Shown here piece by piece: positions 1-64,000 of a stretch of 64,000 nucleotides of DNA (position 1 is the first letter of the stretch; the number at the start of each line of letters is the position of its first letter). The stretch is from positions 62,001 through 126,000 of the forward strand of contig CACOWI010000001.1 in the NCBI GenBank assembly GCA_902630885.1. The letters run 5' to 3'. Origin of the DNA: an uncultured SAR86 cluster bacterium. Its GTDB lineage: Bacteria; Pseudomonadota; Gammaproteobacteria; Magnimaribacterales; D2472. The notes below the pieces were generated by a model. That model was given only the letters and a program-made list of their open reading frames with translations, had not been told where the DNA came from and did no database searches. The position numbers and the translations under genes are program-made.

Positions 1-230
1 TTGATCTTTCCGAGAAAATTGATGTAAATGTAAAGGTTAAAGGCGGTGGAAGTTTTGGACAGGCAGGTGCTATAAGACATGGTATATCTAGAGCTCTTAC
101 ATCCTATGATGAAGAATATAGATCGCAATTAAAAAAAGCTGGACTTCTTACTAGAGATCCTAGAAGAGTTGAAAGAAAGAAGCCTGGTTTAGTAAAAGCA
201 AGAAAAAGCAAACAATTTTCTAAAAGATAA
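1..230 (+). CDS. rpsI: 30S ribosomal protein S9, C-terminal part
   Basis: The reading frame enters from the left edge (first full codon at 3) and stops with TAA at 228-230. The visible 75 residues are the S9 C-terminus: the [18 protein letters not shown] segment, then [15 protein letters not shown], ending in the basic tail KQFSKR that reaches into the ribosomal P site. It is followed by petABC, as in many Gammaproteobacteria (rplM-rpsI-petABC-sspA). The start lies outside the window. Confidence 0.97.
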
Positions 231-245
231 TTTCTACAATACAGT

Positions 246-276
246 TTCACTTATTTTCAATTATAAGTGAATTTTA
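246..276 (+). terminator. possible terminator after rpsI
   Basis: A 9-bp inverted repeat, TTCACTTAT (246-254) and ATAAGTGAA (263-271), has an 8-nt loop and is followed by TTTTA. The stem is AT-rich and the T-run short, so termination may be partial. It lies 16 bp after the rpsI stop. Confidence 0.5.
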
Positions 277-292
277 TATTACATAATTATGA

Positions 293-298
293 TATAAT
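293..298 (+). promoter_or_regulatory. candidate -10 box for petABC
   Basis: A perfect TATAAT lies 32 bp before the petA ATG, in the 100-bp gap after rpsI and just past the candidate terminator. No convincing -35 box stands 16-18 bp upstream, and no clear Shine-Dalgarno precedes petA. Confidence 0.4.
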
Positions 299-330
299 TT
301 TTAGCGTTATTTGAGTAGCACACACCCTGA

Positions 331-912
331 ATGCAAGATAAAGATAAAACTAGAAGGAAGGTATTAATTGGTTTGACTAGTGCTGTTGGTTTGTCTGGTT
401 TGCCTTTTGCAGCAACACCATTTATTGCTGCATGGAATCCAAGCGCAAAAGCAAAGGCAGCCGGTGCTGCAGTTAAATTAGATGTATCAAAGATGCAATA
501 TGGACAACAAATACAAGTTTCATGGAGAAAACAACCTGTTTTTATTGTTAGACATACAAAAGATAGTATTGCTAGCTTGGATTTAGTTTTACCAAAATTA
601 GCTGATCCGAATTCTGATCAGATTGAGGAGCCATACAAAGGACTTAATGCCTCCAGGTCCAAAAGTCCTGAGTATTCTGTTTTCTCTGGAGTATGTACAC
701 ATTTAGGTTGCGCTCCAAAATATTTTCCTGAGGTTGAACCCAAGCCATGGGATGCTACTTGGAATGGAGGATTTTTTTGCCCATGTCATGGATCAATGTT
801 TGACATTGTTGGCAGAGTGTTTAAAGGTGTGCCTGCATCTACTAATCTTATTGTTCCTCCTCACATGTTTGAAGGAAGTATATTAACTATTGGAGAGGAT
901 AAGGAGTTATAA
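331..912 (+). CDS. petA: Ubiquinol-cytochrome c reductase, Rieske iron-sulfur subunit
   Basis: Rieske 2Fe-2S subunit of the cytochrome bc1 complex, which takes electrons from quinol and passes them to cytochrome c1 in the periplasm. The N-terminus has a twin-arginine signal (TRRKVLIG, residues 7-14) and a hydrophobic anchor to about residue 35. The cluster motifs are CTHLGC (122-127) and CPCHGS (150-155), giving two Cys and two His ligands plus the disulfide pair. At 193 residues it has the normal bacterial length. It abuts petB with no gap and heads the petABC operon. Confidence 0.96.
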   Translation: MQDKDKTRRKVLIGLTSAVGLSGLPFAATPFIAAWNPSAKAKAAGAAVKLDVSKMQYGQQIQVSWRKQPVFIVRHTKDSIASLDLVLPKLADPNSDQIEEPYKGLNASRSKSPEYSVFSGVCTHLGCAPKYFPEVEPKPWDATWNGGFFCPCHGSMFDIVGRVFKGVPASTNLIVPPHMFEGSILTIGEDKEL

Positions 913-2130
913 ATGACTGAAATAGCTAGCAAATTATTTACTTGGGTAAATACGAGGCTTCCAATAGTTAATACTTTTGAGAGACATCTCTCCAAACATC
1001 CTGTTCCATCAAAAGTTAACTTTTGGTATTTATTTGGAGCCTTGGCAGCAGTAACACTAATTATTCAAATAGTCACTGGAATTTGGTTAATAATGCCTTA
1101 CTCAAACACTGAGGAACAAGCTTTTTCTTCAATCGAATATATTATGAGAGATGTAGATTATGGTTGGGTGATTAGATATATGCACACAACAGGAGCATCT
1201 TTGTTTTTTGCAGTTGTATATCTACATATGTTTAGAGGACTCTTATACGGGTCATATCAAAAACCAAAAGAGTTAGTTTGGATTTTTGGATGTACTATTT
1301 ATTTAGCTATGATGGCAGAGGGCTTTTTAGGTTACGTGCTTCCTTATGGTCAGATGTCTTATTGGGGCGCACAAGTAATAATTTCTTTATTTGGAGCAAT
1401 TCCTTATATTGGAGAATCCCTAGAATTGTGGGTTAGAGGTGATTATTATATTTCTGGTATAACAGTTTCAAGATTCTTTGCTTTGCATGTAGTTGCTCTT
1501 CCATTGGTTTTAATTGCACTTGTTTTTCTTCATTTGGTAGCTCTTCACGAAGTTGGCGCTGGTAATCCTGAGGGTGTTGATATAGAAGAGTATCTTGATG
1601 AAGACGGCGTACCTCTTGATAGTGTTCCATTTTTTCCATATAAAGTATTGAATGCTTTAGTAGCAATTGGGGTTTTTATGACAGTATTTTCTATAATAAT
1701 GTTCTTCTTTCCTGAAGGCGGTGGATACTTTATTGAAATGGCTAATTTTCAAGAAGCTAACCCCTTAGTCACTCCTGATCATATTGCACCTGTATGGTAT
1801 TACGCGCCTTTTTATACGATGCTTAGAGCAATACCAGATCCACTTGGAGGATTAATTGTTATGGCAGCTGGAGTGGCAATTTTCTTTGTAGTACCTTGGT
1901 TAGATAGAAGTAAAGTTGCATCAATTAGGTATAAAGGAATTTATAGCAAAATCGCTATCACTATGTTTGGAGTCAGTTTTCTTACACTTGGATATTTGGG
2001 TACTGTTGGCGTAACAGAAGTTAGAAAAACTATGAGTGTAATTTGCACCATAATTTATTTTGCTTATTTCTTATTAATGCCAATATATACAAAGTATGAA
2101 ACAACAATGGAAGTGCCGAAAAGATTATGA
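913..2130 (+). CDS. petB: Cytochrome b subunit of the bc1 complex
   Basis: Membrane subunit of the bc1 complex carrying haems bL and bH and both quinone sites (405 residues). Haem ligands are visible as H91-x13-H105 and H192-x14-H207. The Qo-site motif reads PVWY (293-296) instead of the PEWY of mitochondria and Alphaproteobacteria; I recall such variants in beta/gamma-proteobacterial enzymes. It is a fused full-length cytochrome b, not a split b6/subunit IV pair. The stop overlaps the petC start by 4 bp, consistent with translational coupling. Confidence 0.96.
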   Translation: MTEIASKLFTWVNTRLPIVNTFERHLSKHPVPSKVNFWYLFGALAAVTLIIQIVTGIWLIMPYSNTEEQAFSSIEYIMRDVDYGWVIRYMHTTGASLFFAVVYLHMFRGLLYGSYQKPKELVWIFGCTIYLAMMAEGFLGYVLPYGQMSYWGAQVIISLFGAIPYIGESLELWVRGDYYISGITVSRFFALHVVALPLVLIALVFLHLVALHEVGAGNPEGVDIEEYLDEDGVPLDSVPFFPYKVLNALVAIGVFMTVFSIIMFFFPEGGGYFIEMANFQEANPLVTPDHIAPVWYYAPFYTMLRAIPDPLGGLIVMAAGVAIFFVVPWLDRSKVASIRYKGIYSKIAITMFGVSFLTLGYLGTVGVTEVRKTMSVICTIIYFAYFLLMPIYTKYETTMEVPKRL

Positions 2131-2969
2131 CGTCCATTGCATCAGGATACAAAATTATTTCAAAAGTAATTATTTCAGTTTTATTATTATTTTGTTTTAG
2201 TGAAATTTTTGCAGCCGAAGGTGGTCCATGTAAGGACTATGGGGAATGCGATAAATTTAAATATTCGTTGAATGATACTGTATCTCTTCAAAGTGGTGCT
2301 TCTACATACATTAATTATTGTTATGGATGTCATTCATTAAAGTACTCAAGATGGGGAAGGGTTGCTAAAGACTTGCAAATACCTGAAGATATTTTTTTTG
2401 ATAATCTTGTTTTTGATAAATCTATTAAGCCAGGTGACTTAATGGTTGGTGCTATGCCAGAGGAATCCGTAAACTGGTTTGGAGTTGAGCCCCCAGATCT
2501 CACTTTAGTTTCAAGATATAAAGGCGATGATTGGATTTATTCATATTTGAGGGCTTATTATGAAGATTCATCTAAACAATATGGTGTAAATAATTTAGTT
2601 TATCCTGGAACAGCAATGCCTAATGTTTTGATGTCACTTCAGGGAAATCAAAGGCTTGTATGTAAAGATATTCCGATAATTGCAAAAAATGGTGGCGAAA
2701 AAAGGGATGATATGGGAAATACAATGTATGAAAAAAAATGTGGATACCTAGAAGTTGAAGAAGGAACAGGAAAATTAACAAAAGAAGAGTTTGATAAACT
2801 TATATATGATCTAACAAATTTTCTTGTTTATGTGGGGGAACCCATCAAAGCAACTAGGGAAAGAATTGGCTGGTACGTGGTTTTTTATTTCTTAATTTTT
2901 ACAGCACTGTCTTCACTGCTGTATAGAGAGTTTCATAAAGACTATAATAGAAAGGAGGCCTTCAAATGA
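2127..2969 (+). CDS. petC: Cytochrome c1 subunit of the bc1 complex
   Basis: Haem-c subunit of the bc1 complex (280 residues). An N-terminal signal sequence (about residues 8-30) is followed by the haem attachment motif CYGCH (65-69). The likely sixth ligand is the Met in YPGTAMPN, and a C-terminal membrane anchor lies near residues 249-267 before a short basic cytoplasmic tail. It overlaps petB by 4 bp and sspA by 4 bp, so petABC-sspA is probably one transcript. Confidence 0.95.
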   Translation: MTSIASGYKIISKVIISVLLLFCFSEIFAAEGGPCKDYGECDKFKYSLNDTVSLQSGASTYINYCYGCHSLKYSRWGRVAKDLQIPEDIFFDNLVFDKSIKPGDLMVGAMPEESVNWFGVEPPDLTLVSRYKGDDWIYSYLRAYYEDSSKQYGVNNLVYPGTAMPNVLMSLQGNQRLVCKDIPIIAKNGGEKRDDMGNTMYEKKCGYLEVEEGTGKLTKEEFDKLIYDLTNFLVYVGEPIKATRERIGWYVVFYFLIFTALSSLLYREFHKDYNRKEAFK

Positions 2970-3577
2970 TATTATATTCAGACAGAGATGATCACTACAG
3001 CCAAAGGGTCAGGATAGTCCTTGCTGAAAAAGATATTTCAGCTGAGATCAAAGAAGTTAAACCTGAAGAAACTTCTGATGAAATTCTTTCAATAAGCCCT
3101 TATCATAAATTACCTATTCTTATTGACAGAGATCTAGCCATTCATGATCCATCTGTAATGGTGGAATATTTAGATGAGAGGTTTCCACATCCGCCACTTT
3201 TGCCAGTCTATCCTGTTGCAAGGGCTAATTGTAGAACCCTTATGCTAAGAATTGATAGAGAATGGTGTCCAATGGTTGATGCTTTGATCGAAGCTGATAA
3301 GTCTGAAAAAGAACTCATGAAAATAAGAGAAGAGCTACTGCATGAAATTTCATCAATAGCACCAACTTTTAAAGAATTTAAATATTTTATGAATGAAGAA
3401 TTTACTCTTGTTGATTGTTACTTTGCTCCAATCCTTTGGCGTTTACCTTCACTTGGAATAAAATTACCAGTCAACAGACATTTAAAACCATTAATAGATT
3501 ACAAAAATTCTGTTTTTGATAGACCAGGATTTTTAGATAGCTTGTCGTCCATTGAGAGAGATCTTAAATCTGACTAG
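2966..3577 (+). CDS. sspA: Stringent starvation protein A (GST-like RNA polymerase-associated protein)
   Basis: SspA has a thioredoxin/GST fold but binds RNA polymerase instead of acting as a transferase. The 203 residues include the family signatures YSQRVRIVLAEK (N-terminal domain) and YLDERFPHPPLLPVYPVARA. The N-terminus is about ten residues shorter than in E. coli. The usual partner sspB (ClpXP adaptor) does not follow; the next gene is on the opposite strand. Position after petC matches gammaproteobacterial synteny. Confidence 0.92.
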   Translation: MILYSDRDDHYSQRVRIVLAEKDISAEIKEVKPEETSDEILSISPYHKLPILIDRDLAIHDPSVMVEYLDERFPHPPLLPVYPVARANCRTLMLRIDREWCPMVDALIEADKSEKELMKIREELLHEISSIAPTFKEFKYFMNEEFTLVDCYFAPILWRLPSLGIKLPVNRHLKPLIDYKNSVFDRPGFLDSLSSIERDLKSD

Positions 3578-3578
3578 T

Positions 3579-3599
3579 AAAGTTTTAAGTAGAAACTTT
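3579..3599. terminator. possible bidirectional terminator between sspA and the LpoA-like gene
   Basis: AAAGTTT (3579-3585) and AAACTTT (3593-3599) form a 7-bp inverted repeat around a 7-nt loop, exactly where two convergent genes end. It is AT-rich and lacks a strong T-run, so the call is tentative. Confidence 0.3.
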
Positions 3600-4496
3600 C
3601 CATAAATTCAAATCACGATCCAGGCACCCATTCCTTTTAATTTTTTTATTTCCAGAAGCAAGCGAAAAATCCTCTCTAAATAAGTTATTTTGGTGAATTT
3701 TTGCAATAGTTAGAAAATCTCTAATCAAAGTATTCTCAATTTCATTTTTAATTAAAAAATCTTGTTTTTCTGAAATATTTTCGATCATCTTATTTGTAAT
3801 TGGAATATAAGTATTTTCAAAATCTACTAATTTTTTTATATCATTCGCATCATGAAATATTTCACTTGAAGAAAATGTATCTATGCTTAATGCATAGCTC
3901 CTAAATATAGGCACAATTGTTTTTCCAATATCGTAATCAGTTATAAAGTAAATGCTACTTATGTCATTCCTAATTCTGGGTATATGAGATATTTTTAAAT
4001 ACTTATCTAATCTAACTAAATCCTCATATTTTTTTTCACTATCATCAACATTAAGGATTGTTTTAATTTGAGAATCAAAATCACCAAGTTTAATTAAAAA
4101 GTAATCTTCTTGCGGATATTTATTTTTTATAAGGGACACATAATTTTGGAAACCTTCAGAATAAACAACAAGTACTTTTTTGTTAAAACCTTTTTTATTT
4201 TCAAAAATATTTTTTTCTAAAACCTCTCTTTCTTCTTCAATCAAGCTTTTACAAAAATACTTCAACTTAGAATTTAATATATCGTCTTCTAACAAATATG
4301 AATCTTCATTGTTAAAGTTTATTGAAAATAATATTCCATCTTTTAATAATGATTGAATAATTATTTCTTTATTTTTATTACTTGTTTCAACATTTAAACT
4401 TAGATTAGGTTTCATATAATCTTGTTTTGGAGACATCGAACAAGATGCAATAAAAACAATTAAACTACTTAAAATTAATGTTAAGCTAAATTTCAT
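3585..4496 (-). CDS. lpoA: LpoA-like (LppC/YraM family) outer-membrane lipoprotein, short form
   Basis: Lipoprotein with signal peptide and lipobox IASC (Cys19). LpoA activates the peptidoglycan synthase PBP1A from the outer membrane. Weak but ordered similarity to the LppC C-terminal domain is visible: NDISSIYFITDYDIGKTIVP resembles the RxDxxFLxAxPxxARxIKP region, followed by a YALSIDTFSSSEI segment and a C-terminal RDLNLWKV resembling the family's RxLxWAxF ending. It is divergent from rsmI as in E. coli (yraM-yraL). At 303 residues it is about half the E. coli length and seems to lack the N-terminal TPR domain. The family call rests largely on synteny. Confidence 0.65.
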   Translation of the reverse strand: MKFSLTLILSSLIVFIASCSMSPKQDYMKPNLSLNVETSNKNKEIIIQSLLKDGILFSINFNNEDSYLLEDDILNSKLKYFCKSLIEEEREVLEKNIFENKKGFNKKVLVVYSEGFQNYVSLIKNKYPQEDYFLIKLGDFDSQIKTILNVDDSEKKYEDLVRLDKYLKISHIPRIRNDISSIYFITDYDIGKTIVPIFRSYALSIDTFSSSEIFHDANDIKKLVDFENTYIPITNKMIENISEKQDFLIKNEIENTLIRDFLTIAKIHQNNLFREDFSLASGNKKIKRNGCLDRDLNLWKVST

Positions 4497-4513
4497 AAAT
4501 TAATTATCTTAAA

Positions 4514-5329
4514 ATGTTAAATTTTATTTCTACTCCTATTGGTAACTTAAATGATATATCACTTAGAGCAGTTGATGTTATTAGATCTTCTGATTTTTTA
4601 TATGCAGAGGATACGAGAAATCTGAAAAAATTACTAAACTTTATAAATCTAAAAGCTAAATCTAAAAGCTTTCACGAGCATAATGAACATAAAGTTTCCG
4701 TTGAAATTATAGAAAAGTTAAAAAACGGAAAAATTGTCTCCGTGGTATCCGATGCAGGGACTCCAGCTATATCCGATCCAGGTTACAAACTGATTCAAAT
4801 GTGTATAAAAGATAATGTTAGATATACTTTAATTCCAGGCTCATCTTCAGTAATCAGTGCTCTTGTTATGTCAGGCCTTCCAACAGATAGATTTTCTTTT
4901 TATGGATTTGTTCCAAGAAAAGCAAACGATCAAGATAAATTTTTTGAAATCTTATCTAATGATGATAAAACATCAATTTTTTTTGAGTCACCAAAAAGAA
5001 TCGAAAAAACTCTTTTAAAAATGAAAAAATTTGTTGGGGAAAATAGAAATGTTTCATTGTGTAAAGAAATGACTAAAATTCATGAAAATGTTTTTAGAGG
5101 AAGAGTTTTTGAAATTTTAGAGTGTGTTAAAAATAAAAAAATTAATCTTAAAGGAGAATTAGTTGTAGTATTAGAAGGACAAAATAAGCCAAAGCCATTT
5201 TCAAAAATCAATGAAAAAATAAAAAATGAATTCTTATCTAAGTTATCTGCATCTGATTCTGCAAAGTTAATTTCCATCTTAACAGGCGAAAATAAAAGAG
5301 ATATATATAAAAAGCTTATAGAAAAATAA
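4514..5329 (+). CDS. rsmI: 16S rRNA (cytidine-1402 2'-O)-methyltransferase
   Basis: RsmI methylates the ribose of C1402 in the decoding centre using S-adenosylmethionine. The 271 residues show the tetrapyrrole-methylase fold signatures: STPIGNLNDISLRA at the N-terminus, LYAEDTRN, and VSDAGTPAISDPG followed by IPGSSS. It is divergent from the LpoA-like gene and precedes rnpB, the arrangement known from Pseudomonas and relatives. Confidence 0.95.
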   Translation: MLNFISTPIGNLNDISLRAVDVIRSSDFLYAEDTRNLKKLLNFINLKAKSKSFHEHNEHKVSVEIIEKLKNGKIVSVVSDAGTPAISDPGYKLIQMCIKDNVRYTLIPGSSSVISALVMSGLPTDRFSFYGFVPRKANDQDKFFEILSNDDKTSIFFESPKRIEKTLLKMKKFVGENRNVSLCKEMTKIHENVFRGRVFEILECVKNKKINLKGELVVVLEGQNKPKPFSKINEKIKNEFLSKLSASDSAKLISILTGENKRDIYKKLIEK

Positions 5330-5337
5330 AAAATCAT

Positions 5338-5343
5338 TATAAT
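5338..5343 (+). promoter_or_regulatory. -10 box of the rnpB promoter
   Basis: TATAAT lies 8 nt before the predicted RNase P RNA 5' end at 5351, the expected distance. The -35 region (CTTATA, 5315-5320, spacer 17) is a poor match and lies inside the rsmI coding end. Confidence 0.55.
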
Positions 5344-5350
5344 ATCGTTT

Positions 5351-5682
5351 GAGTTGGTTGGATGATTGCTAAATTATATTTTAGAGGAAAGTCCGGACTT
5401 CAAAGAGCAGGGCGCCAGGTAACACCTGGGAGGCGTGAGCTTACGGAAAGTGCAACAGAAAATATACCGCCATTATGGTAAGGGTGAAAAGGTAAGGTAA
5501 GAGCTTACCGCTTGAATGGTAACATTTAAGGCATTGCAAACCCCAGCCTGAAGCAAAACCAAATAGAGATCCAATAAAGTTGCTCGCTTTGGATTTGGGT
5601 AGGTTGCTAGAGTATTATGGCAACATAATATCGAGATAGATGATCATCTTTTAACAGAATCCGGCTTACAAACCAACTCAAC
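5351..5682 (+). ncRNA. rnpB: RNase P RNA, bacterial type A
   Basis: Catalytic RNA that trims the 5' leader of precursor tRNAs. The P1 helix is visible as GAGTTGGTT (5351-5359) pairing with AACCAACTC (5671-5679). The conserved 5' core GAGGAAAGTCCGGAC lies at 5384-5398, the CAAACCCCA-like J-region near 5537-5545, and the universal 3' P4 strand ACAGAATCCGGCTTAC near 5654-5669. Position between rsmI and mraZ matches Pseudomonas-type synteny. Ends are set by the P1 helix; the exact 3' end may differ by a few nucleotides. Confidence 0.95.
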
Positions 5683-5712
5683 TTTTGCTTATAGATAATT
5701 TTTAAGCACATA

Positions 5713-5750
5713 AATGTGTGAAAAAGTGTGCAAAAGTGTTGCAAAGTGTG
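5713..5750 (+). promoter_or_regulatory. MraZ operator: four direct repeats at 10-bp spacing
   Basis: Copies of AAAGTGT(G/T) start at 5713 (AATGTGTG, one mismatch), 5723, 5733 and 5743, exactly one helical turn apart. A degenerate AAAGTCT at 5754-5760 is one base out of register. MraZ is known to bind short direct repeats upstream of its own operon; the AAAGTG(T/G) form with 3-nt spacers has been reported in Mollicutes, as I recall. The boxes precede and overlap the predicted -35, consistent with autoregulation of the dcw cluster. Confidence 0.75.
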
Positions 5751-5767
5751 TAAAAAGTCTTTATATT
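5739..5767 (+). promoter_or_regulatory. sigma-70 promoter of mraZ/dcw, predicted leaderless
   Basis: TTGCAA (5739-5744) and TATATT (5762-5767) are separated by exactly 17 bp. The expected transcription start, 7 nt past the -10, is 5774, which is the A of the mraZ ATG. No Shine-Dalgarno is needed or seen. The -35 lies between the third and fourth MraZ boxes. Confidence 0.55.
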
Positions 5768-5773
5768 TTGAAG

Positions 5774-6241
5774 ATGTTTGGATTTAATACGCCATCAATT
5801 GATAGTAAGGGCAGAATTGCTATTCCTGCAAGGTATAGATTTGACTTCAAAACACAAAATCATAACGAAATTGTTATAACAAAAGATCCTCAGTATCCAT
5901 CTTTAAAACTTTATCATCACTCAGAATGGCAAAGGATTTCAACAAAACTGCAATCCCTTCAGGGCCTTGATCCTATTGTTAGAAATTTACAATGGACAAT
6001 CCTCGGTAATGCTTATCAAACAGATATTGATGTTGACGGAAGGATGCTAGTCAGAATTCCTATGGATCTTCAAAATTATGCTGAAATAAATGAGCAAAAA
6101 CAAGTTGCTCTAGTCGGTATGGGAAATAAATTTGAGATTTGGAATATTAAAAATTGGGAAATGCGACAAACAGGAGGCTCTCTTTCTACAGAGATTCTGG
6201 ACGTTGTACTACCTGAAAGTATTAAAGAAATGTCATTTTAA
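5774..6241 (+). CDS. mraZ: Transcriptional regulator MraZ
   Basis: MraZ is a ring-forming DNA-binding protein of the AbrB/SpoVT superfamily that controls the dcw cluster. The protein (155 residues from this start) has the two repeated half-domains: SIDSKGRIAIPARYR at the N-terminus and DIDVDGRMLVRIP in the second copy. I chose the ATG at 5774 because family members start MFxG/MFxF; the frame is open upstream to 5714, but that stretch is the repeat operator. It lies 11 bp before ftsZ. Confidence 0.93.
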   Translation: MFGFNTPSIDSKGRIAIPARYRFDFKTQNHNEIVITKDPQYPSLKLYHHSEWQRISTKLQSLQGLDPIVRNLQWTILGNAYQTDIDVDGRMLVRIPMDLQNYAEINEQKQVALVGMGNKFEIWNIKNWEMRQTGGSLSTEILDVVLPESIKEMSF

Positions 6242-6252
6242 AGGGGAATATG

Positions 6253-7362
6253 ATGAATTTTGAGGTAGTTGAAACAAAACAAGAAAATGCAAAAATAAAA
6301 GTAGTTGGAGTTGGCGGTGGTGGCGGAAATGCTGTGCTTCATATGATTAATCATGATATTAAGGGCGTAGATTTTATTTGTGCAAATACTGATACTCAAG
6401 CTTTAGAGTCTGTCAAAAGTGCAACTACATTAAAACTTGGAAATGGTTTGACTAAAGGATTAGGCGCTGGAGCAGATCCGGATATTGGTAGAAGAGCTGC
6501 CGAGAGTGACAGAATGGCAATTGAAGAATTATTATCTGGCGCTGATATGGTTTTTATTACCGCTGGGATGGGTGGAGGAACTGGTACAGGAGCTGCACCT
6601 GTAATTGCATCAATTGCTAAGGAATTAGGAGCCTTAACTGTAGCAGTTGTAACTAAACCATTTAAATTTGAAGGAAAGAAAAGAATAGGAGCTGCTGAAA
6701 AAGGACTTGCTGGATTAGTTGAAGAGGTAGATAGTCTCGTAACTATCCCAAATGAAAAACTTCTTGAAATATTAGGACCCGATACTCCTATTGCAGATGC
6801 ATTTGCTAAATCAGATGATGTTTTAAAGGGGGCTGTTCAAGGCATTTCAGACATTATTATGCAAAGAGGACATGTTAATGTTGATTTTGCTGATGTTAAA
6901 GCTGTCATGTCAGAGAAAGGTACTGCGATGATGGGAACTGGAATAGCAACTGGAAAAAATAGAGCGGAAGCAGCCGCAACCATGGCGGTTAAAAGTGAGT
7001 TACTTGATGACATAAACTTAAAAAATGCAAGAGGTGTATTAGTAAATATAACTGGTAAAAGTCCGACTCTTGGAGATCAAACGGAAGTAACAAATATTGT
7101 TGAAGAAATTGTTAGCGAAGATGCGCTAGTTATTTATGGTCTTGTTTTTGACGATAAATATAAAGATGATCTTAAAGTTACAATTGTTGCAACAGGAGTG
7201 GATCAAAAAGCACCTTCTTTAGTAATCGATAATGAACCATCAATGAAATTAAATCCTGTTGGTTTAGATAAAGATAAAACTAGTCAAAAAGTTGGCACGT
7301 CGTCTGCAGAGGAAATTGATTTCCTTGATGTGCCGACTTTTATGAGAAAACAAGTAGACTAA
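6253..7362 (+). CDS. ftsZ: Cell division protein FtsZ
   Basis: Tubulin-like GTPase that forms the division ring. Visible signatures are VVGVGGGGGNAV at the N-terminus, the tubulin motif GGGTGTG, the T7-loop segment VDFADVK, and the C-terminal peptide FLDVPTFMRKQ that binds FtsA and ZipA. The linker before that tail is short (about 35 residues). ATG 6253 is preferred over 6250 because AAGGGGA (6241-6247) is then 6 nt away. Its place is unusual: it follows mraZ at the cluster head, not ftsA at its end. Confidence 0.97.
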   Translation: MNFEVVETKQENAKIKVVGVGGGGGNAVLHMINHDIKGVDFICANTDTQALESVKSATTLKLGNGLTKGLGAGADPDIGRRAAESDRMAIEELLSGADMVFITAGMGGGTGTGAAPVIASIAKELGALTVAVVTKPFKFEGKKRIGAAEKGLAGLVEEVDSLVTIPNEKLLEILGPDTPIADAFAKSDDVLKGAVQGISDIIMQRGHVNVDFADVKAVMSEKGTAMMGTGIATGKNRAEAAATMAVKSELLDDINLKNARGVLVNITGKSPTLGDQTEVTNIVEEIVSEDALVIYGLVFDDKYKDDLKVTIVATGVDQKAPSLVIDNEPSMKLNPVGLDKDKTSQKVGTSSAEEIDFLDVPTFMRKQVD

Positions 7363-7363
7363 G

Positions 7364-8257
7364 ATGCTTCACTTTCCAGTTTTGCTGGAAGAATCCGTTG
7401 ATTTCTTATTAAATGATTTAAATGGTCACTATATTGACTGTACTTTTGGAAGAGGCGGGCATTCGAAGTTAATCTTAGAAAAATTGACTAAAGATGGTTT
7501 TTTAACAGGAATAGATAAAGATCCTGATGCATACGAATATGCAACAAAACTCAAAAATAATAATTTTAAAATCATTAATGATTCATTTAAAAATATTGAA
7601 AAATATTTTGAGGAAGAAAGTATAAGTGGCATTCTTTATGATCTCGGAACATGTTCAACTCATCTTGATCAGCCTGAAAGAGGATTTAGTTTCAACAAAG
7701 AGGGTCCATTAGATATGCGTTTTAATAATAAAACAGGTATCCCACTCTCAGATTGGCTTGAGAATGCTTCAGAAGAACAAATTAGAGACATTCTTTATCA
7801 ATATGGTGATGAAAAACATGCGAAATTAATTAGTAATGCAATTTTTAGAAGCAAAATAAAAAATAAGATCACTACTACAACACAACTTTCAAAAATAATT
7901 AAAGATATATATCCTGAAAAAGATAAAAAAATTCATCCAGCAACTAAATCTTTTCAAGCATTTCGTATTTTTATAAACAATGAGCTTGAAGAAATCACAA
8001 GGTCATTAAAAGCTGCAGAAAAACTTATAAAGTTAGGAGGTTTCATAGTAACAATAGCTTTTCACTCATTAGAAGATAATATAATTAAGAATTTTTTTAA
8101 GCCATCCCTTGTTTCTTTTCCAAAGGACATTCCTTTAAATAATCAACAAGAAAAGAAATTTGTTTGTGTTGCAAAAAAAATTAGGGCATCTAAAGATGAA
8201 ATTAGTATTAATCTAAGATCAAGAAGTGCAATAATGAGGGTCTTTCAAAAGATATAA
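7364..8257 (+). CDS. rsmH: 16S rRNA (cytosine-1402 N4)-methyltransferase
   Basis: RsmH (MraW) methylates N4 of C1402, the same nucleotide modified by RsmI upstream. The 297-residue protein starts with the typical HxPVLLEESVDFL, then YIDCTFGRGGHS (SAM motif I) and GILYDLGTCSTHLDQPERGFSF, and has IAFHSLEDNIIKNFF near the end. The family's LGxSSxQLD reads LGTCSTHLD here. It lies 1 bp after ftsZ, whereas mraZ is normally its direct neighbour. Confidence 0.95.
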   Translation: MLHFPVLLEESVDFLLNDLNGHYIDCTFGRGGHSKLILEKLTKDGFLTGIDKDPDAYEYATKLKNNNFKIINDSFKNIEKYFEEESISGILYDLGTCSTHLDQPERGFSFNKEGPLDMRFNNKTGIPLSDWLENASEEQIRDILYQYGDEKHAKLISNAIFRSKIKNKITTTTQLSKIIKDIYPEKDKKIHPATKSFQAFRIFINNELEEITRSLKAAEKLIKLGGFIVTIAFHSLEDNIIKNFFKPSLVSFPKDIPLNNQQEKKFVCVAKKIRASKDEISINLRSRSAIMRVFQKI

Positions 8258-8262
8258 TTAAA

Positions 8263-8523
8263 ATGAAAATGATACTTAATCACTTATTTTTATTAGTACT
8301 TGTCTTTATCTTAAGTATTGAAAAAATAAAATTATCTTGGGAAATAAGCACCCTTTATAATAACAATGAGAATCTAAAAGTTGAGTTTGAAAACCTTAAA
8401 GATCTTAATCTTAAACTAACGACGCAATTCCATATAGAAAACTCGCCAGCAAATATCGAAAAAATTGCTAAAGAAGATTTAGGAATGATCAAAAAAAGAC
8501 CTAAAAAAGTTAGATATGAATAA
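8263..8523 (+). CDS. ftsL: Cell division protein FtsL
   Basis: Small bitopic divisome protein (86 residues) with one N-terminal membrane helix (about residues 3-20) and a periplasmic coiled-coil-like stretch (NNENLKVEFENLKDLNLKL), ending in a basic tail. It partners with FtsB and FtsQ. Sequence conservation in this family is low; the call rests on topology and on its place between rsmH and ftsI. It overlaps ftsI by 8 bp. Confidence 0.85.
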   Translation: MKMILNHLFLLVLVFILSIEKIKLSWEISTLYNNNENLKVEFENLKDLNLKLTTQFHIENSPANIEKIAKEDLGMIKKRPKKVRYE

Positions 8524-10135
8524 TAAACTTAATTATATAAATTGGAGATTTATACTTATAGCTGCTGTTATTTTAGCTTGTTCGGTAACAATAATTTTTA
8601 AGATTCTTTCAATACAATTTTTTGAAAGTAATTTTCTTCAGAACGAAGGTAATAAAAGGTATGTTAAATACAAAGATGTCGTTCCGGTACGAGGAACTAT
8701 TTATGATCGAAACAATTTCCCATTAGCGGTATCGATAATTAATTATGATCTGTATGCTTTAAAGGGATTTACAAAATCTCAGTTACTTAATATTTCAGAA
8801 AAGATCGAGCTGGATATTGATCCAAAGATTGAGGCTTTCAATAAAAAAACACTTTTGAAGAAAAATATTTCAAATGAAATGTTGTTAAAAATTAGAAACT
8901 CAAGATTTAAAAATATTGAGATAGAGGTCCGTCATAGCAGACATTATCCTTTAGGCGATCAAATTGCGCCTCTAATTGGTTTTTATGGAAAAGATGGAGC
9001 TCAAGAAGGATTAGAGAAAAGTTATGATACAGTTTTGTCTGGTAAAAAGGGGCGACAAAAATATTTCAAAAACGCAAAGCAAGAAATAATTTCAAAACCA
9101 ATTGAGGTATTTAGGACAATTCAAGGAAGCGATATATACCTTACTATTGATAGTACCTTACAGTTTTATGCATACAAGTTCTTAGTTGAGGCCATAAAAA
9201 ATAATAATGCAAAATCTGGAACAGCAATTATTTTAAATAATCTAGATGGGGAGATTTTGGCGATGGCAAGTTATCCATCATACAACCCAAATCATCCTCA
9301 AAGAAAAATACAAAAAAATAGAGCTTTGGTAGATGCATATGAGTTGGGTTCTGTTTTAAAACCTATTGTTTTGTCAAAAGCCCTTGAAGAAAATATTGTA
9401 AATATAGATCAATATATAGATATTCCGAGAAGACTAAATCTTAACGACAAGATTATTGTAGATTCAAAACAATATGAGAAATTAACTCCAGTAGAAATAA
9501 TTTCATATTCTAGTCAAATTGGTGCTTCTAAAATTGCTCTTGAACTTGGATACAAAGATCTAAAATCAAATTTCTATGAATTTGGTTTTACAAAACCAAT
9601 TTCAATTAACTTTCCGTCATCAGCATTTGGTTATATGAGCATTAAAGATAAAATTGTTGATAAGGAACTTGCGAGTTTAGGATATGGTTATGGCTTAACT
9701 ATTAGTCCTTTTCAATTAGCATCAGCTTATTCAGTTTTTGCAAATAACGGAATTTTTAAAGATTTTAAGCTGCTTAAAGATGCAGAAGTGCACTCAAGAA
9801 GAGTGATCTCTAAATCAACTGCCTCAAATATTTTAAAAGCTTTAGAAATGGTAACCATAGACGGAACAGGAAAAGCTGCAAATGTAAATGGATTTTCTCA
9901 AGGAGGCAAGACTGGGACTGCTCATCAAATTAGAGCTGGATCAGGGTATGCTGAAGATTTATATAGAGCTTCATTTGTAGGCATAACACCCTTAAGTAAA
10001 CAATCTCTAACAATATTCGTCTCTATAGATGATCCAGGATTAAACTCATATACAGGAGGTTCAGTAGCAGCTCCTGTTTTTGCAAAAATCGCTGAAAATT
10101 CTTTAAATCATCTAGGATATTTTGAAGATGAGTGA
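8516..10135 (+). CDS. ftsI: Peptidoglycan transpeptidase FtsI (PBP3)
   Basis: Septal class-B penicillin-binding protein, 539 residues. One N-terminal membrane helix (about 12-33) is followed by the pedestal motif RGTIYDRN (59-66) and the transpeptidase domain. The catalytic S279-x-x-K282 box (ELGSVLKP) and KTGT (465-468) are present. The second motif, normally S-x-N, reads S332-S-Q334; the codon at 9515-9517 is CAA. It overlaps ftsL and murE by a few bases, as in a tightly coupled operon. Confidence 0.94.
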   Translation: MNNKLNYINWRFILIAAVILACSVTIIFKILSIQFFESNFLQNEGNKRYVKYKDVVPVRGTIYDRNNFPLAVSIINYDLYALKGFTKSQLLNISEKIELDIDPKIEAFNKKTLLKKNISNEMLLKIRNSRFKNIEIEVRHSRHYPLGDQIAPLIGFYGKDGAQEGLEKSYDTVLSGKKGRQKYFKNAKQEIISKPIEVFRTIQGSDIYLTIDSTLQFYAYKFLVEAIKNNNAKSGTAIILNNLDGEILAMASYPSYNPNHPQRKIQKNRALVDAYELGSVLKPIVLSKALEENIVNIDQYIDIPRRLNLNDKIIVDSKQYEKLTPVEIISYSSQIGASKIALELGYKDLKSNFYEFGFTKPISINFPSSAFGYMSIKDKIVDKELASLGYGYGLTISPFQLASAYSVFANNGIFKDFKLLKDAEVHSRRVISKSTASNILKALEMVTIDGTGKAANVNGFSQGGKTGTAHQIRAGSGYAEDLYRASFVGITPLSKQSLTIFVSIDDPGLNSYTGGSVAAPVFAKIAENSLNHLGYFEDE

Positions 10136-11591
10136 ATACGAAGAAATATTGGGTATCAAAATTCCTAATAATACCAATATTAAAGCTGTAACTAATTCAT
10201 CAAAAAAAGTATTAAAGGATTCAATTTTTTTTGGACTTCAAGGTATAAACGTTCACGGAAGCAATTATGCTGAAGATGCAATTAAAAATGGAGCATCTTT
10301 AGTAGTACATGATGATCCTTTGTACGATAAAAATAATGAAAGAATAATTTTTGCAAAAGATCTTAAAAAAAATATTGTAAGATTTTTAGATTCTTTTTAT
10401 TCAATTGAAATCAATAGTAATAATTTTTTTGCTTTTACAGGAACAAATGGTAAATCCTCGTCTGCATACATTTGTCATCAATTACTTTGTGATTTTGGTT
10501 ATGAATCTTTATATGTAGGCACCCTTGGAATTCAACATAATCATAAAAAAATCCAAACGAAATTTTCAAATAAAACAACACCAGATTTGTTTGAATTATA
10601 TGAAATAGTCAGTTCACTTAAATGGGGTTTAGACTCTATTAGCATATGCTTAGAGGTATCATCTCATGCTCTAGATCAAAATAGGCTTAATGGCATTAAC
10701 TGGCTAAATTCTGCATCAATATTGAATATAGCTGAGGATCATTTGGATTATCACAAGAATGTTTTATCTTATAGAAATTCAAAATTTAGTATTTTTAAAA
10801 TAAATTCATCTTTAAAACTTATTGATGATGAATCTAACAATTTTGTAAAAGACTATGACTTTTTAGATAAAACAGAATTGACATGTATCAGTAACAAAAA
10901 TAATTTCTCTGATATTTCTTATGTGATCACAAAAAACAATTTTAAAAAAACCGAATTCCAAATCTTTCTAAATAATCCACCGTTTGGACAAGAAATACAT
11001 AAAAATAAAAAATATAAATTCAAATGCACACTTTTCCCTGAATTTAATATCTCAAATCTTATATTTGCAATTTGCTCAATAGGATTTGATGAATTTTCTG
11101 ATAAACATATTAATGACCTTTCTTTTATAAAGCTTCCAAAAGGCAGAACCGAACTCATTGATAATATACCTAATAATATAATCATAGACTATGCTCATAA
11201 TGCTCACTCATTTGAAGTATTATTAAGCTCAATTAAAAGCTATTTCGAAAATTTAATTTTAGTCTTTGGTTTTGGAGGAGAGAGAGATAGATCTAAACGG
11301 GCAAAGATGTTGAAGATTGCATTAAAAAATTCGTCAAAAATCTTTTTAACATCTGATAATTCTAGAAGTGAAGCATTTAGGGATATATTGAAAGATGCTT
11401 TGAACGGAAATAATTCAGATAATGTAACAATAATTGAGGATAGAAAAGAAGCAATAATCAATGCAAATAAGTATTTAGACAAAAGTAGTTGTTTGTTAAT
11501 TCTAGGCAAGGGACATGAACAAACTCAAGAAATCAATGGAGAAATATATCACTTTAGTGATCACGAGGTAGTTGATGAAATTTATAAGTAA
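10128..11591 (+). CDS. murE: UDP-MurNAc-tripeptide synthetase MurE
   Basis: Cytoplasmic ligase adding the third amino acid (meso-DAP expected in a gammaproteobacterium) to UDP-MurNAc-L-Ala-D-Glu. It has the N-terminal VTNSSKKVLKDSIFFGLQG region, P-loop FTGTNGKSSSA, and the C-terminal GKGHEQTQ motif. The DAP-recognition motif usually written DNPR reads DNSR here; the Arg is kept. I chose ATG 10128, which overlaps the ftsI stop by 8 bp; a TTG lies two codons upstream. Confidence 0.93.
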   Translation: MSEYEEILGIKIPNNTNIKAVTNSSKKVLKDSIFFGLQGINVHGSNYAEDAIKNGASLVVHDDPLYDKNNERIIFAKDLKKNIVRFLDSFYSIEINSNNFFAFTGTNGKSSSAYICHQLLCDFGYESLYVGTLGIQHNHKKIQTKFSNKTTPDLFELYEIVSSLKWGLDSISICLEVSSHALDQNRLNGINWLNSASILNIAEDHLDYHKNVLSYRNSKFSIFKINSSLKLIDDESNNFVKDYDFLDKTELTCISNKNNFSDISYVITKNNFKKTEFQIFLNNPPFGQEIHKNKKYKFKCTLFPEFNISNLIFAICSIGFDEFSDKHINDLSFIKLPKGRTELIDNIPNNIIIDYAHNAHSFEVLLSSIKSYFENLILVFGFGGERDRSKRAKMLKIALKNSSKIFLTSDNSRSEAFRDILKDALNGNNSDNVTIIEDRKEAIINANKYLDKSSCLLILGKGHEQTQEINGEIYHFSDHEVVDEIYK

Positions 11592-12915
11592 CACATTAGA
11601 TATAGCAAAATTTCTTGATAGAAAGATTAAATTTAATGAAGTTATAAAATCAATCTCAACTGATACAAGATCATTAAAAAAAGACTCATTATTTATAGCC
11701 ATAAAAGGTAAAAATTTTGATGGAAATGATTTTGTTAATGACGCGCTCGCAAAAGGCTCAAATATTGTAATTGCTGATAACAAGCGTTTTAAGAATAATA
11801 AAAATAAAAGAATAATTTACGTCAATAATTCAATCAAAGCGCTTAGGAAAATATCAAATAATATTATCAAAAATTATCTTGGTAACGTTATTGCAATTAC
11901 AGGCAGTAATGGAAAAACTACAACAACAAACATAATAGGTAAAACCTTAAAGAATAATTCAAAAACTTTGAAAAATTTTAATAACGAAATTGGAATGCCC
12001 TTAAGTTTGATGAATGCCTCCTCTGATTCAAAGAACTTAATTTTTGAAATTGGTGCGTCTAAATTTAAAGATATTGATTATCTTAGTAAAATTCTTAAAC
12101 CTAATATTGGAGTAATAACAAATATTGGAAATTCACATTTAGAGTCCCTTAAGAATATTAATGGTGTTTTTCAAGTAAAGTCTGAAATAGTTAAAAATAT
12201 AAAGAAAAATGGCTTTTTAATTGTACCTAATGACAACATGAAACACCTTAGCGCATGGAGAAAAATGAGATCAGATATCACGGTTTTTTCGTTTGGTATG
12301 AATAGCGACGCTGATTTTTATCCCACTGATATTAAGATTAAATCAAATGGACTAAGTTTTTTAGCTACTTCGAGACTGCTTAAAAAAACTATAAAAATAT
12401 CTACATCACTTGAGGGATATCATAATATTAAAAATATTCTTTCAGCTTTTGCTGTTCATTATTGTCTCGGTCAAAATTTACAGCACTTTTCAAAATCAAT
12501 ACGCATATCAAAACTAGATAATTTAAGACAGATAAAACATAAATGGCTTAAAGGATGTACATTAATTGATGACAGTTATAATGCAAACCCAGATTCAACA
12601 AAAAAATCTATTGATTTATTAAGTAATTACAATAAAAAAACTGTCTTATTATTAGGAGATATGTTGGAATTGGGAACATTTAAAAAGAAACTTCATAAAG
12701 AAATAGGGGAATACGCAAAATCTAAAGGAATTAATAAATTGATTGCATTTGGTGAATTAACAAAACATACAATTGAAGCTTTTGGAAAAAACGGTATCTT
12801 TTTTAACGATGAGGCTAAGTTGAAAGATTATTTAAGAAAAAATATAACCTCAAAAAATGTTATCTTAATAAAAGGATCAAGAGGAATGAAAATGGAGAGA
12901 TTTATAGATGTTTGA
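11575..12915 (+). CDS. murF: UDP-MurNAc-tripeptide--D-Ala-D-Ala ligase MurF
   Basis: Adds D-Ala-D-Ala to the cytoplasmic peptidoglycan precursor. The 446 residues include the N-terminal [18 protein letters not shown] motif, P-loop [12 protein letters not shown], the ligand segment [14 protein letters not shown], and the C-terminal [16 protein letters not shown] loop. ATG 11575 overlaps the end of murE by 17 bp; a TTG one codon upstream is less likely. The gene overlaps mraY by 8 bp. Confidence 0.94.
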
Positions 12916-13993
12916 GTATTTGGGAACAGTTTTAATTTCTGTTGATCCTGGTTTTGATGTTCTTAGATATCTAACGGTAAGAACAATTGGAGGAACAGTA
13001 ACTGCTCTTTTACTATCTATTTTGATGGGCCCAGTAATCATTAATTTTCTTAAATCAATGCAATTTGAACAGTTTGTCAGAAAAGATGGACCAGAATCTC
13101 ATTATAAAAAAACAGGCACACCCACAATGGGGGGATTGCTAATATTGTCATCTTTAATAATATCTACTCTTTTGTGGGCTGACCTTGGAAACAGATATAT
13201 ATGGGTTGTATTGGGCGTAACAATCGGTTATTCAATAATTGGTTTTTTCGATGATTATTTAAAGATAATAAATAAAAGTTCTGATGGGCTATCCTCGAAA
13301 CAAAAGATCTTTTTACAATCCATAATTGCACTTATATCAGTAACTTATCTATATTATTCGGCTGAGATTATTCCTGAACAATCGTTTATTGTTCCTTTCT
13401 TTAAAGATTTAATAATCCCTATGTCTCCATTCGTATTCATTTTTGTCGGAATGTTTGTATTAGTTGGCTCTTCAAATGCTGTTAATTTGACTGATGGTTT
13501 GGATGGTCTTGCAATTCTTCCTTCAGTCTTAATCGGAGGAGCGCTTGGCTTAATTGCTTATGCAATGGGAAACCAAAATATAGCAGATTATTTATATTTA
13601 CCTCATCTTCCATTATCTGGAGAATTAATAGTATTTTGTGGAGCACTGATAGGTTCAGGTATTGGTTTTTTGTGGTACAACACATATCCGGCACAAGTAT
13701 TCATGGGAGATATAGGTTCGCTAAGTCTAGGAGCCATATTAGGAATTATTGCAATAATTTTAAGGCATGAATTAGTTTTTGCAATTATGGCTGGAGTATT
13801 TGTGATGGAGACTTTAAGTGTAGCTATCCAAGTAATTTCATTCAAAACAAGAGGCAAGAGAGTTTTTTTAATGGCACCAATTCATCACCATTTTGAACTG
13901 AAAGGCTGGGCCGAGCCTAAAATTATTGTTCGATTTTGGATAATAACACTTGTTTTAATTCTTATTGCATTATCAACACTAAAGCTAAGGTAA
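12908..13993 (+). CDS. mraY: Phospho-MurNAc-pentapeptide transferase MraY
   Basis: Integral membrane enzyme (361 residues, about ten helices) that transfers phospho-MurNAc-pentapeptide to undecaprenyl phosphate, making lipid I. Signature loops are [26 protein letters not shown] (catalytic Asp pair), [13 protein letters not shown], and [20 protein letters not shown] at the C-terminus. Length and motifs are normal. murD follows after 6 bp. Confidence 0.97.
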
Positions 13994-13999
13994 GTTTAA

Positions 14000-15028
14000 A
14001 TGAGATCTCTAATATATGGTTATGGGGATACAGGTAAATCATTTGAAAGATACTTAGACAGTAAGAAATTTGATTATGAAATATTTGATATAAATATTTC
14101 TCAATTCAATCTAAATTATGACTTTCAAGATTTTGATCAAATTTTGTGCAGTCCTGGCATACCTAAAAATATTTTTGAAAATATAAAGGCTCAAAATAAT
14201 AATGTACTAACAGATATTGATATTTTCTTCAATGAAGATAAATCAATAAAAATTGGTATCACAGGAACTAATAGAAAAAGCACCACAGCATTTCATTTAC
14301 ATCAATTGTTTAAAAAATATGAACCATCAAACTTAATTGGCAATATTGGAAACACCATGCTCGACTATATCAACAATGGAAAAAAATTTTCAATAATTGA
14401 ATTATCAAGTTTTCAGCTAGACAAAATGAATCACAATTATCTTGATTATGGCATTTTGCTTAATATTGAAGAGGATCACCTTGACTATCATGGCAATTTT
14501 ACATCTTATAAACTAGCAAAAGAGAGAATACTTTCTGCTAATCAAAGCATTTCTTTTGAGATAGATCCATATAAGCTATTTAACTGGATTACAGGTACAG
14601 AAGCTAAAAAAATAGAATTAAAAAATCTTCCATTTCGATTTGAACATATAACTGAGAAAGTTATAAACGATTCGAAGTCAACAAATTATCATTCCTTGAA
14701 TTATGCAATGAAAAAAGCAAAAGAATGTTTTGATAATGATTATATTTTAATAGTTTGTGGCAATCCAAAAAAAGAAAAATATAAAGAAATTCATCTCAAT
14801 GGTCCTAGTGAAGTCTATATTTTTGGAAAGCACTCTAATCAAATAAATAGATGTATCAAACATCCCAAAAAGAAATTATTTAAAAATATTAAAGAATTAT
14901 TTGATTTTGTTCATATTAATAAATGCTCCAGTAATTTACTTTTTTCTCCAGGTTACCCTAGTGGTGATGATTTTAAAGATTTCAATGAAAGAGGTGAAAT
15001 CTTTAACCTCCACGCAATTAATAATTAA
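14000..15028 (+). CDS. murD: UDP-MurNAc-L-alanine--D-glutamate ligase MurD, shortened
   Basis: Adds D-Glu to UDP-MurNAc-L-Ala. Family features include SSFQLDKM, IEEDHLDYHGN, the Lys of KLAKERIL (K174, equivalent to the carbamylated Lys), NDSKSTN (223-229) and SPGYPSGDDFKDFNERG. It has only 342 residues against about 438 in E. coli. The K174-to-K226 interval is some 70 residues shorter than the E. coli counterpart and lacks the central-domain G-x-HN motif. The P-loop reads GTNRKST (R92, codon AGA at 14273-14275) where Gly is expected. The frame is intact, so it is divergent rather than obviously broken. Confidence 0.85.
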   Translation: MRSLIYGYGDTGKSFERYLDSKKFDYEIFDINISQFNLNYDFQDFDQILCSPGIPKNIFENIKAQNNNVLTDIDIFFNEDKSIKIGITGTNRKSTTAFHLHQLFKKYEPSNLIGNIGNTMLDYINNGKKFSIIELSSFQLDKMNHNYLDYGILLNIEEDHLDYHGNFTSYKLAKERILSANQSISFEIDPYKLFNWITGTEAKKIELKNLPFRFEHITEKVINDSKSTNYHSLNYAMKKAKECFDNDYILIVCGNPKKEKYKEIHLNGPSEVYIFGKHSNQINRCIKHPKKKLFKNIKELFDFVHINKCSSNLLFSPGYPSGDDFKDFNERGEIFNLHAINN

Positions 15029-16138
15029 ATGAATATGAGCAGGAACGACATTTTGGTAATTCTTCCGTTAGGTCTTTTGCTTCTTATAGGCTTAGTAATG
15101 GTTACTTCATCGAGTATATATATTGCTGATGACATGACTTCAAATCCATTTCATTTTGCAAAAAGACAAGCGCTCTTTATATCTATTGGACTATTTTCAT
15201 TGGTTTTTTTCTTGATATTGCCATCAGAGTTCCTTTTAAAATCTGATTGGGTATTTATGTTATTGAGCATACTTCTTTTGATCATTCTGTTTATTCCTGA
15301 AGTTGGAACAAGTGTAAATGGAAGCATTAGATGGATAAGAATAGGACCAATTAATATCCAACCTTCAGAGGTTTGTAAATTCAGTTTAATTCTATACATT
15401 TCCGGATACTCTGTAAGAAGAATGTCTGAGATGAACTCAGTAAGGAGTTTCTTAAAACCATTATTCCTTTTATTCATAATATCTTTGTTAATAATGAGTC
15501 AACCCGACCTTGGTTCTACAGCAATAATTTGTTTCTTGGTTGTTGGTATACTTTTTTATGCAGGCATATCTTTCTTCCAAATTTGTTTGTTAGTTCTATT
15601 AATAATTCTGTTAGGTTATTTAGCAATATCTTCTTCGCCAATGAGGTTAGCCAGAGTCTTAGCATTTACAGATCCTTTTGCATTGGATGTAGTTCAAAAC
15701 GCAGGATGGCAACTATCTAATTCTCTTATAAGCATTGGCCAAGGTGGATGGCTAGGCTTAGGCTTAGGAAATAGTTTTCAAAAAAGCTTTTTTTTACCTG
15801 AAGCACATACAGATTTTATATTTGCAATTTTAGTTGAGGAGCTTGGAATAATTGGCGGTCTGTTCTTAATTTTTTTATATATGACCATGTTTGTTGGGTT
15901 GATTTTTATATCTTTTGAATCCTTTAAAAAAGATAGATTATTCCAAGGGTATGTAGTGTTCGGAGTATTTCTTTTAATATCGATGCAAGCATTATTTAAT
16001 ATAGCTGTAAATATTGGACTTTTGCCAACCAAAGGCCTCACATTACCTTTTATCAGTTATGGAGGAACAAGTATCATTATAATGTTATCTTTAATGGGTA
16101 TTGTTTTGAGAATAAATAATGAAAACAAAGTGCTTTAG
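15029..16138 (+). CDS. ftsW: Lipid II glycosyltransferase FtsW (SEDS family)
   Basis: Septal peptidoglycan polymerase of the SEDS family, with about ten membrane helices. Signatures are VMVTSSS in helix 1, NGSIRWIRIGPINIQPSEVCKF (read as two adjoining motifs), the large periplasmic loop with EAHTDFIFAILVEELG, and the C-terminal LPFISYGGTS. It works with FtsI encoded upstream. It directly abuts murD and murG with no gap. Confidence 0.96.
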   Translation: MNMSRNDILVILPLGLLLLIGLVMVTSSSIYIADDMTSNPFHFAKRQALFISIGLFSLVFFLILPSEFLLKSDWVFMLLSILLLIILFIPEVGTSVNGSIRWIRIGPINIQPSEVCKFSLILYISGYSVRRMSEMNSVRSFLKPLFLLFIISLLIMSQPDLGSTAIICFLVVGILFYAGISFFQICLLVLLIILLGYLAISSSPMRLARVLAFTDPFALDVVQNAGWQLSNSLISIGQGGWLGLGLGNSFQKSFFLPEAHTDFIFAILVEELGIIGGLFLIFLYMTMFVGLIFISFESFKKDRLFQGYVVFGVFLLISMQALFNIAVNIGLLPTKGLTLPFISYGGTSIIIMLSLMGIVLRINNENKVL

Positions 16139-17185
16139 ATGAAATTCTTAATTGTTGCTGCTAAAACTGGAGGTCATGTATTTCCCGCTGCAACAGTCAG
16201 CAGAAAACTTATAAATAATAATCACCAAATCATTTTATTGGGAACCGGAAACGAAATTGAAAAAAATGCCTATGAGGAATTAAATTCTAAACAATATAAA
16301 ATTTCTATAGACGGTTTTAGAGGAAAAAATTTTTTTACAAAGCTTAAAGTTTTGATGCAAATAACTATCAATTTAAGATATTTAATGAAGGTTATAAAAA
16401 AAGAAAGAGTAGATGCCATGATCGGCTTTGGAGGTTTTATTAGTGTTCCAGCTGGCATTGCATGCTTAATAAAAGGAATCCCAATTTTTACTCATGAGCA
16501 AAATTCTGTAATGGGATCAGCAAACAAATTACTTTCAAAATATGCTGTAATAAACTTTTTAGGATTTGAGATAGCAAATATCAAAAATTCTATATTTTCA
16601 GGAAATCCAATTAGAGATTCATTTATTGATAATAATTCAGATAAGAGAAAAGAATTTGAAAATAGAATAAATGTATATATAACTGGCGGAAGTCAAGGAT
16701 CTTCATTTATAAATGAAAACATGCCATCTGCGATGGAGGCATTTTCTCACCATTTATCTATAAAGCACCAATGCGGCAGGAATAATCTTGAAAAAGTAAA
16801 AAATGAATATAAATCAAAAAATATTGATGCAGAAGTCTCAGAATTTTTTAATGATCCTGAAGAGCAAATAAAATGGTCAGATTTTGTTATTTCGAGAGCA
16901 GGAGCGCTTAGTATATCTGAAATAATTTCCATGAAAAAAGGCTTACTCATGATCCCTTTAGCAAATTCTATTGATAATCACCAATATGAGAATGCAAAAA
17001 AAATTGAAGATATTGGTATGGGTATTTTGCATGAGGAGAAGGAAGGCATAAGTCATCTAACTGCTAAAATAGGAGACATTATTAATAATAAAAAATATAT
17101 TGATTGGAATAAAAACAAACATTTAAATCACGTAAGCGCGGCTAATGACATAGTGAAACATATTGAAGGCTATTTGAATAAATGA
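16139..17185 (+). CDS. murG: UDP-GlcNAc:lipid I N-acetylglucosaminyltransferase MurG
   Basis: Peripheral membrane GT28 enzyme making lipid II from lipid I. The 348-residue protein carries the N-terminal TGGHVFPA glycine loop, GFGGFISVPA, HEQNSVMGSANKLLS, the second glycine loop TGGSQGSSFIN, and SRAGALSISEI plus the UDP-GlcNAc segment DNHQYENAK. It overlaps murC by 4 bp. Confidence 0.96.
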   Translation: MKFLIVAAKTGGHVFPAATVSRKLINNNHQIILLGTGNEIEKNAYEELNSKQYKISIDGFRGKNFFTKLKVLMQITINLRYLMKVIKKERVDAMIGFGGFISVPAGIACLIKGIPIFTHEQNSVMGSANKLLSKYAVINFLGFEIANIKNSIFSGNPIRDSFIDNNSDKRKEFENRINVYITGGSQGSSFINENMPSAMEAFSHHLSIKHQCGRNNLEKVKNEYKSKNIDAEVSEFFNDPEEQIKWSDFVISRAGALSISEIISMKKGLLMIPLANSIDNHQYENAKKIEDIGMGILHEEKEGISHLTAKIGDIINNKKYIDWNKNKHLNHVSAANDIVKHIEGYLNK

Positions 17186-18576
17186 AATTTTTTAAGAAAG
17201 TAAAACATATTCATTTTGTTGGCATTGGTGGAGCGGGAATGATAGGCATTGCTAAAGTCTTATTGAAAAAAGGATACAAGATATCTGGTTCTGACATAAC
17301 AGACTCACTTGAATTAAAGAAATTAGCAAAACAGGGCGCAAAGGTATTTATTGGACATTCCTCTAAAAATATTGCTGGAGCAGATTTATTGGTTACATCA
17401 ACTGCTATTAGCGATAGAAATCCTGAATTAGTTCAGGCAAAAAAAGATTCTATAACATCAATTCCAAGGGCTGAAATGCTTGGAAGCATAATGATAGGAT
17501 ATGAGAGTATTGCTGTAGCGGGAAGTCATGGTAAAACAACTACCACAAGCATAATTGCAAAGATATTAAGTGTTGCAGATTTAAGTCCAACTTATGTTGT
17601 TGGGGGAAAAGTTTTAAGTACTGATGAGAATTCAGATTTAGGACAAGGAAAATATATTGTTGCTGAGGCAGATGAGAGCGATGGTTCATTCGTGCATCTT
17701 CAACCCGATGTTGCTGTTTTAACAAATATAGATGACGATCATCTTGTTCATTTTAATAATATTTTTGAAAATCTTTTGGATTCATTTGTACTATTTGCAG
17801 AAAATGTACCGTTTTACGGCTATATGGTTATTAACGGAGATGACAAAAACATAAAAAAAATCTCTAAAAGAATATCAAGATCGCAGGTAACTTTTGGGGA
17901 ATCAAAAGATTGTGACTATAAGATTACTGAAATTAATTCAAAAAATGGCAATCAAGATTTTCAAATTTTTAATAAAAAAACAAATAAGACACACAAATTT
18001 AAAATTAACCTCCCTGGAAAACATAATGTTTTTAATGCCACAGCTGCAATCGCAGTTGCATTAGAAGAAGGCATTTCTATAAGTTCAATTAAGAGTGGTA
18101 TTTTAGAATTTACTGGAGTTGGAAGAAGGTATGAAAAGCATGATATAAAAATTAATTCAAAATCGATTACATTAATTGATGATTATGGGCATCATCCTTT
18201 AGAAATTGAATCAAATATTAAAGCATATAAAGAAGAGTATAAAAATAAAAAAGTATGCATGATATTTCAACCTCATAGATTTTCAAGGACCGCACAGCTA
18301 TTCGATGACTTTATAAAAGTACTAAAAAAAACTGATTCTTTAATAATGCTTGATATTTACTCTGCAAGCGAGAAACCTATCAAAGGCATAAACTCAAAAA
18401 CAATTGTTGAGACCTTAAAACAAAATGGCCACAAAAATGTAATTTATCTAAAAAATCATGATCAAGTAATAGATTTGATAAGGGAGAAAAAAGATACATT
18501 TGATATATTAGTTACTCAAGGTGCCGGAAGTGTGTCAAATGTTTGTCAGATTATTAAAAATCAATGGGAAGCATAA
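17182..18576 (+). CDS. murC: UDP-MurNAc--L-alanine ligase MurC
   Basis: First Mur ligase, adding L-Ala to UDP-MurNAc. N-terminal nucleotide-binding motif HFVGIGGAGMIGIA, P-loop VAGSHGKTTTT, ADESDGSF, the HNVFNATAAIAVALEEG motif that MurD lacks here, and DDYGHHPLEI in the C-terminal domain. The 464 residues match the family. It overlaps ddl by 13 bp. Confidence 0.96.
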   Translation: MKFFKKVKHIHFVGIGGAGMIGIAKVLLKKGYKISGSDITDSLELKKLAKQGAKVFIGHSSKNIAGADLLVTSTAISDRNPELVQAKKDSITSIPRAEMLGSIMIGYESIAVAGSHGKTTTTSIIAKILSVADLSPTYVVGGKVLSTDENSDLGQGKYIVAEADESDGSFVHLQPDVAVLTNIDDDHLVHFNNIFENLLDSFVLFAENVPFYGYMVINGDDKNIKKISKRISRSQVTFGESKDCDYKITEINSKNGNQDFQIFNKKTNKTHKFKINLPGKHNVFNATAAIAVALEEGISISSIKSGILEFTGVGRRYEKHDIKINSKSITLIDDYGHHPLEIESNIKAYKEEYKNKKVCMIFQPHRFSRTAQLFDDFIKVLKKTDSLIMLDIYSASEKPIKGINSKTIVETLKQNGHKNVIYLKNHDQVIDLIREKKDTFDILVTQGAGSVSNVCQIIKNQWEA

Positions 18577-19490
18577 ATAAAATTGCAGTTCTTTATGGAG
18601 GCTCCTCATCAGAGAGAGAAATTTCTTTGCAAAGCGGGCTTGGAGTCCACAAAGCTATTTTAGAATTAGGTTTTGAGTCTGAGTTGATTGACTATCGAAA
18701 TATTAGAGATCTTCGGGAGTTAAAAAATTTTGACTTTGTTTTTAATGCACTTCATGGCTTTGAGGGAGAGGGAGGAAAACTTCAACAAAATTTAGATGAC
18801 CTTAAAATTTTGTATTCTGGATCTTGCTCAGAGGCATGTAAAAACACTTGGAACAAAAAATTTACAAAAGAAATATTAGAGAGAAATAAAATCAGAACAC
18901 CTGTTTCATTGGATATTACTTTTAGCAAACAAATTGTTGAAAATGGGCTACAAGTAAATTCCTTTGATAGGTTCAGGCCATTTGAATATATTTTTTTAAA
19001 ACCAGAAGAAGATGGTTCAAGTGTGGATATATTTAAAATTAGTGATAATAAAAGTTTAGAAGAGGCCTTCCAAAAATGTGCCTATCCTAATAGAAAATTT
19101 ATCTTTGAGGAGTTCATTGATGGAAAAGAATTCACTGTGACAATAATTGATAATGAGTGCTTGCCTCCAATTGAGATTATTACCAAAAATGATTTTTATG
19201 ATTACGATGCAAAGTATCTTTCTGATGATACTGTTTTAAAACAAGCAAATTTGAACAGAGAAGAATTAGAAGAAATTAAAATGACATCGATTAAGGCATT
19301 TAATGCATTAAATTGTAGTGCATGGGGAAGAGTTGACTTGATTCAATGTAGCAAAACTGGAAAATTCTATGTAATAGAAATAAATACAGTGCCAGGCATG
19401 ACAAGTCATAGCTGTGTTCCAAAATCTGCAAGTTTTCTAGATATTCCCTATAGGGAGGTTGTAGGAAAGATAATTGATGCATCATTATAA
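18564..19490 (+). CDS. ddl: D-alanine--D-alanine ligase
   Basis: ATP-grasp ligase making D-Ala-D-Ala for MurF. The 308 residues show the N-terminal LYGGSSSEREISLQSG, NALHGFEGEGG, YSGS, the ATP-grasp segments FLKPEEDGSSVDIFK and FEEFIDGKEFTV, and EINTVPGMTSHS near the C-terminus. D-alanine would come from Alr at 23914-24975. It overlaps the ftsQ start. Confidence 0.95.
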   Translation: MGSINKIAVLYGGSSSEREISLQSGLGVHKAILELGFESELIDYRNIRDLRELKNFDFVFNALHGFEGEGGKLQQNLDDLKILYSGSCSEACKNTWNKKFTKEILERNKIRTPVSLDITFSKQIVENGLQVNSFDRFRPFEYIFLKPEEDGSSVDIFKISDNKSLEEAFQKCAYPNRKFIFEEFIDGKEFTVTIIDNECLPPIEIITKNDFYDYDAKYLSDDTVLKQANLNREELEEIKMTSIKAFNALNCSAWGRVDLIQCSKTGKFYVIEINTVPGMTSHSCVPKSASFLDIPYREVVGKIIDASL

Positions 19491-20103
19491 ATTATATATT
19501 TCAGTAGTATTTTTATTCACTTCTTTGAATGTAAGTTCTCAATATTTAATTAATTTAAATTTTGAATCAGGATTTGAATTTGAATCACAAAAAAAATTAG
19601 TGTCTGAACTTAAAAATTCAAAGTCAAAAAAACAAATTGAGAAAATTCTAAAGAGACAAGATTGGATTAAAGATTTTTCATTAGTCTACAAACCTTTTAA
19701 AAAAGAAGTTTATTTAAGTATTGTAAATAGAGAGCCTATTTTTGTTCTAAATGACCAATTTTTTTATGATATTAATTTACATAAGTTTAAATTTGATAAC
19801 TCAAAAAAAGATTTGGTAATTGTGCAAGGACCCATAAAGAATGAAGAGGATATTCTCTTATTAATTAATAGAATAGAGTCTGTTGAAAATATTAATTTTG
19901 AAATAAATAAAATTAATTATAGCTATGTAAATGGATGGGATGTTATTGCAGATAAATTATTAATAAGATTTGGCAAAAACTTGAATGAAAAAAAATTCAA
20001 TGATTTTGAATATACATTAAATTATTTGTTCGAGAATGGAAAAAATCCTAGTATTATAGATATGAGATACAAAGACGGAGTTGCATTGAATCATGGCAAA
20101 TAA
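19477..20103 (+). CDS. ftsQ: Cell division protein FtsQ
   Basis: Bitopic divisome protein that holds the FtsB-FtsL complex (208 residues). A very short cytoplasmic tail precedes one membrane helix (about residues 6-20). A POTRA-like region ends in DWIKDFSLVYKP, then the typical LSIVNREPIFVLND. Family identity is weak in sequence, but topology and position between ddl and ftsA are diagnostic. I chose ATG 19477; a TTG one codon upstream is also open. Confidence 0.88.
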   Translation: MHHYKLYISVVFLFTSLNVSSQYLINLNFESGFEFESQKKLVSELKNSKSKKQIEKILKRQDWIKDFSLVYKPFKKEVYLSIVNREPIFVLNDQFFYDINLHKFKFDNSKKDLVIVQGPIKNEEDILLLINRIESVENINFEINKINYSYVNGWDVIADKLLIRFGKNLNEKKFNDFEYTLNYLFENGKNPSIIDMRYKDGVALNHGK

Positions 20104-21319
20104 CAATAAAAATTCTAATTTAATAGTTGGTTTAGATATAGGGACATCAAAAGTTGTTTGTATTGTAGGAAGATATAACAGCGAAGCTAAACTTGAAATT
20201 GTTGCATTAGGTGCATATCCATCAAGTGGTCTAAAAAAAGGAGTGGTTGTAAATATTGATGCTACAACAGACGCAATAAGCAAAGCTGTGGAGCAGGCTC
20301 AATCGATGATTGAGGAGAAAATTAAGTCTGTATATGTTGGAATAGCAGGAAATCATATAAAAAGCCTTAACTCTCAGGGTGCCGTTGGTATTAAAGACAA
20401 TGAGGTTTCAACATTTGACATTGATAGAGTTATTGAATCAGCTCAAGCGGTCTCCATACCGTCAGATCAAAGAGTTCTTCATGTTTTACCTCAGTCTTTT
20501 GTTATTGATGACCAAGAGGTAAGTTTAGATCCTTTAGGCATGTCCGGAGTTAGACTTGAAGCAAAAGTTCATCTAGTTACATGCGCAAGTAGCGCAATTA
20601 AAAACATTGAAAAATGTATAAAAAATTGCGGGCTAAGTGTAGATGGTTTTGTTTTAGAACAACTTGCAAGTTCACATTCAATTCTTTCTGAGGATGAAAA
20701 AGATCTAGGCGTTTGTTTGGTTGATATTGGAGGAGGAACAACAGATATAGCAATTTTCAATACTGGTTCAATTGTATTTACAGGCGTAATCCCAATTGCT
20801 GGAGATCAAGTTACAAGTGATATTGCTCAAGCCTTGAGAACACCAACACCTCAAGCAGAAGATATTAAACAAAAACACGGATGTGCAGTTACTGAATTTA
20901 CAAAAGATGATGAAACTGTTGAGGTACTTGGTGTTGGTGGGAGACCGCCTAGAGAATTATCAAGAAGCTCATTGGCTGACATAATACAGCCTAGGTATTC
21001 AGAATTATTTGATTTAATAAAAGCAGAAATCTCTAGAAATGGTTTTGAAGATAGAATCTCAGCAGGCATTGTTTTTACTGGCGGTACATCTAAGATGGAA
21101 GGGGTTGTAGAATTGGCTGAATCAATTTTTCAAACATCGGTAAGAATGGGCATTCCATCGAAGTTTAAAGGAATGGAAACGATACTTCAAAATCCAATAT
21201 ATTCAACCTCAATTGGACTTATTGAGCATGGCTATAAGCAAATTAACCATGAAATGCTTGCAGAACAAAATCAAGGACTTTTCTCAAAGCTTCTTAGAAT
21301 AGTTAAAAGTGAGTATTGA
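20093..21319 (+). CDS. ftsA: Cell division protein FtsA
   Basis: Actin-like ATPase that tethers FtsZ to the membrane. Signatures are LIVGLDIGTSKVVCIVG (phosphate 1), VDIGGGTTDIAIF (phosphate 2), and IVFTGGTSKMEGVVELAE near the C-terminus, followed by an amphipathic C-terminal helix (GLFSKLLRIVKSEY) expected to bind membrane. ftsZ does not follow; the next gene is rpsF after a 76-bp gap, so ftsA ends the cluster here. Confidence 0.97.
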   Translation: MANNNKNSNLIVGLDIGTSKVVCIVGRYNSEAKLEIVALGAYPSSGLKKGVVVNIDATTDAISKAVEQAQSMIEEKIKSVYVGIAGNHIKSLNSQGAVGIKDNEVSTFDIDRVIESAQAVSIPSDQRVLHVLPQSFVIDDQEVSLDPLGMSGVRLEAKVHLVTCASSAIKNIEKCIKNCGLSVDGFVLEQLASSHSILSEDEKDLGVCLVDIGGGTTDIAIFNTGSIVFTGVIPIAGDQVTSDIAQALRTPTPQAEDIKQKHGCAVTEFTKDDETVEVLGVGGRPPRELSRSSLADIIQPRYSELFDLIKAEISRNGFEDRISAGIVFTGGTSKMEGVVELAESIFQTSVRMGIPSKFKGMETILQNPIYSTSIGLIEHGYKQINHEMLAEQNQGLFSKLLRIVKSEY

Positions 21320-21357
21320 TAATAAAAAATAATTCAATTAGAATTCACGTTCCTTGG

Positions 21358-21375
21358 TTTTTGCAAAAGCAAAAA
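21358..21375 (+). other. hairpin in the rpsF leader
   Basis: TTTTTGC (21358-21364) and GCAAAAA (21369-21375) pair around an AAAA loop, 20 bp before the rpsF ATG. There is no T-run downstream on the + strand. It could be a leader structure, or a terminator for minus-strand transcription. I see no clear S6:S18 leader motif (no CCG bulge). Confidence 0.3.
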
Positions 21376-21395
21376 TCTATAACCACAAGGATATT

Positions 21396-21872
21396 ATGAA
21401 AAAATACGAAGCAGTAATTATTTTAAATCCAAACCTTTCTTCAAAGGTTGACACATTCATTAAAGACTTTGAAAAACTTCTTAAAGATAATACTTTTGTA
21501 GTTAAAAAGATGGAAGATATTGGTAGGCGTCAATTATCGTATTCTATAAATAATCATAACAAAGGACATTATCTAATTTTTAATATTGAAGGTAATGCAA
21601 CAAATTTAATTGATATTGAAAACAAAATTAAATATAACGAATCTATAATTAGGCATCTTTTTATATCAGTTAAAGAACATGAAGGAGAGGACTCTCAGTT
21701 ATTGATCGATTCTAGAAACAAAAAGTCTGAGCATGAAGACGAAGATAAAAAAGTTAAAAACGACGTTGAAGTTAAATCTAATGAGCAAGATGAAAAAAAA
21801 GTAATTACGGAAGAAGAATCTACAGAGGATAATTCATCTGAGCCAAAAGAAGAGGAGAGCAAAGATGAGTAA
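21396..21872 (+). CDS. rpsF: 30S ribosomal protein S6, with acidic C-terminal tail
   Basis: S6 binds S18 in the platform of the small subunit. The conserved core is [31 protein letters not shown] and IRHLFISV. From about residue 105 to 158 the tail is almost only Glu, Asp, Lys and Ser. E. coli S6 is about 130 residues and gains Glu residues from RimK; here a longer acidic tail is encoded. ATG 21396 has AAGG at 21387-21390. An upstream in-frame start at 21354 would add 14 non-conserved residues. Confidence 0.93.
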
Positions 21873-22059
21873 ATATGACTTACCAAAAAAGTTTGATTAT
21901 AAAAATGTAAATCTTTTAAAACAGTTTATTACAGAGACTGGAAAAATTATTCCAGCTAGAGTTACAGGTGTCTCTGCCTCTAATCAAAGAAAGCTAACAA
22001 GACATATTAAAATAGCTAGGTTTCTAGGATTGATGCCATATACTGATATGCACAAATAA
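21865..22059 (+). CDS. rpsR: 30S ribosomal protein S18
   Basis: S18 partner of S6 in the 30S platform. The 64 residues include [25 protein letters not shown] (read as two motifs) and [19 protein letters not shown]; the N-terminus is about ten residues shorter than in E. coli. It overlaps the end of rpsF by 8 bp, which couples synthesis of the two. priB, which lies between rpsF and rpsR in enterobacteria, is absent. Confidence 0.97.
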
Positions 22060-22061
22060 TT

Positions 22062-22508
22062 ATGAAGATTATATTATTAGATAAAATCCAGCGATTAGGT
22101 GAAATTGGCGATGTAGTTGAGGTTAATAGCGGCTATGCAAGAAATTTCCTAATACCCCAAAAGAAAGCTGCTTTTGCAAGTGAAAAAAATATTGCCGAAG
22201 TAGAAGCAAAAAAAGATGAATTAGCTGCTATGTCTGCGGATATTCTTACTAAAGCTCAATCAAGAGCAAAAGACATCGATGGTTCTGAGTGTGAGATTTT
22301 GGTTCCTGTTACTGAAGAAGGGGCCTTATATGGTTCTGTTGGTACTAGAGAGATCTCTGAGGCATTTACTGCAAAAAATATTGAAATTGATAAAAGTGAA
22401 GTTCAACTTCCAGATGGGCCAATTAAGGAAACTGGTGAGCATAACATTATGATAAGTGTACATCCTGAGGTTTCAATTGAAGTTTTAGTAAAAGTATCTC
22501 CTGAGTAG
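22062..22508 (+). CDS. rplI: 50S ribosomal protein L9
   Basis: L9 stabilises the L1 stalk region of the large subunit. The 148 residues start MKIILLDKIQRLGEIGDVVEVNSGYARNFLIPQ (the L9 signature, as joined motifs), then a central helix and a C-terminal domain starting near IDGSECEI. It completes the rpsF-rpsR-rplI operon, 2 bp after rpsR. Confidence 0.97.
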   Translation: MKIILLDKIQRLGEIGDVVEVNSGYARNFLIPQKKAAFASEKNIAEVEAKKDELAAMSADILTKAQSRAKDIDGSECEILVPVTEEGALYGSVGTREISEAFTAKNIEIDKSEVQLPDGPIKETGEHNIMISVHPEVSIEVLVKVSPE

Positions 22509-22521
22509 TTGTATATTTTGA

Positions 22522-22543
22522 AATATGATGTAAAAATCATATT
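22522..22543 (+). other. hairpin immediately before dnaB
   Basis: AATATGAT (22522-22529) and ATCATATT (22536-22543) form an 8-bp stem with a 6-nt loop, ending 3 bp before the dnaB ATG. No T-run follows, so it is not a classic terminator. No Shine-Dalgarno lies between stem and ATG, so it may affect dnaB translation. Confidence 0.3.
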
Positions 22544-22546
22544 CCG

Positions 22547-23917
22547 ATGTCAGATATAAATATTAATCAAAACGAACAGGCAAGAGAGGCAGAAAGAGCT
22601 GTTTTAGGCGGCTTAATGTTAGAAACTCATAGATTCGATACTGTAATACAAGTAATAAAAGAAAATGATTTTGATGGTAAAGACCATCAAATTATTTTTC
22701 AATCAATGTCCGAGCTTGTTGAAGAAAACAAACCACTTGATCCATTAACGGTATCTGAAAAGTTAGACAACAAAAATTCGTTAAACAAAGTTGGAGGAAA
22801 AGATTATTTAATCGAATTAGCAACCTCGACACCTTCAGCTGCAAATTTAGAAGCATACGCAGAAATAATAAGACAAAGGTCAATCACTCGAAAACTTATG
22901 AAAGCTAATTCTGATATTAGTGAATTAATATCTAATCCTCAGGGTCAAGATGGGGCATCACTATTAGATAAGGCAGAAAGTATGATTTTTGCATTGAATG
23001 ATGAAACTAATCAGAATGATCAAAATCTTCAATCAATGCGTGAACTAATTCCCTCAACGATGGATAGACTTCATGAATTATCTAACAAATCTGGTGGTTT
23101 AATTGGATCGTCAACTGGTTTTAAAGATATAGATAACAAACTTCAAGGATTACAAAAAGGTGATCTTGTTGTTGTCGCTGGAAGACCTAGTATGGGGAAA
23201 ACATCATTTGCGATGAACATTGCTGAAAATGTTTTACTGGACGAAGACTCAAACGGAGCTGTTCTTATTTTTAGTTTAGAAATGCCAGGTGAATCACTTA
23301 CAACAAGATTGCTTTCTGGAATGACAAAGTTAAATCAACAAAATGTAAGATCAGGAATGTTAAAAGATGATGAATTAAGAATTCTTTTACAACAGAGTGA
23401 AAAGTTAAAAAATATGCCACTTTGGATAGATGACAGCTCAATATTATCTCCAATGGAACTTAGAGCAAAAGCAAGAAGACTTGCTAGGACAGAAAAAGAT
23501 GGCCTATCGTTAATAGTTGTTGATTACCTTCAGTTAATGCAACTTCCATTATCAAGTGAAAATAGAGTTAACCAAATATCTGAAATTTCAAGATCATTAA
23601 AGTCTCTTGCTAAAGAATTAAATGTTCCGGTAATTGCTCTTTCTCAGCTAAATAGGGCTGTGGAACAAAGGCCAAATAAGCGACCTATAATGGCTGATTT
23701 AAGAGACTCAGGTGCAATTGAACAAGATGCAGATGTTATCTTGTTTATATATAGAGACGAAGTTTACAATGAAGATTCTGAGCAAGGCAACAAAGCAGAA
23801 ATAATTATTGGCAAGCAAAGAAATGGACCAATCGGTACTGTAAATCTTACTTTCTTAAAAGAATTCACCAGATTTGAAAATTTTTCTAGTGATGGTTTTT
23901 ACGAATCATTTGAATGA
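22547..23917 (+). CDS. dnaB: Replicative DNA helicase DnaB
   Basis: Hexameric 5'-3' helicase of the replication fork (456 residues). The N-terminal primase-interacting domain begins EAERAVLGGLMLE. The RecA-like domain has Walker A GRPSMGKTSFA, Walker B-like LIVVDYLQLM, LSQLNRAVEQRPNKRP, and the arginine-finger region DLRDSGAIEQDADVI. No intein is present. Position after rplI and before alr is typical for Gammaproteobacteria. It overlaps alr by 4 bp. Confidence 0.97.
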   Translation: MSDININQNEQAREAERAVLGGLMLETHRFDTVIQVIKENDFDGKDHQIIFQSMSELVEENKPLDPLTVSEKLDNKNSLNKVGGKDYLIELATSTPSAANLEAYAEIIRQRSITRKLMKANSDISELISNPQGQDGASLLDKAESMIFALNDETNQNDQNLQSMRELIPSTMDRLHELSNKSGGLIGSSTGFKDIDNKLQGLQKGDLVVVAGRPSMGKTSFAMNIAENVLLDEDSNGAVLIFSLEMPGESLTTRLLSGMTKLNQQNVRSGMLKDDELRILLQQSEKLKNMPLWIDDSSILSPMELRAKARRLARTEKDGLSLIVVDYLQLMQLPLSSENRVNQISEISRSLKSLAKELNVPVIALSQLNRAVEQRPNKRPIMADLRDSGAIEQDADVILFIYRDEVYNEDSEQGNKAEIIIGKQRNGPIGTVNLTFLKEFTRFENFSSDGFYESFE

Positions 23918-24975
23918 CATCAATAAATTCTGAATTAATCATTGATCCTATAATATTTAGAGAAAATATATCGTTATTGAAAAATAAACTTAATGACTCC
24001 TCTAAGTTTATGGCAGTTATCAAATCAGATGCATATGGCCATCACCTTGAAAATATAGTCAAAGATATTCAAGATCTTTCCGATGGATTTGGTGTTGTAA
24101 GAATTGATGAAGCTAAAAAAATAAGAAAGCTTTCCAATAAAAAAATACTTCTTATGCAAGGTGTTTATTCAAAAAAAGATCTTAATACTTCTATAGAAAA
24201 TAATTTTGATTTAGTTGTTCATAATATGAATCAATTTGAAATTATAAAGGATGCTAATCATTATGAAGGACTATGGTTCAAGCTTAATACAGGCATGAAT
24301 AGACTTGGCTTTGAAACGAATGAATTTTTGGAAATATATGAACAGTATTTGCATGACAAAAAGTTTACCTTGATGACACATTTAGCATCATCTAATGATA
24401 CGTCTAGCTTGTCTAACGAAAGTCAATTTAAAATTTTTGAGGATATTTCTTCAAAATTGAACAAATCAATTGAAAGGAGTATTGCCAATACTGGATGTAT
24501 TATGAACTATCCAAATAAAACTTATGATTGGGTAAGATGCGGCATTGGAATTTATGGAGGATATATTGGAGATGACAAACTCAAGACTGCTATGACGTTA
24601 AGGTCTCCGATTGTGAATCTAAGAAACATTAGCAAAGGTGACAAAGTTGGTTATGATGGCAGGGCAGTTGCTCAAAAAGATATGAAAATTGCATCTGTAT
24701 ATCTTGGCTACGCAGATGGCTTACCTGTTAGCATAAATGATGGAACATCAGTAATGGTAAATGACGAAATTGCATCAGTTTTTGGAAAAGTAAGCATGGA
24801 TTTAACAACTATTGACGTAAGCCATCTTGATAAATGCTCTGTTGGAGATTGGTGCGAATTTTTTTCACCAAAACTACCAATTACAAATATAGCAAGTTCA
24901 AATAATTTAATTTCTTATTATTTGATGACTAGTGTGAAATCAAGGGTTAAAAAAGTATATAAAACATTAGATTAA
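23914..24975 (+). CDS. alr: Alanine racemase
   Basis: PLP enzyme interconverting L- and D-alanine for peptidoglycan. The PLP lysine lies in AVIKSDAYGH (K37). Further signatures are NTGMNRLGF, the RCGIGIYGG motif, LGYADGLPVSI and the C-terminal-domain catalytic Tyr region with GKVSMDLTTIDVS. The 353 residues match the family. It overlaps dnaB by 4 bp and supplies Ddl encoded upstream. Confidence 0.94.
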   Translation: MTSINSELIIDPIIFRENISLLKNKLNDSSKFMAVIKSDAYGHHLENIVKDIQDLSDGFGVVRIDEAKKIRKLSNKKILLMQGVYSKKDLNTSIENNFDLVVHNMNQFEIIKDANHYEGLWFKLNTGMNRLGFETNEFLEIYEQYLHDKKFTLMTHLASSNDTSSLSNESQFKIFEDISSKLNKSIERSIANTGCIMNYPNKTYDWVRCGIGIYGGYIGDDKLKTAMTLRSPIVNLRNISKGDKVGYDGRAVAQKDMKIASVYLGYADGLPVSINDGTSVMVNDEIASVFGKVSMDLTTIDVSHLDKCSVGDWCEFFSPKLPITNIASSNNLISYYLMTSVKSRVKKVYKTLD

Positions 24976-25001
24976 TCTGTTATTCTAATATCCCATCATG
25001 A

Positions 25002-26639
<1,638 letters not shown>

Positions 26640-26641
26640 AG

Positions 26642-27472
26642 ATGAAGTTAAGAGATTTTAAGATTGATAACAATGAAGTAATGACACTCATGGGTGGTAT
26701 GAATGTTCTTGAATCAAGAGACTTAGCCATGAAAGTAGCAGAAAAGTTTAAAGATGTAACTGATAAACATAAAATTAATTACATTTTTAAAGGATCTTTT
26801 GACAAAGCCAATAGGAGCTCAATAAATTCTTTTAGAGGACCAGGTTTAGATGAAGGTCTAAAAATATTGCAGGAGATTTCAAAGACTTTTGAAATTCCAG
26901 TTATTACTGATATTCATGAATCAAATCAAGCAAATTCAGTAAGTGAAATTTGTGAGGTAATTCAAATACCTGCTTTTTTAGCAAGACAGACAGATCTAGT
27001 AAGCGCAGCTGCGAAAACTAACTCTATTATACAATTTAAGAAACCTCAATTTTTATCGGCTCAAGAGATGCAGAATGTTGTTGAAAAATGTGAAGCAGCT
27101 GGAAATAAAAATATTACTTTATGTGAGAGAGGTAATTCATATGGATATAACAATTTGGTTGTAGACACATTAAATTTCCAAATTTTAAAGAAATTATCAA
27201 AACCTGTAATTTTTGATGTAACCCATTCACTTCAATTACCAGGAGGCTTGGGAAGCGCAACAGGGGGTAGAAGAGAATATGTTTTAAGTCTTGCAAAAGC
27301 TGGCATGTCACAATCGATAGCTGGACTTTTTTTAGAAGCTCATCCAAATCCTGATGAAGCCAAATGTGACGGACCTTGTGCATTACCTCTTTCTTATCTA
27401 GATGATTTTTTAAAGCAAATAAAAGATTTAGATGATCTTGTTAAAAGCCAAAATAATTTAGAGATCAAATAA
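26642..27472 (+). CDS. kdsA: 3-deoxy-D-manno-octulosonate 8-phosphate synthase
   Basis: Condenses phosphoenolpyruvate with arabinose 5-phosphate to KDO-8-phosphate, an early step toward the lipopolysaccharide inner core. Signatures are FKGSFDKANRSS, PVITDIHE, IPAFLARQTDL, FKKPQF, ERGNSYGYNNLVVD, FDVTHS and EAHPNPDEAKCDGP. The 276 residues are normal. It shows the cell makes KDO-containing outer membrane. It lies 2 bp after pyrG. Confidence 0.96.
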   Translation: MKLRDFKIDNNEVMTLMGGMNVLESRDLAMKVAEKFKDVTDKHKINYIFKGSFDKANRSSINSFRGPGLDEGLKILQEISKTFEIPVITDIHESNQANSVSEICEVIQIPAFLARQTDLVSAAAKTNSIIQFKKPQFLSAQEMQNVVEKCEAAGNKNITLCERGNSYGYNNLVVDTLNFQILKKLSKPVIFDVTHSLQLPGGLGSATGGRREYVLSLAKAGMSQSIAGLFLEAHPNPDEAKCDGPCALPLSYLDDFLKQIKDLDDLVKSQNNLEIK

Positions 27473-27474
27473 AA

Positions 27475-28752
27475 ATGTCAAAAATATCGGATGTAAAAGC
27501 TATTCAAGTTTTCGATTCTAGGGGTATTCCAACTGTTGCTTGCGAAATTAAACTAGATAATGGAGTGTTTGCAACAGCAATGGTTCCAAGTGGTGCTTCA
27601 ACCGGTTCGAAGGAGGCACTAGAGCTCAGAGATAATGATTCAAACTACCATGGAAAAGGCGTCCTTAATGCCATTTCAAATATTAATAATAAATTAGGCC
27701 CATTATTAAAAGGTAAAGAATCAGAAAATCAAATAGAAATCGATAAGATATTAGTTGACTATGACGGTACTAACGATAAATCATCTATGGGAGCAAATGC
27801 AACTTTAGCTATTTCCCTGGCAGCTGCTCATGTTTCAGCTAAAAATAAAAACATTAATTTGTATGAACACTTTTCAAGAATATATTCTGATATCACAGGT
27901 AAAAGAAATAAATATTCTTTACCAATGCCAATGTTTAATATTTTGAATGGAGGAGAGCATGCTGATAACAATGTTGATATTCAAGAATTTATGATAGTGC
28001 CGAGTGGCGCAAAAGATTTTGTTCAAGTTATGAAATGGTCGATGGAAATTTACCACAATTTAAAGAAGATTTTATCATCAAAAAATTATTCTACTGCAGT
28101 TGGTGATGAAGGTGGTTTCGCTCCAAATCTAAAGTCTAATGAAGAAGCAATTGAATTAATAATTGCGTCAATTGAAGCAACCAAACTAAAACCTGGAGAA
28201 GATGTAAATATTGCTCTTGATTGTGCTGCAACAGAATTTTTTGATGGCAATAATTATGTTTTAGATGGCGATAACCAAAAATATAACTCTGAAGAATTTA
28301 CAGAATACCTTGAAAGCCTAATTACAAAGTATCCAATCATATCTATTGAGGACGCTATGGATGAAAATGATACAGATGGCTGGAAGATGATTACTAAAAA
28401 AATAGGAAAAAAATGTCAGCTTGTTGGCGATGATTTATTTGTAACTAACAAAAATATTTTTCAAGAAGGCATCAATGAAAAACTTGCTAATTCAATCTTG
28501 ATTAAATTTAATCAAGTGGGAACTATAACTGAGACAATTGAGACAATTAATTGTGCCAGAGAAAATAATTATAAATGTATTATCTCGCATAGATCTGGAG
28601 AAACAGAGGACACAAGTATTTCAGACTTAGCAGTTGGATTGGGAGCTTCACAAATTAAAACTGGTGCTCCATGTAGGTCTGACAGAATTGCAAAATATAA
28701 TAGATTGCTTTGGATTGAAGATAAAAGCAACGATATTTTGTTGGATGAGTAG
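27475..28752 (+). CDS. eno: Enolase
   Basis: Glycolytic enzyme converting 2-phosphoglycerate to phosphoenolpyruvate, the co-substrate of KdsA next door. Visible motifs are VFDSRGIPTV, VPSGASTGSKEALELRD, GGEHADNNVDIQEFM, VGDEGGFAPNL, SIEDAMDE, GDDLFVTN, and SHRSGETEDTSI with IKTGAPCRSDR. The 425 residues are full length. The end overlaps ftsB by 8 bp. Confidence 0.97.
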   Translation: MSKISDVKAIQVFDSRGIPTVACEIKLDNGVFATAMVPSGASTGSKEALELRDNDSNYHGKGVLNAISNINNKLGPLLKGKESENQIEIDKILVDYDGTNDKSSMGANATLAISLAAAHVSAKNKNINLYEHFSRIYSDITGKRNKYSLPMPMFNILNGGEHADNNVDIQEFMIVPSGAKDFVQVMKWSMEIYHNLKKILSSKNYSTAVGDEGGFAPNLKSNEEAIELIIASIEATKLKPGEDVNIALDCAATEFFDGNNYVLDGDNQKYNSEEFTEYLESLITKYPIISIEDAMDENDTDGWKMITKKIGKKCQLVGDDLFVTNKNIFQEGINEKLANSILIKFNQVGTITETIETINCARENNYKCIISHRSGETEDTSISDLAVGLGASQIKTGAPCRSDRIAKYNRLLWIEDKSNDILLDE

Positions 28753-29050
28753 ACTAAATTATTTGTTCTTTCTGTTATTAGTTTTAATAGTAATTTTGCT
28801 ATTAAATAGTATTTTATTTGGTGAAAATAATTACTCTAAAAGAAATTTACTTTTAGAAGATAATGCAGTGCAAGAATTAAAAAATGCAGAAATTAAAAAA
28901 GAAAATGAAATTCTTGAATTTGAAATAATTAATGCTCAAAATTCAAATGACCACATAGAAAATTTTGCAAGGGAGAAGCTCAACTTAACTTATCCTGAAG
29001 AAGAATTTATATCTTTTGAAGAGCAAAACAATGATGATAAAAGAGAATAG
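28745..29050 (+). CDS. ftsB: Cell division protein FtsB
   Basis: DivIC/FtsB-family bitopic protein (101 residues) that forms a coiled coil with FtsL. It has an N-terminal membrane helix (about residues 5-23), a coiled-coil stretch (QELKNAEIKKENEILEFEI), and the family's DHIENFAREKLNLTYPEEEF ending. Position between eno and ispD is diagnostic. ATG 28745 overlaps the eno stop; the frame is open upstream inside eno, but that part is not conserved. Confidence 0.9.
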   Translation: MSRLNYLFFLLLVLIVILLLNSILFGENNYSKRNLLLEDNAVQELKNAEIKKENEILEFEIINAQNSNDHIENFAREKLNLTYPEEEFISFEEQNNDDKRE

Positions 29051-30173
29051 TATATTAGCGATAATTGCGGCTGCAGGAATTGGACAAAGATTCGATGATG
29101 ATTTGCCTAAACAATATTTCAAAATTAATGGAAATTCTATAATTGAAAATGCTGTAAAGCCATTTATTGATTCTAAATATATTTCTAAGATAGTAATTGC
29201 AATCTCAGATGAAGATGAGTTTATAAAGGACCAAAGTTTTTATAATTGTGAAAAAATTAAATATGTTTCTGGAGGATCTACCAGACAGGAATCAATTTTT
29301 AATGCACTTAACTCTGTGAAGGACAACTTTGAATATGTTGTTACACACGATGCTGCGCGTCCAAATGTTTGTGAAAATGATATCTCAAGACTTTGTGATG
29401 ATATTACAAGATCAAATTCAAGTTGTTCATACTTATATACTCCGGTTTATGATTCAATAAGGGAAGACGACAGAACGCTGGATAAGTCTAAATTTAATTT
29501 AGTTCAAACTCCGCAAATATGTAACTTCAAAGATTTAAAAAAATCTATAAAGAATTGTTTAGATAACAATGTAGACTGTCCTGATGAATCATTTGCCATT
29601 GAGTATTCAAACTTAAAGCTATCAAAGATTAAGGGAGTCAGATCAAATATAAAAGTAACAGAGAAGGCTGACATAGAAATCCTTAATAATTTTTTAACAA
29701 GAAGTGGTGTTGGTTTCGACCTTCATAAATACCAGCCAGGAGATGGCATTATACTGGGTGGATATAAAATTTCTTGTGATTACAAAACTGTAGCTCATTC
29801 AGATGGAGATGTATTACTCCATTCTATAGCTGACTCCATTTTAGGAGCTGCCGGATTGGGTGACATCGGAATGTTTTTTTCAGATCAAGATAATAAAAAT
29901 AAGAATTTAGATAGCACTATTATTATTGAATACTGCCTAAATGAATTACATAAGATGGGTTTAGAAATTTATAATATAGATACTACAATTGTCTGTGAAA
30001 ATCCTAAAATTAATCCACATAGGGAAAAAATTCTAGAAAATTTGACAGATATACTAAAAATTCCATTAAGTAAGATTGGTTTAAAGGCTACAACCTCTGA
30101 AAAAATTGGAATTATTGGTAATAATGAGGCCATATCAGTTCAGAGCATTGTAAATTTAAAGGATATATCGTGA
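29031..30173 (+). CDS. ispDF: Bifunctional IspD-IspF (MEP pathway)
   Basis: Fusion of two MEP isoprenoid enzymes. Residues 1 to about 220 are IspD, the cytidylyltransferase: LAIIAAAGIGQRFDDDLPKQ, GGSTRQESIFNAL, VTHDAARP and VQTPQ. Residues from about 222 are IspF, the cyclodiphosphate synthase: GVGFDLHKY (metal Asp and His), AHSDGDVLLHSIADSILG, and KATTSEKIG. In most Gammaproteobacteria ispD and ispF are separate neighbours. ATG 29031 overlaps ftsB by 20 bp; ATG 29034 is possible. Confidence 0.93.
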   Translation: MMIKENSILAIIAAAGIGQRFDDDLPKQYFKINGNSIIENAVKPFIDSKYISKIVIAISDEDEFIKDQSFYNCEKIKYVSGGSTRQESIFNALNSVKDNFEYVVTHDAARPNVCENDISRLCDDITRSNSSCSYLYTPVYDSIREDDRTLDKSKFNLVQTPQICNFKDLKKSIKNCLDNNVDCPDESFAIEYSNLKLSKIKGVRSNIKVTEKADIEILNNFLTRSGVGFDLHKYQPGDGIILGGYKISCDYKTVAHSDGDVLLHSIADSILGAAGLGDIGMFFSDQDNKNKNLDSTIIIEYCLNELHKMGLEIYNIDTTIVCENPKINPHREKILENLTDILKIPLSKIGLKATTSEKIGIIGNNEAISVQSIVNLKDIS

Positions 30174-30925
30174 AAATATTGCTAACAAATGATGACGGGT
30201 ATAAGGCAGATAACATTAAAAGCTTGCATGAAGAGCTATCAAAAGATCATGAGGTATGGATAGTTGCCCCAAAAAATAATTGCAGTGGCATGAGTGCTGC
30301 AATTTCTTATCTTAATGAGATTGAGGTTACCAAAATTGATGAAAAAATCTATGCAGTAGATGGCACTCCTGCTGATTGCTCTTATCTAGGGCTATTAAGC
30401 ATAGTTGACTTTGAATTCGACATAGTAATATCGGGAATCAATCATGGAGCAAATATTGGTAATGACGTTTTATATTCAGGAACAGTAGGAGCTGCTATTG
30501 GAGGCAGGAATTTAAAATATCCTCCAATTGCTATTTCAGTTGCTTCTTACGATGCGAAAGACATAAGTTTTATAACTAAAAAATCAATTGAGCTAATTAA
30601 TAAAATTATTGAATCCAGTGAAATTTATGTGGGAAAAGTAATTAATATAAATTTTCCAGACATTTCTGAAGATGAATATACAGGAGTTAGGGCAACAGGA
30701 TTATCAAAAAGAGATGTTCCGGCTAAGCCAATTAAGATAGAGGATAAATCTCTATCGAAAGAAACTTACAGGTATCGATATAATTTATCAGGAGAACCTA
30801 TGAAAGGTAATTATGTGACTGATGCAGATGCGGTTGCTGATGGATATGTTTCCATATCAGTTCTTGATTATAGTCTTGGTTCATCTGACTTTATAGACGA
30901 TCTTTCAAAATTATTAAATGAGTAA
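30170..30925 (+). CDS. surE: 5'/3'-nucleotidase SurE
   Basis: Metal-dependent phosphatase acting on nucleoside monophosphates and survival-linked substrates. Signatures: LLTNDDGYKA at the N-terminus (metal Asp pair), APKNNCSGMSAAIS, VDGTPADC, VISGINHGANIGNDVLYSGTVGAA. The 251 residues are typical. It overlaps ispDF by 4 bp and pcm by 8 bp. truD, which usually lies between ispF and surE, is absent. Confidence 0.95.
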   Translation: MKILLTNDDGYKADNIKSLHEELSKDHEVWIVAPKNNCSGMSAAISYLNEIEVTKIDEKIYAVDGTPADCSYLGLLSIVDFEFDIVISGINHGANIGNDVLYSGTVGAAIGGRNLKYPPIAISVASYDAKDISFITKKSIELINKIIESSEIYVGKVININFPDISEDEYTGVRATGLSKRDVPAKPIKIEDKSLSKETYRYRYNLSGEPMKGNYVTDADAVADGYVSISVLDYSLGSSDFIDDLSKLLNE

Positions 30926-31598
30926 CTCTGGATTTACTTTTAGAAGAGTTCGAGAAGAAATGATCGAAACTCTTTTAGATTTAGGGATAAAGGACTTTAG
31001 AGTTCTAGATGCAATTTCTCAAGTTCCTAGACATATATTTCTTGACGAGGCTCTTTGGTCAAGAGCTTATGAAAATCGATCGCTTACAATTGGATATAAA
31101 CAAACAATTTCTCAGCCCTATATTGTTGCAAGAATGACAGAATTATTGATATCTCATACGAATTCAAGAGGAAAGATTTTTGAAAATATATTAGAACTTG
31201 GGTCAGGTTGTGGATATCAGTCAGCAGTTTTATCTTTTTTCAGTGAAAAAGTTGATGCAATTGAACGAATTAAACCCCTTGTTCAAAAATCAAGAGAGAA
31301 TTTATCACAACTTAAAATTAATAATGTTTTGTTCAAACATGGTGATGGGTATCAGGATTGGGACAATGAAAAGATATATGATGGAATATTATGTGCTGCT
31401 GCTCCAAGAGAATATCCTAGTGATTTAATTTCCATATTAGGTAATGATGCAAAGCTTATTATTCCTGTTGGCGGAGCAACTCAAAGACTGAATGTCATTA
31501 CAAAAATTAATGATGAAGAAATAAATGAAGAGAAATTCGACGATGTATCATTTGTTCCTATGCTTGCAGGTAAATCAGAAGATGGAAACGATGTATGA
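30918..31598 (+). CDS. pcm: Protein-L-isoaspartate O-methyltransferase
   Basis: SAM-dependent repair enzyme that methylates isoaspartyl residues in damaged proteins. Motifs: VPRHIF, the substrate segment IGYKQTISQPYIVARMTELL, SAM motif LELGSGCGYQSAVLS, and HGDGYQDW with ILCAAAPREYP. The 226 residues match the family. The neighbouring surE-pcm pair is classical. nlpD and rpoS, normally next, are missing; a DUF368 gene follows with a 4-bp overlap. Confidence 0.95.
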   Translation: MSNSGFTFRRVREEMIETLLDLGIKDFRVLDAISQVPRHIFLDEALWSRAYENRSLTIGYKQTISQPYIVARMTELLISHTNSRGKIFENILELGSGCGYQSAVLSFFSEKVDAIERIKPLVQKSRENLSQLKINNVLFKHGDGYQDWDNEKIYDGILCAAAPREYPSDLISILGNDAKLIIPVGGATQRLNVITKINDEEINEEKFDDVSFVPMLAGKSEDGNDV

Positions 31599-32308
31599 AA
31601 GATCAATTTAGATTTTTCTTAGCTGGTATTTTTATAGGTATTTCTGAACTTTTACCAGGCATATCAGGTGCAACTGTTGCATTGATGTTTGGTGTTTACG
31701 AAAAATTATTAGAATTCTTAAGAAAATTTAAAAATTTAAATTTAATAATGCCTCTTTTATTTGGAATGATAACTAGTGTATTCCTTTTCTCTTCGTTGAT
31801 AAATTTTTTATATGACAACTACACTAATACATTTAATTTCTTTATTGCATTATTAATGGTTGTCTACGGAGTATTTTTAGTAATAAACACTTACTTGAAT
31901 GGAAGCATTCAAAAAGGTATGAGATTTTATATCAATATCTCCATATCGATCTTAGTTGGAATATTTTTAACAAGCTTTACCTATAATTATGAAAATTTCT
32001 CATTAAATTTTTATTTCCTAATAACAATTGGCTTCATTGCATGTTCATTTCTTCTTTTCCCAGGAATATCTGGAAGTGCATTCCTACTATCAGTGGGAGC
32101 GTATTCCACAATTATAGGAAGCATTTCAAGCTTAAATTTTGATGTTTTGATTCCTTTTGGAATGGGTATGTTATTTGCTTTATTTTTAATGCCAAGATTA
32201 ATAAGTAAAGCCTATATAAAATTTGGTAAATCAATATTAGTGTTTTTTGGCGGATTAATTTTTATTACAGGCACAAGCAATTTATTTTCACTAATTTATT
32301 TGGTTTAA
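31595..32308 (+). CDS. DUF368 membrane protein, candidate undecaprenyl-phosphate translocase
   Basis: Polytopic membrane protein (237 residues, seven or eight helices). It has the DUF368 signature GIFIGISELLPGISGATVAL near the N-terminus and a second copy FLLFPGISGSAFLLSVGAYS in the C-terminal half, the internal inverted repeat of the family. DUF368 (PopT) and DedA proteins have been shown to recycle undecaprenyl phosphate across the membrane, which would serve MraY and peptidoglycan synthesis. It is shorter than many members. It sits where nlpD-rpoS normally lie. Confidence 0.8.
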   Translation: MKDQFRFFLAGIFIGISELLPGISGATVALMFGVYEKLLEFLRKFKNLNLIMPLLFGMITSVFLFSSLINFLYDNYTNTFNFFIALLMVVYGVFLVINTYLNGSIQKGMRFYINISISILVGIFLTSFTYNYENFSLNFYFLITIGFIACSFLLFPGISGSAFLLSVGAYSTIIGSISSLNFDVLIPFGMGMLFALFLMPRLISKAYIKFGKSILVFFGGLIFITGTSNLFSLIYLV

Positions 32309-32331
32309 AAGAAAACCCAATGGATCAAGAA

Positions 32332-32937
32332 CTATTTAAGTGTTTTAATTTGAACTTCTAAAAATTTATTTTTCTGGAGAAATTCCATAATTTTCATTGC
32401 CCATTCATGATAGGCTTTTCCCTCAACATTTAGATTTACGATCTCATCTTTATTTAAATTATCAAGAAGTGTATTTTCAAAAATTACATTATCCATATTG
32501 GATAGATCATCAATTTTAAATTTAGAGTTATTTATAACTATTTCACCATTGTCATAAAGCAAAATAGTATTAGATATACTTTCCGATGTTGAAGGCTCAT
32601 CTAGATTGTTGATACCAATATTTAAAAATTCTTTTTTATTTTCAATATCTTTAAAATTATCAGCATCAGGGAGCGGTTCCTTTGCTTCAGTTATATTTTC
32701 ATATACGTCTGCCAGTTTTGCATTTATTTCAATAAATTCTATTTGATTATCAGGTATTTCATCATCTGGAAAGATTGCCTCAATTGGGCATTCAGGCTCA
32801 CATAATCCGCAATCAATGCATTCGTCAGGATGAATTACAAGAAATTCAGGACCTTCATAAAAACAATCGACAGGGCACACCTCAACACAATCAGTGTACT
32901 TACATTTTATGCATGATTCTGTTACAACGTATGCCAT
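32332..32937 (-). CDS. fdxA: FdxA-type 7Fe-8S ferredoxin with C-terminal extension
   Basis: Residues 1 to about 105 are an FdxA ferredoxin. Cys9, Cys17 and Cys50 fit the 3Fe-4S site; Cys21, Cys40, Cys43 and Cys46 fit the 4Fe-4S site (Azotobacter FdI pattern, shifted by one). [17 protein letters not shown] and PLPDAD end the usual protein. A further 95 residues follow. From about residue 123, [21 protein letters not shown] and later [21 protein letters not shown] resemble the beta-alpha layout of a TolR/ExbD periplasmic domain; compare TolR at 40911-41333. No signal peptide is seen. The extension's role is unknown. Confidence 0.88.
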
Positions 32938-32991
32938 AATTATTAAAAAAAGTGATTTTAACTTAGTAATATTTAAATTTACACAAAACTG

Positions 32992-33020
32992 TTTAAAAAA
33001 TCGATAATTTGATTTATACT
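32992..33020 (+). promoter_or_regulatory. recA promoter
   Basis: TTTAAA (32992-32997) and TATACT (33015-33020) are 17 bp apart; the predicted start is near 33027, inside the SOS box. A good Shine-Dalgarno, AAGGAG (33036-33041), lies 6 nt before the recA ATG. Confidence 0.5.
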
Positions 33021-33036
33021 GTATAAATATACAGTA
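33017..33036 (+). promoter_or_regulatory. LexA (SOS) box of recA
   Basis: A near-perfect 20-bp operator with the gammaproteobacterial consensus CTGT-N8-ACAG (CTGT at 33019-33022, ACAG at 33031-33034), flanked by TA on both sides. It covers the end of the -10 and the predicted start, so LexA binding would block transcription. It implies a LexA protein is encoded elsewhere. Confidence 0.9.
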
Positions 33037-33047
33037 AGGAGTTAATT

Positions 33048-34055
33048 ATGCCAAAAGCTAAAGATACTACATCAAAAACACTTAAAGATACCTTAGCCGA
33101 TATTGATAATCACTTTGGTAAAGGAACGGTAATGAGGATGGGAGATAGAGAAAATCTGGATATTCCTTCTATTTCAACTGGATCTTTAGGTTTAGACATT
33201 GCTCTAGGAATCGGAGGCATTCCAAAAGGTAGAGTTACAGAAATATATGGCCCTGAATCATCTGGGAAAACAACATTAACATTGCAAATTATTGCTCAAT
33301 GTCAAAAAGAGGGAGGAACATGTGCTTTCATTGATGCTGAACATGCTCTCGATCCTCAGTATGCAGAAAAGCTTGGAGTAAATGTTGATGAGTTACTTTT
33401 ATCTCAGCCTGATACCGGCGAACAAGCCCTTGAGGTTGCAGATATGCTAGTAAAATCAAAGAGCGTAGATTTGGTAATTATTGACTCTGTAGCTGCGTTG
33501 GTCCCAAGAGCTGAAATTGAAGGTGAGATGGGAGATCATCATGTTGGCCTTCAAGCAAGACTAATGTCACAAGCGTTAAGAAAAATCACTGGAAATATTC
33601 AAAGATCAGGCGCAACTGTAGTTTTTATTAATCAAATAAGAATGAAAATCGGTGTTATGTTTGGAAGTCCAGAAACTACAACTGGAGGAAATGCTCTCAA
33701 ATTTTATTCTTCTGTGAGATTAGATATTAGGAGAATAGGTTCAGTAAAAGAAGGCGATGAGGTAATGGGTAATGAAACAAGAGTTAAGGTTGTTAAAAAC
33801 AAAGTTTCACCACCATTCAAGCAAGCTGAATTTCAAATCATGTATGGACAAGGAATCAATCAAGAAGGTGAGATTTTAGATTTTGGAAACAAGCTTGGCA
33901 TTGTCGAAAAGTCTGGAGCCTTTTATAAGCTTGATGGAGAAAGTATTGGTCAAGGCAAAGTAAAAGCTAGCCAATTCCTTAAGGAAAACGCCAAAGTTAG
34001 AGACAAACTTGTTAAAGAAATAAGATCTTCATATATTACAAGTAAATCTAAATAG
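33048..34055 (+). CDS. recA: Recombinase RecA
   Basis: Strand-exchange ATPase and LexA co-protease (335 residues). Motifs: Walker [22 protein letters not shown], Walker [23 protein letters not shown] (as adjoining motifs), loop L2 with [14 protein letters not shown], and [10 protein letters not shown]. The C-terminal tail is short. It has its own SOS promoter and terminator. recX and alaS, frequent neighbours, do not follow. Confidence 0.98.
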
Positions 34056-34061
34056 ATTTTT

Positions 34062-34069
34062 GATACAAT
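34062..34069 (+). promoter_or_regulatory. candidate extended -10 for the thiolase gene
   Basis: TGATACAAT (34061-34069) fits an extended -10 (TGn plus TACAAT). Transcription would start near 34076, inside the 5' arm of the recA terminator, so the resulting mRNA could not form the full hairpin and the TAGGA element would be free. The -35 is poor. Confidence 0.35.
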
Positions 34070-34070
34070 A

Positions 34071-34103
34071 AATCCTATTGATTAATTTTAATAGGATTTT
34101 TTT
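34071..34103 (+). terminator. recA terminator whose 3' arm is the thiolase ribosome binding site
   Basis: AATCCTATT (34071-34079) and AATAGGATT (34090-34098) form a 9-bp stem with a 10-nt loop, followed by a T-run to 34103. The T-run ends directly at the thiolase ATG (34104). The 3' arm contains TAGGA (34092-34096), the only Shine-Dalgarno-like sequence before that ATG, at 7 nt spacing. Confidence 0.75.
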
Positions 34104-35285
34104 ATGGCAGAGAAAGCATACATTGTAGAGGCAGTAAGGACTGCTGGTGGTAAAAGAGATGGCAGGCTAAGTTTATGGCATCCAGCTGACTTAGGGGCGA
34201 AAGTATTAGATGAACTTGTTACTAGGCTTGATATTGATCCTGTTCTGGTTGACGATGTTATCTTTGGCTGTGTTGACCAAGTTGGCGCTCAATCTGGTAA
34301 TGTTGCTAGAAATGCAGTTTTATCATCAACCTTTCCAGAATCAGTCCCTGGTACTTCTGTTGATAGACAATGCGGATCATCTCAACAAGCAATTCATTTC
34401 GCAATTCAAGCAGTGATGTCTGGAACCCAAGATATTGTTATTGGTGGCGGAGTAGAAGTGATGTCTATGGTTCCAATAGGAGCCGCTGTAAAAGATGGTT
34501 ATGATGCAGGTCATGGACTTCCTTTTGATTCTGAAGGTATGAAAGAGAGATATCCAGGAATATTTTTCTCACAATTTACTGGAGCAGAATTGGTAGCTGA
34601 TAAATGGAATTTATCTAGAGAAGATCTTGATCAATTTGCACTTGAGAGTCATCAGAAAGCTTCTAATGCCACTGAATTAAAATATTTTGATAGAGAAATT
34701 CTTCCAGTAAAAGGCAAAAATGCTGAGGGCATTGAAGATTTGGTTATGGCTGATGAAGGAATTAGGTTTGATGCTAGTCTTGATAAGTTAGCTGGATTAA
34801 ATCCAGTAACTGAGGGTGGAAAAATAACAGCTGGTAATGCTAGTCAAATTACTGATGGAGCGGCCGCAGTACTAATTTGTAATGACGCTGGATTGAAAAA
34901 AATTAAGTCTAATCCAAGGGCAGAAATAGTCTCTATATCTGTTGTAGGAGATGATCCTGTATTTATGTTAACTGGTCCAATACCAGCATCTCATAAAGCT
35001 TTGGAATACGCTAAATTGAGTATTGATGACATGGATATTTATGAAGTTAATGAAGCTTTTGCACCTGTTCCACTTGCATGGGCGGAGGAACTTAAAGCAG
35101 ATAGAAGTAAATTAAATGTTAATGGTGGTGCAATGGCTCTTGGACATCCTCTTGGAGCAACGGGAGCAAAGTTAATGACGACCATGCTTCATGAATTGGA
35201 AAGAAGAGAAGGTAAATATGCCTTACAGGCAATATGTGAGGGTGGCGGAACTGCCAACGCAACCATTATTAAAAGAGTTAATTAA
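34104..35285 (+). CDS. Acetyl-CoA acyltransferase (thiolase)
   Basis: Thiolase-family enzyme for acyl-CoA cleavage or acetyl-CoA condensation (393 residues). Catalytic residues are all visible: Cys90 in DRQCGSSQQA, His348 in GHPLGATGAK and Cys378 in CEGGGTANA, with NEAFAPV near the C-terminal domain. Whether it degrades fatty acids or makes acetoacetyl-CoA cannot be told from sequence; no hydratase or dehydrogenase gene is next to it. It sits alone between recA and the convergent proS. Confidence 0.93.
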   Translation: MAEKAYIVEAVRTAGGKRDGRLSLWHPADLGAKVLDELVTRLDIDPVLVDDVIFGCVDQVGAQSGNVARNAVLSSTFPESVPGTSVDRQCGSSQQAIHFAIQAVMSGTQDIVIGGGVEVMSMVPIGAAVKDGYDAGHGLPFDSEGMKERYPGIFFSQFTGAELVADKWNLSREDLDQFALESHQKASNATELKYFDREILPVKGKNAEGIEDLVMADEGIRFDASLDKLAGLNPVTEGGKITAGNASQITDGAAAVLICNDAGLKKIKSNPRAEIVSISVVGDDPVFMLTGPIPASHKALEYAKLSIDDMDIYEVNEAFAPVPLAWAEELKADRSKLNVNGGAMALGHPLGATGAKLMTTMLHELERREGKYALQAICEGGGTANATIIKRVN

Positions 35286-35289
35286 GAAA

Positions 35290-36570
35290 TTATTTATTTT
35301 TAAAAAAATCTAAAATAGTTCTTAATTCTGTGATTGGATTTGCAGAGGTTTCGCCGTTTCTTCCAACAAGCTCAACTTCATTATTCTCAGTGAAATTTTT
35401 ACCAATAATAATATTTAAAGGTATACCTATAAGCTCTGAATCTTTTATTTTCACTCCATATCCATCCTTTCTGTCATCAAGTAAAACAGAATAATTCATT
35501 TTTGAAAGTTCTTTGTACAAATCCTGTGATGCCTTAGCAATATCCTTATTTTTATCATATCCAACTGATATTATGTTTATATCAAAAGGCGCAATACTAT
35601 GGGGCCAAATAATGCCTTTTTCATCATGATTCTGCTCAATTGCTGCTGCAACAAGTCTTGAGACTCCTATTCCATAACAACCCATAAATAAAGTAGATGC
35701 ATTCCCATCAGAATTTAATACACTTGTTTTCATTGATTCAGCATACAGCTTACCTAGCTTGAAAATATGACCAACTTCAATACCTTTTTTAATTTGGATT
35801 GTTCCATTTCCGTCTGGAGAAGGTTTTCCTTCAAGAGAACTAATATCTTCACCATCTTTAAGTAAAAGCTCTGTATTAATTGCAAATTCAGAAGAATCGC
35901 TTACAGCAATAGTATCTTCTCCATTTTCAGCAATTACGTGAAATTCTTCAGAACTATCGCCACCAATTGCACCAGAGTCTGCAGCAGAAATCTTATATTC
36001 CAGACCAATTCTCTCAAGAACTTTTTTATAAGTTTCTCTCATTGTTAAATAAGTTTCTTGTAATGATTTCTCATCAATATTAAAACTGTAAGAATCTTTC
36101 ATCAAAAATTCTCTACCACGCATAATTCCATATCTTGGTCTTACTTCGTCTCTAAATTTTGTTTGAATCTGATAAATATTTAGTGGAAGTTCTCTATAAC
36201 TTTTAACATTAGCCCTAATAACGTCAGTAATTACTTCTTCATGTGTAGGACCTAAACAAAAATCTCTATCATGCCTATCTTTTAACCTAAGCAATTCTGG
36301 ACCCATTTTTTCCCATCTTTTTGTTTCTTCCCATAATTCTCTAGGTTGAACCATTGGCATAAATACCTCTTGAGCTCCCGACTTATCCATTTCTTCTCTA
36401 ACAATATTTTCAACTTTTTTAAGAACTTTTAAACCCAAAGGGAGCCAAGTATAGATACCTGAGGCCACTTTACGTATCATGCCAGCACGAAGCATTAATT
36501 TATGACTTACAATCTCTGCTTCTTGGGGAGCATCCTTAAGTGTAGGTAATAGTAGCTTTGAAAATAACAT
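35290..36570 (-). CDS. proS: Prolyl-tRNA synthetase without editing domain
   Basis: Class II synthetase, 426 residues. Motifs: GIYTWLPLGLKVLKK, motif 2 region FRDEVRPRYGIMRGREFLMKD (adjoining), GGDSSEEFHVIAENGED, GCYGIGVSRL (motif 3), and a C-terminal anticodon-binding domain ending near FFKNK. After the AENGED segment only about 40 residues lead to GIEVGHIFKLG; E. coli ProRS (572 residues) carries the roughly 180-residue INS editing domain here. The short form is typical of Alphaproteobacteria. Proofreading of Ala-tRNA-Pro would need a separate factor. Confidence 0.95.
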   Translation of the reverse strand: MLFSKLLLPTLKDAPQEAEIVSHKLMLRAGMIRKVASGIYTWLPLGLKVLKKVENIVREEMDKSGAQEVFMPMVQPRELWEETKRWEKMGPELLRLKDRHDRDFCLGPTHEEVITDVIRANVKSYRELPLNIYQIQTKFRDEVRPRYGIMRGREFLMKDSYSFNIDEKSLQETYLTMRETYKKVLERIGLEYKISAADSGAIGGDSSEEFHVIAENGEDTIAVSDSSEFAINTELLLKDGEDISSLEGKPSPDGNGTIQIKKGIEVGHIFKLGKLYAESMKTSVLNSDGNASTLFMGCYGIGVSRLVAAAIEQNHDEKGIIWPHSIAPFDINIISVGYDKNKDIAKASQDLYKELSKMNYSVLLDDRKDGYGVKIKDSELIGIPLNIIIGKNFTENNEVELVGRNGETSANPITELRTILDFFKNK

Positions 36571-36574
36571 AGTT

Positions 36575-36580
36575 TATAAT
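36575..36580 (+). promoter_or_regulatory. candidate -10 for fmdB-like/aspS
   Basis: TATAAT lies in the 31-bp gap between divergent proS and the FmdB-family gene, 21 bp before its ATG. No good -35 box is seen. Confidence 0.35.
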
Positions 36581-36601
36581 TTTATCTTTTTTTGAGAGTT
36601 T

Positions 36602-36892
36602 ATGCCGATTTATGATTACAAATGTTCCAAATGTGAGCATGAAATTGAGATAATTCAAAAGGTTAGCGACAAACCAAAAAAGATTTGTCCTAATTGCAAC
36701 AAGAGAACTCTAAAGAAGCAAATATCAGCTCCCTCTTTCAGACTTAAAGGTGGCGGTTGGTATGAAACAGATTTTAAAACAGGTAAAAAGAAAAATATTG
36801 CTTCAGATGATGGTGTAAAAAATGATAAAACAAAAGAAACTTCTAAAACAAACTCCAAGAAAGGCTCTAAACAAGATAAAATTAATAAGTAA
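36602..36892 (+). CDS. FmdB-family zinc-ribbon protein
   Basis: Small protein (96 residues) with an N-terminal zinc ribbon: MPIYDYKCSKCEHEIE (CxxC) and KICPNCNKR (second CxxC), then the conserved FRLKGGGWYETDF. The C-terminus is Lys- and Ser-rich and looks disordered. The FmdB family was named for a putative regulator of formamidase in Methylophilus; its real function is unknown. It is often found directly before aspS in Gammaproteobacteria, as here (13-bp gap). Confidence 0.88.
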   Translation: MPIYDYKCSKCEHEIEIIQKVSDKPKKICPNCNKRTLKKQISAPSFRLKGGGWYETDFKTGKKKNIASDDGVKNDKTKETSKTNSKKGSKQDKINK

Positions 36893-36905
36893 ATAGGGAA
36901 ATATC

Positions 36906-38672
36906 ATGAAATCTCATTATTGCGGTGAAATTACTTCAGCCAATCTCAAAGAGAAAGTTGTTATTTGTGGTTGGATTCATAGAAGAAGAGACCATGGTGG
37001 AGTCATTTTTTTAGATGTAAGAGATATTAAAGGAATATGTCAAGCAGTAGTTAATCCCGACAATAAAGAATCATTTCAATTGGCAGAATCAATTAGAAAT
37101 GAATTTGTTGTTCAAATAGAAGGTTCTGTAAGAAATAGACTCAAAGGAACAATTAATAAAAATATGCATACTGGTGAAATTGAGATAGAAGTATCAAAAA
37201 TTAATATTCTCAGCAAAGCAAATACACCAGTTTTTCCAATCGATGAATATCAAGAGGTTAATGAGGATGTAAGATTAAAAAATAGAGTCCTTGATCTTCG
37301 ACGTCCAGAAATGAATGAGCGTATTATTAAAAGATCAAAAATAACTTCTTTAATTAGAAATTATCTTGATAAAAATGAATTTCATGAGATCGAAACTCCA
37401 ATTCTAACTAAGGCAACTCCAGAAGGGGCTAGAGATTATATTTTGCCCAGCAGAGTACAGCCTGGAAGTTTTTATGCTTTACCTCAATCTCCACAATTAT
37501 TTAAGCAATTGTTGATGATAGGTGGTCTAGATAAATATTATCAAATTGCTAGATGTTTCAGAGATGAAGATTTAAGAGCAGACAGACAACCAGAATTTAC
37601 TCAAATTGATATTGAGGCTTCCTTCCTTGATCAAGAAGAAATAATGAAGCTCAGTGAAAAGATGATTAAAGATATCATAAAAGAGTTCTGTGGAGAGAAT
37701 CTTGAAAAATTTAAGGTGATTGACTGGCATGATGCTATGAAGGATTACGGTTGTGATAAACCAGATTTAAGAATTCCTTTGAAGCTGATAGAGATATCTA
37801 ATCTTGTTATGAATGAGGAATTCAAAGTATTTTCTGATCCTGCAAAAAAAGAAGGATCAAGGGTAGTAGCATTAAAAGTTCCAAACGGAAATTCAATGTC
37901 AAGAGGTCAAATCGATGACTATACTAAATTTGTATCAAAGCTTGGTGCAAAGGGACTTGCATATATTAAAATTAATGACGTTAAAGATCTTGAAAGTGGT
38001 ATACAGTCTCCAATATTAAAGTTTTTAAATAAAGAAACTATTGCAAATATCATTAAAACTCTTGAAGTAAAAACAAATGACTTAATCTTTTTTGGAGCTG
38101 GAACTGAGTCTGTTGTTAATTTATCAATGAGTAGTCTTATAAAAAAATTAGGACATGATTTAGATTTATATGTCTCAAAGTGGGCACCTTGCTGGGTAGT
38201 AAATTTTCCAATGTTTGAATTAAATGCTGAAGGAAGTTTAACTCCGCTTCATCATCCGTTCACTTTGCCAAAAGCATCAAAAAAAGAAATTTTGGAAAAT
38301 CCAAAAGATGCTCTTGCATATGCATATGATGTTGTCTTAAACGGATATGAAATAGGTGGAGGATCCTTAAGAATTTATGATAAAAATATGCAGGAAGCTA
38401 TTTTTGAAATTCTTAACATTTCAAGGAAGGAGGCTGAGACAAAGTTTGGTTTTCTTTTAAAAGCACTATCTTCAGGCTGTCCTCCTCATGGCGGTATAGC
38501 CTTTGGTTTGGACAGAATTGTAATGCTGGTTACTGATACCACAAATATTAGAGATGTTATCGCATTTCCTAAAACTCAAAGCGCGACCTGTCTTTTAACT
38601 GATGCTCCAAGCAAGGTTGATAAAGATCAACTTGATGAGCTTAAAATAATAAGTACACATAAGGAAGAATAA
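36906..38672 (+). CDS. aspS: Aspartyl-tRNA synthetase
   Basis: Class IIb bacterial-type AspRS (588 residues) with N-terminal OB fold (VVICGWIHRRRDHGGVIFLDVRD), catalytic-core motifs including LPQSPQLFKQLLMIGG and RCFRDEDLRADRQPEFTQID, a GAD insertion domain, and the C-terminal PPHGGIAFGLDRIVM motif 3. The presence of the bacterial GAD domain and H32-type region agrees with a discriminating or bacterial enzyme; I cannot distinguish these by eye. yebC follows after 3 bp. Confidence 0.96.
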   Translation: MKSHYCGEITSANLKEKVVICGWIHRRRDHGGVIFLDVRDIKGICQAVVNPDNKESFQLAESIRNEFVVQIEGSVRNRLKGTINKNMHTGEIEIEVSKINILSKANTPVFPIDEYQEVNEDVRLKNRVLDLRRPEMNERIIKRSKITSLIRNYLDKNEFHEIETPILTKATPEGARDYILPSRVQPGSFYALPQSPQLFKQLLMIGGLDKYYQIARCFRDEDLRADRQPEFTQIDIEASFLDQEEIMKLSEKMIKDIIKEFCGENLEKFKVIDWHDAMKDYGCDKPDLRIPLKLIEISNLVMNEEFKVFSDPAKKEGSRVVALKVPNGNSMSRGQIDDYTKFVSKLGAKGLAYIKINDVKDLESGIQSPILKFLNKETIANIIKTLEVKTNDLIFFGAGTESVVNLSMSSLIKKLGHDLDLYVSKWAPCWVVNFPMFELNAEGSLTPLHHPFTLPKASKKEILENPKDALAYAYDVVLNGYEIGGGSLRIYDKNMQEAIFEILNISRKEAETKFGFLLKALSSGCPPHGGIAFGLDRIVMLVTDTTNIRDVIAFPKTQSATCLLTDAPSKVDKDQLDELKIISTHKEE

Positions 38673-38675
38673 TTT

Positions 38676-39413
38676 ATGGCTGGTCATTCAAAATGGGCAA
38701 ACATAAAACACAGAAAGGCAAGACAGGACGCTTCACGTGGTAAGGTTTGGACGAAGGTTATTAGAGAAATCACAGTTGCTGCAAAAGATGGACCTGATCC
38801 AAATGATAATCCTAGATTGAGATTAGCTCTTGAAAAGGCTAATGCAGCAAATATGCCAAAAGACACAATTAATAGAGCAATAGAAAAAGGTTCTGGGACA
38901 GGAGAGACTGGTGAGTTACAAGAAATAGTTTTCGAAGGATATGGTCCTGGAGGAGTTGCTATTTTAGTTGAGACTATGACAGATAACAGAAATAGAACAG
39001 TTTCAGACGTAAGGCATGCATTCTCAAAGTTTGGAGGCAATCTTGGTACTGACGGATCTGTTTCATATTTATTTAAAAAATTTGGAATAATTCATATTAA
39101 TAAGAATTATTCTGAAGAGAAGCTTATGGAGAATGTAATCGAATCTGGAGCACAAGATTTTACAGAGGAAGATGATTTCTTTGAAGTGACAACGGATCCC
39201 AATGAATTTAATACGGTCATTGATTTTTTTAAAAAAAATGGAATCGAATATATTAATGCTGAACTGACTTTAAGGGCAGATACGCTTGTAGATCTTGATC
39301 AAGATATGTCTGAAAAAGTTTTAAACATTATGGAATTTATGGATGATCTTGATGATGTTCAAGAAGTTCATACTAACGCAGAATTCCCAGAAAATTTTGT
39401 AATAAAGGAATAG
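38676..39413 (+). CDS. yebC: YebC/TACO1-family protein
   Basis: Conserved protein of 245 residues starting MAGHSKWANIKHRKARQD with NMPKDTINRAIEKG and GYGPGGVAILVE. YebC-family proteins were long called transcriptional regulators; recent work links them to translation of proline-rich stretches. In E. coli and Pseudomonas it is followed by ruvC. Here a different nuclease gene takes that place, 3 bp downstream. Confidence 0.96.
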   Translation: MAGHSKWANIKHRKARQDASRGKVWTKVIREITVAAKDGPDPNDNPRLRLALEKANAANMPKDTINRAIEKGSGTGETGELQEIVFEGYGPGGVAILVETMTDNRNRTVSDVRHAFSKFGGNLGTDGSVSYLFKKFGIIHINKNYSEEKLMENVIESGAQDFTEEDDFFEVTTDPNEFNTVIDFFKKNGIEYINAELTLRADTLVDLDQDMSEKVLNIMEFMDDLDDVQEVHTNAEFPENFVIKE

Positions 39414-39416
39414 ATT

Positions 39417-39842
39417 TTGTCAATTAACTCAAGAAATAAGGGAGCGGCATTTGAAAGGCAGATAGCTAATGCATTAATTGACGACCTTAACCTCAAGAAT
39501 CCAGTAAAAAGAATTTTAGAACAGACTCGAACAAAGGAGCTACCTGATCTAATGCTTGGAAATTGGTGTATTGAATGCAAGGCATATGGCGCTGGTGCAG
39601 AACCTAGGCCAGATTGGTGGGAGCAAGTGCTTGCTTCATCAAATCAGGAAGGTCTGAGACCTGCACTTGTGTATAAATTCAATAATAGACCAATCAAAGT
39701 TCGTATATTAGCAAACTCAATTAATAATAATATTAAGAATAATCTAGTCACTGTGGATCTTTTGTGGCCAGATTTTATACAAATAATACTTGAATTGTTT
39801 CAGGAAGATATAGAGCTGCATGAAAAAAACTATCAAGTGTAA
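39417..39842 (+). CDS. PD-(D/E)XK nuclease, putative Hjc-like Holliday junction resolvase in the ruvC locus
   Basis: Unrelated to RuvC (RNase H fold). The 141 residues show a PD-(D/E)XK active site with Hjc-like order: E13 in KGAAFERQIANAL, P43-D44, and E53-C-K55 in WCIECKAYG. Archaeal Hjc uses the same Glu, Asp, Glu-x-Lys set after a KGxxFERE start. A PDWWEQV segment follows. It begins at TTG 39417 with AAAGGAA at 39404-39410. It lies between yebC and ybgC, where ruvC-ruvA-ruvB normally stand, so it may resolve Holliday junctions. Biochemical function is inferred only. Confidence 0.75.
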   Translation: MSINSRNKGAAFERQIANALIDDLNLKNPVKRILEQTRTKELPDLMLGNWCIECKAYGAGAEPRPDWWEQVLASSNQEGLRPALVYKFNNRPIKVRILANSINNNIKNNLVTVDLLWPDFIQIILELFQEDIELHEKNYQV

Positions 39843-40230
39843 CGATATAGAATTTAAAATATATGTGGAGGATACAGACTTTCAAGGTGTTGTGTATCAT
39901 GCAAATTACTTAAAATATTTTGAAAGATCAAGATCTGAATTTCTTTCAAATGCTAATATTTCTCAAAAAAACTTAAGAGAAAACAATACAGCATTTGTAA
40001 TAAAAGGCATCAAAATTAACTATTTGAAAGCCGCTGAACTTGGAGATCAAATAGTTGTCCAAACAAGTGTAGAAAAAAAATCTAAAGCGCGAATGATCTT
40101 TTATCAAAATGTAATACATAAAATTACAAGAAAAGAGTTTGTAAATGGAGAAGTTGAGGTTTGTTTTATAGATCTGACAACAAAAAAACCAAAAAAGTTT
40201 CCGGATGATTTATTATTAATTTTTGACTAG
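39820..40230 (+). CDS. ybgC: YbgC-type acyl-CoA thioesterase
   Basis: Hotdog-fold thioesterase (136 residues). The 4HBT signature YVEDTDFQGVVYHANYLKYFERSRSEFL is visible as adjoining motifs, with the catalytic Asp in DFQGVVYH. YbgC is encoded at the head of the tol-pal operon in many proteobacteria and interacts with phospholipid-synthesis proteins in E. coli. It overlaps the nuclease gene upstream by 23 bp and precedes tolQ by 9 bp. Confidence 0.93.
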   Translation: MKKTIKCNDIEFKIYVEDTDFQGVVYHANYLKYFERSRSEFLSNANISQKNLRENNTAFVIKGIKINYLKAAELGDQIVVQTSVEKKSKARMIFYQNVIHKITRKEFVNGEVEVCFIDLTTKKPKKFPDDLLLIFD

Positions 40231-40239
40231 GTAAATATT

Positions 40240-40911
40240 ATGGATGATATATCAGTATTAAATCTAATATTAGAAGCTGGAGCTTTCGTAAAGATAGTCA
40301 TGTTAATTCTTTTTATTGCCTCAATACTATCTTGGATAATAATTGTTGAAAGATATATTTTTTTTAGAAAAGTAAAAACTACTAATGATAATTTTTTGAG
40401 AATTTTTTGGAGTGGGAAGGATCTTGATGTTTTATATGAAGAGGTTTTAAAAGATGATGATCTATACGCAGCAAGAAACTTATTTAAAAATTCCTTTAAT
40501 GAATTTAATTCAATCAAGGTCGGAGATAGCATTTCTGAATTAGATTTAGAGAGTATTAATCGCTCGATGAGAGTTTCGATTGCTTCTGATGAGGAAGAAA
40601 TGAATAAACATCTAACTTTTTTGGCTAACGTAGGTTCAGTTAGTCCTTATGTTGGATTATTAGGTACAGTTTGGGGAATAATGACATCTTTTATGGGTCT
40701 TTCAGACGCAACACAAGCAACTATAAACGCTGTAGCGCCCGGAATATCAGAAGCCTTAATCGCCACTGGAATGGGGTTATTTGCAGCTATACCAGCAGTT
40801 GTTGCATTTAATAAATTTACATCTGAATCAGAGACTATCAGTCAAGGAACATTAATTTTTGCAGAGGAGTTGGCAAGTATTTTTTATAAACAATCTATTG
40901 ATAAAAAATAA
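40240..40911 (+). CDS. tolQ: Tol-Pal system protein TolQ
   Basis: MotA/TolQ/ExbB-family proton-channel subunit (223 residues) with three membrane helices: one near residues 15-35 and two in the C-terminal half around FLANVGSVSPYVGLLGTVWGIMTSF and the TGMGLFAAIPAVVAFNKF region. It forms the motor with TolR (next gene, 1-bp overlap) that energises TolA during outer-membrane constriction. Confidence 0.94.
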   Translation: MDDISVLNLILEAGAFVKIVMLILFIASILSWIIIVERYIFFRKVKTTNDNFLRIFWSGKDLDVLYEEVLKDDDLYAARNLFKNSFNEFNSIKVGDSISELDLESINRSMRVSIASDEEEMNKHLTFLANVGSVSPYVGLLGTVWGIMTSFMGLSDATQATINAVAPGISEALIATGMGLFAAIPAVVAFNKFTSESETISQGTLIFAEELASIFYKQSIDKK

Positions 40912-41333
40912 TGATATATAGACTAGCAAAAAAGAAAAATCTTAAAGCAGAAATCAATGTGGTTCCATATATAGATGTAATGTTAGTTTTACTTATCATC
41001 TTTATGGTTTTATCACCATTATTAATTCAAGGTGTTGAGGTAGATTTACCCCAAACTGATACTACCAAGATGAGTGTTCAAAATGAACCTCTTGTTATTT
41101 CAATTGATAAAAATGGAAATTATTTTATAAATGTTGGAGAGGAATCACTCTCAATTGATTTAAACGAATTAAAAAGAAAATCTGAAGTTATTTTTAAAGC
41201 AAATCCTGAGATTGAAGTAGTTTTTCAAAGTGACAAAGATGTTGCTTTTGACTTTGTAGCAAAAGCTATGGCATCTGTTCAAAGTGTGGGGATTACTAAA
41301 GTTGGAATTGTTACAAGCGGATATGAAAATTAA
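40911..41333 (+). CDS. tolR: Tol-Pal system protein TolR
   Basis: ExbD/TolR-family protein (140 residues). One N-terminal membrane helix with the proton-carrying Asp in INVVPYIDVMLVLLIIFMV, then GVEVDLP and a periplasmic domain (LVISIDKNGNYFIN to VGIVTSG). It partners with TolQ. The C-terminal end overlaps tolA by 11 bp. Confidence 0.95.
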   Translation: MIYRLAKKKNLKAEINVVPYIDVMLVLLIIFMVLSPLLIQGVEVDLPQTDTTKMSVQNEPLVISIDKNGNYFINVGEESLSIDLNELKRKSEVIFKANPEIEVVFQSDKDVAFDFVAKAMASVQSVGITKVGIVTSGYEN

Positions 41334-41940
41334 CCAAATATATTTAGAGGCCTCTTTTATATCTTTCCTGATTCATGCATCAATTATTCTTTATCTTCTT
41401 GGATTTTTTTACTACGAATCTCAAGAAAAGTCGGTATTGAGTAAACCGATTGAGGTTAGTCTGATATTTGAAGAAAGTGTTGAAATGAAAAATCAAGTCA
41501 ACCGAAAATTAGAACCAAAAAAAATTGAAAATGATAATAGTTCAGATGAGGTAGTGCCGGATAAATCTATCTCATTCGATTCTTTAATACCATCGCTAAC
41601 CTTGAAAGACTTAATCGCCGAAGACGAATTGATATCAAAAGAATCACAAGAAAATCAAGTCGAGCTATATAGCTCTCTAATTATAAAAAGTATTCAATCA
41701 GCCTGGCGAAAACCAATGAATATTCAAGATGGCTTGGTTTGCGACCTTAGACTTTCAATAAATAAAAATGGAAGAATCACTGATGTAAATTTAATTAAAA
41801 GTAGCGGAAATTTAAGATTTGATAATTCAGCAATAAAGGCTGTGCAAAGGGTAGAAACTTTTAGTTTTCTAAAAGATCTTTCGTATAGTTTATATAACTC
41901 AAACTTTAAAAGTATAGTTATTACATTTAACCCCTCATGA
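41323..41940 (+). CDS. tolA: TolA, short form
   Basis: Links the TolQR motor to Pal at the outer membrane. An N-terminal membrane helix (about 12-30) with the SFLIHASI start is followed by a short charged linker and a C-terminal domain III: SIQSAWRKP, LVCDLRLSINKNGRI and SSGNLRFDNSAIKAV. It has 205 residues against about 421 in E. coli; the long Ala/Lys-rich helical domain II is nearly absent. ATG 41323 fits the family start; the frame is open to 41284 inside tolR. Confidence 0.88.
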   Translation: MKINQIYLEASFISFLIHASIILYLLGFFYYESQEKSVLSKPIEVSLIFEESVEMKNQVNRKLEPKKIENDNSSDEVVPDKSISFDSLIPSLTLKDLIAEDELISKESQENQVELYSSLIIKSIQSAWRKPMNIQDGLVCDLRLSINKNGRITDVNLIKSSGNLRFDNSAIKAVQRVETFSFLKDLSYSLYNSNFKSIVITFNPS

Positions 41941-43193
41941 AAAAGATACTTTTTATATTAATATTTTCCAATTTTGTTATTTCAGAGCTGGTGTTAGAGA
42001 TTACTCAAGGAACTGAGAATCCATACAGAGTTGCTATCTTAAAATTTGAGGGCGATCAAACAGTTTCAAATAATATAAATAAAATAATAAGGAACAATCT
42101 TAAAAGATCAGGTGAGTTTGATTTATTTGTAAATGAAGATTTACTATCTTTTCCAACAAATGAGACAGAAATTATATTTAATGATTTTAAAATTTTAAAT
42201 ATCGACTATCTAGTTCTTGGTAAAATTATTAAAGATGGTCTAAATATATCTGTCGTATACGAAATCTTTGATATTAATAAAGGGAAAAAAATAAGAACTT
42301 CAACTGTTTATGGCATACCAAACAAAAATCGACAATTAGGCCATTATGTCAGCGATGGGATTTATGAGGAAATAACTGGCATTAAGGGAATTGCTTCAAC
42401 AAAAATTCTTTATGTTACTGAGAACGAAAGTTTTAATCTTATGGTTGCAGACGCTGATGGCAGTAATGAACAAATACTTTTAAAAAGTGATGAGCCTATA
42501 ATATCTCCTGCATGGTCTCCAGACTCTAAAAAGGTTGCATATGTGTCATTTGAAACAGGAATGGCAAAGGTTTTTATTCAAGATATAGCTTCAGGTAAGA
42601 GAGAGCTTGCAATTGAAAATTCATCTCAAATTAGCTCTCCGTCTTGGTCGCCTGATGGAAAATTCTTATCATTGACAATGTATCAAGATGGAAATGCAGA
42701 AATTTATATACTTAATTTAAAAAATAAAAATTTAACACGGTTGACTAATCATTATTCTATTGATACTGAGTCATCATGGTCTCCAAAGGGATCAAGAATA
42801 ATGTTTACATCAGGAAGATCAGGATCTCCTCAATTATACGAAATCGATTTGAGACGCTTTAATGCAAAACCAAGAAGAATTACGTTTGATGGCAATTACA
42901 ATGCGAAGGGCTCCTATTTGCCTAATAATGATGGATTTGTATTTGTTCATAGAGAAAATTCAAGCTTTCAAATTGCAATAAAATATTTTGATGAAAATTT
43001 TATAAGACCTTTAACCAACGCACAATTAGATGAATCTCCTAGTATTTCACCTAATGGAAATGTTATAGTTTATGCTATTAAAGACGATGGTATGGGCTTG
43101 TTAGCTGGAGTAACTTTGAGCGGCGCAAAGTTTAGATTGCCTGCAAAAATTGGCTATGTAAGAGAGCCCGCATGGTCCGGCTTTTTAAGATAA
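41937..43193 (+). CDS. tolB: Tol-Pal system protein TolB
   Basis: Periplasmic beta-propeller that binds Pal and releases it from peptidoglycan. A signal peptide (first about 17 residues), an N-terminal domain with ENPYRVAILKFEGD, and propeller repeats marked by PAWSPDSKKVAYVS, PSWSPDGKFLSLT and SSWSPKGSRIMFTSGR. The 418 residues are normal. It overlaps tolA by 4 bp. Confidence 0.96.
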   Translation: MKKILFILIFSNFVISELVLEITQGTENPYRVAILKFEGDQTVSNNINKIIRNNLKRSGEFDLFVNEDLLSFPTNETEIIFNDFKILNIDYLVLGKIIKDGLNISVVYEIFDINKGKKIRTSTVYGIPNKNRQLGHYVSDGIYEEITGIKGIASTKILYVTENESFNLMVADADGSNEQILLKSDEPIISPAWSPDSKKVAYVSFETGMAKVFIQDIASGKRELAIENSSQISSPSWSPDGKFLSLTMYQDGNAEIYILNLKNKNLTRLTNHYSIDTESSWSPKGSRIMFTSGRSGSPQLYEIDLRRFNAKPRRITFDGNYNAKGSYLPNNDGFVFVHRENSSFQIAIKYFDENFIRPLTNAQLDESPSISPNGNVIVYAIKDDGMGLLAGVTLSGAKFRLPAKIGYVREPAWSGFLR

Positions 43194-43208
43194 TTATACG
43201 GAGAAAAT

Positions 43209-43697
43209 ATGTTTATATTAAAAAATAAGTTTAATCTTTTAATTGCTATACTTTTTTTATCCTCATGTTCAAGCATGAATGTTACTGAAGAAAGAGTTTA
43301 CTCTGGTGATGTAAAAACTGTTCAAGCATCATCCTCAGCTGATGATAATATTAGATTTGATAGCAAGGCAGTCTTTGCAAGTGCCACGATATATTTTGAA
43401 TTTGATAAATCTAACTTAACAAGCAAATCAATTCAAACCCTTAAGAGTGCAGTAAATGCTTTAAATGAGAATACTTCAATCCAAATTACACTCTCTGGCC
43501 ATGCAGATGAAAGAGGAACACGAGAATACAATTTAGCCCTTGGACAAAGAAGAGCTGAGACTGTTAGTGATTATTTTGTTCTAAATGGAATTAATAAAAA
43601 TAGAATAACTGTCAAAAGCTTTGGCGAAGAGAGACCAGCTGTAATTGGTCAAGATGAAATGAGTTATGCAAAAAATAGAAGAGTTGAAATTAATTAA
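43209..43697 (+). CDS. pal: Peptidoglycan-associated lipoprotein Pal
   Basis: Outer-membrane lipoprotein binding peptidoglycan. Signal peptide with lipobox LSSC (Cys20), then an OmpA-like C-terminal domain with IYFEFDKSNL and LSGHADERGTREYNLALGQRRA, which holds the diaminopimelate-binding Asp and Arg. The 162 residues match the family. It overlaps cpoB by 1 bp. Confidence 0.96.
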   Translation: MFILKNKFNLLIAILFLSSCSSMNVTEERVYSGDVKTVQASSSADDNIRFDSKAVFASATIYFEFDKSNLTSKSIQTLKSAVNALNENTSIQITLSGHADERGTREYNLALGQRRAETVSDYFVLNGINKNRITVKSFGEERPAVIGQDEMSYAKNRRVEIN

Positions 43698-44353
43698 TGA
43701 GTTTTAAATTAATTTTCTTCAAATATTTTATTTTATTTTTATTTTTACCTTTTATTGTTTCTGCTGACGAAAATGAAGATGCAAAAACTGACATCTTATT
43801 TCTTAAAATTCAAGAACTTGAATCAGAAATTGCCGAATTAAGAAATAGGTTGGAATCTCAGAATTATCTAATTGAAAAACTCATTGCTGAGTCATCTGAT
43901 GACAAGGAAGAAGATTCAAAAAATCTAGAAGGAATGGCTTTGAATGCAGATATAAGATTTGCTGGCATTGAGGATCCAGAAAGTAAGGATCAGATTTATG
44001 CAGCAGCTCTAGAGGCTCTTGAAGATCAAAACTTTGATAAATCATTTAATTTATTCAAATACTTTGTAGAAAGCTTTTCTGATGAAGAAAAAACACCTTT
44101 ATCATTTTTTTGGTTGGGTGAAATTAGTATGATTAAAAATGATTTTGAAAGTGCTATGAATTTTTTTATGGAATTAATAAGCTCATATCCGAATCATTAC
44201 AGAGTTCCTTTATCTCATAAGAAGATAGGCGACATTTATCTACAATCTAATGACATGAAAAGTGCTAAAGATAAATATAATTTTGTTATAAGAGAGTATC
44301 CAAATAATACAGCCTCTTCATTAGCCTTGCAGTTATTGAAAAATATGGAATAA
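43697..44353 (+). CDS. cpoB: Cell division coordinator CpoB (YbgF)
   Basis: Periplasmic TPR protein (218 residues) that links PBP1B activity with Tol during division. A signal peptide (about residues 1-23), a trimerising coiled coil (KIQELESEIAELRNRLESQ), and a C-terminal TPR block ending SLALQLLKNME. Final gene of the tol-pal operon, followed by tRNA-Lys. Confidence 0.92.
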   Translation: MSFKLIFFKYFILFLFLPFIVSADENEDAKTDILFLKIQELESEIAELRNRLESQNYLIEKLIAESSDDKEEDSKNLEGMALNADIRFAGIEDPESKDQIYAAALEALEDQNFDKSFNLFKYFVESFSDEEKTPLSFFWLGEISMIKNDFESAMNFFMELISSYPNHYRVPLSHKKIGDIYLQSNDMKSAKDKYNFVIREYPNNTASSLALQLLKNME

Positions 44354-44374
44354 TCACCATTTTCTAGTATGTAT

Positions 44375-44380
44375 TACTAT
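44375..44380 (+). promoter_or_regulatory. candidate -10 box for tRNA-Lys
   Basis: TACTAT ends 7 nt before the first base of the tRNA. The -35 region (within the cpoB end) is weak. Confidence 0.35.
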
Positions 44381-44386
44381 CAATGT

Positions 44387-44462
44387 GGGTCGCTAGCTCA
44401 GCTGGTAGAGCAGTTGGCTTTTAACCAATTGGTCACAGGTTCGAATCCTGTGCGACCCACCA
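44387..44462 (+). tRNA. tRNA-Lys (anticodon TTT)
   Basis: A 76-nt cloverleaf with 7-bp acceptor stem GGGTCGC/GCGACCC, discriminator A and encoded CCA at 44460-44462. The D-loop has AGCTCAGCTGGTAGAGC, the anticodon loop CTTTTAA gives TTT at 44420-44422, and the T-loop is GGTTCGAATCC. It is nearly identical in layout to E. coli tRNA-Lys. Confidence 0.98.
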
Positions 44463-44477
44463 TTTTTGGAGTTTTTT

Positions 44478-45716
44478 TTGATTAATTTTATTAAAAACTC
44501 TATATCTAAGGACTCTTTTTTAGGGTCTTTATTATTTTTTTTAGTTCTTTCCTCTTGGTACACACTCAGACCTGTAAGAAATGAGATGGCAGTAGCTAAT
44601 GTTGATGAATTGCCCTATCTCCTGGCCGCTGGTGCATTAGCTATGCTATTAATTAATCCACTTTATTCTTGGATAGCATCAAGATCGAATCTTAAAAAAA
44701 TCATTTTATTTTGTTATTCGTTTTTAATATTTAATTTAATGCTTTTTTTATTGAGCTGGAGATCATTTGGCCTGGGTGATTCTTTGTGGTTAGGAAGAAT
44801 TTTCTATGTTTGGTGTAACGTATACTCCTTTTTTGTAGTTTCATTATTTTGGGTTGTAATCATAAACTTATATAGAGATTCTAGAAAAAGATCTTTCTAT
44901 GGATTCATTATGGCAGGAGGCTCTCTGGGCGCTATGTTTGGCTCCGAAATTTCTAAAAGGTTTTCAAGTTCTTTTGATGAACTTGGTTTGGAGTTATTTA
45001 GTGTATCTGCAGCATTATTTCTTTTTTTAGCAATGATTCTTGCCTTATATATGCTATCAATTTCGAAAAAAGATCATACTATTGATACCAGTAATGCAGG
45101 TGGTGGAAGTTTTGATTCAATTAAAAACTCTTTAAAAATAACTGAAGTTAGAAATATTGCTACTTACGTTTGGATCTGGACAGCACTAATGACAATACAA
45201 TGGATTACAGCAATTAATATTGTTGAAGATTGGTCACAAAACTCTGAACAAAGATTACGATTTTTTGCAACAATTGAACAAGTAATATCTCCTTTAACAC
45301 TAATTGTTCAACTCTTTTTTACTAATTTAATTATTAAGAAAATCGGTATAAAAAATATCTTACTTAGCTATGGGATTTTATTCTGTATAGCATTCTTGAT
45401 GTATGGACTGATTCCATCTATATTTTCTGTAGGAATTGTAACTGTTTTATTGAGGGTTTTTGAATATGGCATTAACAAACCAACAAGAGAAACTATATTC
45501 AGTACATTTGAAAAAAATGATAGATATAAGTCGACTGTATTTATTGATACTTTCATATCGAGGTTTGGTGATTTGTCCGGGAGTGGGTTTATTGCAATTG
45601 GAAAATTAACAAACATAGCCGCAAATAGCTTCCCATTAATTGCCATTCCAATAGCTGGCTTTCTCTCAATTTTAGGTATTAGAATTTCTAAAAGTACTGA
45701 GTCTAGAGACCTCTAG
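44478..45716 (+). CDS. Npt1/Npt2-like (ATP/ADP antiporter family) membrane transporter
   Basis: Polytopic protein of about 412 residues with 10-12 membrane helices. The N-terminal SWYTLRPVRNEMAVANVDELPYLL (adjoining motifs) resembles MFS-type Npt/Tlc nucleotide transporters, usually known from intracellular bacteria but also annotated in free-living ones. Substrate cannot be told from sequence. TTG 44478 is preferred since GGAG (44468-44471) lies 6 nt upstream; TTG 44466 is also open. It ends 14 bp inside the convergent bepA. Confidence 0.7.
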   Translation: MINFIKNSISKDSFLGSLLFFLVLSSWYTLRPVRNEMAVANVDELPYLLAAGALAMLLINPLYSWIASRSNLKKIILFCYSFLIFNLMLFLLSWRSFGLGDSLWLGRIFYVWCNVYSFFVVSLFWVVIINLYRDSRKRSFYGFIMAGGSLGAMFGSEISKRFSSSFDELGLELFSVSAALFLFLAMILALYMLSISKKDHTIDTSNAGGGSFDSIKNSLKITEVRNIATYVWIWTALMTIQWITAINIVEDWSQNSEQRLRFFATIEQVISPLTLIVQLFFTNLIIKKIGIKNILLSYGILFCIAFLMYGLIPSIFSVGIVTVLLRVFEYGINKPTRETIFSTFEKNDRYKSTVFIDTFISRFGDLSGSGFIAIGKLTNIAANSFPLIAIPIAGFLSILGIRISKSTESRDL

Positions 45717-45717
45717 A
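45702..45717. terminator. possible shared terminator of convergent genes
   Basis: Perfect 7-bp inverted repeat TCTAGAG (45702-45708) and CTCTAGA (45711-45717), practical as a 6-bp stem with a GACC loop. It covers the overlapping stops of the transporter and bepA. T-rich sequence follows on the + strand (45718-45735) and less strongly on the minus strand. Confidence 0.4.
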
Positions 45718-47139
45718 TTCATTTATTTCTTTTTTAATTTCAATTATTTTTGTCATTATTCTCTCGGATACTTGAAAATTATTTTGAGTAAGCTTTAAAG
45801 CAAATTCTAATTGATTTAAGGCTCTTTCATTTTGTCCAAGAAGTAAAAAATACTCAGCTCTACTTTGATGATAACCAATGATGTTTTTGCCATTTCTATG
45901 AATTTCAGATAATAAAAGCCAAAGTTCTGGATTATTATTTTTTCTTAAAAGTTGATCTCTTATAATCTCTTCAGATTCAAAGTATCTTTCCAAAGATAGT
46001 AATATTTTGGATTTAGATACAGAAAGAGGATAGTTTCTTGGAGAGATTTCTAAAAATTTATTTACATGAGCAAGAGCATCTTCATACTTTCCAGATTCAA
46101 ATAGAAAATCTACTTTAGTATTGTTCAAAACCAAGTTTTTTGGATGTAAAGATATGAGTTTATTTATCAATTTGAGGCTTTCTTCATAATCGTTATTTTT
46201 TTGGTAAGCAAGCGAAAGACCATACAGATTTCCTTCTGAAGGGTCTTGATTGACTCGATCTTTAAACTTTCTTAATGAATTTTGTGAAATACTTTCGTAA
46301 TAGATTTCTAATCTTGCTTTAATCAATGAAAATTCTAAAGAGTCTTTTTTTGTTCCTTCTTTTGGTAAATTTTCAGCCGCGTTAAAGGCATCACTTATTC
46401 TGGAAGAAGAGAGTGGATGAGTCAGTAAAAATTCTGGAGGAAGATCTCCTGAAAGTCTTCTAATTTCATTCATATTCTCAAACATTTCTCCCATTGAATT
46501 TGGGTCATATCCTGCTTTGACAAGATTTGCAAAGCCAACTCTATCTGCCTCCTTTTCAAACAATCTACTATACCTAAGACTTTGAGATTGAAGTATTGCT
46601 GGACCTACTGCCATAGCATTTGGATTATTACTTATTAACGCAATCGCAATTGATGAAACCATTACAAGAGCTGAAGCAAGATTGCTGTCCCGGGATTTAA
46701 GAACATTTCTTGCAAAGTGTCTTTGACTAAGGTGCGCTAATTCATGAGCAAGTACTGACGAAAATTGGCCCTCATTATCTGAGTATAAAAATAGCCCACC
46801 ATTTACACCAATTATTCCGCCAGGCGCGGCAAATGCATTTAGAGAATCGTCGTCAATTAACAAAATTTTAAAATATCTGTCTTCCACTTGGCTATATTCT
46901 GAAAGTCTATAAATTAGATGCTCTGTATAGTCAAAAATAATAGGATCTGATATGAGGGGTGCATTTGAATATACTTGTTGAAGAAACATTTCACCTATAG
47001 CTTTTTCTTCATCAGTAGAAACAGCTCCTGAAACACGATCACCAAGTTCAGGCAAATTTATTTCTTTGATTTCTTCATCAAAAGAGACAAGATTTATTGA
47101 AATAAATGTTGATAATATAAATGTTAAAAGAATCTTCAT
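45703..47139 (-). CDS. bepA: Periplasmic M48 metalloprotease/chaperone BepA with TPR domain
   Basis: Quality control of outer-membrane assembly (LptD, BamA). Signal peptide (about 1-20), M48 protease domain with zinc motif H132-E-L-A-H136 and the third-ligand region FEKEADRVGF, then C-terminal TPR repeats. 478 residues, normal for BepA. Divergent from perM as in E. coli (yfgC-yfgO). Paired functionally with BamB, BamC and possibly Tol-Pal genes in this window. Confidence 0.93.
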   Translation of the reverse strand: MKILLTFILSTFISINLVSFDEEIKEINLPELGDRVSGAVSTDEEKAIGEMFLQQVYSNAPLISDPIIFDYTEHLIYRLSEYSQVEDRYFKILLIDDDSLNAFAAPGGIIGVNGGLFLYSDNEGQFSSVLAHELAHLSQRHFARNVLKSRDSNLASALVMVSSIAIALISNNPNAMAVGPAILQSQSLRYSRLFEKEADRVGFANLVKAGYDPNSMGEMFENMNEIRRLSGDLPPEFLLTHPLSSSRISDAFNAAENLPKEGTKKDSLEFSLIKARLEIYYESISQNSLRKFKDRVNQDPSEGNLYGLSLAYQKNNDYEESLKLINKLISLHPKNLVLNNTKVDFLFESGKYEDALAHVNKFLEISPRNYPLSVSKSKILLSLERYFESEEIIRDQLLRKNNNPELWLLLSEIHRNGKNIIGYHQSRAEYFLLLGQNERALNQLEFALKLTQNNFQVSERIMTKIIEIKKEINESRGL

Positions 47140-47217
47140 TACAAAAATAATAACTAAAATTTATAGTTAGAACAGCATATTGAGTAAAAGTTTAATATTT
47201 TTTACCTAATTCTTATA

Positions 47218-47223
47218 TATAAT
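47218..47223 (+). promoter_or_regulatory. candidate -10 box for perM
   Basis: TATAAT lies 15 bp before the perM ATG in the 99-bp divergent gap with bepA. The predicted mRNA leader would be only about 8-9 nt. No good -35 is seen. Confidence 0.35.
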
Positions 47224-47238
47224 GTCCATAGAATTTAT

Positions 47239-48288
47239 ATGATTGATCATTTTAAAAATATATTTAGACGTATTTTCAGCAATGAGGAGACGGTTGTATT
47301 TTTTTTAATAATCATCTCAACTTTAATTTTATTTAGTTTTTTTATTGAAGTTTTAACACCTTTTATCATTAGCATTATTGTTGCGTATTTACTTGTAGGA
47401 CTTCAAAAGAAAATTGAAACGTATGGTGTTACGCCAAGAATATCAACAATTATTGCATTTTCAATATTCATAATAGTTGGAGCTGCTATGTTTACATGGT
47501 TAATTCCATTGTTATATGTTCAATTACAATCATTTGTTTTAGACATACCAAGAATATTCAATGAATTTTTAAATTTCGTTTCTACAATACCTGCTGCTTT
47601 TCCCGATTTGGTAAATTCTGATCAAATCTCTGTATTTTTCCAAGCAGTATCCTCAGAGCTTTCATCCATAACACAGAACATTGTTAAATCATCAATTTCT
47701 GGAATTCAAAGTACAATCACTGTGCTCTTATATATCATTTTATTTCCCATACTCGTTTATTTTTTCCTATTTGATAGAAAAAATATTATTGAGGGTTGTC
47801 TCAGAATTATCCCAGGTGATAGGGCAATGCTTTCACAAGTTTGGTCTGAAATGGATGTTCAGTTAAGTAATTATGTCAGGGGTAAAGTTCTTGAAATATT
47901 TATTGTAGGTGTTGCTGCATCAATACTTTTTGCTTCATTTGGCCTAAATTATGGAGCTTTATTAGCCGTTTTAGTTGGATTGTCAGTTTTAATACCATAT
48001 GTAGGAGCATTTTCAATAACTATTCCAATTGTGATCATTGGATTATTGCAGTTTGGCCTTGGAACACAATTTTATTTATTAATTGGATTGTATCTATTAC
48101 TTCAATTTCTTGATGGAAATCTTTTAGTGCCAATTATTTTTTCTGAAGCAGTTAAATTACATCCTATTGTTATTATTCTTGCTGTATTTATGTTCGGGAG
48201 TATTTTTGGTTTTTGGGGAGTATTCTTTTCAATACCGTTAGCCACATTCATAAAAGCTGTTTGGAATGCTTGGCCAGGATTATCTTAA
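47239..48288 (+). CDS. perM: PerM (AI-2E transporter/YfgO family) membrane protein
   Basis: Polytopic inner-membrane protein (349 residues, about eight helices) of the AI-2E transporter family. Segments LTPFIISIIVAYLLVGLQ, PILVYFFLFDRKNI, and GFWGVFFSIPLATFIKA are typical. Family members include the TqsA exporter and permeases of unknown substrate. Divergent from bepA and convergent with bcp, the E. coli order. Confidence 0.88.
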   Translation: MIDHFKNIFRRIFSNEETVVFFLIIISTLILFSFFIEVLTPFIISIIVAYLLVGLQKKIETYGVTPRISTIIAFSIFIIVGAAMFTWLIPLLYVQLQSFVLDIPRIFNEFLNFVSTIPAAFPDLVNSDQISVFFQAVSSELSSITQNIVKSSISGIQSTITVLLYIILFPILVYFFLFDRKNIIEGCLRIIPGDRAMLSQVWSEMDVQLSNYVRGKVLEIFIVGVAASILFASFGLNYGALLAVLVGLSVLIPYVGAFSITIPIVIIGLLQFGLGTQFYLLIGLYLLLQFLDGNLLVPIIFSEAVKLHPIVIILAVFMFGSIFGFWGVFFSIPLATFIKAVWNAWPGLS

Positions 48289-48311
48289 TTAAATATTAAC
48301 CAATTTCAGTC

Positions 48312-48779
48312 TTAAAGTTTTTCTACTTCTTTTAAAACTTCATCAACGTGACCTTTTACTTTTACTGATCTCCATTCTTTGATCACTTTCCCATCTGAAG
48401 AAATCAAGAAAGTTGAACGGTCAACCCCAAGATATTCTTTGCCGTACATCGATTTCATTTTAATGACATCAAATGCTTTACACATTTTTTCATCAGGATC
48501 TGAAAGAAGTTCAAATGGAAAAGATTGTTTGTCTTTAAAATTCTCATGAGACTTAATTGAATCTCTAGATACACCTATAATTTCTGTATTTAGATTTTTG
48601 AAAAGTTTATAGTTATCTCTAAAATCTTGGCCCTCAGTCGTACAACCAGGTGTACTGTCTTTGGGGTAAAAGTAGATAACAAGATTTTTACCAGTGAAAT
48701 CTTTTTCAGATAAAGTTTTGTTACTCGTGCATTCCCCACTGAAACTTGGACATTTTTTTCCTTCTAATATCTTTCCCAT
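48312..48779 (-). CDS. bcp: Peroxiredoxin Bcp, 1-Cys type
   Basis: Thiol peroxidase reducing hydrogen and alkyl peroxides. The 155 residues carry NLVIYFYPKDSTPGCTTEGQDFRD (adjoining motifs); peroxidatic Cys46 is in PGCTTEG. The partner Cys five residues later in E. coli (Cys45/Cys50 numbering) is Gln51 here, so the enzyme needs another resolving thiol. Cys10 and Cys17 near the N-terminus are additional. It is convergent with perM and divergent from dapA. Confidence 0.93.
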   Translation of the reverse strand: MGKILEGKKCPSFSGECTSNKTLSEKDFTGKNLVIYFYPKDSTPGCTTEGQDFRDNYKLFKNLNTEIIGVSRDSIKSHENFKDKQSFPFELLSDPDEKMCKAFDVIKMKSMYGKEYLGVDRSTFLISSDGKVIKEWRSVKVKGHVDEVLKEVEKL

Positions 48780-48812
48780 AATTTTCCTTATAAATTAGTT
48801 TTTAAAATAGTG

Positions 48813-48818
48813 TATAGT
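48813..48818 (+). promoter_or_regulatory. candidate -10 box for dapA
   Basis: TATAGT in the 61-bp gap between divergent bcp and dapA; leader of about 16 nt. The -35 match is poor. Confidence 0.3.
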
Positions 48819-48840
48819 CATATTTTTACTGATTTTTAGA

Positions 48841-49728
48841 ATGATGCAAGTATTAAGTGGAAGTATTGTAGCTCTTGTTACTCCAATGGATGAAAATGGC
48901 CTTGTTGATTTCAACACTCTAAAAAAATTAGTAGATTGGCATGTAAAAGAGGGCACCAATGGAATTGTTGCAGTTGGAACTACTGGCGAATCAGCCACTT
49001 TGGAAATTGAGGAACATCTTGAAGTAGTTAAAAGTGTAGTTGAATATGCAGATGGTAGAATTCCGATAATTGCTGGGTCTGGTTCAAATTCAACTGCTCA
49101 AGCGATTAAAACAACCTCTGAATCATACAAAATAGGAGCAGATTATTCTCTTCTGGTAACACCTTATTATAATAAGCCTAGTCAAAAAGGGTTAATAGAG
49201 CACTATTTAAAGATTGCTGACTCTTGTGATATTAAACAAATTTTATATAACGTACCTTCAAGAACAGCATGTGATTTAAGTACTGATACTGTTGAAATAC
49301 TCTCGAATCATGAAAATATTGTAGGAATAAAGGAAGCTGTAAATAATAGAGATAGAATGAAAAAATTAATAAATATCTCAAACAATAAGAAAGAATTTTT
49401 AGTTTTCTCCGGAGATGACGAAACATTTTTAGATTTATTAGATTTAGGTGGTAATGGAGTTATATCTGTTGCAGCAAATGTAATTCCAAAAGAAATATCT
49501 GAAATTTGTAACCATTATGAAGATAACAAAGATAAAGCAATAAAATTAAATAATAAATATAAATATTTGTATGAACTTTTGTTCATTGAATCAAATCCAA
49601 TTCCTGTTAAATGGATGATGTTCAAAATGGGCCTCATTAAAAATTCAATAAGACTTCCACTTATTGAGCTTGATAAGAAATATCAGGAAAATATTATTTC
49701 AGAAATGTTAAAATTAAATTTGCTATGA
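48841..49728 (+). CDS. dapA: 4-hydroxy-tetrahydrodipicolinate synthase
   Basis: First committed step of lysine and diaminopimelate synthesis, making the DAP that MurE uses. Signatures are ALVTPM, GTTGESATLE, the Tyr of LYNVPSRTACDL and the Schiff-base Lys in VGIKEA, plus FSGDDETFLDLL. 295 residues; ATG 48844 is an equally possible start. It overlaps bamC by 4 bp, as in E. coli dapA-bamC-purC. Confidence 0.95.
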   Translation: MMQVLSGSIVALVTPMDENGLVDFNTLKKLVDWHVKEGTNGIVAVGTTGESATLEIEEHLEVVKSVVEYADGRIPIIAGSGSNSTAQAIKTTSESYKIGADYSLLVTPYYNKPSQKGLIEHYLKIADSCDIKQILYNVPSRTACDLSTDTVEILSNHENIVGIKEAVNNRDRMKKLINISNNKKEFLVFSGDDETFLDLLDLGGNGVISVAANVIPKEISEICNHYEDNKDKAIKLNNKYKYLYELLFIESNPIPVKWMMFKMGLIKNSIRLPLIELDKKYQENIISEMLKLNLL

Positions 49729-50708
49729 AATATCTAAGTCTTATTGTCGTTATAACTTTTTTAATTACTTCATGTTCAATGTTTGGAGGAAAAGATGGAT
49801 ATTTTCCTGAAAAGAAGTATGACTTTTTAAAAGATGAAATTGAAGATGACATCACAGTACCAAAAGATCTGTCACTTCAAAACACAGAGAATCATTATCC
49901 TGTCAATGATTTTGATGATATTGAAAATTTAATTGAAGTGCCAAAACCAAGACAAATTTTTGCGTCATCTGGTGATAGTTCAGTTCAGTTGAGAAGGCTT
50001 GGAGAACTAATGTGGATTTATATTGAAACACTGCCATCAACATCATGGCCAATTTCAAAAAATTATTGGGATACATCAACTTATGATGTTGTGAAGGCTG
50101 ATCCAGTTAAAGGGGAAATTGATATTGACTTTGATAAGAATTCAAAACTACAGATGAGGGTTGAACACGGCATTAAAGAGGCTTCTACAGAAATATTTCT
50201 TATCAAAATTAATAAATTAACCAATGAAATAGAAAGTGACCCTGAATTTATTCAAGGAGAAATGGAAAAAATGATTGATTATTATGCTGATTCACTCTCA
50301 AATTTTTCGGGGACTTCATTAGCTGCTCAAAATCTTAATGAAATGAAAAAAGCAAAAATTTTTAGTGAAAATGGGATGACTGTTATTTCTTTGGATTTAA
50401 ATTTTGATCGCGCATGGTCGTCTGTAAGTAAGGCTCTTAATGCTGCCCAAATCGTCACAAATGATAGAGATCGAAGTAATGGAACATTCTATGTAAGTTT
50501 TGCAAAGGAAGATGAGAGAAGATTTAGACTTTTTGGAGGCAGAAGTTCAAATGAAAATTCTCTTAACAATGAATTCGGAAAGGACTCACAATTTGAAATA
50601 ACTATAACTCAAGAAAATAATAAATCTTATGTAAGAGCAATATCAAAAAATGGTAATATTGAAGAATCAGAATCACTTTTATCAAAAATAAATGAGTCTT
50701 TAAGCTAA
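49725..50708 (+). CDS. bamC: Outer-membrane assembly lipoprotein BamC
   Basis: Accessory lipoprotein of the BAM complex. Lipobox ITSC (Cys17) after a short signal peptide. A low-complexity N-terminal region is followed by two helix-grip domains, with VPKPRQIFASSGDSS, RRLGELMWIYIETLPSTSWP and FDRAWSSVSKALNAAQIVTNDRDRSNGTFYV (adjoining). Sequence is divergent, but position between dapA and purC is diagnostic. 327 residues. Confidence 0.85.
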   Translation: MKYLSLIVVITFLITSCSMFGGKDGYFPEKKYDFLKDEIEDDITVPKDLSLQNTENHYPVNDFDDIENLIEVPKPRQIFASSGDSSVQLRRLGELMWIYIETLPSTSWPISKNYWDTSTYDVVKADPVKGEIDIDFDKNSKLQMRVEHGIKEASTEIFLIKINKLTNEIESDPEFIQGEMEKMIDYYADSLSNFSGTSLAAQNLNEMKKAKIFSENGMTVISLDLNFDRAWSSVSKALNAAQIVTNDRDRSNGTFYVSFAKEDERRFRLFGGRSSNENSLNNEFGKDSQFEITITQENNKSYVRAISKNGNIEESESLLSKINESLS

Positions 50709-51424
50709 TGAAAAAAATTAATGAAATAACAAAAGGTAAGGCTAAATCAATGTTCACTACTGAGAATGAAGATCACTTAATTATGCATTTTAGTGATGAC
50801 ACCTCTGCATTTGATGGTAAAAAAAGAGAAGCATTACTTGGAAAGGGCGCCGTTAATAATCAATTCAATGCATTTATTATGAATCATCTTAAAGAAAATG
50901 GTGTTGAATCACATCTCGTGGAAGTAATCGATAGCACAGACTCGCTTGTCTATAAACTAGATATGTTTCCAATAGAGTGTGTAATTCGTAACAGAGCGTC
51001 AGGCTCTATATGTAAAAGACTTGGAACTGAAGATGGGCTTGTATTAGAAAATCCATTATTTGAATTTTTTTTAAAAGATGACGATCTTGGAGATCCCTTA
51101 ATTAATGATGAACATATCATTTCTTTTGGTTGGGCGAATCAAGAACATATACAAGAAATGAAAAAGCAAACTTACTTAGTGAATGAGATACTTTCTAAAC
51201 TATTTCTTGATTCAGGCCTTATATTAGTTGATTTCAAAGTTGAGTATGGTTTGTATAAGGATAAAATCTTGCTTGCAGATGAATTTACTCCAGATGGTTG
51301 CAGATTATGGGACTCTAAAACTATGAAGAAAATGGATAAGGATAGATTTAGACAAGGTTTAGGTGATGTCGTAGAGTCTTATCATCAAGTTGCAGACAGA
51401 TTAGGTATGAATATAGAAACTTGA
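50708..51424 (+). CDS. purC: SAICAR synthetase
   Basis: Purine biosynthesis enzyme joining aspartate to CAIR. Motifs: ITKGKAKSMFTT (N-terminal ATP loop), IECVIRNRASGSICKRLG, LVDFKVEYGL, LADEFTPDGCRLWD. 238 residues, normal length. It overlaps bamC by 1 bp. Its stop codon lies inside the IscR site of the next operon. Confidence 0.95.
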   Translation: MKKINEITKGKAKSMFTTENEDHLIMHFSDDTSAFDGKKREALLGKGAVNNQFNAFIMNHLKENGVESHLVEVIDSTDSLVYKLDMFPIECVIRNRASGSICKRLGTEDGLVLENPLFEFFLKDDDLGDPLINDEHIISFGWANQEHIQEMKKQTYLVNEILSKLFLDSGLILVDFKVEYGLYKDKILLADEFTPDGCRLWDSKTMKKMDKDRFRQGLGDVVESYHQVADRLGMNIET

Positions 51425-51441
51425 CTAAATTAGTCAGGTAT
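51417..51441 (+). promoter_or_regulatory. IscR type-1 binding site
   Basis: Matches the E. coli type-1 consensus (ATASYYGACTRWWWYAGTCRRSTAT, given here as a family reference) in 24 of 25 positions by my count, with half-sites GACT and AGTC. It overlaps the purC stop and the iscR -35. Fe-S-loaded IscR bound here would repress the operon. Confidence 0.9.
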
Positions 51442-51448
51442 TTATAAT
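51421..51448 (+). promoter_or_regulatory. isc operon promoter, predicted leaderless
   Basis: TTGACT (51421-51426) and TATAAT (51443-51448) are 16 bp apart, a strong sigma-70 promoter. The predicted start falls at 51455-51456, that is at the iscR GTG. No Shine-Dalgarno can precede the start codon in that transcript. Confidence 0.7.
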
Positions 51449-51455
51449 TCACTCC

Positions 51456-51890
51456 GTGAGACTAACTACAAAAAGTAGATATGCTGTCAGCGCACTTACA
51501 GAACTAAGTTTTTTGCAAGTCTCAGGACCTGTATCTTTAAGTGATATTTCAGCAAATCAAAATATTGAATTAACTTATCTTGAACAGATATTCAGGAAGT
51601 TAAGAATTGCCGGTATTGTAAAGAGCATTAGAGGAAGAAATGGTGGTTATTTGTATGCTAAGGATCCATCAGATATCTCTATAAGAGATGTTATGCATGC
51701 TGTCGATGAAGTTCTTGATGCGACTAAATGCGCAGGAACTTCTGCATGCCACAACGGCAAAAAGTGTAGCACTCATGATTTGTGGCACGAATTAAATATT
51801 TTAGTTGAAGATTATTTAGAAAAAATAACAATTGAAAGCCTTGTAGAAACTAACAACAGTCCATATATAGAGGTTAAAGAGATAAATTAG
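51456..51890 (+). CDS. iscR: Iron-sulfur cluster regulator IscR
   Basis: Rrf2-family regulator that senses Fe-S status. The 144 residues begin [14 protein letters not shown], include the winged helix with [21 protein letters not shown] and the cluster ligands Cys92, Cys98, Cys104 and His107 at the same numbers as in E. coli. GTG start at 51456 is fixed by the conserved N-terminus. Regulated by its own type-1 site. Confidence 0.95.
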
Positions 51891-53111
51891 ATGAGCACAC
51901 AATCTACAATTTATTTAGACTACGCATCAACAACTCCTGTTGATCCTAGAGTTGCATCTAAAATGATGGAATTTTTAACTCCTGAAGGTGAGTTTGGTAA
52001 CCCTGCATCTCGTTCACACCGATTTGGTTGGAAGGCAGATGAAGCTGTCGAAGAAGCTAGATCTCACGTTGCAAATTTAGTAAATTGTGACCCAAGAGAA
52101 ATTGTATGGACGTCTGGAGCCACAGAAGCAGATAATCTTGCTATAAAAGGTGTTGCTAGATTTTATAAATCTAAAGGCAATCACATTATCACTTCAAAAA
52201 TTGAACATAAAGCAGTTTTAGATCCTTGCAGACAGTTAGAAAGAGAGGGCTTTGAAGTAACTTATTTAGACCCAGATGAAAAAGGTGTTATAAGTCCTAA
52301 CGCTGTTAAATCTGCAATTAAAGATAACACCGTATTAGTATCAATAATGCACATTAATAATGAGCTTGGAACTCTAAATGACATAGCAAAGATTGCAGAA
52401 GTTACAAGAGAGAATAAAATATTTTTCCATGTTGATGCTGCACAAAGCACAGGTAAGGTAGAAATTGATCTTGAAAAAACATCAGTTGATTTAATGTCTT
52501 TTTCGGCTCACAAAACATACGGACCAAAAGGTGTTGGAGCGTTATATGTCAGAAGAAAGCCAAGAGTTCGATTGGAAGCATTAATTCATGGAGGTGGTCA
52601 CGAAAGAGGAATGAGATCTGGTACATTGGCAACTCATCAAATAGTTGGCATGGGTGAAGCATTTCGTTTAGCTCATAAAGAAATGAAAGAAGACCACAAA
52701 AAAATATCTAAATATCACGAAAAATTTTTGAAAAAAGTAAAAGAAATTGATCACGTATACATAAATGGAGATCTTAATAATAAAGTTCCAAATATATTGA
52801 ATATCAGTTTTAATTTTGTTGAAGGCGAATCCTTAATTATGGGACTAAAAGATATTGCAGTGTCTTCTGGCTCTGCATGCACTTCAGCAAGTCTTGAGCC
52901 TTCATATGTACTCAGAGCTCTGGGAAGAAAAGATGAGTTGGCTCATAGTTCAATTAGATTTTCTTTTGGAAGATTTACCAATGATAACGATGTTAATAGT
53001 ACACTGGACATTCTTGGAAATGTTGTACATAGACTAAGAGAACTCTCTCCATTATGGGAAATGCATCTAGATGGAATCGATCTAGATACAGTTGAATGGA
53101 ATGCACACTAG
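51891..53111 (+). CDS. iscS: Cysteine desulfurase IscS
   Basis: PLP enzyme that gives sulfur for Fe-S clusters and tRNA thiolation. Motifs: [15 protein letters not shown], the PLP Lys in [17 protein letters not shown], and catalytic Cys330 in [13 protein letters not shown] (E. coli C328). 406 residues, full length. It directly abuts iscR. Confidence 0.97.
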
Positions 53112-53120
53112 GAGAAACTT

Positions 53121-53525
53121 ATGGCATATAGTAAAAAAGTAGTAGATAAATTTGAAAATACACTAAACAATCCGGAAGCTTTCAAAGTTGGAAGATTTGA
53201 TCCTAAAGACGCTAATGTAGGAACAGGCATGGTTGGAGCACCAGCTTGCGGTGATGTAATGAAGTTACAAATTAAATGTGAACCAAAAGGAAACACACAT
53301 GTTATAAAAGATGTAAAGTTCAAAACCTATGGTTGTGGTTCTGCCATCGCATCATCAAGTGAGTTAGTTGAAATGTTAATAGGCAAAACACTTGAGGAAG
53401 CAAAGGCAATTAAAAATGTAGAAATAGTTGATGCACTTGAACTTCCTCCGATAAAAATCCATTGCTCAGTTTTGGCAGAGGATTCTATTAGACAAGCAAT
53501 CGAAGATTACGAAGCAAAACAATAA
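53121..53525 (+). CDS. iscU: Fe-S scaffold protein IscU
   Basis: Scaffold on which 2Fe-2S clusters are built. Cluster ligands Cys43, Cys72 and Cys115 and the conserved Asp45 (ACGD) are visible. The HscA recognition motif LPPVK reads LPPIK (108-112), so chaperone docking looks retained. 134 residues. hscBA genes do not follow in the operon. Confidence 0.97.
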   Translation: MAYSKKVVDKFENTLNNPEAFKVGRFDPKDANVGTGMVGAPACGDVMKLQIKCEPKGNTHVIKDVKFKTYGCGSAIASSSELVEMLIGKTLEEAKAIKNVEIVDALELPPIKIHCSVLAEDSIRQAIEDYEAKQ

Positions 53526-53530
53526 AATTT

Positions 53531-53872
53531 ATGAAAACTTTTAATTCCTCACAATTAAACTTTTCTGATAGCGCTATTCAACATTTTAATAAAGTGTTAA
53601 AAGAAAGAGGCAAAGGAATAGGAATTAAATTAGGTATTAAAAAAGCAGGCTGTTCTGGTTACGAATATACCTTCGATTTTGTTGATGAGCAATCTCCTGA
53701 CTATATGACTTTTGAAAAAGATGGATGCAAAGTTTTTGTCGACCCTGAGAGTTTCTCCTTTCTAAAGGGTAGCTTAATAGAATACGTTGATGATGGACTA
53801 AATCAAGGCATTAAGTTCGTAAACCCTAACGCCAAAGCAGTATGTGGCTGTGGCGAAAGTTTCACTATTTAG
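53531..53872 (+). CDS. iscA: A-type Fe-S carrier IscA
   Basis: HesB/IscA-family protein (113 residues) with ligands in KKAGCSGYEYTF and the C-terminal CGCGESF. It carries or delivers Fe-S clusters. In E. coli iscA is followed by hscB and hscA; here fdx follows after 3 bp. Confidence 0.93.
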   Translation: MKTFNSSQLNFSDSAIQHFNKVLKERGKGIGIKLGIKKAGCSGYEYTFDFVDEQSPDYMTFEKDGCKVFVDPESFSFLKGSLIEYVDDGLNQGIKFVNPNAKAVCGCGESFTI

Positions 53873-53875
53873 ACA

Positions 53876-54217
53876 ATGGCAAAAATAAAAATATGGCCTC
53901 ACGAGGACATATGTCCTGATGGTGCTGAAATAGAATCTTTACCAGATGAATCGATCTGTGAGGCAGCACTTAGAAATAACATAAAAATTGAACATGCATG
54001 TGAAATGTCTGCAGCATGTACAACCTGCCACTGTATTGTAAGAAAAGGTTTTGAAAACTTAGAAGAAGCAGGTGATATTGAAGAAGATTTGTTGGACAAA
54101 GCATGGGGCTTAGAGCAGACATCTAGATTAAGTTGTCAGGCCATTCCTCCAGATGACGAGGAAATTGAGATAGAGTTGCCAAAATATAATATCAACATGG
54201 TTTCGGAAGATCACTAA
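53876..54217 (+). CDS. fdx: 2Fe-2S ferredoxin of the Isc system
   Basis: Adrenodoxin-type ferredoxin (113 residues) giving electrons for cluster assembly. Ligands are in CEMSAACTTCHCIV and SRLSCQA, with PDDEEIEIELP at the C-terminus. It lies 3 bp after iscA and abuts iscX with a 1-bp overlap. Confidence 0.95.
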   Translation: MAKIKIWPHEDICPDGAEIESLPDESICEAALRNNIKIEHACEMSAACTTCHCIVRKGFENLEEAGDIEEDLLDKAWGLEQTSRLSCQAIPPDDEEIEIELPKYNINMVSEDH

Positions 54218-54420
54218 TGCAAGATCTTGATTGGCTAGATGTTCTTGATATAGCAATTGAGCTAAATGATAAATTCCCTGAGATTGATCCTCAATGGATT
54301 AGCTTTCCGGATCTGCATAAAAAAGTTTGCAATCTTGACAATTTTGAAGGCGATCCGGATAAATCTAATGAAAAAATTCTTGAAGCCATTCAGATGCATT
54401 GGATAGAAGAATATCAATAA
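54217..54420 (+). CDS. iscX: Isc accessory protein IscX
   Basis: Small acidic protein (67 residues), likely an iron-binding regulator of IscS (YfhJ). Signatures: LDWLDVLDIAIELNDKFPEIDP and EKILEAIQMHWIEEYQ. It closes the isc operon, as in E. coli. Confidence 0.95.
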   Translation: MQDLDWLDVLDIAIELNDKFPEIDPQWISFPDLHKKVCNLDNFEGDPDKSNEKILEAIQMHWIEEYQ

Positions 54421-54426
54421 CTTTAA

Positions 54427-54432
54427 TATAAT
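54427..54432 (+). promoter_or_regulatory. candidate -10 box for ndk
   Basis: TATAAT in the 39-bp gap after iscX, 28 bp before the ndk ATG; Shine-Dalgarno GAGG at 54447-54450. The -35 is not convincing. Confidence 0.35.
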
Positions 54433-54459
54433 ATCGACTTATTTTTGAGGACTATTAAT

Positions 54460-54885
54460 ATGTCAATCGAACGAACACTATCAATTATCAAACCCGACGC
54501 AGTTGGTAAGAATGTTATTGGAAAAATAATCTCAAGATTTGAAGATAATAATCTTTACCTTGTTGCTGGTAAATTAATACACTTATCGGATGAAATGGCA
54601 TCAGGTTTTTATGCTGAGCATGAAGGTAAACCATTTTTCAATGATTTAAAAAAATTTATGACTTCAGGCCCGGTGTTTGTCCAAGTGCTTGAAGGTGAAA
54701 ATGCTGTTCAAAAAAATAGAGATTTGATGGGGAGCACCGATCCTACGGAAGCTGCCTCAGGAACAATTAGAGCTGATTTTGCAAAAAGCATTGATGCAAA
54801 TGCTGTCCATGGATCGGATTCCATAGAGAGTGCTAAAAGGGAGATTGAGTATTTCTTTAATATCGAAGAAATATTGAATAAGTAA
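54460..54885 (+). CDS. ndk: Nucleoside diphosphate kinase
   Basis: Transfers phosphate between nucleoside di- and triphosphates. 141 residues starting [18 protein letters not shown], with [19 protein letters not shown] and the active-site His in [11 protein letters not shown] 54460 has GAGG upstream; the open frame from 54445 adds five non-conserved residues. Order iscX-ndk-rlmN matches Pseudomonas. Confidence 0.96.
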
Positions 54886-54886
54886 G

Positions 54887-55966
54887 TTGTCAAAAAAAAT
54901 TAATCTTTTGGGTTACTCATTTGAGTCACTCAAAGTTTTTTTCTTCAATTTGGGTGAGCCTGAATATAGAGCCAAGCAACTACTTAGCTGGATTCATCAA
55001 AAGGGCGTCATAGATTTTGATTTAATGACAGATTTTAATAAAGACTTAAGAAATAAGTTAAAGTCTTTATCTATAATTAAGCCTCCAGAGATTCATAAAG
55101 TATATTTATCTGAAGAAGGCACTAAAAAATATTTAATCAAACTTGATTCAGGATCAATTATAGAGATGGTAATAATTCCTGAAAAAAATCGAAGAACATT
55201 ATGTGTTTCATCTCAAGCAGGTTGCGCCCTGCAGTGCTCTTTTTGTGCAACAGGAGCTCAGGGATTTGATCAAGATTTAAGTAGTGATGAAATAGTCGGA
55301 CAATTATGGCTAGCAAATTTTAATAAAGATAATAGTAAATCCATTACAAATGTTGTTTTTATGGGCATGGGCGAGCCGCTCTTAAATTATGAAGCCGTTA
55401 TAGAATCAGCAAAAATCATGAAACATCAAAATTCATATGGATTATCTAAAAAAAGAATAACAATAAGTACGTCTGGAATAGCTCCAAAAATTAATAAACT
55501 CTCAGAAGATATTGATGTTTCACTTGCGATATCACTGCATGCTCCTGATGATAAGTTAAGAGATCAGATTGTTCCAATTAACAAAAAATATCCTATTAAT
55601 TCATTAATGCAGGCATGCAAAGATTACCTAAATAACTTCGAATCTAAAAAAAACATTACTATGGAATATATAATGATTGATGGGGTTAATGATTCAATGA
55701 ATCATGCTAAAAAATTAGCAGCTTTGTTATCAAATATCTCTTGTAAGATAAATTTAATTCCTTTTAACAGCTTTAAAGGTTCTGACTATAAACGCTCCAA
55801 GAATAGTTCAATGAAATCTTTTAAAAACTATCTGATGAGTAAGGGATTTATCACAACTTTGAGAGTTACAAGGGGTGATGGGGTAGATGCTGCATGCGGC
55901 CAATTGGTAGGAGAACTCTCTAATACAATTAAAGGAAAAAATATAATCAAACATAAATCTATATAA
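54887..55966 (+). CDS. rlmN: 23S rRNA/tRNA adenine-C2 methyltransferase RlmN
   Basis: Radical SAM enzyme methylating A2503 of 23S rRNA and A37 of some tRNAs. Cluster motif C113-x3-C117-x2-C120 (CALQCSFC), GMGEPLLNYE, and the C-terminal VTRGDGVDAACGQL with the methyl-carrying Cys. TTG start at 54887 gives 359 residues. pilF, often next in Gammaproteobacteria, is absent. Confidence 0.95.
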   Translation: MSKKINLLGYSFESLKVFFFNLGEPEYRAKQLLSWIHQKGVIDFDLMTDFNKDLRNKLKSLSIIKPPEIHKVYLSEEGTKKYLIKLDSGSIIEMVIIPEKNRRTLCVSSQAGCALQCSFCATGAQGFDQDLSSDEIVGQLWLANFNKDNSKSITNVVFMGMGEPLLNYEAVIESAKIMKHQNSYGLSKKRITISTSGIAPKINKLSEDIDVSLAISLHAPDDKLRDQIVPINKKYPINSLMQACKDYLNNFESKKNITMEYIMIDGVNDSMNHAKKLAALLSNISCKINLIPFNSFKGSDYKRSKNSSMKSFKNYLMSKGFITTLRVTRGDGVDAACGQLVGELSNTIKGKNIIKHKSI

Positions 55967-56712
55967 TGACAGATGAACTAAAATCAGCAAATTCAGTAAA
56001 AACAGGAAAGAAATTTGCTGAAAGGCGAAATGAAATCGGCTTCACGATCGATAAGGTTTCAGAAATATTATTTGTTAACAAAGATTATTTAATTGCAATT
56101 GAAAAAGGAAATTATAGTATTTTTCCAAGTGAGTCTTTTGCAAAAGCATATTTTAAAAAGTACAAAAAGTTTTTAAATATCTCACCTGAGTTTCCTGATC
56201 TATTTAATCAACAAAAAGAAAAAAAACATAAGAAAATTTCTAATGAAATCGCTTTTGAAAATAATTTTGACTTCATTATCAAAAATATAAACATAATTAT
56301 TGTTTTAACCTTGGTAGTGGGTATCGGAATTTATTATTTCTTATCAAATACCGAATCAATTTCTGATGATGTACCTCAAAAAAGTATTAAAAGTGAATAT
56401 CTCTCTGAAATTGTTCAAGATGTTAATAATAAAAATAAAGATCTAATTAGTAATTCTGAAAAAATAGACAATAATCTAATCCTAGAATTTTATGGTGAAT
56501 CATGGATTGAGTTGTATAAAGAAAATGAGCTTATCGAGGCGCAAATATTTTCAAATGGAGATATTTATCAACGCAAGATTGAAATGCCTTTTAAAATAAT
56601 TGTTGGTAATGCCGATTCTGTTAAAGGAACATATAATAGTATTAATATTGATTTTATGACTAATGCTAATAGACTAACTAGAGTAAACACTATTTATTTT
56701 CCGAATGACTGA
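55966..56712 (+). CDS. rodZ: Cytoskeleton protein RodZ
   Basis: Morphogenetic protein linking MreB to the membrane. A cytoplasmic helix-turn-helix domain ([31 protein letters not shown]), one membrane helix (about residues 106-123), and a periplasmic domain with SWIELYKEN typical of DUF4115. 248 residues, shorter than E. coli. Its presence suggests a rod-shape system. It overlaps ispG by 8 bp. Confidence 0.9.
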
Positions 56713-57808
56713 CTGGATTAAAAGAAAGAAAACCAAAGTCTTAAATGTTGGCAATGTTCCTGTTGGTGGCAACAATCCAATTTCTATCCAATCTATGACA
56801 AATACAAACACTTGTGATGAGGTTTCAACTATAAAACAAATTAAAGATCTTGAAGCTGCTGGTGCAGATATTGTAAGAGTTTCTGTTCCAGGATTTGATG
56901 AAGCAAAGGCATTCAAAAAGATAAAAAATGCCGTAAACGTGCCACTGGTTGCTGACATTCATTTTGATTACAAAATTGCTTTAGAGGTTGCTGATTCTGC
57001 TGATTGCCTGCGAATAAATCCTGGTAATATTGGTAAAGAGGATAGGGTAAAAGAAGTTATAAGTGCAGCAATTGATAATGATGTTCCTATAAGGGTGGGT
57101 GTTAATGCTGGTTCACTAGAAAAAGATCTTCAAAAAAAATATGGTGAGCCAAATGCTGATGCTCTAGTGGAGTCAGCACTTAGACATGTTGATATTCTTG
57201 ATAAATTCAATTTTGAAAATTACAAAATGAGTCTCAAGGCATCAAATATCGAGATGACTGTAGATGCATACAGAAAAATTTCAAATATTATTGATCAACC
57301 TCTTCATCTTGGAATCACAGAGGCTGGTAGTTATAGAGCTGGGACGGTAAAGTCATCTATCGGAGTTGGAATGCTTTTATCAGAGGGAATTGGAGATACT
57401 ATTCGTATTTCTTTAGCATCTGACCCTGTAGACGAAATCAAAATTGGATGGGATATCTTAAAAAGTCTTAATTTAAGAAGTAGGGGAGTTAAAATTGTTG
57501 CGTGTCCAAGTTGTTCTCGCCAAAATTTTAATGTCATTGAAGTTGTTAACGAACTAGAACAAAGATTAGAAGATATTTCTGATGATATAGAAGTTGCTAT
57601 TATTGGTTGTTATGTCAATGGTCCTGGGGAGAGTAAAGCTGCGAACATTGGATTAACTGGAGCAAGTCCTAATAATCTTTTATATGTTGATGGTACACCA
57701 AATAAAAAAATCTCTAATCAAGATCTTGTAAACGAACTTGAAGAGCAAGTAAGATCAAAAATTTCAAAACAAAAGATTGAATCTGAAAAGATCATTTTAA
57801 GAAGCTGA
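56705..57808 (+). CDS. ispG: 4-hydroxy-3-methylbut-2-enyl diphosphate synthase
   Basis: Fe-S enzyme (GcpE) of the MEP pathway, downstream of IspF. Motifs: [45 protein letters not shown] and CYVNGPGES with the cluster cysteines. 367 residues. Together with ispDF it shows isoprenoids are made by the MEP route. rodZ-ispG-hisS order is classical. Confidence 0.96.
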
Positions 57809-57809
57809 C

Positions 57810-59078
57810 ATGAAACAGATTAATTCTTTGACTGGAATGGCTGATTTGATTGAGGATAAGTCTAAACCAGATGAATTAGCTATCAAAGTATTTCATACTG
57901 AAGAAACTCTTAAAAAAATTTTTAAAAGTTTTGCGATGTCTGAAATTAGAACACCTGCCTTAGAAAGCACTAATCTTTTTAAAAGATCAGTTGGTGATAC
58001 TTCAGATATAGTCAATAAAGAGCTTTACACTTTTTCAGATAAAAATGATAAAAGTATAACTTTGAGACCTGAAGGAACAGCAAGCGTAATCAGATCAATC
58101 GTCGAAAAAAAATTAGATGGGGAAACTCATAAATTATGGTATATGGGACCGATGTGGAGGTATGAAAGACCTCAGAAAGGGAGATTCAGGCAATTTTATC
58201 AGGCTGGTGTAGAAATTTTGGGTTACCCAGAAGGTACCTCAGAATTTGAAATGATATCTTTAGTATGTGAGCTTAATAGAAAATTACTTATTAAAAAACC
58301 GCTTATCAGAATTAATCATCTTGGAGACTCAGAGACAAAAAAATTATTTTGTGATGCGCTTGTAAAATATCTGACACCAATGAAATCAGATTTAGATGAA
58401 AAAGACATGCAAAGGTTAGATAACAATCCATTGAGAATTTTAGATTCAAAAAATCCGAAGACTCAAGAGATCTTAAATAAAGCACCATCAATTTCAGAGT
58501 ACTTACCTAATGGTGCAAAAGAATTATTAAGATCTATACAAGAATTATTTTCCGACAAATGTGAAATTGAAATTGATTATAATTTAGTAAGAGGTTTAGA
58601 TTATTATACTGGTTTTGTATTTGAAGCTATTTCTGCTGAATTGGGTGCTCAAGATGCATACTTAGGTGGAGGTAGATATGATAATTTATGTTTACAGCTT
58701 GGTGGCAAAAGTCTTCCAGCAATAGGAATGGCTATTGGAATTGAAAGGCTAGCTTTAATTTCAAATCAAAAGTATAAAAATAATACTTTAGTTTCTTTCA
58801 TAATTATTTCTAGCAATTCTGAATCAAAAGCATATAAAATAGCGCACGAACTAAGATCGATTAATAATAATATCGATATTGATGTCCAGTTATCTCAAGG
58901 AAGCCTAAAATCCAAGCTGAGAAGGGCTAATAAAGATGGGGCATCATATGCATTCATAGTAGGAGATGAAGAGATAAAATCAAAAACAGTGGTTGTAAAG
59001 CCATTAAATGATAAGGATACAGAACAATCTGTGATGAAGTTAAAAGAAATTCAAAAGTTCATCGAAAATTTGAGTTAG
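57810..59078 (+). CDS. hisS: Histidyl-tRNA synthetase
   Basis: Class II HisRS, 422 residues. Motifs: GMADL at the N-terminus, RPEGTASVIR, WYMGPMWRYERPQKGRFRQFYQAGVE (adjoining), LVRGLDYYTGFVFE and GGGRYDNL, with a C-terminal anticodon-binding domain. Motif content is complete. Confidence 0.96.
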   Translation: MKQINSLTGMADLIEDKSKPDELAIKVFHTEETLKKIFKSFAMSEIRTPALESTNLFKRSVGDTSDIVNKELYTFSDKNDKSITLRPEGTASVIRSIVEKKLDGETHKLWYMGPMWRYERPQKGRFRQFYQAGVEILGYPEGTSEFEMISLVCELNRKLLIKKPLIRINHLGDSETKKLFCDALVKYLTPMKSDLDEKDMQRLDNNPLRILDSKNPKTQEILNKAPSISEYLPNGAKELLRSIQELFSDKCEIEIDYNLVRGLDYYTGFVFEAISAELGAQDAYLGGGRYDNLCLQLGGKSLPAIGMAIGIERLALISNQKYKNNTLVSFIIISSNSESKAYKIAHELRSINNNIDIDVQLSQGSLKSKLRRANKDGASYAFIVGDEEIKSKTVVVKPLNDKDTEQSVMKLKEIQKFIENLS

Positions 59079-59087
59079 GACTTTAAT

Positions 59088-59732
59088 ATGAACAATATAT
59101 ATGAAAATAATATGAGATTTGTACCAGTTCTTAAATTTATCGATAAGTACAAAAATGTTCTTATTTTGGTAGCAGTTTTACTAGTGGGCTCTATTGCTTA
59201 TTTTGTTATTGATAACCAAATAGAGAAAAATAAATCTGAACAAGCATCCATAGTTTATAAAGAATGGCTTCAAGAAATTTCACAAGAAAATCCTAATAAC
59301 GTTAATCTAAATAAGTTACTTGATAGATTTTTAAATGATTTTAAGAATACCGGGTATACTCAGTTAGCATTATTGAGTAAAGCAAATCTTGACGCAAAAT
59401 TAAATGACTATGAAGAGTCTTTAGATAATTTCAAGAAACTTATTCAAATAACTGACGGCTTTAGCGGAAATAAAATTTATAACAAAATTGCCAGAGTAAG
59501 TGCTGCAAGATTACTTCTTTCAATGGACAAATTTGATGATGCCTTAAGCATGATTGATGTATATTCTTCGTCAGACACAAACGGATATATTCATGAACTA
59601 ACTGGAGATATATTACTGCAACAAGATAAGATTGATTTAGCTATTTCACAATATAAAAAAGCTGAAAAAAAATATAATGATGAATCATCAAGAACAATAA
59701 TTTCTATGAAGATTTCAAATATTAATTTATAA
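59088..59732 (+). CDS. yfgM: YfgM-family ancillary SecYEG translocon subunit
   Basis: Bitopic membrane protein (214 residues) with one helix near residues 24-42 and a periplasmic TPR domain (AKLNDYEESLDNFKKLIQ, AARLLLSMDKFDDAL). YfgM with PpiD is linked to the Sec translocon in E. coli. Position between hisS and bamB is conserved. Confidence 0.88.
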   Translation: MNNIYENNMRFVPVLKFIDKYKNVLILVAVLLVGSIAYFVIDNQIEKNKSEQASIVYKEWLQEISQENPNNVNLNKLLDRFLNDFKNTGYTQLALLSKANLDAKLNDYEESLDNFKKLIQITDGFSGNKIYNKIARVSAARLLLSMDKFDDALSMIDVYSSSDTNGYIHELTGDILLQQDKIDLAISQYKKAEKKYNDESSRTIISMKISNINL

Positions 59733-59733
59733 A

Positions 59734-60894
59734 ATGCTTACTTTAAGAAAAACAAATCTATCAATACTATGTTCAATTGCTCTTTTAAGCTCTTGCTCTT
59801 CAATGGATGGTTTAAGATTTTGGAAAAGTGATGAGATAGATCCTGATGAACCTAAAGAGCTTGTTGCTTTTTCAGATCAGCAAAGTATTGGAATTGAATG
59901 GAAAAAATCGTTTAAAGGTGAAAATGAGATTGGCAACTTTTTACCAGACTTTAGTTCTCAGGATCTCTTTTTTAGTGATGCATCCGGTAATGTATCATCA
60001 ATCAATGCATCTACTGGAGAAAAAAATTGGTCTGTTGAACTTAACTTTTTAGCATCTGGTACAGCAGCAGGATTCGGTATGGTAGTTGTTGCAGACATTG
60101 ATGGAAATGTCATAGCACTCGATCAAATAGATGGATCAAAATTATGGTCTTCAAATGTAAAGGGTGAGATTCTTAGTAAGGTAGCAATTGATGCAAGAGT
60201 AGTTGTTGTAAAAACAGGCTCAGGTGAGCTTTTAGGTCTTGATAACAAAAATGGTCAAATTCTTTGGTCTTACAGATCAAAATTACCTCTTCTAACGGTT
60301 AGAGGAAGCAGTAGTCCAGTAATTGTTGATGATTTGGTTTATGTTTCTTTTGATAACGGCAGACTGGGTGTGTTTGAATTGAATTCAGGATTTCAAGTCT
60401 GGGATGGAGCAATTTCTTATGTTAGAGGAGTATCTGAGCTAGAAAATCTAATAGACTCTGATAGCAGTCCTGTTATAGATGGCGGTCTAATATATACAAC
60501 AAACTATCAAGGCAATTTAAATATATTTGATACGGCTCAAAAAAGATCTGTTTGGAGTTATGAAACTTCATCATTTTACTCGCCAATAGTTTCTAGAGGT
60601 ATGTTAACGGTCGTTGAAGCAGATTCAGGCATTAGAACTTTTGCCTTAAAGACATTACAAGAATCATGGATCAATGACGAGTATCTAAATAGAGATTTAT
60701 CAAATGCTGTCAGCTTTAAAGGTAATTTAGTAGTTGGTGATTTCGAAGGTTATGTTCATATAATTGATATACTCAATGGTAGAACTGTCGGTAGAAAAAA
60801 AATTTCCAGAAAGCCAATTAAATCAATATTTAGCAGAAGTGACAGCTTATACGTTATAGATGAAGCCTTTAATCTTCATTCAATTAACATATAA
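59734..60894 (+). CDS. bamB: Outer-membrane assembly lipoprotein BamB
   Basis: Lipoprotein of the BAM complex. Lipobox LSSC (Cys21), then a beta-propeller of PQQ-like repeats: ASTGEKNWSVEL, QIDGSKLWSSNV, NKNGQILWSYRS and GVFELNSGFQVWDG. 386 residues, normal length. It lies 1 bp after yfgM and 14 bp before der. Confidence 0.94.
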   Translation: MLTLRKTNLSILCSIALLSSCSSMDGLRFWKSDEIDPDEPKELVAFSDQQSIGIEWKKSFKGENEIGNFLPDFSSQDLFFSDASGNVSSINASTGEKNWSVELNFLASGTAAGFGMVVVADIDGNVIALDQIDGSKLWSSNVKGEILSKVAIDARVVVVKTGSGELLGLDNKNGQILWSYRSKLPLLTVRGSSSPVIVDDLVYVSFDNGRLGVFELNSGFQVWDGAISYVRGVSELENLIDSDSSPVIDGGLIYTTNYQGNLNIFDTAQKRSVWSYETSSFYSPIVSRGMLTVVEADSGIRTFALKTLQESWINDEYLNRDLSNAVSFKGNLVVGDFEGYVHIIDILNGRTVGRKKISRKPIKSIFSRSDSLYVIDEAFNLHSINI

Positions 60895-60908
60895 AATGAA
60901 CTTAAAAA

Positions 60909-62294
60909 ATGTTTACTTCAATAGCAATAATAGGGCGACCTAACGTAGGAAAATCAACCTTATTTAATAAGCTTACAAAATCAAGAGACGCAATTGTTTC
61001 AAATCACCCCGGACTTACTAAAGATAGAAACTATGGCTTTTTTAATCTAAAAAATAAAAAGGCACTTTTAGTAGATACTGGAGGAATTGCAAAAGGTGAT
61101 GATGAAATTAAAGAGGCCATTTCAAATCAGGCTTGGATAGCCGTTGAAGAATCAGAAATTATTATATTCTTGTTAGATGGCTCAGAAAATTTGAGTAATA
61201 TTGATTTTGAAATTATTTCAAAGTTAAGAAAATTAAATAAACAATATATCACTGTCATTAATAAAATTGACAAAAAATCTGACGTTTCTATTAAAGAAGA
61301 TCTTAGAAAAAGGGGAATTAGCAACTATTTAGAAATTAGTGCTGAACACTCAAGAAATTTAAACAAAATAAAATCAGAGCTAGAAAGAAGTTCAACAAAA
61401 TCACTTGTAGAATTTCCTGAGGGTAAAAGAGTTGCTATTCTTGGAAGGCCAAATGCAGGTAAATCAACATTTATTAATAAATTAATAAATGAAGATAGGT
61501 TGATAGTAAGTGAAATTGCTGGAACTACGATTGATGCAATAAGTATTCCTTTTAATTTTAATAACGAAGAATTTATTTTAATTGATACGGCTGGAATTCG
61601 AAAAGGTTACAAAAATAATAATAAAGTTGAATATTTTTCATTTGTAAGAGCAATGCATGCTATTGAACAAAGCGATATTGTAATTTTTATATGCGATATT
61701 AATGAGGGAGTTGTTGATCAAGATATGAAAATACTCAATATGATCATTGATAGCGGTAAACCAATACTTTTTGCATTAAATAAAACTGATTTAGTTTCAA
61801 ATAAAGATCTAAAAATAAAATATCTTTCAAAAAAAATGCAATCCGAATTTATGAATAATATTGAACAAGTTGAAATATCTGCATTAAAAAAGAAAGGCTT
61901 TAGAAAGGTTTTTAGTCTAGTTAACAAGATTATTAGAAAATCAAAAAAGAATTTTACAACGTCAATGCTCAACAGATTATTAGAAAAATTTATAGCAACA
62001 AATCCGCCACCATCAGCATCCGGTAGACAAATTAAGTTTAAGCATGTTCATTTTGGGGGCACACATCCAACTACGCTTGTCATTCATTCAAATCAAGATA
62101 AAAAAATTCCAAAAAATTACCGTAAATATTTAGAAAATTCATTTAGAGCTGAACTAGGCTTGAAAAGTATTCAGCTCAAGATTATTTTTAGAAAATCTGA
62201 TAATCCTTTTGAAGGAAAGAAAAACAAACTATCTGAAAGGCAAGTCAAGAAAAGAAAACGCTTAATTACTTACAATAAGAAGAATAAAAAATAA
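60909..62294 (+). CDS. der: Ribosome-assembly GTPase Der (EngA)
   Basis: Double-GTPase acting in 50S assembly. Two G domains with P-loops GRPNVGKSTLFNKL (near residue 8) and GRPNAGKSTFINKL (near residue 178), switch II motifs DTGGIAKG and DTAGIRKG, NKID and NKTD specificity motifs, and a C-terminal KH-like domain (ATNPPPSASGRQIKFKHVHF, adjoining) with a basic tail. 461 residues. Confidence 0.97.
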   Translation: MFTSIAIIGRPNVGKSTLFNKLTKSRDAIVSNHPGLTKDRNYGFFNLKNKKALLVDTGGIAKGDDEIKEAISNQAWIAVEESEIIIFLLDGSENLSNIDFEIISKLRKLNKQYITVINKIDKKSDVSIKEDLRKRGISNYLEISAEHSRNLNKIKSELERSSTKSLVEFPEGKRVAILGRPNAGKSTFINKLINEDRLIVSEIAGTTIDAISIPFNFNNEEFILIDTAGIRKGYKNNNKVEYFSFVRAMHAIEQSDIVIFICDINEGVVDQDMKILNMIIDSGKPILFALNKTDLVSNKDLKIKYLSKKMQSEFMNNIEQVEISALKKKGFRKVFSLVNKIIRKSKKNFTTSMLNRLLEKFIATNPPPSASGRQIKFKHVHFGGTHPTTLVIHSNQDKKIPKNYRKYLENSFRAELGLKSIQLKIIFRKSDNPFEGKKNKLSERQVKKRKRLITYNKKNKK

Positions 62295-62337
62295 CTCTAT
62301 TATTAGATAATAAGTAATTTGATTAGAAAATCTGCTG

Positions 62338-62343
62338 TATAAT
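62338..62343 (+). promoter_or_regulatory. extended -10 promoter of the sdh operon
   Basis: TATAAT preceded by TGCTG, in the 92-bp gap between der and sdhC. The predicted start is near 62350, giving a leader of about 37 nt. The -35 region is weak. Confidence 0.45.
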
Positions 62344-62386
62344 CAATGCTAATAATTAATTATTGAAATTTGTAATTAAGCACACA

Positions 62387-62773
62387 ATGCAAGAAAGACC
62401 AGTATATCTTGACCTAACGAAGATTAGGTTACCCATGTCAGCATTTATATCGATTACTCATCGATTATCTGGCATGTATGTTTTTTTTATTACTTTGCCG
62501 CTAATTTTGCATATTATTAATAAAACAACATCGTCAAAATCAGAATACGAAAAAATTTTAGTTGATATTACATCGATCTCATTTTTTTCATTTTTTGTTT
62601 TTATCAGCATTGCAGTGCTCTGGTATCATGTTTTAACAGGTGTACGGCACTTGATTATGGATTTTTTTCATATCGGTGAATCTTTAACTGGCTCTCATTA
62701 TTCGTCTATTTTTACAGTTATACTTTGGTCATTAACTTCTCTTATTTTGTTTGGATATCTTTTTGTATTATGA
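62387..62773 (+). CDS. sdhC: Succinate dehydrogenase cytochrome b556 subunit
   Basis: Membrane anchor of complex II (128 residues, three helices). Family start RPVYLDLTKIRLPMSAFISITHRLSG with the quinone-site Ser and Arg, and LWYHVLTGVRHLIMD with the haem-ligand His. ATG 62387 (MQERPVYLDL) is preferred to TTG 62363. Stop overlaps the sdhD start. Confidence 0.92.
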   Translation: MQERPVYLDLTKIRLPMSAFISITHRLSGMYVFFITLPLILHIINKTTSSKSEYEKILVDITSISFFSFFVFISIAVLWYHVLTGVRHLIMDFFHIGESLTGSHYSSIFTVILWSLTSLILFGYLFVL

Positions 62774-63129
62774 GGGGCTCATTAATTTGGAATTCTCAAA
62801 GATATAGTTCTCTGATAATTCTTTGTTACTTAGTTTATATTGCAAGTTTTATAATCTCTCAAGATGAAATTAATTTTTTTTCATGGTCGAATTTTTTTCT
62901 TTCATTTGAAGTAAGATTCTTAACGTCATTTATATTCATAATGATTGTTGTCCACGCCTATATTGGATTATGGACAGTTGGAACGGATTATTTAACATCT
63001 AGGACTCTTGGTTTTCTTAATAAATCTATTGCAAAAAGGGCAAAACTAATGAGAAATACCTATTTTTTTACCTTTGGATTCCTAGGAATAGTTTATTTAA
63101 GCTCAATTTTGTATATAATATGGTTATAA
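62770..63129 (+). CDS. sdhD: Succinate dehydrogenase membrane anchor subunit
   Basis: Second membrane anchor of complex II (119 residues, three helices). The segment IFIMIVVHAYIGLWTVGTDYL holds the likely haem-ligand His and the quinone-site Tyr/Asp. ATG 62770 overlaps sdhC by 4 bp (ATGA); the frame is open upstream to 62725 but that part is not conserved. Confidence 0.88.
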   Translation: MRGSLIWNSQRYSSLIILCYLVYIASFIISQDEINFFSWSNFFLSFEVRFLTSFIFIMIVVHAYIGLWTVGTDYLTSRTLGFLNKSIAKRAKLMRNTYFFTFGFLGIVYLSSILYIIWL

Positions 63130-63157
63130 ATAATAATGATATATAATTATAAAGTTT

Positions 63158-64000
63158 ATGAATAATATATTTACCAACAATATTAAAAAGATCGAATTCG
63201 ACGCATTAATTGTTGGTGGAGGTGGCTCAGGCATGCGAGCATCACTTGAGTTAGCAAAATCTGGTTTAAAAACGGCTGTAGTATCCAAAGTATTTCCAAC
63301 AAGATCTCATACTGTTTCAGCACAAGGTGGAATTACCTGTGCAATAGCTAGCGCTGATCCAAACGATGATTGGAGATGGCACATGTATGACACTGTAAAA
63401 GGTGCAGATTTTATTGGAGACCAAGACGCGATTGAATATTTATGCTCTGAAGGTCCAAAAGCAGTATTTGAATTGGAGCATATGGGTTTACCATTCTCAA
63501 GATTTGAAAATGGAAGAATTTATCAGAGGCCATTCGGCGGCCAATCTAAAGATTTTGGAAAAGGTGGTCAAGCTGCTAGAACATGTGCAGCTGCTGACAG
63601 AACAGGACATGCTCTTCTTCATACGTTGTATCAGAATAATGTTAAAGAAGGCACGAACTTTCTGAATGAATGGTTTGCTGTTGATCTTGTAAAAAATTCT
63701 AAAGATCAGGTCACAGGAGTTATTGCATTCTCTATTGAAAATGGCGAAGTTGCATATCTAAAAGCTCAAGCAACTGTTCTTGCTACTGGTGGAGCTGGAA
63801 GAATATATGCATCCACTACAAATGCTCTTATAAATACTGGAGATGGTTTAGCAATGGCACTAAGAGCAGGATTTCCAGCACAAGATATGGAAATGTGGCA
63901 ATTTCATCCAACCGGAATATACGGTGCTGGCTCATTGGTTACTGAAGGTTGCAGAGGTGAAGGCGGCTTCTTGATCAATAAAGATGGCGAAAGATTTATG
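63158..64000 (+). CDS. sdhA: Succinate dehydrogenase flavoprotein subunit, 5' part
   Basis: Flavoprotein of complex II, cut by the window end after 281 codons. FAD-binding [20 protein letters not shown], the covalent-flavin His in [37 protein letters not shown] and [23 protein letters not shown] (each as adjoining motifs). ATG 63158 starts 28 bp after sdhD; sdhB is presumably beyond the edge. Confidence 0.97.

Follow-up and report, generated by a model that had tools for sequence, protein, structure and literature searches.

A phage-type, Hjc-like nuclease gene in the ruvC-ruvA-ruvB position of SAR86 bacteria

Gene content and order of the locus

The window analyzed here is a stretch of 64,000 nucleotides from an uncultured SAR86 cluster bacterium, a SAR86-order member whose assembled genome measures 1.06 Mb and is 79% complete. 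Its gene order reads aspS-yebC-nuclease-ybgC-tolQ-tolR-tolA-tolB-pal, matching in coordinates and neighbors the original prediction made from the DNA, which had viewed the nuclease as a possible replacement, perhaps from phage, of the RuvABC resolvasome. The features used below are as follows (positions in the window).

33019..34055, + strand: SOS box CTGTATAAATATACAG (33019-33034) and recA (33048-34055)
36906..38672, + strand: aspS, conserved upstream neighbor
38676..39413, + strand: yebC, upstream neighbor, with its stop codon 3 bp 5' of the nuclease start
39417..39842, + strand: Hjc-like PD-(D/E)XK nuclease gene, 141 aa, TTG start; predicted stand-alone Holliday junction resolvase
39453..39581, + strand: codons of Hjc-equivalent residues, from profile alignment to Pyrococcus furiosus Hjc and conservation in 62 homologues (E13, 39453-39455; R32, 39510-39512; D44, 39546-39548; E53, 39573-39575; K55, 39579-39581; R14 also lies in this stretch)
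39820..40230, + strand: ybgC thioesterase gene, overlapping the nuclease gene by 23 nt
40240..43697, + strand: tolQ-tolR-tolA-tolB-pal, conserved downstream block

Between positions 36500 and 40300, no terminators were predicted and no promoter signal rose above chance. Upstream of the locus, a perfect SOS box lies 13 bp 5' of the recA ATG, as expected if the genome keeps an SOS-controlled RecA, and RecA strand exchange is retained in the genome of the window. A second perfect SOS-box-like site, CTGTAGATGCATACAG, is found away from recA (57258-57273, + strand). The window also encodes a prolyl-tRNA synthetase of 426 aa (35290-36570, - strand), which we take to be the short form with no inserted editing domain; such a domain is usual in Gammaproteobacteria.

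Family, fold and active site of the nuclease

At the family level, the protein belongs to PF24608 (PDDEXK_15, phage putative PDDEXK endonuclease), scoring 42.1 bits where the cut-off is 27 (E = 1.1e-10), and the same model matches all 62 homologues. In PHROGs it is assigned to phrog_244, as are all 15 SAR86 members scanned. The label of that family, "RusA-like Holliday junction resolvase", is an annotation only; despite it, the SAR86 protein has no RusA-family match in Pfam (PF05866, E up to 10). The Pfam Hjc model (PF01870) gives no match to the window protein at E up to 10 either, and matches one of the 62 homologues, weakly (E = 0.029). Because this model misses the protein, our claim is that it probably works like Hjc, with PF24608 as its formal family. 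We observe no Pfam match to the RuvC domain (PF02075), no NCBIfam match and no plasmid match, and PDB sequence searches with the protein and two profiles returned nothing useful.

A structure model generated from the 62 homologues (pLDDT 88.7, pTM 0.85) points toward the archaeal Holliday junction resolvases. The top 14 Foldseek matches of this predicted fold in the PDB are all archaeal Hjc/Hje, and the model superposes on P. furiosus Hjc (1gef) with a VIA-align Z of 10.3 (rmsd 2.7 over 102 residues) and on Sulfolobus solfataricus Hje (1ob8) with a Z of 10.2. RecU chains score well under Hjc (Z of ~6), and no RecU match was found in Pfam. In a profile-profile comparison with four Hjc/Hje sequences, the nuclease family reached 95% (E = 2e-8), while the controls, comprising RuvC and eight column-shuffled profiles, reached at most 0.3% (RuvC alone, 0.1%). 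The similarity to Hjc exists at the profile and fold level only, with sequence identity of ~20%.

The alignment places E13, R14, R32, D44, E53, and K55 on P. furiosus Hjc residues E9, R10, R25, D33, E46, and K48, respectively. E13, E53, and K55 are invariant across the 62 homologues, as is R32, with D44 kept in 58 and R14 in 61 of them. P. furiosus Hjc requires three residues of its motif, an Asp, a Glu, and a Lys, for activity (Daiyasu et al., cited in PMC8805305). The set E13, D44, E53-x-K55 named in the original prediction is present in the order seen in Hjc, and the description of the protein as Hjc-like and devoid of RuvC features agrees with the fold search, with the profile comparison and its clean controls, and with the catalytic residues. 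The structural searches did not place it in a restriction or repair family lacking junction activity.

Absence of RuvABC and occupancy of the ruv slot across SAR86

No RuvC, RuvA, or RuvB domains were found in the genome of the window, and a search for intact ruvC and ruvAB elsewhere in that genome likewise found none. RuvC is absent from all 199 SAR86-order genomes examined, including the 40 of high quality. In a sample of the class it is present in 284 of 303 Gammaproteobacteria but in none of the four genomes sampled there from the SAR86 order. RuvA exceeds the cut-off in a single SAR86-order genome (1/199; L248, G192:C98), where it lies on a 3.2-kb contig of a 120-contig assembly adjoining an RND efflux gene and is a likely contaminant; a further match, in G121, falls under the cut-off. 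The C-terminal domain specific to RuvB (RuvB_C) was found in none of 61 SAR86-order genomes, 36 of them of high quality. The generic RuvB_N model does match 198 of the 199 genomes. We reject these matches as evidence of RuvB because they are weak (best scores of ~27 to 36 bits), those inspected are ClpX and DnaX, and RuvB_C is missing. Two genomes of the small-genome gammaproteobacterial genus g60 (family f42; G240 and G486, ~1.1 Mb, 97 to 98% complete) lack RuvC and also lack this nuclease; that genus may have arrived at a different solution.

The position of the nuclease gene was compared with 40 RuvC loci drawn from non-SAR86 Gammaproteobacteria. Here, yebC-ruvC is seen in 35 loci and ruvC-ruvA-ruvB in 33, with the full order yebC-ruvC-ruvA-ruvB-ybgC in 21 and the others having no match for one neighbor; none of the 40 contains the nuclease gene. 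In SAR86, the order yebC-nuclease-ybgC is found, as far as the contigs extend, in all 19 loci of the window's own family and in all 80 loci of named SAR86 genomes, and the position is also kept in loci from the other three families of the order. The single locus read from the fourth family among these shows yebC-nuclease-tolQ with no ybgC match. Relatives of the nuclease in named genomes are mostly from SAR86 cluster bacterium loci, with identities of up to 96%. The conservation of this order in own-family, named, and three-family loci excludes a chance arrangement. The nuclease is an in-place replacement of ruvC-ruvA-ruvB, and the displacement first suspected from one locus extends across the order, in a slot that elsewhere holds the three ruv genes.

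The gene itself was recovered from 177 of the 199 SAR86-order genomes, from 38 of the 40 high-quality genomes, and from all 22 genera sampled. The shortfall from 199 is consistent with assembly incompleteness, and the two high-quality genomes with no match (G005 and G052) likely reflect assembly gaps, since 38 of 40 are positive at a completeness of ~93%. In the rest of the class we find four scattered, weak carriers among 299 genomes, and since all four also possess RuvC, the nuclease does not generally accompany loss of RuvC. Pairwise dN/dS values of 0.013 to 0.043, from genus-level pairs with unsaturated synonymous sites, show that the gene is under strong purifying selection.

Further factors of branch migration and resolution were surveyed across the order. 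RadA/Sms occurs in almost all bacteria. Over the cut-off it was found in 10 of 14 controls and in none of 41 SAR86-order genomes (28 of high quality). The matches observed in SAR86 were rejected because they are below the cut-off and lie in frames of ~800, 340, and 460 to 480 aa, lengths that correspond to Lon, RecA, and DnaB. RecG is present in SAR86 families f2 to f4. Within the window's own family it is present in genera g5 and g7, but none was found in the window's genus (g1) or in g3, g8, and g9, where the best match is Mfd; in the window's genus, these matches lie in frames of ~1,090 aa. RecG thus appears to have been lost in the branch formed by g1, g3, g8, and g9 (including G000) and kept in g5, g7, and the other families, which offers a natural series on when RecG becomes dispensable. 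With RadA/Sms being another branch-migration factor (PMC4786428), and RuvAB, RecG, and RadA all undetected, no canonical branch-migration motor was detected in the window's lineage. The absence of recG from the window's genus makes the change larger than the original prediction had supposed.

These observations could be read differently, although we think it unlikely: the protein would be a structure-specific or repair PD-(D/E)XK nuclease acting on forks, flaps, or damage, junctions would be handled by YqgF/RuvX or by helicase-topoisomerase dissolution, and the filled slot would be a coincidence of ruv deletion. YqgF/RuvX, which is found in nearly all bacteria, is present in 40 of the 41 SAR86 genomes, and the fold and motif of the nuclease are common to other nuclease families (restriction, repair). 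YqgF/RuvX has also been proposed as a resolvase, without demonstration (PMC1193525), and viral resolvases tend to cleave many branched structures (PMC3864405). However, YqgF accompanies RuvC or RecU in most bacteria (PMC1193525) and therefore does not constitute a replacement specific to SAR86. In addition, the best matches of the predicted fold are all Hjc/Hje, the correspondence of R14 and R32 to Hjc R10 and R25 goes beyond the generic catalytic set, the nuclease is fixed order-wide in the exact ruv slot, and recombination genes surround its phage homologues.

Phage kinship, proposed mechanism and relation to known resolvases

Relatives of the nuclease are found on at least 347 viral contigs and in marine phages, Roseobacter phage CRP-821 being one of them. 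Foldseek searches against predicted viral proteins return sequences from phages and archaeal viruses that bear the name Holliday junction resolvase. In CRP-821, CRP-811, and the SAR86 region L055, the homologue adjoins a RecE-like/exonuclease VIII-type nuclease and a helicase-primase. A gp2.5-like single-stranded DNA-binding protein is encoded nearby in CRP-821 and CRP-811, with an unassigned protein of similar size in its place in L055. Among the neighbors of 22 distinct viral homologues, RecE-like exonucleases occur with 9 members and helicase-primases with ~10. L055 (G095:C4:46000-58400, positions 4504-12399) is a phage-like region of a SAR86 genome carrying a second resolvase, 38 to 39% identical, which has the RecE-like exonuclease on one side and a small protein followed by the helicase-primase on the other; tail and terminase genes lie further out. 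Other members of the family are thus still carried by phages or prophages of SAR86.

In a phylogenetic tree, 25 SAR86 sequences together with two viral sequences (L149 and L150) form a clade supported at 99/99 inside the viral diversity. The SAR86 sequences as a sole group receive weak support (42/63), and the direction of transfer rests on this tree, whose proteins are short and whose branches are long. The phage link made in the original prediction gains from the many viral relatives, from their recombination and replication neighborhood, and from this tree. The simplest reading would be one phage capture at the base of SAR86, with the direction from phage to host inferred. L149 and L150 (5995-6414) are viral contigs with structural genes, and nearby predicted proteins were judged by eye to be curlin-repeat-like and FecR-like. 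Their proteins are 52 to 53% identical to that of the window, and it is possible that they represent SAR86 phages that swapped the gene with their host; such viruses may have taken a SAR86 copy back.

The position of these two sequences within the SAR86 clade would also fit the reverse direction, with viruses having acquired the gene from SAR86. We regard this as improbable, since it fits L149 and L150 only: the other viral diversity sampled (at least 347 contigs) branches outside that clade, and Gammaproteobacteria sampled more widely contribute only the four scattered, weak carriers. Still further from the evidence, and to our mind barely credible, is a homing-type, restriction, or phage-defense nuclease inserted by chance in the operon with no role in recombination, for although restriction systems often contain PD-(D/E)XK nucleases and one phage relative adjoins DNA methyltransferase genes, the gene occurs in all 22 genera with dN/dS of ~0.01 to 0.04, no methyltransferase, specificity, or immunity gene adjoins it in SAR86, and no ordinary ruv locus among the 40 holds it.

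We therefore favor, with a probability of roughly 0.85, a phage-origin resolvase of the Hjc type that was captured once by a SAR86 ancestor, replaced ruvC-ruvA-ruvB in place, and has been a core gene since. RuvC cuts at preferred sequences, and RuvAB is thought to carry it there (PMC1193525). Viral and Hje-type resolvases, on the other hand, show little sequence preference (PMC3864405, PMC8805305), and so a phage resolvase could work without a motor. In the proposed mechanism, RecA would first form joint molecules, and a putative homodimer of the nuclease would then bind the four-way junction via the basic residues R14 and R32 close to its active site. Two paired nicks would be made across the junction by a metal centre formed by E13, D44, E53, and K55. 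If the enzyme has little sequence preference, as we presume, no RuvAB would be needed to move the junction onto favored sequences, and this would explain how one gene could replace three. Capture of the enzyme would thereby have made RuvAB dispensable, with RecG being lost later in one SAR86 branch. There are published precedents: phage bIL67 encodes a RuvC that by itself makes E. coli delta-ruvABC UV resistant again (PMC3864405), and Hjc_15-6, a phage enzyme resembling Hjc, cleaves junctions (PMC8805305). A broader proposition, for which we would give even odds, is that the SAR86 order, made up of abundant free-living bacteria, finishes RecA-dependent recombination with one phage-derived resolvase, in the window's lineage without the RuvAB, RecG, or RadA motor, and that the resolvasome is dispensable given a sequence-indifferent resolvase.

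SAR86 bacteria are among the most abundant in the surface ocean (PMC11582366). The paper on the first SAR86 isolate describes a systematic lack of several marker genes for recombination and repair, and its main text contains no mention of Ruv proteins or a resolvase (PMC11582366). A resolvasome swap would account for this unexplained gap. Among the openly available papers searched, we found no description of a RuvABC replacement in SAR86 and no paper covering both SAR86 and RuvC. Among 117 bacterial genomes surveyed previously, RuvAB was missing in only two with RecA, both keeping RecG, and both RuvC and RecU were missing in only ten (PMC1193525). With the in-place swap and the loss of RecG in one branch, the idea that branch migration is needed only because of RuvC selectivity becomes testable, and SAR86 is a clear example of a core DNA repair machine being displaced by a gene from phage.

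Compared with known systems, the SAR86 protein resembles archaeal Hjc/Hje (PF01870; 1gef, 2wcw, 1ob8) in its modeled fold (Z of ~10), in the order and spacing of E-D-ExK, in the two arginines, and in being small and single-domain with no RuvAB partners. It differs in its ~20% identity, below detection by the Pfam Hjc model, in its bacterial host and location in the ruv slot, and in carrying an additional invariant Q36 and a WW-x-Q motif (67-70). It is a direct member of PF24608/phrog_244, but phage members of this family reside in replication and recombination modules, whereas the SAR86 copy is fixed in the chromosome as a core gene. Hjc_15-6 of Thermus phage Tth15-6 (7bnx; PMC8805305) is likewise of archaeal type with an E...D...ExK motif and has been shown to cut four-way junctions; it reads E-SD-EVK and is a phage gene, in contrast to the E-PD-ECK of the SAR86 protein and its proposed role as a cellular replacement. 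The bIL67 RuvC is also a phage resolvase that suffices alone in E. coli delta-ruvABC (PMC3864405), but it has an RNase H fold and represents a laboratory result, whereas the SAR86 case is an evolutionary replacement. The RuvABC resolvasome places RuvA and RuvB beside the resolvase, while SAR86 has RuvB_C in 0 of 61 genomes and RuvA in 1 of 199, the likely contaminant. RecU, which takes the place of RuvC in Firmicutes (PMC1193525, PMC3403352), is similarly a non-orthologous resolvase with the same broad nuclease fold; however, genomes with RecU retain RuvAB and usually encode recU elsewhere, whereas in SAR86 both RuvA and RuvB are gone and the gene sits in the ruv slot. The replacement of RuvC by RecU with RuvAB kept was known, and what we regard as new here is the replacement of the whole resolvasome, in place.
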